Source: Methylococcaceae bacterium (GTDB taxonomy: Bacteria > Pseudomonadota > Gammaproteobacteria > Methylococcales > Methylomonadaceae). Taken from it: DNA of 34,724 nucleotides. A program made the translations under genes and the position numbers. The notes beneath the pieces were generated by a model, which saw nothing but the letters and a program-made list of their open reading frames with translations, was not told the origin of the DNA and ran no database searches. The stretch is taken from positions 1-34,724 of the forward strand of contig SXIP01000134.1 in the NCBI GenBank assembly GCA_005772825.1, read 5' to 3'. Below are positions 1-34,724 of the stretch, piece after piece; the first letter of the stretch is position 1, and every line of letters begins with the position of its first letter.

Positions 1-39
1 ACCCCGGGGTCGGTGGTTCAAGTCCACCTATCGCCACCA
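1..39 (+). tRNA. tRNA gene, 3' portion only (anticodon outside window)
   Basis: The T arm is visible as stem GGTGG (12-16), loop TTCAAGT (17-23) and stem CCACC (24-28). It is followed by acceptor strand TATCGCC (29-35), discriminator A36 and an encoded CCA (37-39). The bases before it fit the 3' side of an anticodon stem (CCCCG, 2-6) and a five-base variable loop. The anticodon is cut off by the window edge, so the amino acid cannot be named; the T arm resembles CAU-type (Met/Ile2) tRNAs. An integrase gene follows, so this tRNA end is the likely integration target. Confidence 0.88.
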
Positions 40-523
40 TAAAAATCAATAAGTTAGCAGTATGTATAACGCAAATTCCCAATCAATGGGACACTGGCGG
101 GACATTTCAAGACAACAGATCACAACAATACCACCCTTTTCTGGGTTAAAAACACACTCATCTCTGGCTGATAAAATCGGCTGCTCTTATGGCATTAACT
201 GCTACCCCCAAAAACCACTAAGAACCAACTAAAGTCAGTGTTTTTGGTCATTGTTGTCCCATAAGTGTCCCATTGAAAATTTTAATTTAAGTAATTATAT
301 TAATTTCAAGGTCTTGATTAGTCTAATCATGGGAATACTAATCCCGTGCTTGTTATTTATTGTGAAGTGTTGTACTGTTTTCTTGACAATTGCAAAAACA
401 TTTATCACTAAAGCAGGTTAAAACGGGGCGACCAACACCGTCAAACCCTATAACCAATCACTTAACAGACAGGTTAAGCAATGGCTACCGAAGATTATAC
501 CGCCATTGTCCCAAGGGGCTTAC
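40..523. other. Attachment-site region: candidate integrase arm sites and excisionase sites
   Basis: No gene is credible in these 484 bases. GGGACA occurs twice on the plus strand at 88-93 and 99-104, 11 bp apart. Its complement TGTCCC occurs twice at 255-260 and 266-271, also 11 bp apart. The two pairs form a long inverted match: CAATGGGACACT at 84-95 equals the reverse complement of 264-275. A further TGTCCC lies at 507-512. Between them are a 15-bp palindrome TGATTAGTCTAATCA (315-329) and another CTAATC at 338-343. A perfect -35 hexamer TTGACA (383-388) is present, but only weak -10 matches follow it. The arrangement resembles arm-type integrase sites and excisionase sites next to a tRNA attachment core; this role is inferred. 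Confidence 0.55.
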
Positions 524-1588
524 ATGGCGACTATTGAAAAACGTACTACCGATACCGGGGATATAGCCTACCGGGTAAAAATACGGCTAAAAGGCTATCC
601 AACCCAAACCGCCACATTCAAACGAATAACCGATGCTAAAAAGTGGGTGCAAGACACCGAATCGGCAATCCGGGACGGCAGGCACTTCAAAACAGCCGCC
701 GCCAAAAAACATACCTTTGCTGAAATGATAGACCGGTTTCTGGTCAGCACGGAGTTCACCCGTGAACAGGCCGAACACCAAGGCTTACATCTCAGGCGAT
801 GGCGCGATGAGTTGGGGGCGTATTCGCTGGCCGATGTCACACCCAGCTTGATTGCAGAAGTCAAAGACAAGCTATTGTCCGAAATAACACCTAAAGGCAC
901 AAAGCGCAGCAATAGCACTGTTGTTCGTTATATGTCTTCACTAAGCGCGGTTTTTACCGTTGCCGTGAATGAATGGCAATGGCTGGAAGATTCCCCCATG
1001 CGCAAGGTGAAAAAACCCAAGCAGCCACCCGGTAGAGTTCGCTATTTAGATGACGATGAGTTCACCAAATTATTAACCGCCTGTGAAGAATCGGCAAACG
1101 CCTGGCTTTCCATGACTGTAATTCTGGCTATCAGCACCGGAATGCGACAAGCTGAACTTTTCAATCTTAAATGGGCGGACGTTAATTTAAAAGATGGTTT
1201 TATCATCCTGCATGAAACCAAAAACGGCGAACGGCGGCGGGTGACTTTATCCGGTCTGGCGCTGGAGCTGTTACGCGAACACAGCAAAGTCAGGCGACTA
1301 GACACCCCGCTTTTATTCCCCGGTAAAAAAGACCCACTAAAGCCCATTGATCTACGCACACCGTGGGAAACTGCTCTTAAAAAATCTGGAGTCGTTGATT
1401 TTCACTGGCATGATTTAAGGCACTGCACAGCCTCCTATCTGGCGATGAACAATGCAAGTTTGCTTGAAATAGCCGGAGTCTTAGGTCATAAGACACTAGC
1501 AATGGTGAGGCGGTACGCGCATTTATCAGACGGGCATGTAAGCAATGTGGTTGCTTCGATGAATGCTAAACATTTTGGTGGCTCATGA
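524..1588 (+). CDS. Tyrosine recombinase/integrase of a tRNA-targeting integrative element
   Basis: This is a 354-aa site-specific recombinase that would insert and excise the element at the adjacent tRNA. It has an N-terminal arm-binding segment (MATIEKRTTDTG..., typical of P4/prophage integrases), a SAM-like core-binding domain around residues 60-150, and a C-terminal catalytic domain. The catalytic set is complete: Arg in STGMRQAE (about 208), Lys in ETKNGERR (about 233), HxLR in HWHDLRH (about 296-299), His in LGHKT (about 322) and nucleophile Tyr in RRYAHL (about 331). I place the start at ATG 524 because AAGGGG at 513-518 is a strong ribosome-binding site. A longer frame from TTG 506 adds six residues without such a site. 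Its stop overlaps the next gene's start (ATGATG). Confidence 0.95.
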   Translation: MATIEKRTTDTGDIAYRVKIRLKGYPTQTATFKRITDAKKWVQDTESAIRDGRHFKTAAAKKHTFAEMIDRFLVSTEFTREQAEHQGLHLRRWRDELGAYSLADVTPSLIAEVKDKLLSEITPKGTKRSNSTVVRYMSSLSAVFTVAVNEWQWLEDSPMRKVKKPKQPPGRVRYLDDDEFTKLLTACEESANAWLSMTVILAISTGMRQAELFNLKWADVNLKDGFIILHETKNGERRRVTLSGLALELLREHSKVRRLDTPLLFPGKKDPLKPIDLRTPWETALKKSGVVDFHWHDLRHCTASYLAMNNASLLEIAGVLGHKTLAMVRRYAHLSDGHVSNVVASMNAKHFGGS

Positions 1589-2334
1589 TGGGATTATCTT
1601 TTACTGATCCGAAGACATTACCCTTTGAAGAGCGTATGAAACGAAAAGACGGCTGGTTTGAAAATGAAAGCATTAGCAATATAGCCAAAGCCTGTCATCC
1701 CGACGACAAAAAAGAAATGAATAGGTTGATAAACGATATTGTTGGTTACTGCAAGTCCGGTGATCTTGCCTGTTATGGCGATATAAGGGGATGGGAATGG
1801 CGAATAAGCCAGCTTGGCTGGACACCTAATCCATACCCAGAAGTAGACGGACATTATGTTAATGACAAAAATAACCCGCTGTTATCGGCTTATGAGGGCA
1901 AATATCGTGCAGCACCAGCTGATTGCCTGATACATCGGGATGAATTTAAGCGGTTCCTGATAAGCGTTGAAAAATGGCCTGCTACTGGATTCCTGGCTAA
2001 CTGGTGGCCTGATATTGAGCTACAAGACGATGGAAGCCATCTTGACGAAGATATTTATAAGCAAAGGCGTAAAAGTTTTGAATGCTGGCTGACAAGCCAA
2101 GATGTGGACACTACCAGTAGAGACGAGACAGTAAGAAAACCAGCCATAAAAACCGTTCTTGATGGGTTTGACACTGTGCCCGACATTTATAAGGCATTGA
2201 AGGAAGCCAGACAAGGCGATATGAATACCAATATGAAAGGTAAAGGAAAAGGTAAGTCGTTGTGGGAAAGTCAAGGCACGTTCAATAGGTCGTTTTGGCA
2301 ACAGTATTGTGATGAGATCGGCTACTCACGCTAG
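1585..2334 (+). CDS. Hypothetical protein coupled to the integrase
   Basis: This 249-aa soluble protein is of no family I recognise. Its start overlaps the integrase stop, with possible ATGs at 1585 and 1588, so the two are probably co-translated. It is rich in Trp and charged residues (for example RGWEWRISQLGW near residues 72-83 and WPATGFLANWWP near 130-145). It has a short basic low-complexity stretch MKGKGKGKS near residue 217 and no signal peptide or membrane segment. A strong intrinsic terminator begins 44 bp after the stop, so integrase and this gene form one transcription unit. Similar unknown ORFs follow integrases in many proteobacterial islands, which makes a recombination-accessory role possible but unproven. 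Confidence 0.75.
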   Translation: MMGLSFTDPKTLPFEERMKRKDGWFENESISNIAKACHPDDKKEMNRLINDIVGYCKSGDLACYGDIRGWEWRISQLGWTPNPYPEVDGHYVNDKNNPLLSAYEGKYRAAPADCLIHRDEFKRFLISVEKWPATGFLANWWPDIELQDDGSHLDEDIYKQRRKSFECWLTSQDVDTTSRDETVRKPAIKTVLDGFDTVPDIYKALKEARQGDMNTNMKGKGKGKSLWESQGTFNRSFWQQYCDEIGYSR

Positions 2335-2377
2335 GACCGAACCGCACTTGTTGCCGACACTTTTAAATTATTTATTA

Positions 2378-2404
2378 GGGGATTACAAAAATCCCCTTTT
2401 TTTT
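2378..2404 (+). terminator. Intrinsic terminator after the integrase operon
   Basis: A perfect stem GGGGAT (2378-2383) / ATCCCC (2391-2396) with a seven-base loop is followed by eight T residues (2397-2404). A weaker second hairpin with a T run lies at 2459-2482. Confidence 0.88.
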
Positions 2405-2555
2405 GCTTTCAAGAAAATCAAGGTGTTGGAATTAGTGGATTGCAATCCCCTATTAGGGAAGTGGAAAACCCCTTATTTTTTTATTAAATTCAATTGCTTA
2501 TAGTTATTCGCAAGCCAATGCAGAACGCGGCGGCAATATCCAACGCGAGACAATT

Positions 2556-2792
2556 ATGAGCGAAGAAAATTTAAAACAAATTCAGCGGATTTTTACCTAT
2601 CTGACAGTTGCACAATTTTGCCAGCGGCACCCAGCATTCACCGTTGGCGGCTTAAGGTGGCAAATCTTCCATGAAGACACGAACGGCCTTAGAAAATCTG
2701 GGGCAATAGTAAGAAACGGGCGCAAAATTCTTATAAATTGTGAAAAATACTTTGTCTGGCTTGAAGCCCAGAATCAGGGAGTGGCAGCATGA
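2556..2792 (+). CDS. Small helix-turn-helix DNA-binding protein (excisionase/AlpA-like)
   Basis: This 78-aa protein is shaped like the small winged-HTH regulators of P4-type elements. It has a predicted helix LTVAQFCQRHP, then FTVGGLRWQIFH as the candidate recognition helix, then a wing-like IVRNGRKILIN and a C-terminal helix. Such proteins act as excision directionality factors or transcription regulators; which applies here cannot be told from sequence. It opens a cluster in which each stop overlaps the next start: it ends with ATGA shared with the Rha gene at 2789. The CTAATC repeats near the integrase are candidate binding sites (inference). Confidence 0.78.
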   Translation: MSEENLKQIQRIFTYLTVAQFCQRHPAFTVGGLRWQIFHEDTNGLRKSGAIVRNGRKILINCEKYFVWLEAQNQGVAA

Positions 2793-3574
2793 GCAATTTA
2801 ATACGAGCAATTTCGTCAAGCAACCTAACCATGTCATCAGTTGAGATTTCAAAACTGACTAAAAAGCTTCATAAAAATGTTTTGGCCGACTGTAGAAGCT
2901 TGATTTCAGAGTATGAAAAACTCTATATAAATCAGGCGGCTGAAATTACAGCCTTAATATTTTCAATAACTTACAAAGACGCGAACGGCGACGATCAACC
3001 CGCCTTTAACCTGTCAAAACAAGCCACTTTAGCCCTGATGACAGGTTACAGTCTGCCGATGCGTCATGCTGTTAATATGCGCTGGCTTGAGCTGGAAGCC
3101 CCGACCAAAAAATCTATATTCACTCTACATGACTTTACTAATCCGGCTATTGCTGCTCGCGCATGGACCGATGAAGTTGAGGCTAAACAAGCCGCTTTAA
3201 AAGCCGTTGAATCTCAAAAGCAAACCATCCAAACCAAGGATGACTTGATACCCGTTAGCAATGAAGCGAGTGTCAAAGCTGGTGAAATTCTGATCCGTGA
3301 ATTTGTCAAGGCGGTGGATAATATCGATCTAGGCGAGAAGCAGTTTTACCGATGGATGCGTGAACAAAGGATCGTGTCTGACAAAAACGAACCTTATGGT
3401 AACTATGTCAAGGCCGGATATTTCACTTATAAACCTAGCGGGAAGCTGCTCGGTGGCAAATACCGTTACACTCTAAGGGTCACACCACGCGGTAAAGTTT
3501 GGCTTGCCGTTCGGTACATGGCCTATATTGATTCATTAGGATTTTCCGCGCTGGGAAACGGGGCGGTTGTGTAA
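2789..3574 (+). CDS. Rha-family/KilAC phage antirepressor-type regulator
   Basis: This 261-aa phage-type regulator has two recognisable parts. Residues about 10-105 match the Rha (pRha) domain, including MSSVEISKLTKKLHKNV and the LMTGYSLPMRHAVNMRW segment. Residues about 160-245 match the KilAC/AntC C-terminal DNA-binding domain (LGEKQFYRWMREQRIV, NYVKAGYF, YTLRVTPRGKVWLA). A helical, Gln/Lys-rich linker joins them. Proteins of this build act as antirepressors or lysogeny switches in phages and satellites. The start overlaps the upstream HTH gene by ATGA, and the stop overlaps the Ash gene as TAATG, so all are probably translated from one mRNA. Confidence 0.9.
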   Translation: MSNLIRAISSSNLTMSSVEISKLTKKLHKNVLADCRSLISEYEKLYINQAAEITALIFSITYKDANGDDQPAFNLSKQATLALMTGYSLPMRHAVNMRWLELEAPTKKSIFTLHDFTNPAIAARAWTDEVEAKQAALKAVESQKQTIQTKDDLIPVSNEASVKAGEILIREFVKAVDNIDLGEKQFYRWMREQRIVSDKNEPYGNYVKAGYFTYKPSGKLLGGKYRYTLRVTPRGKVWLAVRYMAYIDSLGFSALGNGAVV

Positions 3575-3888
3575 TGAATACCGCCCAACCATTGACACCC
3601 AGCACCGACGTGGATATTCTTTGCCCACTTCTGAAAAAAACAGGAGTCGGGAGTCGCACCCCGCGCAAAGGCCACAACAGGCCACTATCAAACGTGGTTT
3701 TTTTGTACCCATCAAAAACACAGGCGGCATTATGCCGTTTGTTATTCATTATGGTGGGATGTATTGAGCAGCCCTTAAAAAGGCTGGCCGGTTCCTTTGC
3801 CGGTAGTGCGAACTTGATACATTCCACCGCCCAAAGAATCGCACCAATGGGCGGCGGCTTAATCCCTCTACAAAGGAAACCGCAATGA
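3574..3888 (+). CDS. Ash family protein (P4-satellite type)
   Basis: This is a 104-aa protein. The pattern KKTGVGSRTP (residues 22-31), a hydrophobic middle part, and LAGSFAGSANLIHSTAQRI near residues 71-90 is the hallmark of the Ash family found in P4-like satellites and prophages. The family's biochemical role is not well established; in P4 the ash region overlaps the immunity RNA. The DNA here also carries short inverted repeats, for example CGGCA/TGCCG at 3725-3737 and CCGG/CCGG near 3789-3804. A structured immunity-type RNA could therefore be embedded, but I cannot demonstrate it. The start shares TAATG with Rha and the stop shares ATGA with a 39-aa ORF. Confidence 0.75.
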   Translation: MNTAQPLTPSTDVDILCPLLKKTGVGSRTPRKGHNRPLSNVVFLYPSKTQAALCRLLFIMVGCIEQPLKRLAGSFAGSANLIHSTAQRIAPMGGGLIPLQRKPQ

Positions 3889-4004
3889 AATCAAATTTCG
3901 CTCAAAACTCAGAGCAAACCACCACCCATTACCGCTTGGCGAACCCACAGACTAAAGCCAACGGCAAAGTCGATAATACCGAAGCCAGAAACCCACAAAC
4001 ATAA
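3885..4004 (+). CDS. 39-aa small ORF coupled to Ash
   Basis: ATG at 3885 overlaps the Ash stop (ATGA), with AAGGAAAC at 3873-3880 as an upstream ribosome-binding site. The frame runs 39 codons to TAA at 4002-4004. The product is polar, Asn/Thr/Gln-rich, with no membrane segment, and contains HYRLANPQT. A hairpin follows immediately (4009-4036). The overlap, the ribosome-binding site and the hairpin directly after the stop argue for a real small gene. I know of no function for it. Confidence 0.55.
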   Translation: MKSNFAQNSEQTTTHYRLANPQTKANGKVDNTEARNPQT

Positions 4005-4008
4005 AAAA

Positions 4009-4036
4009 CCCCGTTCACCTTTATTAAGTGACGGGG
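4009..4036. terminator. Hairpin terminator after the Rha-Ash cluster
   Basis: A nine-pair stem CCCCGT-CAC (4009-4018, one bulged T at 4015) pairs with GTGACGGGG (4028-4036). On the minus strand it is followed by six T residues, complement of 4003-4008; on the plus strand the tail CTCTTA is weak. It best fits a bidirectional or minus-favouring intrinsic terminator. Confidence 0.6.
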
Positions 4037-4132
4037 CTCTTATGAAAGCAATCTAAACAAAATACACCAAACGCAGGCGTATTTTATCAAATTGCTAGGA
4101 TTGGTACACCCGTCATTTTTGAGATTATCAAA

Positions 4133-5026
4133 ATGACAATACAAAATATAGAGCCTATAAAGACGGGGGTATCGGCGGCCTTGGCTTGCGATAACCGCGT
4201 TCAAGACTTTAAAAACGCCATGCTGGACGCCGGCATAACGCCACCCGATAACCTTATCGGCGATGGCAAACTCCATCGATTCAAAATTGACGGAAAGCTT
4301 AACGGTGCTTATGTCCTGCACCTGGATGGGCGGGCAGCGGGGTACTTTCAAGATTTCAAGCAGGGCATAAAGCAAAACTGGAAGCTGGACGGTGATTTCA
4401 AACCGCTAACCTTAGCAGAACGCCAAGTGTTTGCTATCGAGTGTCAACGCCAAAGCGAAGAGCGCCAAGCCGAAGAATCAAAACGCCATGCTGAAGCCGT
4501 TGGTAAGGCCACTTACATCTGGAGCCGGTCAACACTCGTTAGCAATCATCCATACCTCACTAAAAAAGGCGTGAAATCGCATAACGTACGCTGTTATCGC
4601 GGTTCTTTAGTGATACCGCTCTATGATGAAAATGGCGCATTAGTCAGTCTGCAATTCATTGGTGATGATGGCACCAAGCGCATGATGAAAGGTGGCAAGG
4701 CGCAAGGTTGTTATTGCTGGATAGGTGAGCGTGAACCCGGCGGCACAATCTTAATTTGTGAAGGCTGGGCCACCGGCGCGAGTCTTTACCAGCACACCGG
4801 CCACTTTACCGTGATTGCTTTCAGCGCGGGCAATTTAAAAGCGGTTGCCGAGTTCATCCGCTTACGTCAGCCAGATCATGAAATCATTATTTGCGGCGAT
4901 AACGACGAAAGAGGCACTGGACAGGCGGCGGCAAGATCAGCAGCCTTAGCCATTGGTGGCAAGTACATACTGCCGCCTGAGATCGGAACCGACTTTAACG
5001 ATATGCTGGCAGCGAGAGACGCTTAA
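4133..5026 (+). CDS. Toprim-domain primase-like protein of a phage satellite/integrative element
   Basis: This 297-aa protein has a Toprim fold in its C-terminal half. The conserved Glu is in ILICEGWATG (E210) and the DxD pair is in IIICGDNDERG (D256, D258), followed by TDFNDML. The N-terminal part (about 20-90) resembles the segment preceding toprim in phage and plasmid primases. The segment 95-130 is strongly helical and charged. I see no CHC2-type zinc finger, so priming activity is uncertain. The next gene encodes a P-loop ATPase 1 bp downstream, and together they would replace the single primase-helicase alpha protein of P4. No good ribosome-binding site precedes the ATG. Confidence 0.85.
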   Translation: MTIQNIEPIKTGVSAALACDNRVQDFKNAMLDAGITPPDNLIGDGKLHRFKIDGKLNGAYVLHLDGRAAGYFQDFKQGIKQNWKLDGDFKPLTLAERQVFAIECQRQSEERQAEESKRHAEAVGKATYIWSRSTLVSNHPYLTKKGVKSHNVRCYRGSLVIPLYDENGALVSLQFIGDDGTKRMMKGGKAQGCYCWIGEREPGGTILICEGWATGASLYQHTGHFTVIAFSAGNLKAVAEFIRLRQPDHEIIICGDNDERGTGQAAARSAALAIGGKYILPPEIGTDFNDMLAARDA

Positions 5027-5027
5027 C

Positions 5028-7058
5028 ATGGACACATTAAATGCTCATGATGCGCTTACCGACAAAGCGCAAGCCGAAACCGCTCAAAAACCCCCAAAGT
5101 GGCAACGTGTGACACGAAAAGTACCATTTCTTCTAGGGTCAAAAAAAAATGAGTTCAGTGCCGAAAATACCCTCAGCCCCGGTCCAGAAAAAAACTTTTG
5201 CTGCAAAACACTTCCAAACAACGTTGCCAACGTTGCCGATGTTGCCACGTTAGACTTGTCATTGGCGATTGATGCCGAAGCTGAAAGTATTGATGCGGCT
5301 AAGATAATCATTGATGACGTATTGGATCGGTGTAAGGACATGCCCGATCTATTGTTTTCGGTGAAGTTTATCGAAGCCCTCAAGCTGATCAGGACTGACA
5401 AGAGCCTTTGGGCGGCGTATCGCGTCAAAATCAAAACCAACAAACCCAGCGGCGTGAAACTGTCAGACATTGACGATGCAACCGCAGTCACCGGTGAATC
5501 TGAGCATGGCGGCAAAGATTCCACCGCATCAGAGTTAATCGAGCTTGTCATCAATAGCAGCGAATTGTTTTTTGATGATAGAAACGATAAATGCTTTATA
5601 TCCACCGACATAGACGGCGTAGTCCATACGCTGGCTATTGGCAGCAAGGCGTTTGTCGAGTGGCTGAGCTTCAGTTACTACAAAGCCAGTAAACAAAATG
5701 GCAACATGGGCAAATCCGCGAGTGAGTCAGCCATTAAAAACGCAAGTTTCGCGTTAGGCGGTATCGCAAAACATGAAGGAAAAAAGCAGCGCGTTCATTT
5801 GCGGGTTGCGGATCACAACGGTGGCCACTATTTGTTTATTGGTGATGATAAGCTACAAGTTATCGAAGTGCTTTCTACGGGGTGGCGCATAGTTGAAAAT
5901 CCGCCGGTTAAATTCTGGAAATCATCCTCTATGCAAGCACTGCCGTTACCACAACCGGGCGGCGATTTGTCGTTATTATGGAAATTTATCAATATCCCTA
6001 AAAAGGACAGGCTACTGGTATTGGCGTGGGTGCTTGAGTCATTTCGTGCGGAAACGCCTAAACCGATTCTTTCACTGACCGGCATTCAGGGTTGTGCAAA
6101 ATCATCAACGCAAAGCAAAATCAGAGAGCTGATTGACAATAACAGCTCTAATCTTCGAGCTGCGCCCAAGGCCGTTGAAGACGTTTTTATCAGTGCTGGT
6201 TGTAACTGGCTATCGAGTTATGAAAACCTGTCACACCTGACGGCGAAAATGCAGGACGCGCTGTGTACTCTGGCAACCGGCGGCGGCCATTCATCCCGAA
6301 CGCTGTACACCAACGATGAGGAAACCATCATTGAAGCTAAGCGCCCCGTCGTCATTAATTCAATCCCCAATGTTATCACGGCGCAAGATTTAACCGACAG
6401 ATCGATTTGTATTGAATTGCCACGCATCGAATACCGCGAAGAATCAGAAATCAATAACGCCTGGGAAATCGCTAAACCTGCAATCTTTGGCGGATTACTT
6501 GATTTATTTGTTAAAACGCTGGAAAACTTGCCCAAAGTTACACTTGAGAAACCGCCGCGCATGGCAGATTTTACCCGACTTGGTGAAGCGATGGCGCAGG
6601 CGCAGAGTTATGATGCCGGTGTATTTGATGCGCTGTACAGAGCTAACCGCGCGGAAAGCATAGCGAATGCCTTAGAGTCGTCACCGGCAGCGCTCGCGGT
6701 TTGTACGATGGTTGACAGCGATCAGGGCGGTTCACCTACCGTTTTTCATGGCACCGTGGATGGTCTTCTGGATCGGTTGGTGCAATATCAACGGGACAGT
6801 AACGGCTGGCCGAAATCAGCGAAGGGCTTGAGTGTTATTTTAAAGCGACAACTACCCGCATTAGATACGCTTGGAATCAATATCACTTTTGGCAGCAAAG
6901 TTGAACGAATTGACGGACATCGAGGGATGCCGATAACGGTAAAAAAAAGTGGCAACATTGGCAACGTTGGCATGTTAGATTTTAATAAAACTCCAGCCGC
7001 GCAAAATTTACAACCCAAGATCAGTGGCTTTTTAAGTGATGATGCGGAGATATTCTAA
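5028..7058 (+). CDS. P-loop ATPase/helicase-like replication protein
   Basis: This 676-aa protein starts at ATG 5028, 1 bp after the toprim stop, with AGCGAGAGA just upstream. The same frame stays open 75 bp further upstream, but that part lies inside the toprim gene. A Walker A motif GIQGCAKSS lies near residues 352-360. The context (LVLAWVLESFR before it, then NLSHLTAKMQDALC and a TDRSICIELPRI segment) matches the ATPase core of element-encoded helicase-like proteins paired with toprim primases. The N-terminal 300 residues are not assigned. It probably unwinds DNA for element replication. Three 9-bp repeats (5221-5247) near the start have an inverted copy near the end (6951-6972). The stop overlaps the next gene as TAATG. 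Confidence 0.82.
   Translation: MDTLNAHDALTDKAQAETAQKPPKWQRVTRKVPFLLGSKKNEFSAENTLSPGPEKNFCCKTLPNNVANVADVATLDLSLAIDAEAESIDAAKIIIDDVLDRCKDMPDLLFSVKFIEALKLIRTDKSLWAAYRVKIKTNKPSGVKLSDIDDATAVTGESEHGGKDSTASELIELVINSSELFFDDRNDKCFISTDIDGVVHTLAIGSKAFVEWLSFSYYKASKQNGNMGKSASESAIKNASFALGGIAKHEGKKQRVHLRVADHNGGHYLFIGDDKLQVIEVLSTGWRIVENPPVKFWKSSSMQALPLPQPGGDLSLLWKFINIPKKDRLLVLAWVLESFRAETPKPILSLTGIQGCAKSSTQSKIRELIDNNSSNLRAAPKAVEDVFISAGCNWLSSYENLSHLTAKMQDALCTLATGGGHSSRTLYTNDEETIIEAKRPVVINSIPNVITAQDLTDRSICIELPRIEYREESEINNAWEIAKPAIFGGLLDLFVKTLENLPKVTLEKPPRMADFTRLGEAMAQAQSYDAGVFDALYRANRAESIANALESSPAALAVCTMVDSDQGGSPTVFHGTVDGLLDRLVQYQRDSNGWPKSAKGLSVILKRQLPALDTLGINITFGSKVERIDGHRGMPITVKKSGNIGNVGMLDFNKTPAAQNLQPKISGFLSDDAEIF
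5225..5246 (+). repeat. Inverted repeat, left copy (GTTGCC iteron-like triplet)
   Basis: Three tandem 9-bp units span 5221-5247: ACGTTGCCA, ACGTTGCCG, ATGTTGCCA. The 22 bases 5225-5246 match the reverse complement of 6951-6972 at 21 positions. Confidence 0.7.
6951..6972 (-). repeat. Inverted repeat, right copy (GTTGCC iteron-like triplet)
   Basis: Units GGCAACATT (6951-6959) and GGCAACGTT (6960-6968), then GGCA, read as GTTGCC units on the minus strand. They pair with 5225-5246 with one mismatch in 22. The two copies lie about 1.7 kb apart in the same gene and encode different peptides, so protein conservation does not explain the match. Confidence 0.7.
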
Positions 7059-7351
7059 TGGAGGCGTTATCGAGAATTAAAGCCAAGGGCTTTGCCGTTA
7101 AACTCGTAGGTGATAACTTGGAGATTAGTCCGGCGAGCGCCTTAAGCCAACTGCAACGCGAGTTCTTAACGACTCACAAAGCGGAAATTATCACCGAGTT
7201 AAAACAGCAACAGATATCCGACAAGTTTCTCTATTGGCGGATCGTGCGTAACGGACAGGCTACCCACATCCACATGACCCCGCCCCACACACTGGATGAA
7301 ATGCTCCATATTTACCGGGGCGCAGATGTGATTGAGCCGGTAGGGTCTTAG
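7058..7351 (+). CDS. TubC N-terminal docking-domain-like small protein
   Basis: This 97-aa protein has residues 1-50 (LSRIKAKGFAVKLVGDNLEI, SQLQREFLTTHKAEIITEL) matching the pattern of the TubC N-terminal docking domain: a helix, a beta pair ending in a G-D-x-L element, then two helices. This fold is known from megasynthase docking and also occurs as small ORFs in element replication operons. It is unlikely to be a biosynthetic protein here; a docking role between replication proteins is a guess. The start overlaps the ATPase stop (TAATG). It ends the replication operon. Confidence 0.72.
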   Translation: MEALSRIKAKGFAVKLVGDNLEISPASALSQLQREFLTTHKAEIITELKQQQISDKFLYWRIVRNGQATHIHMTPPHTLDEMLHIYRGADVIEPVGS

Positions 7352-7403
7352 CGCACCGCTATTTTTCGCGAAAGCTAAAATGGAGGTTGATAAAACGATC
7401 ATT

Positions 7404-7451
7404 TTGTCGAATGCTAACAGTACCGCTATAATGTGTACACCTAAGTACACA
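7404..7451 (+). promoter_or_regulatory. Promoter and operator of the toxin-antitoxin pair
   Basis: TTGTCG (7404-7409) and a perfect TATAAT (7427-7432) are separated by 17 bp. Starting at the last base of the -10 box is a perfect 7-bp inverted repeat TGTGTAC (7432-7438) / GTACACA (7445-7451). A Phd-type antitoxin bound there would block the promoter (inference from family autoregulation). Confidence 0.8.
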
Positions 7452-7462
7452 AAGAGAGTGTT

Positions 7463-7720
7463 ATGGAAACTAAAGTGGGTGTAAAAGAATTCCGGGCACA
7501 TTTGCCTTCGTATCTGGAGTCCGTGTCTCCGATCGCGATCACTCGTCACGGGGAAACAATCGGCTATTACATTCCGGCACGCCATGGCCGCAACCAGGCA
7601 GAGCTGGATGCGCTCAAACAGGCGGCGGCGAAATTGGAGGCCATGATGTCCGCTTTACGCGTATCAGAAGATGACATTGTGGATGACTTCAAGACACGCC
7701 GCACGACTGCCAAGCGATGA
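7463..7720 (+). CDS. Phd/YefM-type antitoxin
   Basis: This 85-aa protein opens with the Phd/YefM DNA-binding module: KVGVKEFRAHLPSYLESV, then PIAITRHGETIGYYIPA. A helical C-terminal tail (residues 45-85) follows that would wrap and inhibit the toxin. AAAGAGAG precedes the ATG, and the stop overlaps the PIN gene start by four bases (ATGA). The promoter upstream overlaps a palindromic operator, the usual autoregulatory arrangement. The pair probably stabilises the integrated element or the neighbouring defence island. Confidence 0.92.
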   Translation: METKVGVKEFRAHLPSYLESVSPIAITRHGETIGYYIPARHGRNQAELDALKQAAAKLEAMMSALRVSEDDIVDDFKTRRTTAKR

Positions 7721-8139
7721 GTCGTCAAGCTCTGGTGCTTGACGCTAATATTCTTGTCCGTGCGGTGCTGGGCCACCGGGTATTTAAGCTGTTGAACCAG
7801 TACTCCGGTACGACGGCGTTCTTTGCACCCGACGAGGCTTTTGCGGATGCCGAGAAGTATCTCCCGCCAATCTTTGCTGCGCGTGGTCTGGACTGGGGCG
7901 TCGGTGCTGCGGTACTGAGCCGATTGCCAACGCTGGTGCAGTGTATCGAATTTGATGTCTACAGCGAATTCGAGACCAGCGCGCGTCAACGTATCCGAGA
8001 CGTTCGTGACTGGCCGGTATTGGCCACCGCGCTGGCCTTGAACTGTCCAGTATGGACGGAGGATCAGGATTTCTTCGGCAGCGGAGTAGCCACCTGGACC
8101 ACCAGCACCGTAACGATGTATTTGATTGGCGCTGAGTAA
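7717..8139 (+). CDS. PIN-domain toxin (VapC-like ribonuclease)
   Basis: This 140-aa protein has PIN-fold acidic residues in order: D9 in LVLDANILV, acidic positions in DEAFADAEKYL (39-49), D95/D98 in RDVRDWP and E115-D116-x-D118 in WTEDQDFF. These would bind the metal ions for RNA cleavage. It follows its antitoxin with a four-base overlap. The TEDQDFFGSG ending is typical of the PIN subfamily paired with Phd-like rather than VapB-like antitoxins. Target RNA cannot be inferred. Confidence 0.9.
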   Translation: MSRQALVLDANILVRAVLGHRVFKLLNQYSGTTAFFAPDEAFADAEKYLPPIFAARGLDWGVGAAVLSRLPTLVQCIEFDVYSEFETSARQRIRDVRDWPVLATALALNCPVWTEDQDFFGSGVATWTTSTVTMYLIGAE

Positions 8140-8178
8140 CTATCGTTATTCTCACTTAATATGGTTCTCCTGGCGGAT

Positions 8179-8192
8179 ATTATCAGGATAAT
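8179..8192. promoter_or_regulatory. Palindrome upstream of the desulfurase gene (candidate operator)
   Basis: ATTATC (8179-8184), AG, GATAAT (8187-8192) is a perfect 14-bp inverted repeat 99 bp before the desulfurase start. A TAAAAT (8250-8255) could be a -10 element, but no matching -35 is seen. Regulation is inferred only. Confidence 0.35.
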
Positions 8193-8290
8193 GTGTCCAC
8201 TGCACCTTAAATCCATCCTTAGCGACCCAAAAATCTCGTTGATTTAAGATAAAATGCCAGACCACTTTTAAATTTTATACCGTTATCCCA

Positions 8291-9454
8291 TTGAAAATTC
8301 CAGCCTATCTTGATTACGCGGCAACAACGCCTATGGCGCCGGAAGCCGTCGATGCAATGCTGCCCTACCTGACAAGTTCCGGCAATTTTGCCAATGCGGC
8401 ATCAAGCCAGCATAGTTATGGCCAGAATGCCGCTTCAGCCATTGACAACGCCCGTTCAGAAATGGCCCATGGCTTACGGTGTAACCCCAAAGATATTATC
8501 TTCACCTCCGGCGCAACCGAATCCAATAACTTGGCCCTCAGCGGCTTCACGTTGGGACACCGAAACCGGGGCAAGCACATTGTTACGTCAGCCCATGAAC
8601 ACAAGTCAGTGCTGGATTGTTGCCGCCACCTTGAATCGCAAGGCATCAAAGTCACTTACCTACGTCCAAGCGGTGACGGTTTATTGACAATAGACAGCAT
8701 CCTCAATGCCGTTACCGACGAAACCGTGCTGGTTTCGCTGATGCACGTCAATAACGAAACCGGCGTCATGCAAGACATCGGGCGCATAGCCGATGCCCTG
8801 AATGAGAAAGGCATAACATTCCATGTTGATGCCGCCCAAAGTGCCGGCAAAGTACCGATTGACTTGTCAGCCATGCCCATTGATTTGCTGTCGCTGTCCG
8901 CTCATAAGTTCCACGGCCCTAAAGGTATTGGTTGTTTGTATGTCCGCAAACGGAAACAAGCCGGACTGACACCCTTGTTCTATGGCGGTGGGCAGGAATA
9001 TAGTCTGCGGCCCGGCACATTACCGACTCATCAAATAGTCAGTATGGCGGCGGCTTTTTCTTTGGCTTGTGAGAGGCAGGAAGCTGATGCAGAACATTGC
9101 CGACAATTACGGCAAACGTTGCGTACCGTTTTAGGCAAGCTCGATGGCGTTCACTGGAATGGCGATCAAAATGATGTCATTCCTCATATTGTTAATGTCA
9201 GTTTTGAGGATGTCGGTGCCGATGCACTGCTAATCGCCCTACGCGACAACGTTGCCATTTCTTCCGGGTCAGCCTGTAACAGTGGGGCTATCGAACCTTC
9301 ACATGTACTGAGGGCAATGGGCATTGAGGGTGATCGGTTGTATGGGGCGGTCAGAATCAGTTTTGGCCGTTACACGACAGCAGCCGAGATGGAACAGGCC
9401 GGGCAAAGCATTGGCGAAGCCGTGATCCGCTTGCGCAAATGGGCAGCAGAATAA
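8291..9454 (+). CDS. dndA: Cysteine desulfurase, DndA/IscS-like
   Basis: This 387-aa PLP enzyme takes sulfur from cysteine as an enzyme-bound persulfide. Family landmarks are all present: N-terminal PAYLDYAATTP, GATESNN (74-80), AHEHKS with H104, HVDAAQSAGK (178-187), PLP lysine K206 in SLSAHKFHGP, and catalytic C329 in SSGSACNSG followed by PSHVLRAMG. The start is TTG at 8291. No in-frame ATG lies before it back to an upstream stop, and the N-terminus aligns with the family. The ribosome-binding site is weak. It sits directly before a phosphorothioation-type methyltransferase and faces an operon with a DndC-like enzyme, so it is likely the sulfur donor for DNA modification. IscS-type housekeeping function is less likely, as no isc genes are near. 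Confidence 0.93.
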   Translation: MKIPAYLDYAATTPMAPEAVDAMLPYLTSSGNFANAASSQHSYGQNAASAIDNARSEMAHGLRCNPKDIIFTSGATESNNLALSGFTLGHRNRGKHIVTSAHEHKSVLDCCRHLESQGIKVTYLRPSGDGLLTIDSILNAVTDETVLVSLMHVNNETGVMQDIGRIADALNEKGITFHVDAAQSAGKVPIDLSAMPIDLLSLSAHKFHGPKGIGCLYVRKRKQAGLTPLFYGGGQEYSLRPGTLPTHQIVSMAAAFSLACERQEADAEHCRQLRQTLRTVLGKLDGVHWNGDQNDVIPHIVNVSFEDVGADALLIALRDNVAISSGSACNSGAIEPSHVLRAMGIEGDRLYGAVRISFGRYTTAAEMEQAGQSIGEAVIRLRKWAAE

Positions 9455-12009
9455 CCATGCTGGGCAAGAAAGTCCTTAACCATTATTACTGGCATTGTAG
9501 CCTGACCGCAGCACAAGACGAGGTAACCAGGGAACGGGTTGCCCAAGCCGAAGCACTAGCCGGCTTGCAGGCCGACAAGGATTATAACGTCATCAAATAT
9601 CCAAGTAACGGACACTATGTGTCATTACTGTCTTATGCCGACTTTTTCGATAGCTCGTTTCCGGCCTTGCTGTACAGCTACCGTATTGACTTCCTCACGG
9701 GGCGGGTCGAAAAGCGCAATTACCAAGATTCAGCTAACCCGCCCATCCTGCACCGCAAAGAGCTTTTGCTCCATGCCGACCATCCCCGCCAGGCCGAATT
9801 CCGTGAGTTGACGCAGACCGCCGAACAATTGGGGCTGTTCGACAATCCCGTGACTATTGGCTTCCAAAAAAACTGGGAAACGCTGATTGCCGCCAGTGGC
9901 TTTCAATTGCTAAACGATCAATTTGTCGCTCTAGGAAACCAAGAAGAAGGAAACTCGACGCCTTTTGAGAAACCGGAAACCGCAATGGTCGCCAGGCATC
10001 TGACCGCCTTGTCCCGCAATAACCTGTCGGCGCCGATGCAATGCCTGGCTCGGCATGGTTATTTGGACGGAACCTTGTCCGTTTTCGACTATGGTTGCGG
10101 GCGAGGTGACGACATACGCAACTTGACTGCCAACCAGATCAATGTGTCCGGTTGGGACCCGCACTATGCACCGGAAAATCCAAAACACCCGGCGGATATA
10201 GTCAATTTAGGTTTCGTAATCAATGTCATCGAAGATGTTCAAGAACGCATCGAAGCCTTGGCGGGCGCATACCAATTAAGTCAACGCCTGTTAGTGGTCT
10301 CAGCGATGCTGGTCAACCAAAATGCCTTCAAAGGACTAGCCTTTAATGATGGTGTGTTGACGCAGCGCGGCACATTCCAAAAATATTTCAGCCAAGCCGA
10401 ATTGAAAAGTTTTTTGGAGGATGTGCTGGACAGGGAAGCCATTCCGGTTGCGCCCGGCATCTTCTATGTATTTAAAGATGCCGATTCCGAACAAAGCTTT
10501 TTATTGGGGCGGCAACGCAGCACCCGTAATACGTTTATGCCCCAGAGGGTACTACGGTTATCTGCCCGTCCCATACGACCAGAAGCCCCAAAAATATCAC
10601 GCTCCACACAGAGGTACCATCTCCATCAAACCCTAATCGAACCACTTTGGCAACAGGCCTTGATGTTAGGCCGTTTGCCCGAAAAAAACGAAATTGCCAA
10701 TCCTTTGGCACTCACCGAAGGCTTTGGTTCGGTCAATAAAGCCTTGCGTTATCTGCTCGAACACACCGAGCCGCCGCTACTGGAACAAGCACGGCAAACC
10801 CGCATTAACGACTTGTTGACCTATTTTGCTTTGCAGACCTTTTCCAGACGCAAACCCTATAAACATTTAGACAGCAGCTTACAAAACGACATCAAAGCCT
10901 TTTTCGGCGATTACCCGCAAGCCATCAGCCAAGCCCAAGCCGAACTGTTCCAACTCGGCAAGCCCGAACGCATTGCCGCCGCATGTCAACAAGCCGCCGA
11001 ACAAGGGTTGGGCCATCTTGATACAGAAGCGGCCTTGCATGTCCACAGCAGCCAAGTCAACGAATTGCCTGTGCCGCTAAGGATTTATGTTGGTTGCGCG
11101 ACCGTGCTTTATGGCGATATTGAACAGGCCGATTTAATAAAAATCCACAGCCAATCCGGCAAGCTCAGCCTAATGCGCTACGATGATTTTGAAGGCCGGC
11201 CGCTACCGCGTTTGTTGGAACGGGTCAAAATCAACTTGCGGGAACAGACTTTTGACCTTTACCAGTACGGTGAAGACTATGAGTCACCCTATCTGTATTT
11301 GAAATCCCGTTTCATTAACGAAGAATTCCCTTATTACGCCGAACAGGCGTATTTTGAAGAGCAAATCCAAACCCTAGGGCTGTTCGACTTCTCAGCTTAC
11401 GGCCCGAACCCCAATGACTTCCAGGAAACCTTGGCAAACGCCCGTTGGGCTATTGACGGCTTCCAACTGGTGCGCAGCCAAACCTTGCCTGACATAGACA
11501 GCCTATGCGGACGTTACCTCAGCTACCGCCAATTGCTGGAATGCGGCGAAACCCAACACGCCACGGGACTACCAAACCTGCCCAAGCAACCGGACAGCTA
11601 CACCGCCTTGTATGAACTGGCAACGCACATACTCGACCCAATCATTGACTACTTCGGCATGATCCGCCTCACCTACGGGTTTTGCTCCCACGAACTCGGC
11701 AAACACATCAAACACCGCGTAGCCCCCAAACTCGACCAACATGCCGCACATGAACGCAACAGCAAAGGTAATTTGATTTGCCCACGTTTAGGCGCAGCGG
11801 TTGATTTTATCGTCGATGATGAAAACATGCGTGAAGTCGCCGATTGGATAGCGGCCAACACATCGTTTGATAGGTTGTATTTTTATGGCGAAAACCGGCC
11901 AATACATGTTAGCTTTGGGCTGGAGTTTAAGGGGGATTATATTGAGCTGGTGATGATGGGGAGTGGGAAGCTAGTGCCACAAAGAAACTTTCAAGAAAAT
12001 AAAAGGTAA
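9439..12009 (+). CDS. DNA phosphorothioation-associated putative methyltransferase
   Basis: This 856-aa protein resembles the large putative methyltransferase that accompanies dnd loci. A SAM-binding motif VFDYGCGRGDD lies at about 215-225. An acidic strand end follows in NVSGWDP (about 235-241), then ADIVNLGFVINVIED. The flanking 180 N-terminal and roughly 550 C-terminal residues are family-specific with no assigned function. It may methylate DNA at or near modified sites, but its substrate is not known to me. The longest frame starts at ATG 9439, inside the desulfurase end; ATG 9457, 2 bp after the desulfurase stop, is equally plausible. No other methyltransferase, and no PglX, is present. 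Its stop is 3 bp from the end of the opposing kinase gene. Confidence 0.88.
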   Translation: MGSRITMLGKKVLNHYYWHCSLTAAQDEVTRERVAQAEALAGLQADKDYNVIKYPSNGHYVSLLSYADFFDSSFPALLYSYRIDFLTGRVEKRNYQDSANPPILHRKELLLHADHPRQAEFRELTQTAEQLGLFDNPVTIGFQKNWETLIAASGFQLLNDQFVALGNQEEGNSTPFEKPETAMVARHLTALSRNNLSAPMQCLARHGYLDGTLSVFDYGCGRGDDIRNLTANQINVSGWDPHYAPENPKHPADIVNLGFVINVIEDVQERIEALAGAYQLSQRLLVVSAMLVNQNAFKGLAFNDGVLTQRGTFQKYFSQAELKSFLEDVLDREAIPVAPGIFYVFKDADSEQSFLLGRQRSTRNTFMPQRVLRLSARPIRPEAPKISRSTQRYHLHQTLIEPLWQQALMLGRLPEKNEIANPLALTEGFGSVNKALRYLLEHTEPPLLEQARQTRINDLLTYFALQTFSRRKPYKHLDSSLQNDIKAFFGDYPQAISQAQAELFQLGKPERIAAACQQAAEQGLGHLDTEAALHVHSSQVNELPVPLRIYVGCATVLYGDIEQADLIKIHSQSGKLSLMRYDDFEGRPLPRLLERVKINLREQTFDLYQYGEDYESPYLYLKSRFINEEFPYYAEQAYFEEQIQTLGLFDFSAYGPNPNDFQETLANARWAIDGFQLVRSQTLPDIDSLCGRYLSYRQLLECGETQHATGLPNLPKQPDSYTALYELATHILDPIIDYFGMIRLTYGFCSHELGKHIKHRVAPKLDQHAAHERNSKGNLICPRLGAAVDFIVDDENMREVADWIAANTSFDRLYFYGENRPIHVSFGLEFKGDYIELVMMGSGKLVPQRNFQENKR

Positions 12010-12012
12010 AAG

Positions 12013-14355
12013 TCAGTCAGGTTCTGCATATTTTTCATTTTCGAGGGTAATAAGTGTTTTCAGTTCTTCAATGGTATGCCGTTTCCAATCATCAGGAGAT
12101 CTAGAAAATTTCCCTGTTTGAAGGTGCTTTAAGATAATAGAAAGAAATATGTCATGGTTATTCTCTATAAAATTATCCAACTTTTCCCCACTGTTGCTTC
12201 CCAAAATATTCATATGAGGAGTAAATTCGAACAATTTAGCCGAATATGGACAAAACTCGCTTGAGAATGTGTCTAGATCGATTAGCAGAAGATTTCCACT
12301 TTCGTCCATAACCAACACGCCACCCGTATCGTCATTTCCTTGGATCAACACATCGTGAATGTAATTCTTATCCAGAATACTAAGGGCAATCCTTGATATT
12401 CGCCTTGAATTAATTCCAAAGTTAATTTTAATATCTTCGCTAACATCAGACACTAAACTCAAGACGGCTTTTTTTATTGCTTCTGTTTTATTAACTGCTC
12501 TATTAAATCCCCTAATAAATAAGGCTTCCTTTGCCTGATTCTTCTCTTCGTAAAAACCTTCAAATAATTCCGAAGAACTCCACATCGTCCTTCTCTTTAC
12601 AAATCTGTAATCTAAATTCAAGAAGTATGAATTCAAAGCGCCCACACAGATTTGAATCTCAAACTCAAAACTGCTATTTGGTGCATCTGATGGTTCTACG
12701 TCTTCAAGCAATGACCGAAAATCATAAGTATCGAGACATTTACAAATTATTTCTTCCCTATCGCGAATGGTAGGATCGTTAGGCATTTCTGTAGTATTGC
12801 GAGCGTAATCAATAATCCAGTTTTGCGGAATTGAGTATTTTTCATCTGGAGCTATTGTGATTAGCTTTATTCTCTCAATAAATGATGCAAACCTCTCACC
12901 TGTTCCTAAATTTTCGTGTAGCCTATCATAAGGGTCAAAAATGTATTTATCTTGATCTATTTTGAAATAAATCTTATCTAGATCATTATTGTAGAAGGAA
13001 ATCTTTGGAAATATGACATAGTTACCAAAATGATTTACGGTAACTTCTTTTGCATTATCTGGGATTTGAACGTCATCGTATTCAGTATAATTTACTTTCC
13101 ATCGTTCAATATAAGTATCCTCGTCAATTTGTAGATACTCATCGTAGGCTCTTCTAGAGTAGGGTTTTCCATTTCCGTCTTTTGCCAAAAAGAAATTGTC
13201 GTTTTCCAAGTAGAAGTGATTCCACTGAACATCTTCATAAAGATTTAGGTGTAACCGTTTTGGTATAACTACTATCTTGTATCCGAAATCAAGTTCAACT
13301 TTATTATTTGAATAGGCTTTGGCAGCATGAAGATCTAAACCTCCTCCGTTTGGAAAGAAAGTATGGTTAAGTCCGCGTGTTTTTCCGACAACGTCAAGTA
13401 TTCGCCCAATTTCTTTGGGATCGTCCCAAACGATTGTTTTAGGTCTTGAGGCCACGATTTCTCGCAATAGAAGCTCCCATTCAACTTTAGATATTTGCTC
13501 TATATCGTTAGATAGCCAAGTTTCTAATTGGGCTGCAACTTCCTTGGCTGTGGGTCTTTCCTCTGGCGAGTTTGAAGTACATTTACTAAGTACCTCATGC
13601 AAGATACCCAGATACGAGTGACCATCGAAATTATGAATTTTGGTATTTAAACTGATGCTGACGTCAAGATAGTTATAGCGTCCTTCAAAAGACATTGGTG
13701 TATCGGTCAGGATGATCCATAGTGTTTTCGCAAGTGAGTACACATCAGCTTGAAAGGGGTCGGCATCAAATGGATTTCTCTCCATTTCTGGGGCAATTGT
13801 TGTCCAAGGGCCAATTCGTTTCTCATCCTTGCTTATTGCTTTTTTGTTTTGAAAATGCACTAAGCCAAAGTCGCCAAACTTAAACTCTGAATCATGTTGA
13901 TAGATATTTGACGGTTTAATATCTCTGTGAGCAATTTCATGATCATGCAAAACTGCTAGCGTACTGAATAAGCTTTGAAAACATTGAACTATATCGTCGA
14001 GTCCCTTAAAGGCAACTTTATCGAGACAAGTTGCGTAGGGCATGACATAGTAAAGAAATGTCTCTTTTCTAACTACATTAGGAAGTTCACTATATTGAAA
14101 AATAGGCAGAATGCCTGAAATATTTTCTTGATTATTTAAAACTACTGATACTTCATCTCGAAACCTTGCATATTTCTTTTTTTCATACTCCAGAGTCAAT
14201 TGACCATTTCTGTCGAAACGCAGATTAATTTTTTTAAAGACATATTCGGTATTGGGTATTCTATATACAGTGCCGTTACCACCTTTTCCAACAAAGGATT
14301 TTTTACAAGAAATACTTTTTTGTAAATCTTCATCGGCTATGATTTTATGTTCCAT
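12013..14355 (-). CDS. Eukaryotic-like Ser/Thr protein kinase with large C-terminal extension
   Basis: This 780-aa protein is last in the BREX-like operon. The N-terminal 300 residues are a complete kinase: glycine loop GKGGNGTV (23-30), lysine in VFKKI (41-42), catalytic HRDIKPSN (143-150), DFG (162-164) and APE (188-190). The middle part (about 310-640) is unassigned. Near 666-696, IHDVLIQGNDD...LLLIDLDTF resembles the catalytic loop and metal motif of aminoglycoside-phosphotransferase-like kinases; this is tentative. AAGGA precedes the ATG, 21 bp after the brxL stop. The gene is visibly AT-richer than its neighbours, suggesting separate acquisition. PglW in type 2 BREX is also a kinase, so a signalling or effector role is plausible. 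Confidence 0.88.
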   Translation of the reverse strand: MEHKIIADEDLQKSISCKKSFVGKGGNGTVYRIPNTEYVFKKINLRFDRNGQLTLEYEKKKYARFRDEVSVVLNNQENISGILPIFQYSELPNVVRKETFLYYVMPYATCLDKVAFKGLDDIVQCFQSLFSTLAVLHDHEIAHRDIKPSNIYQHDSEFKFGDFGLVHFQNKKAISKDEKRIGPWTTIAPEMERNPFDADPFQADVYSLAKTLWIILTDTPMSFEGRYNYLDVSISLNTKIHNFDGHSYLGILHEVLSKCTSNSPEERPTAKEVAAQLETWLSNDIEQISKVEWELLLREIVASRPKTIVWDDPKEIGRILDVVGKTRGLNHTFFPNGGGLDLHAAKAYSNNKVELDFGYKIVVIPKRLHLNLYEDVQWNHFYLENDNFFLAKDGNGKPYSRRAYDEYLQIDEDTYIERWKVNYTEYDDVQIPDNAKEVTVNHFGNYVIFPKISFYNNDLDKIYFKIDQDKYIFDPYDRLHENLGTGERFASFIERIKLITIAPDEKYSIPQNWIIDYARNTTEMPNDPTIRDREEIICKCLDTYDFRSLLEDVEPSDAPNSSFEFEIQICVGALNSYFLNLDYRFVKRRTMWSSSELFEGFYEEKNQAKEALFIRGFNRAVNKTEAIKKAVLSLVSDVSEDIKINFGINSRRISRIALSILDKNYIHDVLIQGNDDTGGVLVMDESGNLLLIDLDTFSSEFCPYSAKLFEFTPHMNILGSNSGEKLDNFIENNHDIFLSIILKHLQTGKFSRSPDDWKRHTIEELKTLITLENEKYAEPD

Positions 14356-14376
14356 GTACTTTTCCTTAATGATTTT

Positions 14377-15777
14377 TTAATAAACCCTCAACTCCGCCGA
14401 AAACTCATGTGGGTCTAGTTCAGCCAATTGCGACCTGACTCTTGCCCTTAAATCCTTAGCCGGATTCAATACATAATTTTCATAATCAGGATGTTCAGGA
14501 TTGAGCAGCAGTAATTTTGATAAAGCTGTAGCAAGGCGGGACACGGCTTTGACATCGCGGCTATCGCCTGTCAGGTTGGGCGGTTTGCCGAACGGGAATT
14601 CGGCAAAACTGACTGTCCGCAGTTGATGCAGGTATTCACCAAACACATCAGCTTTTATGCCAAAACCTTGGGCGGCGTTTTGGGTTTCAAAGCGCGGTAT
14701 TTTCCAACCAGGAATAATGCCGTGAAAACGATCCATTAAGGCGCTTTCATGAAACATGTCCGGCAAATGGCGGATATAGTCGCTTTGCCGAGGCCGCCCC
14801 AGATACAAATCAATATTCGCCAACACAATCAACCCGCATTCACTGGTGATTTTATCGTTGCCGATGCTGAAATGACCGGATTCCAAATAGTCTTTAAACT
14901 TGGCTTGAATGTCGTCCTCGCCCTTAAAGCTAATCGACTGGCCTTCATCGAGTACCAATAAATCATGGCGGCCTAATAAACCCACTTCCTTAGTGTTTAG
15001 GTTTTTAAACAGTTGCGCTTGGGTTAATGCGCCGCCGCTGTTTAGCCAAACATAACGGCTTAAGTTTGAATAAATGAACGATTTGCCCGTGCCTTTTGGG
15101 GCCAGTTCCATTAAATTCAGGTTGTTTTGCAATAGCGGCAATAAGCGCAAGATGACATGGTTTTGCTGGTCTTCGTTATAAGCTGCAGGTTCGTAGCCCA
15201 TCGTCCTCAGCAACAAAGCTATCCATTCCCGCGTGGTAAATTCTTCCCGCGCTTTTACCAACTGTTCAAGCCGAACTTTGCCGGATTGCATAGGGTGGAA
15301 TTCGGTCAGCTCAATCACGTTTACTTTGCCTTCAGGCCGGACAAACAAACGGCCTGCACCCCATTGACCACCTTCTAATAGAATTTGGTTGGCATTTAAT
15401 ACGTCATCAGATACTCGGGCGTTACGTTCATCCAGGCAAGGGATGGTCAATAGTTTTTCGCCTTTCTTAATGTCTATGCGGACATCAAAGCGATCCAGCA
15501 AAACAATGGATTCGCCTGAATGTAAGCGGTATTTGATTTTTTCTTTTTCATTTTTGGCGGGCAAATGCCGGCTCATAAAGTCGGTTATCGCTTGATAAAT
15601 CTCCGCGTCCGTTTGATCAGGTTTTTTAAAACGGGAAATTAGCCATTCTTCAACAAAACTGGGAATGGTGCGTTTTTCACGGATTTTTAAGTGCCGGACT
15701 AATGCCTTATCAATGGTCAATTCACCGAAAGCGGCGGCAATTTTTGCGTCGAGTTGTAGCGGGTCTATAGCTGTCAA
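14377..15777 (-). CDS. brxL: BREX Lon-like AAA ATPase BrxL (short form)
   Basis: This 466-aa AAA+ ATPase has Walker A in ELAPKGTGKSF (226-233), Walker B in LLVLDEGQ (273-280), and an arginine-finger-like MDRFHGIIPGW (348-358). These residues and the surrounding LNTKEVGLLGRHDLLVLDE context are characteristic of BrxL. The protein stops after the ATPase module, at QLAELDPHEFSAELRVY. The roughly 680-aa BrxL proteins of type 1 continue into a Lon-protease-like domain. A shorter BrxL family of about 450 aa exists, so this is probably a natural short form rather than a truncation. The start overlaps the PglZ stop by four bases. BrxL is needed for phage exclusion in other BREX types. Confidence 0.92.
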   Translation of the reverse strand: MTAIDPLQLDAKIAAAFGELTIDKALVRHLKIREKRTIPSFVEEWLISRFKKPDQTDAEIYQAITDFMSRHLPAKNEKEKIKYRLHSGESIVLLDRFDVRIDIKKGEKLLTIPCLDERNARVSDDVLNANQILLEGGQWGAGRLFVRPEGKVNVIELTEFHPMQSGKVRLEQLVKAREEFTTREWIALLLRTMGYEPAAYNEDQQNHVILRLLPLLQNNLNLMELAPKGTGKSFIYSNLSRYVWLNSGGALTQAQLFKNLNTKEVGLLGRHDLLVLDEGQSISFKGEDDIQAKFKDYLESGHFSIGNDKITSECGLIVLANIDLYLGRPRQSDYIRHLPDMFHESALMDRFHGIIPGWKIPRFETQNAAQGFGIKADVFGEYLHQLRTVSFAEFPFGKPPNLTGDSRDVKAVSRLATALSKLLLLNPEHPDYENYVLNPAKDLRARVRSQLAELDPHEFSAELRVY

Positions 15778-18041
15778 AACATGTCCTCAAAACTTTGCGT
15801 ACCCGCATCTTTTTCAAGCAATGACGCAGGAAATTTAACCGTTAATAATTTATGGTCTTGTTCATGAACTCCAGCATAGTGATAAGACAGCAAGACCTCG
15901 ATTTCAGTAAAGCCTTCTTGTTCTTGCGTGGAGCTGAAGCGTAGCATTAAGTTTTGGGTTTTATTCGCCCTTAGGCTATCCACATTTCCCTTACCTGAAA
16001 AAGGCGAGGCCAGGCTGATTTCAATTGTTGTCAAATCTTTATCATGATTGATAAGTTGCATTTCTATTTGCCATTGCCGATCTGCCACCCGCACACATTG
16101 GTTATCCGGCAATTTAATTTCTAATGGAGTGACCCCAACTTGAGAGGGCTTTGAAGCCAATGTAATGCAGGGTATCAGAACTTCTTCTGGGGTAAGTCCG
16201 CCATGCGCCAGTAAACCTTTAGGGGTCAGCCTACACCGTTGTTTAGATACGGCATATTCACCTAGCAACGCAAAATCATCGGGCAAGGATGTTGCGCCTT
16301 TTAATTTGAAAGCTCTATCTTTGCATTCACTTAAGGTCTGGCCTTGGTAAATACTTTGGGTGACGGTCATGCCATGATCGGCAGTGATAAAAAACACAAT
16401 GTCTTTGTTAAGCAAGGCAGCATCTTTTTCCCAACGGTTCAACATGCGTTTGATTTGGCTCATGATCGGTTGAATATCATCGCGGTGTTTACTGAAACTA
16501 GGGCAATCATGCAAGCGTTCATCCAGACGGTTTTCAAAATACACCAACAATTGCGTTGCTTCATCAATGCGTTCAGAATTTTCCGACCAACTTTTAAGCA
16601 CTTTAAGAGAGTCCGGCGTAGGCAAATAATCTTGATAAACTTGGCGTAGGATAGCTTCCTGATTCCCAGGCGGTTGTTGGTTGACAGGCAAACCCGTCAA
16701 TACAGCCATTTTACCCACCTCAGTCAATGTGGGTAGCGGCGCAAACAACTGCTCCTGATGCAAAACCAATCCGTTCATCCCTTGCAACATCTGCACCACT
16801 TTATCCTGATTCATTGCCGATAAAGCATCAACCATAATGATGACAGCCACATAGCCCTGCTGTAGATAGGCCTTTACTTTAACAGAAAACTGCCGCCAAT
16901 CGTGTTTTGAGCGGGGCACACGCGCAGATTGTGCTGCCAGCAACCAGTCTGTAAAACTGCGATTGATAGCTTCATCTAAATTATGTTTATCCAAAAACGC
17001 TTGTCGGCAATAATCAAAATACCCCTCACTCCAATTGATTGCCTCATCAACCGTAGCGGAGGCATCTAACAAAGGATAGCCATCCAGGCATTTCTGTAAT
17101 GCTTCAGATAATATCTGAGCCTGTCCACTACTGAACGTGTGCAGTTTGGTCAATAAAGCAGGGGTCAGCAATTCACGGCGACCAGTAACCCGCTCTTGTA
17201 CGGCATCAAGCAAGCTAGGCCAATCAATCAGCCAATCGGCTAGGGTCTCAGGAGGGGCCTCATCGGCATGAATTTTCCGGTCAATCGCATCCAGCGCAAG
17301 CAAGTATTTATCAACCAATCCATTGGCCTGGTCTTCAGGCAATGGAATCACAGGCAATGCTAGCAACAAAGCGGAATCGGATGTTTTCGGTGGTAAAGCG
17401 AGGTTGAGCTGATGGGCACTGATAACACCCCGCAAATGCTCCAAATGCTGTTGATAAGCAAAATGTTTGAAGAATGTAGCAGGACTTTGTGCCTTAAGCC
17501 ATTCACGGACAAACCACTGTGCAGATTTTAGTTCAAATCCCAAAGCCGAAATCAAATATTGGCAAAAAGCGTCCTTGAGAGGCGCAATTTTCAATATGAC
17601 GTGCAGGATCATGCCTTGACGGCTTAATATCTCAATAAAATTTTGATAATTAATATCCGGTAATTCAGGAAGACAAGCTTGCAATATGCTTTCTGCAAAC
17701 TGTTCCTCACTGTTTGGAGCGATGAAGGCTTTTTGTAACAAGCCCAATTTGACGATCAACTCATTGCTAAGCCAATCGTGGGGATTTACATTACATTTTT
17801 GCGCGAAGATGACCCTGGGTATGAGTTGTAAGGTCGGCAAGACACCGTTATAGCCTTCATAATGCTTAAAACGTTGCCATAAAGCTTGATTGCTTAAACG
17901 CACTCTTAACAAAGTATCCGTCTTAGATTTCAAGTGCTGGTCGATCTGTTGCATCACGGGCAAAACATCGCCAGCCATTTTAACAACCACCGCATCATGG
18001 TTGTCTATATTGAATTCATCGCGGATAAGCTGTACAGGCAT
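15774..18041 (-). CDS. pglZ: PglZ-domain alkaline-phosphatase-superfamily protein
   Basis: This 755-aa protein carries the hallmark domain of BREX/Pgl defence. Metal-binding landmarks lie in the C-terminal half: VIIMVDALSAM (about 401-410), LPTLTEVGKM (436-445, candidate nucleophile region), FITADHGMT (551-559) and LAHGGLTPEE (611-620). The N-terminal 390 residues are helical and unassigned. PglZ proteins are thought to hydrolyse phosphoester bonds, possibly on DNA or nucleotides; the substrate is not settled. The start lies 4 bp after the stop of the BrxC-like ATPase, and the stop overlaps brxL, so the three are tightly coupled. Confidence 0.95.
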   Translation of the reverse strand: MPVQLIRDEFNIDNHDAVVVKMAGDVLPVMQQIDQHLKSKTDTLLRVRLSNQALWQRFKHYEGYNGVLPTLQLIPRVIFAQKCNVNPHDWLSNELIVKLGLLQKAFIAPNSEEQFAESILQACLPELPDINYQNFIEILSRQGMILHVILKIAPLKDAFCQYLISALGFELKSAQWFVREWLKAQSPATFFKHFAYQQHLEHLRGVISAHQLNLALPPKTSDSALLLALPVIPLPEDQANGLVDKYLLALDAIDRKIHADEAPPETLADWLIDWPSLLDAVQERVTGRRELLTPALLTKLHTFSSGQAQILSEALQKCLDGYPLLDASATVDEAINWSEGYFDYCRQAFLDKHNLDEAINRSFTDWLLAAQSARVPRSKHDWRQFSVKVKAYLQQGYVAVIIMVDALSAMNQDKVVQMLQGMNGLVLHQEQLFAPLPTLTEVGKMAVLTGLPVNQQPPGNQEAILRQVYQDYLPTPDSLKVLKSWSENSERIDEATQLLVYFENRLDERLHDCPSFSKHRDDIQPIMSQIKRMLNRWEKDAALLNKDIVFFITADHGMTVTQSIYQGQTLSECKDRAFKLKGATSLPDDFALLGEYAVSKQRCRLTPKGLLAHGGLTPEEVLIPCITLASKPSQVGVTPLEIKLPDNQCVRVADRQWQIEMQLINHDKDLTTIEISLASPFSGKGNVDSLRANKTQNLMLRFSSTQEQEGFTEIEVLLSYHYAGVHEQDHKLLTVKFPASLLEKDAGTQSFEDMF

Positions 18042-18045
18042 CGTA

Positions 18046-21000
18046 TTACTCGTAGTCAGCTAAAACAGCCCGTAATGCTGCCGTGATGTCGCCATTTGAT
18101 AGCCCACACCCCTGAATGTATTTTTGCAGCAAAAAAACTAACTGCTCTTTTGTGGTAATCGGTTCGGCAACACGGTTTTCTGGAGAATAGACGCGCGGAG
18201 CCTGTTGATGATGTTCAACTAAAGTTTTTAGTATTCCTCGACATTCGCCAATTTCAGTTTCCGTGCAATGTTCGGTCGGTTTGTTTAAGAACGCCTGGGT
18301 AATTTTATCAGGACAAATTTCGTCAATTTGCCCATGCTCCTCAAGTAATCGGGCGAAGGCTTTCGCTTCAATGCTGGCAGAATCATGGTTTAAATTGGCA
18401 ATCAGTTGGCTTTTGGTTTCCTGGCTGTTTGGTAAAACTGATTGCACCGTTTGCTTTAGCTCATGGTGCTTGGCGTGGCTGATGCGCTCGAAATCATCAA
18501 GTAGCTCTTTTAATTTACCCTGCCCTTCATTAAGAATAGAACTTTCACTTGCATTATCAAGCACGACTAATTTAAGCAAAAACTCGGCTACATCTTGTTG
18601 GCTTTTACCAATCTGCTGTAAAAATTTGATCAACTCTTTAGTTTGTAGATGTAGTTGCCCCGAGCTCTTAACTGCATCGGGCTGTTCATTAATGAATTTG
18701 CGTAAGGCTTGCACCACTTCGATGGCAAAATCTTCATAAGATTGCTGATCCCCCTTCTTTAATTTAAAGAAATGGCTGAGTGCGGACAATATAGCCAATT
18801 GCTTAGTGCTAAATTCAAAGCGCCTGATTGTTAATTTGCTGTTCTGGTCAAAAGCGTCAGTCAGATTTGTGGCGAAGTCTCTTTCATTCGTACTTCCCCA
18901 ACGCAAGCGTTTAATGTCATCGCGCACGGCAACCGCTGCAAATAAAGCCAAGGTACAGGCAGGCAAGCCATACGGCGGGGCAACCAGCTTGTCGCGCAAT
19001 TCTTTGACTAAATAGGGCTGTTCACGCTTACGCAACAAGTTATCGTGCAACAGTTTTAAAACCTCTTTCACCTTCCCGTCGGTTTCATCAATTTTTCTAA
19101 TGTCCCAACAACCTGTAGGTGGTCGCTCGATAAACAAGCGGTTAACCCCTAACACGCCATCAATCAGTGCCGATGGCTCGCTGGTTTCATTGGCTTCACC
19201 CAGCAAATCGGTCTGATACGTCGGGTTAGTGGCAAAGTCCAGGATGCGCTCTACGATTTTTTGTACCTTGCTGCTGCCTGTGTACTTTTCGTCGTTCAAC
19301 TTGTTCATATTATTGGCACGGATGGGGATTTCCTGACTATATTCAGCCTGCACCTGCCCTGCAAGAAAGCCTCTGAACTCGTGCCAATTATTACAAGCGA
19401 TGGCGTTTGTCGTTCCTGCCTGATGAATTGAACACTTGCCGGCTACCAAGCCGTCGCGACCGTATAACAGCCTTAATACCTGCACTAAATCTTGGCGGTT
19501 TTTCTCCCATTTGGCTGTCAACTGGCGGCGCACATCGTCACTGGCAGTTTTTTCTTTCAACAATAATTGCAAAACCAAATAACGGCACAGTAATCCGGTC
19601 AAATTAAAATTTCTGCCTTCAATGGTGACGGTTTCGGAATAAATGCCCGCCGTTGGCAACCAAAAATACAACGGACTAAGCTTCATTTCCGCAATTCTGG
19701 ATTTGACAATCCCAACATCTTCGGCAGTTTCCGCTAACACCAGCTTAACCTTGGCGCTTAACGTCAGATTATCCAATTTCAATTGGTTGCTAATGGGCGG
19801 CGTCAACAGACTGACTTGATAAGAGCGGACAATCCCGCAAATCGAAGGCTCCAAATCATGGACGCCAATCATGGGCAACACGTCTGCTAGCATATCGGGA
19901 TGGTCGTTAAACAAAGTTTCGGCACTACGCCCTGCGAACAGCGCCAACTTATCAGGGATCAATTTTTCGACATCAGCACTCGCTTCACCATGTAAAAGCC
20001 ATTCTCCTGTCATGTCATTTTTCCAGACTAAACCGACTGCTTTCAGCCAAGCCAAATCGTCAGCCAGCTTTAAAGCCGCAGACGTGTTCGGTTTGGTATC
20101 GTATAAAGCACAGGACAAAAACAATTCGGTAGCCTGAAAATTGTCTCCCAGCAATTGCGCCAACAATAACAACTTTAAGATGTTGTGTTTGGCCTGCAAT
20201 TCTGCGGCGGGCAAATCGGCCGGAATTCGCGCTAATGCACGTTGATAACGGTTCCAGTCGTTAGCCGCTTTTTCTTTCAGGTTGTCGGCATAATAATCAG
20301 CCAAAGCAGGTAGCCTAACCAATCCATCGCCTAACAAAGCGTCAGGACGGAGTTCCCTGGCCAACAGCTTGCCCGCATTGTCACGGAAGAAGGTTAAAGC
20401 CGTCCGGTTAGACTGGGCAAAATCAGACAGAGCGAACAAGCCAGCCGCCATGACCGGGTGCAGCGGATAGACTTCTTTCAGCATATCGGCCAGATGGGGG
20501 CCTAAGATTTTAAATAGCGGTAATGCCGCACAACTTTCCAATAGGGTTTGCCGCTCTGTAATCGCCTGTTGCCAGCATTGTTCCCCTTGCAGCGTCCAAG
20601 TTTTTTGCATCGCCAACAAATGATAACCCTCGCTTTCAGAGGCATTCAGTTCAATCTTAAACGGTCTGTGAAAACGTCCGGCAATGGTTTCCAAACGATT
20701 TTTGATGGAATGATTAGCTGCTGTTCTAGTCGCATATTCAACAAAAGAAACATGGGTTAAACCAATAAACACCGTGTGACCTTGCCTAGGTTTACAGACG
20801 GTTTCGACAAATGTCTGTAATGCCATAATTTCCTGCACAGGGCGACGGTGTGGGTTGATGATTAAATCTTCCAGCGCATTGCCAAATTCATCCCAAACTA
20901 CCAAAATGCCGCCAAAACCGTGTTGCTCGGCCAAGTTCTTACCCGCTTCTTGATAAGCCTCAATAAAGTTTTTGCCGCCGTGGCTAGCCGGATTAAAAGC

Positions 21001-21690
21001 AGCCCTTAAACAGACTTTTTCATGCCAATACTTGAATACCTCTAATGCCTGTGGCTGATGCTGTTTCAAGCCTGTCCGCATTTCCGCAGTCGTCAAATAA
21101 TGTTCAGCCAATTGCCATTGCGACAAATCGGTGTTGGCAAGTGAGGGATCCCCCGCTGTAATTTCTTCAAAACGCTGAATACAAACATCATATTCCGTCG
21201 TCGGTAAAATGTTTTTCGGGTCAAACGTAGGATGCCGGATTAGCGCATCGTACAAACCTTCATACAATTTTGCCGCCAAGGATGGCGTTTCTGAACCATA
21301 GAGCGTGACCAGCAAATAGGGTCTAGCGTCCGGGTCGTTCCCCGCTAGAAAGGTATGCCGCAATTTTTCCGCCAAATCCTTATGTTCCGCATTACTTAAG
21401 CGTTGGAAAAACCCGGAAAATTCGGCACTACCGGCACCATCGCGGAATAATTGCGCGATTAACACGGCAAGATGGCTTTTGCCTGAACCGTAATTGCCAA
21501 ACAAGTTGATGGCCCGCATTTCTTGGGTAGCCTCGGGCAATACAGCTTTTTGCAAATGCGCCAGTACCGCTGTCGATGCCTTAGTCGGCGCAAAACAGGC
21601 CACTAAATTCGGGTTAGCAATATTGCGGTCAAGTACGACAGCCGCATCGGTTTGCGCGGCGTTGATTTCAATCAAGTCGGAAACGTGCAT
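18046..21690 (-). CDS. brxC: BrxC/PglY-like large P-loop ATPase
   Basis: This 1214-aa protein has Walker A GNYGSGKSH at 65-73 and Walker B ILVVWDEFGN at 262-271. The rest is largely helical and charged, as in PglY/BrxC, the large ATPase of BREX systems. It directly precedes pglZ with 4 bp between them. The start shares TGATG with the stop of the small upstream gene. The opening residues (VSDLIEINAAQTDAAVVLDRN) are typical of this ATPase group. It probably uses ATP to drive assembly or movement of the modification/exclusion complex on DNA. A second ATPase of similar size and domain position is encoded at 23924-27313; they differ too much for recent duplication. Confidence 0.88.
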   Translation of the reverse strand: MHVSDLIEINAAQTDAAVVLDRNIANPNLVACFAPTKASTAVLAHLQKAVLPEATQEMRAINLFGNYGSGKSHLAVLIAQLFRDGAGSAEFSGFFQRLSNAEHKDLAEKLRHTFLAGNDPDARPYLLVTLYGSETPSLAAKLYEGLYDALIRHPTFDPKNILPTTEYDVCIQRFEEITAGDPSLANTDLSQWQLAEHYLTTAEMRTGLKQHQPQALEVFKYWHEKVCLRAAFNPASHGGKNFIEAYQEAGKNLAEQHGFGGILVVWDEFGNALEDLIINPHRRPVQEIMALQTFVETVCKPRQGHTVFIGLTHVSFVEYATRTAANHSIKNRLETIAGRFHRPFKIELNASESEGYHLLAMQKTWTLQGEQCWQQAITERQTLLESCAALPLFKILGPHLADMLKEVYPLHPVMAAGLFALSDFAQSNRTALTFFRDNAGKLLARELRPDALLGDGLVRLPALADYYADNLKEKAANDWNRYQRALARIPADLPAAELQAKHNILKLLLLAQLLGDNFQATELFLSCALYDTKPNTSAALKLADDLAWLKAVGLVWKNDMTGEWLLHGEASADVEKLIPDKLALFAGRSAETLFNDHPDMLADVLPMIGVHDLEPSICGIVRSYQVSLLTPPISNQLKLDNLTLSAKVKLVLAETAEDVGIVKSRIAEMKLSPLYFWLPTAGIYSETVTIEGRNFNLTGLLCRYLVLQLLLKEKTASDDVRRQLTAKWEKNRQDLVQVLRLLYGRDGLVAGKCSIHQAGTTNAIACNNWHEFRGFLAGQVQAEYSQEIPIRANNMNKLNDEKYTGSSKVQKIVERILDFATNPTYQTDLLGEANETSEPSALIDGVLGVNRLFIERPPTGCWDIRKIDETDGKVKEVLKLLHDNLLRKREQPYLVKELRDKLVAPPYGLPACTLALFAAVAVRDDIKRLRWGSTNERDFATNLTDAFDQNSKLTIRRFEFSTKQLAILSALSHFFKLKKGDQQSYEDFAIEVVQALRKFINEQPDAVKSSGQLHLQTKELIKFLQQIGKSQQDVAEFLLKLVVLDNASESSILNEGQGKLKELLDDFERISHAKHHELKQTVQSVLPNSQETKSQLIANLNHDSASIEAKAFARLLEEHGQIDEICPDKITQAFLNKPTEHCTETEIGECRGILKTLVEHHQQAPRVYSPENRVAEPITTKEQLVFLLQKYIQGCGLSNGDITAALRAVLADYE

Positions 21691-22178
21691 CAGGACAATC
21701 CTTGCTTTATTGCGGTCGTTTTAGTCGATACCCATAATTTGACAGGTAAACCGAACAACTCACGACCGATAAAATACTGCTGATTAAGTTCGGCAAACTC
21801 ATTGTTTTCTACAAACACCACAATGACAGGGTGGCAGTTTTGTCTCGCGCTGAGTGCTGACCAAAACGCTTGCTTGTCGGTGATAGGCCAAGACAGCCAC
21901 CAATAATGAGGCTGCTCGATAATGAGGCCATTGCGCGAGGCATCGAAAACCTCGGCGATAAATTCAGGGCGGGAGCAGGAAACAGGCGGTCCTGCGGATT
22001 CAGGACAACCGCCTCGCCAAACCGTGTAATCCGGAAATAATGCCGTTAAGGCATTGGTTACAGAATCCAATTCATCCAACGCCTTGCAGGAAAAAGCCAA
22101 ATGACGGTAGCGGATTTCAGGGGCATGGTAAGTGGCAAGGACATCCATTAAAGTCTGGATCAATATCTCTGTTTGCAT
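21690..22178 (-). CDS. Unknown 162-aa BREX/Dnd-operon protein
   Basis: This 162-aa soluble protein lies between a DUF4007 gene and the BrxC-like ATPase. The central part contains PHYWWLSWPITDKQAFWSAL (109-128). It is followed by a beta-rich HPVIVVFVENN segment and YFIGRELFGLPVKLWVSTK near the end. It has two to four cysteines but no clear metal motif, and no membrane segment. By position and size it could play the part of BrxB-like small proteins of other BREX types, but I see no real sequence match. The stop overlaps the ATPase start (TGATG), arguing for a stoichiometric partner of that ATPase. Confidence 0.8.
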   Translation of the reverse strand: MQTEILIQTLMDVLATYHAPEIRYRHLAFSCKALDELDSVTNALTALFPDYTVWRGGCPESAGPPVSCSRPEFIAEVFDASRNGLIIEQPHYWWLSWPITDKQAFWSALSARQNCHPVIVVFVENNEFAELNQQYFIGRELFGLPVKLWVSTKTTAIKQGLS

Positions 22179-22234
22179 GGTTTCGTTGCGCCTCGGTACA
22201 AATTAGGGGCTAGTCATAAATGTGAGAAAACGGC

Positions 22235-23101
22235 TTACAACCAAGTGTCTTCACCTTGTTGCAACAGCAATAACAAAGTCTTTTTAGGGTCGCAATCATC
22301 GGCAAAAGCCAGAGAGTCATTATTGACGGCTTCGTTAAAACTAAAATAGTCTGGCCATCGTTGGCTTTGGTGCATACGCCGTAATTGCAATCGTAACTCT
22401 TCGGGACGACTGCATAAAAAGTTAGCCAAGCCGATGCCCATTAATTCTGAGAAAGTGACAGTGGAACGGCTTTTTAACTGATGAAAACGCGACATAGCCA
22501 GGGCATGAATGACAATTTCATCGGTAAGTTTAGGAGAACCCAAGCGGACGCAAATGCCATCCTCACGAATTTTGCTAATCTCTATCAAGCCAAGATCAGC
22601 TAGGGGGCGGTTGTCCACAAACATCCGTCTAACACTGCTAATTAATGATTCCAATGTCGATTCTTTGTAAGTTTCTGCATTATCGTTTTGCAAAGTGCTT
22701 TGTATTTTTTCAAAATGCTGCTTTGAGCTAATCCAGTCTTTGGAAAGCGTATCTAAGCAAATAAAAAAACTTCTGTAAGGTTCGCTACTTGTAGAAAAAC
22801 AAGTTGCCAAATGGAACGCCCACCATGTTGAAGATTTATTTAACTCAGGATCGTTGTTATTTAGCGACAAACCGAAATCAGTTAATTCAAATTCTTTTGA
22901 TGATTTTCCATTCCTAATGATCTGTGCAGCGATCATCCAGCCTTTTATGGTTGATAACCTGTTTTTTCCGGCAATGAACTCAATCCTGGCTCGCCTCATG
23001 TTTTGGCTTGAAAATATTTCCCTATCTGTTTTGAGAATATTGATAGCTTTGCTAATCCACCAGCGAGATACTGGTTCACCTTCATTATTGATTAATGCCA
23101 T
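22235..23101 (-). CDS. DUF4007-type protein, divergent second copy
   Basis: This 288-aa protein shares the outline of the DUF4007 family. It has GKNRLSTIKGWMIAAQII as the counterpart of the GLGRNMVNALQYWLQ segment in the other copy, then FELTDFGLSL and a STWWAFHLATCF segment matching TIWIIHWRIAS. The N-terminal HETFP motif is replaced by RRARIEF. DUF4007 proteins have no established activity but cluster with DndC-like enzymes. GAGAG precedes the ATG, 16 bp after the stop of the PAPS-reductase gene. This gene and the next upstream one look AT-richer than the ATPase genes. Assignment to the family rests on segment similarity by eye. Confidence 0.75.
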   Translation of the reverse strand: MALINNEGEPVSRWWISKAINILKTDREIFSSQNMRRARIEFIAGKNRLSTIKGWMIAAQIIRNGKSSKEFELTDFGLSLNNNDPELNKSSTWWAFHLATCFSTSSEPYRSFFICLDTLSKDWISSKQHFEKIQSTLQNDNAETYKESTLESLISSVRRMFVDNRPLADLGLIEISKIREDGICVRLGSPKLTDEIVIHALAMSRFHQLKSRSTVTFSELMGIGLANFLCSRPEELRLQLRRMHQSQRWPDYFSFNEAVNNDSLAFADDCDPKKTLLLLLQQGEDTWL

Positions 23102-23117
23102 TTAATTACTCTCAGTC

Positions 23118-23918
23118 TTATTTAAAACAAATCAAACAACCTTCATCGCCATCATCTTCGTCATCATCTTTGATCACGGCATCCATTAAGTTCTTAGATT
23201 TTTTACCTTTGTTCATGGCTTGAAACCTAGTTTTTATATCGTCCTTTCTAGCCAGCATTTCATCTAAGGACTCGTCTTGCGACCAGGTATGATCACGCCC
23301 TTCATTTTTATGGAATAGCTCAAAAGCCCTGGCTTTCTCAAAATATTCAGGATGGTTTTCGTATAAGCCTATCCACTCAATTTTTTGCTGGTAAAAACAA
23401 AAATAACAACCCGAACGGCTTCGCCAATCATAATATTTGGGTAAACCAATCCCGGATTCTTCAAGAATGCGGACTATGTCTTCTTTAATAAGACCGTCCT
23501 CCTTAAATGGATAAACTGCTTTAATATTGGGTTTGGTCGAGATGTATCCCGTCCGGTGAGTTTCATCGGCCCTTATAGCAACATAACTAATTACAGGGTC
23601 GTCACCGACAAATTGCTCAAAAGGTTTGAGCTTTAAGTTGACCGTGCACCATCGGGAACGTGCAGTAGGTAAAAAATTGCCATTTAATTTCAAGTAATAA
23701 TCAAAATCACGCCCCGCATTCAGGCGAATAATTTCTTTGCCCAAATAATCAGCCATCAGATCAACAAAGGCTAAAGTCTCCGGTAACTCCGCCCCGATAT
23801 CGGCAAAGAAATATTCCATGTCCGGCACTTTGTCACGTAAATAGATGGCTAAGGCCGCACTGTCCTTGCCACCGGATAAACCGAGCAGATGCCTTACAGG
23901 TTTTTCTTCATTCATCAT
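23118..23918 (-). CDS. brxP: PAPS-reductase/DndC-like sulfurtransferase (BrxP)
   Basis: This 266-aa ATP-pyrophosphatase-fold enzyme is characteristic of type 4 BREX and related to DndC. The PP-loop LSGGKDSAAL lies at about 14-23. Candidate iron-sulfur or catalytic cysteines are in SRWCTVNLKLKPFE (C91) and SGCYFCFYQQK (C171, C174). An acidic tail (DDDEDDGDEG) ends in CLICFK, giving another CxxC. It probably activates the DNA backbone by adenylation and inserts sulfur from the desulfurase. I prefer ATG 23918, preceded by AGTAGGCG. A longer frame from 23957 would overlap the upstream ATPase by 34 bp and adds no family feature. Confidence 0.92.
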   Translation of the reverse strand: MMNEEKPVRHLLGLSGGKDSAALAIYLRDKVPDMEYFFADIGAELPETLAFVDLMADYLGKEIIRLNAGRDFDYYLKLNGNFLPTARSRWCTVNLKLKPFEQFVGDDPVISYVAIRADETHRTGYISTKPNIKAVYPFKEDGLIKEDIVRILEESGIGLPKYYDWRSRSGCYFCFYQQKIEWIGLYENHPEYFEKARAFELFHKNEGRDHTWSQDESLDEMLARKDDIKTRFQAMNKGKKSKNLMDAVIKDDDEDDGDEGCLICFK

Positions 23919-23923
23919 TACGC

Positions 23924-26900
23924 CTACTTTAGTTTGGATGGATAGGTGGTTTGGCAACGCTTTATCAACTCAGCAATAATCGCCAGTTGGGCGCTTTCAT
24001 CGAGCTTGTCCCAGTCCGCTATTTGGTCGGCCTGTTGTGTTGCGAATTGTTGTTGGGCTTCGGTCGGGTAAACGGTTTTGGTAATGGTGTGGCTTTGAGC
24101 ATCGACTAAGCGCACCAGCATAGCCTTGCCATTGTGATTTTTATCGGGCGATTCGAGCCGCAGTCTTTCCAGCTCGAATAGCTGTTGGGCGCGTTCTTGC
24201 AACCTGAATTCGGCTTCAATTCGATTGACATCTTTCCATTTTTGCGGCGGTACTTTACCCAGCAGTGCGGCAGTGGATTCCAGCCAGGCTTGGTCGTTGG
24301 GATAACCGGCATCGCACAAGCGTCGAATAAACGCCCCGACCCCCATTTTGTCCGGCGTATAAGCGTCTAGGCCGTGATAGCGGTTGCTTAGGTAAGCACG
24401 AAGACTAGCTAAATCGGTAATGCTTTCCTGCAACAAGGATTGGCTTAATAACGCTTGCCAATCTTTGAGCATTGCGCCATAAGCCCCGCGCAATTCGTGC
24501 AACACGCCTACTAATTTTTGGATGCACTGTTCAACCAGAGGGGGTTCGCCGTTAAGAAAATCAGTGGGGGCTAAGCCTAAGGCTTGAGGTATTGCCTCAA
24601 ACAACAACACACCGGGACTTTGAGCCTGGGTAAACGCCGCCATGACCCGCACGGCTTCAATGCTTAATGTAAGGCATTGTTTGGTGTAGTCCGGCAGGCG
24701 AGAAGCAAAATTGACCAAGGGTTTGGCAATATCAAGCAAAGTGGCATCGGCGGGAATGTCGCCGATAACCGAATTGAGGTATTGATCGAATAATTCGCCG
24801 CGCAATCCACCCAGGTCAAACCGTTCCAATGCAAAAAATTCGGGGCGTTTGCATAATAGTTCAGCTTGATCCATCGTCAGTTGAGCGCAATACACGCCTT
24901 CCTGGTAAAGCGCAACTTCCCGGCGATAGCCCAGAAGATAGGCTATCAATAGAACAGGCAAGACCCCCTGTTTGATACCGTATGGCCGGCCCTGTAAGAA
25001 GCGGTACAAGGACGTTACCGGAACTTGTTTGCCGCTATCGCCCAGATAGTCGGTAATGCCTTCCCAAACCGGGTGTAGCTTGCAGGGGTCACAGGATTCA
25101 TCGGGTGGGTAAATACCTAAGATGCCGTCTACATACCGATGTAAACGACTGGCTTTTAGTAATGACAAGTACAGGCTCATTTCCGCCGGGGTTTTGCTGA
25201 TGCCTAATTGTTCTTGATTGGACGCGGTCAACATGGCGTGTATTAAACGATTGCGTCCGGTGTTTGCGCTGGCTGAAGGTTGTTCCCACATAATCAGTTC
25301 GTTGCGTAACAACGGTGCTAGTAGGTAACAACGTGTCTCCAGCCACGCCGACAAGCGGCTTTGTATGTCGCGGCGGTTTGTCACGATTTGTTTTTCGCCG
25401 TTGAAATACCAAATCATTTCTTTAGGTTCAGCCAGCAAATTCATAAACCTTGTGGCGGTTTCTGATTCGGCATGGGACAGCCAGGCTAAGTATTCCCGGT
25501 AAGCAATCGGGTCTTGATGCAAGGCTGCATAGCGTTTGGGCAGTTCATCCAAAGCCATTTTATTAAGCACGGTTTCCCTAAGCTGTTCGTGCTGGTCAAA
25601 ACCGCAAACGACAACAATATCCTGGCTTTTAAATTGGCTGGTATGGAGTTTTTCATCCTCTTCGGTGAGGTAGATAAGTAGTACGAGTCCATCGTTGATT
25701 TTGCTATGCGGGTGGCTTTTCGAGGCGAACCGGACAGCAAAACTGCGCAATGATCCGGTTTCTATGCTGACACGGCGGGCCACCATCGGTGGAATTGGAG
25801 CCAGGGTGTTTAAAATCGGTACAATCGGCTGGTTGGCAAATTCGGTTACGGTGCTTGAAAGTGCCTCGTCCAAGTCAAAGTCACTGCCTTGCCAGACGCG
25901 GTACTCTTGGTTGTATTGGCGGAAATGGATGATGGAAGCGGCTGTTAAGCGTTTCAGCAAAGCGTCCAAATCGTCACCAAATAACAGCCGCAAAAGCTCT
26001 GGGCTGGCTTTAAGCCCGCGTTGGCCACCGATCAGATTCAACAGGCCAATGGTTTTTAGCAACTGCACGGCATCATCATCTGGGGCGGCATCAAAACGCT
26101 CCAGAGCCGTGACCACTTCTAGCCACCGTCGATAGGTCAGCGGGTCAGAAAATCCACCCATTTGCCGGGCAATAAAATAATCATAGAGTTCAGCGGGAAG
26201 AATCCATGATCCCATTGCCAACTGGCCTAGTCTAGTTTTAAGCCCGAAGGGTTCGGTGCTACCCAAATAGGAAAACAATGTCCTTTCGTTTTGGGCGATT
26301 TTTTGGCACAGCACGGGCAATATCAACAAGGACAATGGATGTAGCGGATAGCATTGTTGAAAAATCTCCCGTGTCTGGGAGTCGGGAAGATTTTGCGGCA
26401 AAGCCCCCATTGTAGACAGTTGCTTAGTCCACTCATTAAGCTGTGAATGCAGGTAAGCGGTCAGTTCATGTTTTTGATCAAACGCCTCCGCAATTATTTT
26501 TAGTGTCTGTTCGGCAGGTTCAAGAAAGGCAATGGCGTTATAACGCCCCTGCACTTTTTGCCATTCATCGCGCAAATGCTTGCCTAACCGATGAGTATAA
26601 TATTCAAAGGCTTGATGTAACAGGACGACCACATGTAGGGGCGCATCATGGCTTTGCCGAGCATGTTCCGCCAACAGTTGCAACAGATGTATTTCCCGGT
26701 GCTGTGGGTGGTATGACTCATATTCGAGGAACTTGCCCAGTTCGTCAATGATAAGCAACATCCCTGAACCACCCATTTTAGCCCAACAGTCTTGGGTCGC
26801 TTGCAGATGAGCTATTACTTCGTCCATTGGAGTGGACGGAACGGCGGCGGCTTTAATAGTAGCTACCCTGTGCTCATCAAATCCCGCTTGCGCCATGCTG

Positions 26901-27313
26901 TCCGCTAAAGCCAGCAGGAGTTGTCTAATTAATGAATCGGGTGTACCGTTGACACTGACCCTTAAAAAGCCGCTGCCGCCGGCAACGGCTTTGTCAAAGG
27001 CTGCCGAAGTCACCGGGGCAATCGCCTTAAGTTTGTTAGAGGCAATGTACCTTGCCTGGCTTTCTTCTTTGGCGAGTAAGGCTGAAAGGAATAATGCAAA
27101 AGCTGATTTTCCAGAACCGTAGGGGCCGATGAGCGCAAAGCTGCGTTCTGCCGGATGCGTCGTAAAACCTGATTTGAACTGTTCGAGCGTTTGCAGGGAT
27201 TTTGCTGTCGGCAAATAGGCTTGTAAGAGTTCTAAGTCATTACCGTCGCGCAACAAATTGACTGAGCGGGCATATACCCCTCGTATTGAAACAAAGTTGT
27301 CCAATGGTTTCAT
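23924..27313 (-). CDS. Second large P-loop ATPase (BrxC/PglY-like)
   Basis: This 1129-aa protein has Walker A GPYGSGKSA (63-71) and Walker B MLLIIDELGKFLEYE (185-199). Then follows VVVLLHQAFEYYTHRLG, a sensor-like strand. The remaining 850 residues are helical with no recognised enzyme domain. The start overlaps the DUF4007 stop by four bases (ATGA), and the brxP start follows its stop within a few bases, so DUF4007, this ATPase and BrxP form a coupled block. It belongs to the same broad group as the 1214-aa ATPase downstream, but its motifs and flanks differ. Which of the two is the true BrxC of type 4 BREX cannot be decided by eye. Confidence 0.87.
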   Translation of the reverse strand: MKPLDNFVSIRGVYARSVNLLRDGNDLELLQAYLPTAKSLQTLEQFKSGFTTHPAERSFALIGPYGSGKSAFALFLSALLAKEESQARYIASNKLKAIAPVTSAAFDKAVAGGSGFLRVSVNGTPDSLIRQLLLALADSMAQAGFDEHRVATIKAAAVPSTPMDEVIAHLQATQDCWAKMGGSGMLLIIDELGKFLEYESYHPQHREIHLLQLLAEHARQSHDAPLHVVVLLHQAFEYYTHRLGKHLRDEWQKVQGRYNAIAFLEPAEQTLKIIAEAFDQKHELTAYLHSQLNEWTKQLSTMGALPQNLPDSQTREIFQQCYPLHPLSLLILPVLCQKIAQNERTLFSYLGSTEPFGLKTRLGQLAMGSWILPAELYDYFIARQMGGFSDPLTYRRWLEVVTALERFDAAPDDDAVQLLKTIGLLNLIGGQRGLKASPELLRLLFGDDLDALLKRLTAASIIHFRQYNQEYRVWQGSDFDLDEALSSTVTEFANQPIVPILNTLAPIPPMVARRVSIETGSLRSFAVRFASKSHPHSKINDGLVLLIYLTEEDEKLHTSQFKSQDIVVVCGFDQHEQLRETVLNKMALDELPKRYAALHQDPIAYREYLAWLSHAESETATRFMNLLAEPKEMIWYFNGEKQIVTNRRDIQSRLSAWLETRCYLLAPLLRNELIMWEQPSASANTGRNRLIHAMLTASNQEQLGISKTPAEMSLYLSLLKASRLHRYVDGILGIYPPDESCDPCKLHPVWEGITDYLGDSGKQVPVTSLYRFLQGRPYGIKQGVLPVLLIAYLLGYRREVALYQEGVYCAQLTMDQAELLCKRPEFFALERFDLGGLRGELFDQYLNSVIGDIPADATLLDIAKPLVNFASRLPDYTKQCLTLSIEAVRVMAAFTQAQSPGVLLFEAIPQALGLAPTDFLNGEPPLVEQCIQKLVGVLHELRGAYGAMLKDWQALLSQSLLQESITDLASLRAYLSNRYHGLDAYTPDKMGVGAFIRRLCDAGYPNDQAWLESTAALLGKVPPQKWKDVNRIEAEFRLQERAQQLFELERLRLESPDKNHNGKAMLVRLVDAQSHTITKTVYPTEAQQQFATQQADQIADWDKLDESAQLAIIAELIKRCQTTYPSKLK

Positions 27314-28212
27314 ACTGATCTTCCATGATAATAGGCTGTTAACAAATCCGTTTCTTTGAGTAGAGAGCTTCTCCGGTACAGTTGGTGCAATCCGGCAGTT
27401 TCACGTAGTTCGTAACAATTCGGATAGGTTTCCATCACATTGGCCAATGCGCCCATTAGACCCTCCTCGTTCAAACGGAAAACAGCACCTGGAGCAGGAT
27501 AGCCGTCCCCGCCATACAGTAGGATATTGATTGGCAACGCGGCTTGCTGAGGTTGCGCTGAAAAGCGACTTTGTAACGCAAAATGCAAGGCCATAGGTGG
27601 CAAAAAGGGACGTACCGTGCGCTGGCTCAGATAGCCGCCGGACACCTCGTTGGAGAGCAAACCCAATAAGGACATAGGAGAATCCAAATGCTCATCGTTG
27701 CGTCCGGCAGTGGGCGAATACATCCGCAGTAGCGTTGAAACATCGGATTTTAAGGTGCTTTCAGAACGGCTTTTCAGCTCTTGGCCGACAAAATCCACTA
27801 ACGAATGCAGCACGTCGCTGCTTTTAAAACGCGGCATCGAAAACTGGTTGAAAAACCAGAAAAATCCGGTAGCCAATTCAGGATTGGAGGCTATGCGCCA
27901 ATGTATGATCCAAATGGTCGTCTCATCTTCCAAATAAGTGTCGCCATTTTCTCCGAGAAAGGCCTCACCAAAATCCGTAATGTGCGCCACACCTTCGTTA
28001 AAATTCATCACCCCGGTCACCTGTAACCAATATTGCAGGGCGTTGACCATGTTCCTGCCAAGCCCCAATTCAATCATGGCCGCTTCGGGTTGCTTAAAGA
28101 TGTCTGTAAAGCCTTGTTTATTGACCGTCTGAATGGCTTTGGTCAGCCACCCATAACCGAGCGGGAATGTTTCATGGCGGCCAAATGTGCTTTTTTGGGG
28201 GTTAAATTTCAT
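27310..28212 (-). CDS. DUF4007 family protein, canonical copy
   Basis: This 300-aa protein, first in the operon, has FGRHETFPLGYGWLTKA (10-26), GLGRNMVNALQYWLQ, ITDFGEAFLG and TIWIIHWRIASNPELAT. This is the typical order of the DUF4007 family, which is found with DndC-like genes. The repeated helix-rich N-terminal half suggests winged-helix DNA binding, but this is inference. No clear ribosome-binding site precedes the ATG. The upstream 152 bp hold a palindrome and direct repeats that may regulate the operon. The stop overlaps the next ATPase gene by four bases. Confidence 0.88.
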   Translation of the reverse strand: MKFNPQKSTFGRHETFPLGYGWLTKAIQTVNKQGFTDIFKQPEAAMIELGLGRNMVNALQYWLQVTGVMNFNEGVAHITDFGEAFLGENGDTYLEDETTIWIIHWRIASNPELATGFFWFFNQFSMPRFKSSDVLHSLVDFVGQELKSRSESTLKSDVSTLLRMYSPTAGRNDEHLDSPMSLLGLLSNEVSGGYLSQRTVRPFLPPMALHFALQSRFSAQPQQAALPINILLYGGDGYPAPGAVFRLNEEGLMGALANVMETYPNCYELRETAGLHQLYRRSSLLKETDLLTAYYHGRSV

Positions 28213-28364
28213 CGAAACGTTGGATATTAATGTTATGGAACGCCCTCAAGCGATTACGATACGTTCAAAGGCGTAACGTGGCCGACCAGACTATCAATTA
28301 TTCCAAACCGAATAATAATAATAGTGAAACTTTCACTTATTTTTTATGAAAAACCGAATAAAAC
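28213..28364 (-). promoter_or_regulatory. Leader region of the BREX-type operon with palindrome and direct repeats
   Basis: A perfect 15-bp palindrome AGTGAAACTTTCACT lies at 28323-28337. It is bracketed by two copies of AAACCGAATAA (28305-28315 and 28351-28361). An AAT triplet run (around 28311-28321) lies between. The one-base centre cannot form a hairpin, so a protein-binding site is more likely than a terminator. I find no convincing -35/-10 pair. The operon promoter is expected here because the preceding gene ends at 28365. Confidence 0.5.
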
Positions 28365-29675
28365 TTAACGCACAAATTCCAACTTTTCGCGGAACTCGGG
28401 ACGTAAAACCGGCAAAAACGGCGTAATTCGACCATCAATATCGGCGGGTGCTTTCAAGCCGAGCAGCTTTAACACCAGTGGGTAAACATTAATATTCTCA
28501 AGCGCTGCTAATTTTCCTCCGGATTTGAACGCAGGGCCTTCGGCATAAAAAATACCCCACATTGCTTTATCTTCCTTGGGCGGATAGCCGTGATTGGCTG
28601 CGGGAATACTGCGAAGATCGGTACTTAACATAAGCGAGTACGGGGAGCGGGCTACCAGAACCAAATCGCCGCACCGGGCAGTGCGCGAGAAGTGCAATTC
28701 TTCCGGCATATCTTCGCGTTTAAAGACGCTAAAGTGACGCGCTTTGGCTTTCAATTGAAGATAGGTTGTTTGCAATTGCTCGGGCGACTCGCCCTTATTC
28801 AGGTAAAGCAGCATCTGCGGGCCGCGCTCAAGCACCTGAAACCCGGACAAATCGGCGTAATCGTCGGGATATTCGATCTTGTTTTTATCCAGATCCTGCA
28901 TGCCGTGATCGGAAACCAGCAGCAAATTCACCGGCAGTCCGGTCGCCGCAATACCTTTACGCAACTGACCGAGAATGCCGTCCAGATCCGCGACCGCCGT
29001 CTTCACTTCGGAAGATTCGGTACCGAATTCATGAGCGGCGCTATCCACATCCGAAAAATACAACAGTATCAGGTGCGGCCTCTGCGCTTTCGGCAACGCA
29101 AGCCACCGCATGGCGGTTTTCAGCCTTTCTTGATTGGGGACTTTTTTATCATAGATGCGGTACTGAGTCGGGCGAATACCGTTGATTTCAGCTTCCGAGC
29201 CCACCCAAAAAAAGCTCGATGCCAGCATGCCCTGGCGGATCGCCACCGACCACAGCGGCTCGCCGCCATACCAGCTTCCATCCTGCACGGTCTTGGTTTT
29301 TTCAATGCTGTAATTGGCGTCGCGTCCGGGGTCGTAAAAGGAATTGGCGACCACACCATGGCGGTCGGCATACAAACCGGTGGCAATCGAATAATGATTG
29401 GGAAAGGTTTTACTTGGATAAACCGGGATAAGGCCTTCCGCCGTCACGCCCCCGGTCGACATAGCCTGAAGCTGCGGCGAGCGGAACTTTTGCGCATAAT
29501 CGGCACGAAAGCCGTCGAAAGAGACCAACACTACATAGGGTCGATCCCAATGTTCAGGACTGTTGACCGCTAAGACTGGTTTAGGTGTGGAAATACAGCC
29601 TGACAGTGCGAAAACAACCAGACATCGAAACAGGATCAAGACTGATTGTCGCAGGGGCGGCTTAAACGATTTCAA
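28365..29675 (-). CDS. Lipoprotein ectonucleotide pyrophosphatase/phosphodiesterase (NPP family)
   Basis: This 436-aa protein has an N-terminal signal ending in lipobox LSGC (24-27), so it is probably an outer-membrane or periplasmic lipoprotein. The alkaline-phosphatase fold is complete: D54 in VSFDGFRADY, nucleophile T90 in PSKTFPNHYS, D209/D211 and H215 in SDVDSAAHEFG, D256-H257 in VSDHGM, and the last His in ANHGYPP. This set is that of NPP enzymes, which cleave nucleotide pyrophosphates and phosphodiesters. It is on the same strand as the BREX-type operon but 152 bp away, and appears to be an ordinary chromosomal gene. Physiological substrate unknown. Confidence 0.92.
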   Translation of the reverse strand: MKSFKPPLRQSVLILFRCLVVFALSGCISTPKPVLAVNSPEHWDRPYVVLVSFDGFRADYAQKFRSPQLQAMSTGGVTAEGLIPVYPSKTFPNHYSIATGLYADRHGVVANSFYDPGRDANYSIEKTKTVQDGSWYGGEPLWSVAIRQGMLASSFFWVGSEAEINGIRPTQYRIYDKKVPNQERLKTAMRWLALPKAQRPHLILLYFSDVDSAAHEFGTESSEVKTAVADLDGILGQLRKGIAATGLPVNLLLVSDHGMQDLDKNKIEYPDDYADLSGFQVLERGPQMLLYLNKGESPEQLQTTYLQLKAKARHFSVFKREDMPEELHFSRTARCGDLVLVARSPYSLMLSTDLRSIPAANHGYPPKEDKAMWGIFYAEGPAFKSGGKLAALENINVYPLVLKLLGLKAPADIDGRITPFLPVLRPEFREKLEFVR

Positions 29676-29731
29676 AGTGTTCTCTATTTTTAATCAGGGG
29701 AAGATACTGAATATTTTTCTTCAACAACATG

Positions 29732-29761
29732 GTCGGGTTGCCGACTTCCCGGCAACCCGAC
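29732..29761. terminator. Strong hairpin between aqpZ and the phosphodiesterase gene
   Basis: A perfect 11-bp stem GTCGGGTTGCC (29732-29742) / GGCAACCCGAC (29751-29761) has an eight-base loop. No T run follows on either strand, so it is a terminator-like or mRNA-processing hairpin rather than a textbook intrinsic terminator. Confidence 0.55.
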
Positions 29762-29811
29762 AGTAACGCGTATTACAAGTTTGTCAGCGAATTAGGCGAC
29801 GGCACAATCAA

Positions 29812-30501
29812 TCAAGCCTCATCGCCTCCGATGTAACGATAAACCGTAGCCCCCAATAAGGCGCCGAGAATCGGAGCTACCCAAAACAGCCAAAGCTGCA
29901 ATACTGCCCAGTCACCGACATAAATTGCGACCCCCAGACTTCTGGCCGGATTAACCGAGGTATTGGTGACGGGAATGCTGATCAAATGAATCAACGTTAA
30001 TCCCAAGCCGATTGCAATCGGAGCAAACCCAGCCGGAGCGCGTTTATCGGTAGCGCCCAGAATAATCAGCAGGAACATCATGGTCATGACCACTTCTGTT
30101 ATAAATGCCGCAGACAAGGAATAGCCGCCCGGCGAATGTTCGCCGTAGCCATTGGAAGCAAACCCTGCCGACAGGTTAAAATCGGCCTTGCCGCTGGCGA
30201 TCAGATATAAAACGCCACCGGCGACAATCCCGCCCAGCACTTGGGCCAGAATATAAGGCAATAATTTGTCCGCAGGAAACCGCCCGCCGGCCCAAAGACC
30301 GATAGACACCGCCGGATTAAGATGACAACCGGAAATGTGGCCGATGGCATAAGCCATCGTCAAAACCGTCAAACCAAATGCAAAAGACACGCCCAACAAG
30401 CCGATACCCACACCCGGAAATGCAGCGGCCAGCACTGCGCTGCCGCACCCGCCAAGGACCAGCCAAAATGTTCCGAAAAACTCAGCACCATATTGTTTCA
30501 T
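29812..30501 (-). CDS. aqpZ: Aquaporin Z (water channel)
   Basis: This 229-aa protein has six hydrophobic membrane segments and the two NPA signature loops of the aquaporin fold: HLNPAVSIG (NPA at 62-64) and SVNPARSLG (184-186). It lets water cross the inner membrane. Length and the N-terminal [17 protein letters not shown] match AqpZ closely rather than glycerol facilitators, because the position after the second NPA lacks the Asp of GlpF. AAGGGGA precedes the ATG. A promoter candidate lies upstream at 30564-30592. Confidence 0.96.
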
Positions 30502-30538
30502 ATTATTTCCCCTTCTTTTGAATGAAAAAAATAAGCTA

Positions 30539-30592
30539 CGCCTGACTAAAATCAGGCGAACCGACTCTAGGACAATAGTGCTGACAAGTCAA
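30539..30592 (-). promoter_or_regulatory. Candidate aqpZ promoter with a hairpin at the start of the transcript
   Basis: On the minus strand, TTGACT (30592-30587) and TAGAGT (30569-30564) are 17 bp apart. Just downstream is a perfect 7-bp hairpin CGCCTGA/TCAGGCG (30558-30539), followed within 6 bases by a T-rich tract. The hairpin could end recBD readthrough, or form the 5' end of aqpZ mRNA. Confidence 0.55.
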
Positions 30593-30747
30593 TTTAAGCC
30601 TCAAATTTAACATTATTTTTATAAGGTATGCTGACTCTACGCCGTCATCAGGTTCGATTTCATTAAGCCATAGCCCTGTTTTTCTCCACGAAGAGCAGCA
30701 AGGAAACTATGATTTAGGTTCTTTACGGTAACGATGAATTCCTCGAA

Positions 30748-32403
30748 CTAAACTGTTTTAATTGAAAATTTATCCGCCAAACCGGTAACCCGCTCGACTT
30801 TTTGCCGGACCGTCTCATTAAAAACCGTTTCATCGGCAAACAACTTGACGGTTTCCTTGGCGCGGGTGATGGCTGTATACAGCAATTCCTTGGTCAATAC
30901 CGGATTGACGGTTTCGGGCAGAACGATCAACACTTCTTCAAATTCAGAGCCCTGGCTTTTGTGTATCGTCATTGCAAACACGGTCTCGCAATGCGGGATA
31001 CGCGTCGGCAAGTATTTTTTGACGCTGCCGTCCGGACGCTGAAAAAACACCATCAGTTTGCCGCCCCGTTCCTTATCAGGCATGCAAATGCCGATGTCGC
31101 CGTTAAAAAGATGCAGCGCGGCATTATTTTGCGTCACCATGACCGGCCGGCCGACATACCACAAGCCGGTCAGATTAATCAGCTTTTGCGCCGACAACAG
31201 CTGCTCAACCCGGTAATTGATGTCGGCAACGCTGTTTTTACCCTGACGATTTGAGCATAACACCTGGAAACGGCTGAAGGCGCGGTAACAGTCCTCAAAC
31301 TCGGCGCCGCTGCGGATCAGCTGTAAATAGGCAAACTGCTGAGCCGCAATGAAGTCGATCAAATCTTCCGTCAATAGCGCGACCTTGTCATGACCGGCCT
31401 GCAAAACCTGCCAGGCGGCGGCTTCCTGCTGCGTATTCACGGCGTCGGCAAGCTCTTTTATAGCGCCGGTAAAACGATGCGAAATTTTTAATTCGACCGT
31501 ATGGTCCGGCAAGACTTGCGTCAGGTCGGCCAATACCGCACCCGATTCAACCGAAGCCAGTTGGTCTTTATCGCCCAGTAAAATCAGGCCGGCATCCGAT
31601 TTTAACGCATCCAGTAATTTACTCATCAAGGCCAAATCGACCATCGACGCCTCATCGACGACAACCAGGTCATAAACCAGCGGGTTATTTGCATCGTGGC
31701 GAAAATACGGTGACGGCGGCATCGCGCCCAGCAAGCGATGCAACGTGGTGACGGTTTCGGGAATATGCTGTTTTACCGCATCCGAACACGGCAGATCGGC
31801 TTTGTTGGAACCGATGGATTGCTGAAGACGCATCGCGGCTTTTCCGGTCGGAGCGGCCAAGGCGATCAGCAAGGGCTTATCACCGGCCAATTGCTGCAAC
31901 AACGCCAGAATTTTGACGACAGTCGTGGTTTTGCCGGTGCCGGGTCCGCCGGTAATCATACTGAATCGTTGCGTAACGGCCATTTTCGCGGCGGTGCGTT
32001 GCCAGTCGATACCTTCGGTACACTCATCAAAATAACCATTGAGCAGGGCGTCAATATTTTCAATTGACCGGCTTGACTGAGTCATGGCGCCAATCCGCAA
32101 CGCCAGACGGTTTTCATAAAACCAGTAGCGGTACAGGTACAAACGGTCCTGTTCAACCACCAGCGGCAACGGCTCGTCTCGCCTGGCGGCATCAGCGCTT
32201 TGCGCCAATCCCGATGCCAACACCAACGCCCTGCCCTCATCATCCAGCCGGATGCAGTTGTGTCCCTGATTTTGTTCATAAGACAACGACATGACGATAG
32301 TTTCAAACGCCTGTTTTTGCACGGCATCAAACGGGGTCCGTTGCGCCAAAAAGCGCGCAAACGCTTTATCGAGGCGGCTGACTGAACTGTCTTCGTCTAG
32401 CAT
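30748..32403 (-). CDS. recD: Exodeoxyribonuclease V alpha subunit RecD
   Basis: This 551-aa subunit is the fast 5'-3' helicase of RecBCD, which processes double-strand DNA ends. Helicase motifs include Walker A TGGPGTGKTTT (151-161), Walker B DLVVVDEASMVDL, GDKDQLASVESG (motif III) and the terminal MTIHKSQGSEFEEVLIVLPE and LLYTAITRAKE (motifs V/VI). The start overlaps the recB stop by seven bases, the usual coupling in recBD operons. Length is a little shorter than E. coli RecD. Confidence 0.96.
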   Translation of the reverse strand: MLDEDSSVSRLDKAFARFLAQRTPFDAVQKQAFETIVMSLSYEQNQGHNCIRLDDEGRALVLASGLAQSADAARRDEPLPLVVEQDRLYLYRYWFYENRLALRIGAMTQSSRSIENIDALLNGYFDECTEGIDWQRTAAKMAVTQRFSMITGGPGTGKTTTVVKILALLQQLAGDKPLLIALAAPTGKAAMRLQQSIGSNKADLPCSDAVKQHIPETVTTLHRLLGAMPPSPYFRHDANNPLVYDLVVVDEASMVDLALMSKLLDALKSDAGLILLGDKDQLASVESGAVLADLTQVLPDHTVELKISHRFTGAIKELADAVNTQQEAAAWQVLQAGHDKVALLTEDLIDFIAAQQFAYLQLIRSGAEFEDCYRAFSRFQVLCSNRQGKNSVADINYRVEQLLSAQKLINLTGLWYVGRPVMVTQNNAALHLFNGDIGICMPDKERGGKLMVFFQRPDGSVKKYLPTRIPHCETVFAMTIHKSQGSEFEEVLIVLPETVNPVLTKELLYTAITRAKETVKLFADETVFNETVRQKVERVTGLADKFSIKTV

Positions 32404-34724
32404 GGCTCACCTCCAAACAACGTGGCCAAGGCCTCGACTTTGTGCAGTTCCGGCCTGTCCTGGTAAACCCCGCTCATCGCCTTATCCGGCTGCATGCCGC
32501 GGACAAACAAATAGAGCACACCGCCAAAATGCGTTTCATAGTCATAATCCGGCAAGCGGTTTTGCAGGTAAAGATGCAGCACGACGGTATAAATCCAGTA
32601 TTGCAGGCCGTAATTATGCTCACGCATCGCGTGGGTCAAGGCATCGTTCGTGTAGTCCGGCAAACTGTTGGTTTTATAATCCATGACATAATAAAGCCCC
32701 TTATATTCACAGATAAGGTCTATAAATCCGGTCAGATAACCGCACATTTGTTTGGCGGTCAACGATTGATACGCCGGCGTGTCTGCTAAAATCCGGTTGA
32801 TTGCATTGGCATTCAATGACTGCATCGATAAATAAAACGGCATTTCTTTCAAACAGCGGTTTTCCGGCAGATTCATCAGGCAAAAGTCGTTATCGCTTAC
32901 CAACAGCGGCGTCGTGACGACAGCCTGCAACAACTCGTCCAATATCTCTGCTCGCTCCAGTTTCAAACCGTAACGCTGACAGGCCTTGTCGCGTCCCGCG
33001 CTAATAGACTTGCGCATTGCCAGATCGCTGAAGGCATTGTTTTCCAGCAGGTCGTGTACGACATTACCGGTATGCGCGCCCCTAGGCAAGTCAATCCGCT
33101 GCAATTCGATTGTCAATTCTTCGCCTTGCTCCCTCGCCTTATCCTCCGGTAATTCCGGCGTATCTTGCAGGCTTAGCGCCGACAATGCGGTATAACTGCT
33201 CATTTGCCAGTCGGTGTATAACGATCTGAGGCGCTTTTTTGCCAGAAGATCGGCGTGTACCCCGGTTTTTTGATACAGTCCTTCCAGCTCGCCCGGCACA
33301 TCCAGCAGCTTATAATCAAATGCGCCTTGATTCTGCGTTTTAAACGCTTGCAGGGTGGCCTGTTGCTGTGAAAAATCGGCATCCGCAAAATCCAGTAACC
33401 AGGCCATTGCGGAATCGTTGGCCGACTTTTCGGAACGCGCATCCACCCAGGCAATATAACAACGGTATTTAGCACGCGTCACGGCGACATAAAACACCCG
33501 TAAATCTTCCGCCAATTCTTCTTGTAAGGCTTGAGCACGGCGCTGATCAAAATCATCCGAGCCCAAATCAACAATCATCCTGCCATCTTCATGACACTTG
33601 ACTAATTGCTTTTCGTTCTTCAATCGGTCGCTGCGTTGCCAAAGACAAGGGCAAAATACTATCGGGTATTCCAGCCCTTTAGAGCGGTGCATCGTGATAA
33701 TTTTGACCGCCTCATCATCGCTTTCCAGGCGCAATTGCTGGTCTTCGGAATCGCCTGCTTTGGCAATCGCGTTGCGCAGCCAATCGAGGGTTTTATTGAT
33801 GCCGAGATGTTCATCAACAGCGGCTTGTTGGACCAGTTCGATGAGATGATGCAGGTTGGTCAATTGCCGTTCGGCGATGGTATTTTTTGATAGATTGGGC
33901 CTGATTTTTTCCTGCGCCAGCAAGTGCTGCATCATCGCCATCAGACCGGATTTTTGCCAGTCCTGGTAATAGCCGAGGAAGCGCAGCATTCGGGCGTCCA
34001 ATGCCGTCTCGTCATTGATCAGTTGATACAGCGCCTGCCCATCCAGCGCAAACCAGCTTAGCGTCAAGGCCTGTTTGAGCAAGCCACTGTCACCGGGACT
34101 CGCCACCGCCAGCAATAGCGCGTATAAATCGACCGCTTCCTGTGAAGCAAACACGGACTCGGTATTGTTCAACACCGAAGGCACGCCCGCCGCGCGTAAC
34201 GCCGCTTGATAATCTCTGGCCTGCGTATTCGTCCTGACCAGGATGGCGATGTCCCTGGGTTGCAACATCGTACCAATCGGTTGCAGGCGGTAGTCCCGCA
34301 TCAATAACTCGACGACTTCATTGACGACAGCCATCCTGATTTCTTCCGCAGCCTTACCTGACGTCCAGAAACCGGTCCTGCTGTCGCTTTCCGGCAACTG
34401 CCATAACATCATCGGCGCGATGGCCTCGCCTGCAAGAGACAACGCGCCGTCATCGGCTGAATGGGCAGGCTCAACCGGGTTAAACGCCAGATCATCGAGC
34501 AAGAATGCCCGCTCTCTTTTAAACAAGGCATTGACCGCATCGACTAACTGCGGATGCGAGCGCCAGTTTTTACCCAGGGTAAATTGATGCTCGGCCTGTT
34601 TTTGCGCATCCAGGTAAGAATAAATATCCGCGCCCCGGAATTTGTAGATTGCCTGGTTGGGATCGCCAATCAGGTCCAAGTAATGACCGGCTGCGGCAAA
34701 AACGGTCGAGAAAATAAACCACTG
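32397..34724 (-). CDS. recB: Exodeoxyribonuclease V beta subunit RecB (N-terminal part cut off by window)
   Basis: 775 residues of RecB are in view; the frame stays open to the last base, starting inside QWFIFSTVFAAAGHY before LDLIGDPNQAIYKFRGADIYSY. Helicase motif GDPNQAIYKFRGA is at the beginning. ITMHRSKGLEYPIVFCP and VFYVAVTRAKYR follow. The C-terminal RecB nuclease domain is recognisable by GFIDLICEYKGLYYVMDYKTN, whose Asp and DYK residues bind metal. The complex degrades linear DNA and loads RecA. Full-length RecB is about 1200 aa, so roughly a third lies outside. It is co-transcribed with recD. Confidence 0.96.
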   Translation of the reverse strand, partial: QWFIFSTVFAAAGHYLDLIGDPNQAIYKFRGADIYSYLDAQKQAEHQFTLGKNWRSHPQLVDAVNALFKRERAFLLDDLAFNPVEPAHSADDGALSLAGEAIAPMMLWQLPESDSRTGFWTSGKAAEEIRMAVVNEVVELLMRDYRLQPIGTMLQPRDIAILVRTNTQARDYQAALRAAGVPSVLNNTESVFASQEAVDLYALLLAVASPGDSGLLKQALTLSWFALDGQALYQLINDETALDARMLRFLGYYQDWQKSGLMAMMQHLLAQEKIRPNLSKNTIAERQLTNLHHLIELVQQAAVDEHLGINKTLDWLRNAIAKAGDSEDQQLRLESDDEAVKIITMHRSKGLEYPIVFCPCLWQRSDRLKNEKQLVKCHEDGRMIVDLGSDDFDQRRAQALQEELAEDLRVFYVAVTRAKYRCYIAWVDARSEKSANDSAMAWLLDFADADFSQQQATLQAFKTQNQGAFDYKLLDVPGELEGLYQKTGVHADLLAKKRLRSLYTDWQMSSYTALSALSLQDTPELPEDKAREQGEELTIELQRIDLPRGAHTGNVVHDLLENNAFSDLAMRKSISAGRDKACQRYGLKLERAEILDELLQAVVTTPLLVSDNDFCLMNLPENRCLKEMPFYLSMQSLNANAINRILADTPAYQSLTAKQMCGYLTGFIDLICEYKGLYYVMDYKTNSLPDYTNDALTHAMREHNYGLQYWIYTVVLHLYLQNRLPDYDYETHFGGVLYLFVRGMQPDKAMSGVYQDRPELHKVEALATLFGGEPC

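Follow-up and report, generated by a model that had tools for sequence, protein, structure and literature searches.

Tandem GGGACA boxes as predicted arm-type sites of a tRNA-associated tyrosine integrase in Methylococcales, and a residue-to-word relation in its relatives

Two pairs of GGGACA boxes are located between a tRNA gene end and a tyrosine integrase gene in a 34,724-nucleotide stretch of Methylococcaceae DNA (the window), and very probably they are arm-type binding sites for the element's own integrase. This prediction is based on the spacing of the boxes, their recurrence downstream of the integrase gene (int), their presence at both element ends in relatives, the co-variation of their sequence with integrase residues and a blind prediction of the sequence from the protein, each of them established by computation. 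Furthermore the comparison of 137 integrases suggests that six residues near the integrase start largely set the sequence of this handle. The initial annotation had proposed integrase arm sites here from the window alone, and the equal placement of the pairs in relatives, the downstream recurrence and the co-variation with the integrase N-terminal domain support that proposal well.

The window opens at the start of a contig (C118) of a fragmented genome, inside a tRNA gene, and its position 1 is where the anticodon loop of this gene would end. Positions 1-39 (+ strand) carry the 3' part of the tRNA up to the CCA, on the int side of the integration core. Most likely it is a tRNA-Met(CAT), a label given since the acceptor end is identical to that of the tRNA-Met in the relative L003, although the T arms of the two are unlike. 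No tRNA was called at the window start by ARAGORN because the contig begins within the gene, and the 5'-truncated Rfam tRNA match at 1-39 has 21.4 bits, under the cutoff of 29. The break at position 1, just past the anticodon loop, is near the start of the core that is repeated in relatives, hinting that a second core copy was present in the reads. The 484 bp between the tRNA and the integrase gene contain no convincing gene.

Pair A (88-104, + strand; copies at 88-93 and 99-104) follows the tRNA CCA after 48 bases and reads GGGACA-N5-GGGACA, which is a TGTCCC tandem on the - strand. Pair B (255-271) is the same arrangement inverted, with copies at 255-260 and 266-271 on the - strand and a TGTCCC tandem on the + strand, and it begins 269 bases ahead of int. 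Both pairs are exact, with a start-to-start spacing of 11 bp and opposite orientation, precisely as first described, and the longer inverted match reported around them was also recovered: its 22-nt arms at 83-104 (+) and 255-276 (-) are 86% complementary. Perfect GGGACA-N5-GGGACA occurs twice in the 3.7-Mb genome (77% complete), and these two copies are pairs A and B.

The integrase (524-1588, + strand, 354 aa) was recognized by Pfam PF00589 (E 1.1e-32) and by phrog_1 integrase (E 7.3e-65). The R..K..HxxR..H..Y residues of tyrosine recombinases are in place: R208, K233, H296, R299 and Y331 are invariant across 41 integrase sequences, and H322 is kept at 90% or more in the same set. In the predicted structure (pLDDT 86.9) strands at residues 2-8, 14-20 and 28-32 and a helix at 35-51 form a three-stranded sheet plus helix ahead of the core-binding domain. 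The N-domain (residues 1-34, encoded at 524-625, + strand) contains the contact candidates T3, E5, R7, A15, R17 and K19. A Foldseek search with this domain alone gave no match with E below 0.001, and its best VIA Z was 5.5, mostly with dsRNA-binding folds. Lambda Int is a tyrosine integrase with an N-terminal beta-sheet domain and with arm sites separate from the core; its N-domain is reportedly the subject of an NMR paper by Fadeev from 2009. Aligned as a whole, the window model matches lambda Int (1z1b_B) at residues 2-346 (Z 18.1, rmsd 10.7), whereas the sequence match spans residues 125-331 only, and the window sites are 11-bp tandems of another sequence.

Relatives of the integrase were collected from 311 genomes of the same order and from a single GTDB contig scan that gave 42 loci. 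Removal of duplicates from the 73 loci taken into the comparison left 58 distinct upstream regions; kinship among the loci inflates all counts given here. Without any motif presupposed, an exact direct 7-mer repeat at spacing 11 was detected in 45/58 upstream regions, against at most 10/58 at any other spacing from 7 to 40, none of 58 in the int coding sequence, and a mean of 1.55 (maximum 3) in 20 shuffles. In the relatives that most resemble the window in layout, one GGGACA pair is found 48 or 49 bases past the end of a tRNA gene (Met, Thr or Asn), and an inverted pair about 235-275 bp ahead of int.

The far end was analysed in 11 elements, for each of which 20 or 40 kb had been retrieved. 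Six of them (G187, G177, G195, G219, G084 and G114) contain a second, downstream copy of the tRNA part that runs from the anticodon region to the 3' end, and an exact GGGACA pair was found downstream of int in seven: beside the repeated core in G187, G177, G195, G219 and G084, and in G078 and G109, where no core was found. G162 and G160 have a downstream pair with one mismatch, G114 carries its own, different word as a tandem, and no tandem pair was found downstream of int in G163. Measured from the start of the repeated core as cut by BLAST, pair A is at 94-95 bp and the downstream pair C at 133-134 bp in G187, G177, G195 and G219; in G187 and in the window alike, pair A is 87 bases away from the base that follows the anticodon loop. 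Of 29 long loci, in which three elements are represented twice, 15 carry an exact tandem of their own word downstream of int, compared with 1 of 249 trials for the words of other elements, reverse-complement look-alikes being left out. In the G177 and G219 elements (loci L081-L082 and L086-L087) the tRNA 3' part is present in three consecutive copies, which suggests that elements are stacked in a single tRNA.

The expectation that the same repeats stand at the other end was thus borne out in relatives; for the window's element no such copy was seen in the window or the genome. A third GGGACA pair was found neither in the window nor in the 77%-complete genome, searches of both with the tRNA 3' end for attR were without result, and a pattern search with the 5' half of tRNA-Met for attR returned nothing. 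Arm sites on both sides of the core are accordingly seen in relatives, and the window contains the int side only. The right border could not be placed by synteny either, since the phosphodiesterase beyond the defence genes had one weak match among 60 other genomes of the family. In a class-wide draw, 8/369 genomes, the own genome included, match the integrase at E 1e-60.

Tandems with spacing 11 in relatives are made of other words as well, such as TGCGCCA, TGCGACA, TGCGTCA, TGCAACG, TGTCACG, TGTCCAC and more; there are about 20 different site words in the integrase family, and they track a handful of residues. Judged by eye, the integrase tree shows no grouping by word, and sorting the integrases by word aligns a pattern in their first 22 residues. 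Words were called for 104/137 integrases, 33/137 being without a word; in the TGGGACA and TGTCCCA classes the strand is ambiguous because these words are mutually reverse-complementary. When the variable columns among the 354 were ranked by their information on word bases 3, 4, 5, 6 and 7, columns 19, 19, 17, 7 and 15, respectively, came first, both with all 104 words and in a trimmed set; the link of residue 7 rests on few cases since base 6 varies in 5/81 representatives only. Integrases equal at residues 3, 5, 7, 15, 17 and 19 have the same word in 110/116 pairs over all 104 words and in 110/110 pairs in the trimmed set, from which L134, L152, L150, L130, L073 and L065 had been dropped after inspection for unclear register or strand; where the catalytic domains are less than 70% identical, the word is the same in 44/47 such pairs. 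Transferring the word by the six residues from integrases less than 75% identical in the catalytic domain gave it in 79/104 cases, while the closest catalytic-domain relative gave it in 28/104 and six random other columns in a mean of 10.5 (maximum 19, 30 draws). It should be emphasized that the column ranking, the 110/116 and the 79/104 are not blind, since the residues were chosen on the same data.

A blind test was provided by 80 further loci, which were fetched after the rules from residues 3, 7, 17 and 19 to the word had been set down, with L014 and L065 as the exceptions known at that time. G084, G114 and one copy of G078 were excluded from this hold-out because their sites were already known, and the second G078 copy (L105) was included. 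A rule covered 65/80 loci (15/80 were without one), and the exact predicted tandem was present in 41/65, compared with 15/585 in mismatched (off-diagonal) pairings; with at most one mismatch allowed there were 44 loci, against a permutation mean of 13.5 and a maximum of 23 in 10,000 permutations. Fourteen of the 24/65 misses belong to two contexts misread by the rules: the combination of R5 and Q19, where the word is usually TGTGAC, and that of V18 and R19, with words of the form TGGA..; another five are loci with R17 and K19 whose GGGACA pairs are imperfect. The recognition code is thus dependent on context. Within 520 bp an exact GGGACA tandem was found at 25/35 loci with R or Q17, K19 and R7, at 11/16 loci with R3 and E19 and at 4/86 others. 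For the window integrase TGTCCC (GGGACA) is to be expected because of its R7, R17 and K19, and the GGGACA seen agrees with the rule when read as TGTCCC.

The reach of these rules was followed in 12 more distant or viral loci for which upstream DNA was available and identity was at least 40%; nine of them had a full prediction by refined rules. The exact predicted tandem was present in three of the nine (L266, L269, L189) and a variant tandem in three (L265, L184, L186); no tandem was found in the other three (L264, L267, L185). L184 and L191, which have R17 and a residue 19 or context outside the early rules, show C at base 5 in one strand reading. The rules do not fit integrases below 40% identity (L203, L210-L212), and viral contigs supplied few close integrase relatives. 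The code is well supported inside the Methylococcales family, and more distant integrases fit it only partly.

On these grounds we consider it likely that the arm-binding domain reads its sites by a nearly readable code of six alternating residues on two beta-strands. Through substitutions or N-domain exchange, this code would evolve largely independently of the catalytic domain. Residues 3, 5, 7 and 15, 17, 19 alternate since residues 2-8 and 14-20 form two beta-strands in the predicted model, and this alternation would fit with one face of the sheet entering the major groove, by analogy with lambda Int. Each tandem would accommodate two neighbouring N-terminal arm-binding domains at a distance of one helical turn, which would read it in the major groove through beta-strands 1 and 2; GGGACACTGGCGGGACA is the putative DNA that the N-domain would contact via residues 3, 5, 7, 15, 17 and 19. 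With the word written as TGNNNCN, residue 19 (together with 3, 5 and 18) corresponds to bases 3-4, residue 17 to base 5, residue 7 to base 6 and residue 15 to base 7. Pairs A and B stand on the int side of the core, whereas the third pair C, known from relatives, is at the opposite end at a distance of about 133 bp from the core; the integrase may bridge the arm pairs to the core in the anticodon region of the tRNA, forming an integrative or an excisive complex. Physical binding, bridging and the direction of recombination are inferred here.

Other binders of the boxes have to be weighed. Recombination directionality factors, too, may have direct repeats at a distance of one helix turn as their sites, as a report on Apl of phage 186 describes (PMC7498355), and a conserved small protein of 78 aa, an excisionase candidate, is encoded near int (2556-2792, + strand). 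Family searches gave nothing firm on its identity: the match to PHROGs excisionase is weak (2/7 members, best E 0.23), and 6/7 members match DUF6462 (best E 0.0005). Relatives of this protein occur in 6/11 fetched elements, beside GGGACA-type sites in G187, G177, G160, G109 and G219 but beside another word in G114, and a search at E 1e-8 did not detect it in G163 or G195, both of which have GGGACA pairs. This distribution, and the tracking of the box sequence with integrase N-domain residues in the blind test and against the catalytic-domain controls, disfavour the excisionase as the GGGACA binder, and we regard it as very unlikely that the tandem boxes bind it instead of the integrase.

Just as improbable is that the boxes are operators of the int promoter, serving a repressor or an autorepressing integrase. 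Many relatives do have a pair at about -155 to -175, overlying promoter-like sequence, and in L060, L062, L063 and L066 an inverted TGTCCC pair occupies -152 to -162, the place of promoter-like sequence in other relatives, which suggests autoregulation by the integrase. Likewise, in the portion of the KplE1 prophage report on IntS and TorI that concerns attL, arm and excisionase sites beside the tRNA end overlap the intS promoter region (PMC2951348); the arm motif there, TAAA, differs, and the window pairs are upstream of the putative promoter. Both of them are about 80 bp or more away from it, a box copy stands far downstream of int near the other end in relatives, and autoregulation could be an added role instead of an alternative. 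That the repeats are due to chance or shared ancestry and have no function has almost negligible probability: single GGGACA hexamers indeed show no enrichment in the window, with 14 copies against 12.6 expected, but spacing and position are constant while the letters vary with the protein.

The CTAATC copies downstream of pair B fared differently. GATTAG at 316-321 and CTAATC at 323-328 and 338-343 are present as described, and CTAATC is not enriched in the window (17 found, 12.9 expected). Their reading as excisionase sites did not hold up: in the -260 to -150 region of the 35 loci whose integrases have R or Q17, K19 and R7, the window included, there are three copies in the window, one in L055 and none in the other 33 loci. 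Since absence of the repeats from relatives had been named beforehand as the refuting observation, CTAATC was rejected as a conserved motif. The first two copies are in an inverted repeat, TGATTAGTCTAATCA (315-329), the sequence of which is not conserved in relatives, and the third is in an imperfect palindrome, GGGAATACTAATCCC (331-345), a possible operator. At the place aligned to 331-345 several relatives have other palindromes (GGGATATATTATCCC in L003, GTGATTAGGTATCAC in L055), and a conserved -35/-10-like pair follows closely downstream of them. A palindrome with a score of 7 or more, counted as strong, is present in 6/35 loci and in 1.6% of shuffles; the best score in the window is 6, and at least one of the six strong ones, that of L123, is located elsewhere in the stretch. 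It is possible that the palindromes of 315-345 are an operator rather than excisionase sites; being specific to the element and upstream of the putative int promoter, they may indicate that operator specificity is also turning over.

This putative promoter, read by eye from the alignment, consists of TTGTTA (350-355) and TACTGT (373-378) separated by 17 bp (350-378, + strand). It is followed by a conserved int leader (414-523, + strand) with two hairpin-like inverted repeats and a short overlapping reading frame. The leader has a GGGC..GCCC-type hairpin with an inner GGTG/CACC and then CTTAAC..GTTAAG, some pairs of which co-vary. In the hairpin named by hand 75% of cells are paired, compared with 26-55% when the register is slid, and two of the nine outer positions are mostly unpaired; RNAalifold gave no structure on 136 rows of the leader, and its match to the Rfam R1162 plasmid antisense RNA is weak (22.8 bits, cutoff 55).

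The type of array described here is already known. The sections of the Cluster K1 mycobacteriophage study that deal with attP (CrimD, Anaya, Adephagia and Angelica) describe two arm-site pairs flanking the core, one of them inverted, and match arm-site differences to integrase N-terminal substitutions at 17 and 19 (PMC3203893). As presented there it is a suggestion from four phages, whereas here 104 words, several residue-base links and a hold-out test are available. A survey of tyrosine recombinases takes the arm-binding domain as a mark of mobile-element integrases (PMC8138268). In the open-access literature, subscription papers being mostly outside the coverage, the Cluster K observation was found and a larger arm-site code was not; a residue-to-word relation of this scale and predictive power was not found in the literature searched.

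Several observations concern the surroundings of the array. The integrase, a C4 antisense RNA and a primase gene occur together as in P4-like satellites; unlike there, defence genes follow in the window. At 3614-3834 the C4-type antisense RNA matches RF01695 with 61.3 bits, above the cutoff of 45, with c4-a1b1 and isrK-like matches below cutoff just before it, and it is flanked by a Rha/Ant-type regulator and the primase gene. The primase has a Toprim domain, and the next protein has no family match at E 0.001. A small overlapping two-gene pair (7463-8139), antitoxin-toxin-like by eye, precedes a mixed defence cluster (8291-28212) of SspA/DndA, SspD, two SspB-like proteins, BrxL, a weakly PglZ-like protein, a large P-loop protein weakly like BrxC and a kinase-like protein. 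These defence genes (8.3-28.2 kb) may or may not be cargo of the element, because its right end was not found. In relatives including L023, L045, L061, L118, L129, L153 and L154, a second 11-bp tandem stands about 400 bp upstream of int; its word differs from the own word in 23/23 loci, with 8.8% identity expected by chance, and it may be the distal end of an adjacent element that occupies the same tRNA. Elements sharing a tRNA may be under pressure to differ in their arm words, thereby avoiding mutual excision, a bolder idea that is not statistically significant in these counts.

Arm sites are short and hard to recognise, yet they help to decide the direction of recombination and the choice of partner. 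If the relation proposed here is true, arm sites would be predictable from the integrase sequence and could be re-specified in laboratory recombination systems, which suggests a possible route to orthogonal ones. The sequence of an integrase could then be used to locate the ends of tRNA-borne islands, and this family makes the arm specificity of integrases directly testable.

Follow-up and report, generated by a model that had tools for sequence, protein, structure and literature searches.

In BREX systems, a single set of proteins is believed to carry out both modification and exclusion, which makes the two activities difficult to study apart. A contig of a Methylococcaceae bacterium (assembly GCA_005772825.1, contig SXIP01000134.1), which we analyzed over its whole length of 34,724 nucleotides and refer to as the window, raises the question of whether the two activities can be divided between different proteins, given that its defense operon carries two DUF4007 proteins and two large ATPases. 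A sequence-only reading of the window had proposed two fused modules, or two specialized complexes, possibly one for modification and one for exclusion, rather than a recent duplication. Are the two DUF4007-ATPase pairs copies of each other, duplicate subunits of a BREX type 4 system, or parts of two modules?

Organization of the defense locus

The minus-strand genes from sspB through brxL are all in frame and closely packed, and the plus-strand genes for SspA and a TIGR04096 protein are convergent with them (Table 1). Every gene named in the sequence-only reading is present on the minus strand, except that its "BrxP" is a stand-alone SspD. The interval that it gave for the operon, 18046 to 28212, covers sspB to ATPase 2, but PglZ and BrxL lie outside it, as do the kinase, the TIGR04096 protein, and SspA, which also belong to the defense system.

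Integrase, Rha/antirepressor, and toprim genes adjoin the defense genes at positions 506 to 7058, which suggests an integrative or phage-satellite-like island. The slot after brxL is occupied by different accessory genes depending on the locus (compared in the window and in loci L014, L015, L016, L030, L031, L033, and L034), with contents that include Ser/Thr kinase, SIR2-STAND, GmrSD/DUF262-like, and PLD-DEAD helicase genes. The kinase gene in the window has a GC content of 0.36.

Table 1. Genes of the defense locus, with positions in the window and supporting evidence
Feature	Position	Strand	Evidence
SspB (DUF4007 #1), writer-side DNA-binding/nicking subunit	27310-28212	-	PF13182 237.6 bits; PADLOC SspB 246 bits
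SspC, AAA+ ATPase of PT writer	23924-27313	-	PADLOC SspC 1167 bits
SspD, PAPS-reductase-family sulfurtransferase, PP-loop SGGKDS	23118-23918	-	PADLOC SspD 361 bits
DUF4007 #2 (DUF4007b), BrxA-like, putative DNA recognition in second module; form without SBD	22235-23101	-	PF13182 64.8 bits
162-aa inactive AAA+/STAND-like protein, candidate BrxB counterpart	21690-22178	-	AF2 and Foldseek
ATPase 2, BrxC/SspC-like, 1214 aa, AAA+	18046-21690	-	PADLOC SspC 151 bits
PglZ, alkaline-phosphatase fold, putative nuclease	15774-18041	-	PF08665 26.2 bits and motif alignment
BrxL, short form without Lon C-terminus, Walker A APKGTGKS, 466 aa	14377-15777	-	TIGR02688 390.7 bits, cut-off 329
Ser/Thr protein kinase, accessory slot after BrxL	12013-14355	-	PF00069 67.7 bits; PADLOC mad6/PD-T4-6-like
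DNA phosphorothioation-associated putative methyltransferase (dnd_rel_methyl)	9439-12009	+	TIGR04096 602 bits
SspA cysteine desulfurase	8291-9454	+	PADLOC SspA 492 bits

A phosphorothioate writer in the first half

By its gene content, the first half of the operon is an Ssp-type phosphorothioation (PT) writer whose PT activity is putative. PADLOC models found SspA, SspB, SspC, and SspD in the window (Table 1), and window SspB also matched the solved SspB structure 6juf at 1.1e-18. The Walker A (GPYGSGKS) and Walker B (LLIIDELG) motifs of SspC are both intact. SspD is a stand-alone ORF with no DUF4007 fusion, and its translation probably begins at an ATG at 23918, 5 nt beyond the sspC stop. Because SspD scores approximately 300 bits against cyanobacterial and Thermomicrobium SspD but 12 to 13 bits against BREX-4 BrxP, BrxP is the wrong name for it. 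According to the roles known for these families (PMC12707154, PMC8092258, and PMC12205998), SspA and SspD supply sulfur, and SspB-SspC select and open the site.

As in the SspABCD-SspE and SspABCD-SspFGH systems, a complete SspABCD writer is present, and a PT-linked restriction module follows SspD. The effector differs: in the window it consists of DUF4007b, a BrxB-like protein, a BrxC-like ATPase, PglZ, and BrxL. None of SspE, SspF, SspG, and SspH was matched among the window proteins scanned with PADLOC, in a scan whose positive controls (loci L099 and L100) yielded SspF and SspG. SspFGH was ruled out as the identity of the second half by this absence of F, G, and H matches.

A BREX-like core in the second half

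To judge from its sequence, the second half resembles a BREX core that lacks a methyltransferase, and no PglX-type methyltransferase was found among the window proteins scanned. The second DUF4007 assignment, on which the sequence-only reading depended, is right, since its PF13182 score exceeds the cut-off of 27 bits more than twofold (Table 1); the AlphaFold model of this protein had a mean pLDDT of 53.6. The ATPase 2 family keeps Walker A (GNYGSGKSHL) and Walker B (WDEFG) motifs. With PADLOC, ATPase 2 scored 38.6 bits on a BrxC model, along with its SspC match; no Pfam family was assigned to it. PDB sequence searches with profiles of DUF4007b, ATPase 2, and the 162-aa protein returned nothing meaningful. 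PglZ scored barely above the PF08665 cut-off, and its metal-site motifs are conserved in a motif alignment (D405, D507/H511, D555-H556, H613). The PglZ of type I systems has nuclease activity and binds BrxB (PMC12205998).

The AF2 model of the 162-aa protein (pLDDT 90.5) is a small alpha/beta domain. In Foldseek, this domain matched AAA+ ATPases, with probabilities of at most 0.97, TM scores of approximately 0.45, and no E-value below 0.001. Its sequence has no Walker A motif; BrxB is described as a small AAA+-like/iSTAND domain without Walker A (PMC12839542, PMC12205998). No match was obtained when the 162-aa protein was compared by hhalign with 11 BrxB proteins. Because a BrxB sequence match is absent, the BrxB-like label draws on the position and size of the protein together with a weak match in fold, and we treat the protein as a candidate BrxB counterpart.

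Divergence of the two DUF4007-ATPase pairs

The pairs differ as strongly as had been claimed: the DUF4007 proteins are 22% identical (E = 7e-8), and the ATPases are 24% identical over 217 aa (E = 2e-6). The SspC proteins of the window, Pseudanabaena, and Thermomicrobium roseum score 400 to 420 bits against one another (417 to 420 bits for the window protein against the other two), but window SspC scores only 20 bits against ATPase 2, its partner in the same operon. In the ATPase tree, ATPase 2 sequences form a clade with 100/100 support, apart from SspC. Methanotroph DUF4007b sequences likewise form a separate clade in the DUF4007 tree, and a clade joining them with methanotroph SspB was rejected (AU test, P = 0.015). 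Each ATPase clade and each DUF4007 clade covers many loci. Support for the deep branches of the ATPase tree is weak, and several of its rows are long, which limits inference on the exact origin of ATPase 2. Taken together, the trees and bit scores reject a recent duplication of the pairs, in agreement with the sequence-only reading; the best explanation for these sequences is that the pairs are ancient specialized counterparts that evolved separately.

Comparison with BREX type 4 and related systems

An ordinary BREX type 4 system with duplicate accessory subunits would have one complex responsible for both modification and exclusion. The kinds of genes in the window fit the published type 4 list (PAPS reductase, DUF4007, BrxC, PglZ, short BrxL, and cysteine desulfurase; PMC12839542), and, as in type 4, PT writer genes replace the methyltransferase and BrxL lacks a C-terminal extension. 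Moreover, SspC and PglZ of T. roseum are matched along their entire length by a BrxC model and a PglZ model of PADLOC (2,632 and 1,742 bits), so this kind of locus has probably been catalogued earlier as BREX; no PADLOC model matches the second T. roseum ATPase. The type 4 gene lists contain five or six components, with one BrxC and one DUF4007 (PMC12839542), whereas the window has two ATPases, two DUF4007 proteins, a separate small BrxB-like gene, and an SspD that is not fused to DUF4007 (the BrxP fusion is frequent, not universal, in type 4). Our BREX-4 control locus (L075, Methanosphaera pNP174) contains a fused BrxP, PglZ, BrxL, and only one ATPase, so the ATPase pair is not the standard type 4 core. 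On the type 4 PglZ model NF033445 (cut-off 140), the control PglZ scored 533 bits and the window PglZ 36 bits. The control locus and this PglZ score reject a standard BREX-4 core. Because window SspD also resembles Ssp-type SspDs rather than BrxP, and the halves fall in separate clades and occur apart (see below), we consider an ordinary type 4 system unlikely.

A BREX-related HerA/FtsK capture system, for which seven components are listed, including DUF4007, a STAND NTPase, DUF6079, and PglZ (PMC12839542), shares with the window a DUF4007 protein, a STAND/iSTAND protein, a BrxC-like ATPase, and PglZ. It differs in having HerA/FtsK, TGT, and GNAT, and neither SspABCD nor BrxL is among its listed components. 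We found no description in the literature of two ATPase-DUF4007 pairs per system; an earlier mention of the layout may exist.

Joint and separate occurrence of the two halves

A scan of a genome collection, using two peptide patterns only, returned 23 loci, all in methanotrophs of the Methylococcales or in bacterial bins. The order SspB-SspC-SspD-DUF4007b-small protein-ATPase 2-PglZ-BrxL holds in every Methylococcales locus of sufficient length with the exception of L014, and some of these loci carry small inserted genes within it. In L014, a deletion (9953 to 10062) fuses sspC, after approximately residue 445, out of frame to ATPase 2, from approximately residue 64, and removes sspD, DUF4007b, and the small gene; this may be a genuine loss or an assembly fault of the MAG. 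The two-module layout is also found on the Pseudanabaena galeata plasmid pPg_05 and on the T. roseum megaplasmid, and therefore the apparent restriction to Methylococcales is a search bias. Overall, at least three bacterial phyla carry the joined layout, with co-directional genes and short or overlapping junctions despite very little sequence identity. The second-half ATPases of the window and the cyanobacterium score only approximately 3 bits against each other, so common descent of the second halves across phyla rests more on gene order and content than on sequence.

Each half is also found without the other. Among 369 gammaproteobacterial genomes, SspD was detected in 10, two of which have full-length ATPase 2; all of the other SspD-positive neighborhoods (8/8) lack BrxL and PglZ, and several contain SspFGH. 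On the Abditibacteriota plasmid pIAD-21, the second half is located behind an Eco57I-type methyltransferase, which takes the place of SspABCD, with no adjoining Ssp genes. The pIAD-21 order (DUF4007, 161-aa AAA protein, BrxC-like ATPase, PglZ, BrxL) is that of the window; its ATPase is a close relative of ATPase 2 outside Methylococcales (57 bits) and its BrxL scores 329 bits, but its 161-aa protein keeps an intact Walker A. A scan of viral contigs with the ATPase 2 profile detected SspC-type loci only, without BrxL or PglZ, and a plasmid tblastn search with PglZ gave no matches.

These distributions bear on two further explanations. Two independent systems could be mere neighbors in a defense island with no functional link, and the window region does resemble a mobile island (integrase, Rha/antirepressor, toprim protein), while other SspABCD loci adjoin different effectors. 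This is very improbable given the co-directional order and short or overlapping junctions in three phyla at very low identity, and given the sulfur-binding domain (SBD) that is on or beside DUF4007b in most Methylococcales loci. Alternatively, the second DUF4007-ATPase pair could be a second PT writer, for another site or strand, with one SspD common to both; DUF4007 and ATPase proteins are both writer subunits in Ssp systems, and a single SspD is present. We give this explanation hardly any weight, because the homologous pair on pIAD-21 goes with a DNA methyltransferase and no adjoining PT genes, and because the pair precedes PglZ-BrxL in the loci seen.

In Methylotuvimicrobium buryatense 5G (L020, positions 5117 to 7574), an IS66 transposase gene splits sspD, and the second-half genes are open, indicating that the second half can sometimes be tolerated even where the writer does not work. 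This writer-minus state fits a core that is PT-triggered or dormant more readily.

A sulfur-binding domain as a candidate PT reader

In relatives of the window, DUF4007b frequently bears an N-terminal extension that matches ScoMcrA/SprMcrA SBD structures; the entries matched include 5zmo (ScoMcrA, E = 1.3e-4) and 7cc9, an HNH-domain relative. In a profile search, the SBD was fused to or adjoining DUF4007b in 11 of the 17 loci counted; it is fused in seven loci, and elsewhere it is encoded between sspD and DUF4007b by an ORF of its own or a broken one. These two genes have no SBD between them in the window and in five relatives. An SBD HMM gave no match in the window, and a search run without a positive control found none elsewhere in the source genome, which is 77% complete. 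Because the SBD reader is absent there, discrimination in the window would have to use DUF4007b itself or contact with the writer. On a tree in which several forks are weak, parsimony counts at least four events of SBD gain or loss.

The sulfur cavity of ScoMcrA is formed by H116, R117 or Lys, Y164, and P165 (PMC6224610). By eye, the aligned SBDs of L019 and of strain 5G retain the H, K, Y, and P cavity residues. Other SBDs show Y-K where these two have H-K, and Y-A or H-A where they have Y-P, making PT binding less sure in those proteins. In Bathymodiolus methanotrophic symbionts (L024, 5085 to 6946; L025, 6717 to 8578), approximately 1.4 kb of extra DNA splits the SBD gene, apparently leaving a broken reader.

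The SBD found on DUF4007b of relatives of the window is also carried by SspF in two SspFGH loci: directly after sspD, L099 (7119 to 9536, 113 bits) and L100 (10308 to 12683, 167 bits) encode SspF with an N-terminal SBD. The accessible text of the SspFGH paper reports a Walker A motif alone for SspF (PMC8092258).

Apparent exchange of sspBC in the window

Window SspB and SspC are 55 to 59% identical to those of the SspFGH loci L099 and L100, with which they group at full support, and 37 to 41% identical to those of other methanotroph two-module loci. Window SspD, on the other hand, is 73 to 82% identical to methanotroph SspDs, and GC content drops from approximately 0.50 to 0.36-0.42 just beyond the SspC/SspD junction (approximately 23.9 kb). 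Our best reading of these identities is that an sspBC pair was swapped in, with SspD and a second half of the methanotroph type retained. In L014, the same SspB (92%) and partial SspC (93%) adjoin a second half that is related, so this pairing extends beyond a single assembly.

A proposed two-module mechanism

We think it likely that the locus encodes a composite defense system in which a PT writer is docked to an exchangeable BREX-like restriction core. Module 1 (SspA, SspD, and SspB-SspC) would take sulfur from cysteine and place it as phosphorothioate at selected positions of the host DNA. In module 2, DUF4007b, the 162-aa protein, ATPase 2, PglZ, and BrxL would inspect DNA and, depending on its PT state, block or damage foreign DNA, so that improperly marked molecules are stopped; PglZ would be the likely nuclease and BrxL a putative helicase or translocase. 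One DUF4007-ATPase pair may load the writer and the other the excluder, and in most relatives the SBD upstream of or fused to DUF4007b would read the PT mark. PT might act on the second half as an inhibitor, in the manner reported for SspFGH, or as a trigger, like that reported for SspE.

The comparative evidence (the genes present and their conserved order, the separate clades of the two halves and their occurrence apart, catalytic motifs that are intact, and SBD homology) supports the earlier proposal of two fused modules for modification and exclusion. From this evidence we infer the functional split between writer and excluder, the enzymatic activities, complex formation, and PT-dependent switching with its sign. 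A wider reading, which we hold tentatively and at a little less than even weight, is that the second half is a modification-agnostic BREX restriction core that docks to a PT writer or a methyltransferase, the SBD being detachable and the writer subunits interchangeable; it would form a distinct class with members in at least three phyla, in which the second ATPase and DUF4007 have gone unnoticed.

Published type 4 gene lists seem to miss components, as the second T. roseum ATPase suggests. In this operon, modification and exclusion are apparently split between two divergent DUF4007-ATPase pairs, so the writer and the excluder could be deleted separately. With a variable SBD and an apparent sspBC swap, how a BREX core recognizes its mark becomes directly testable.
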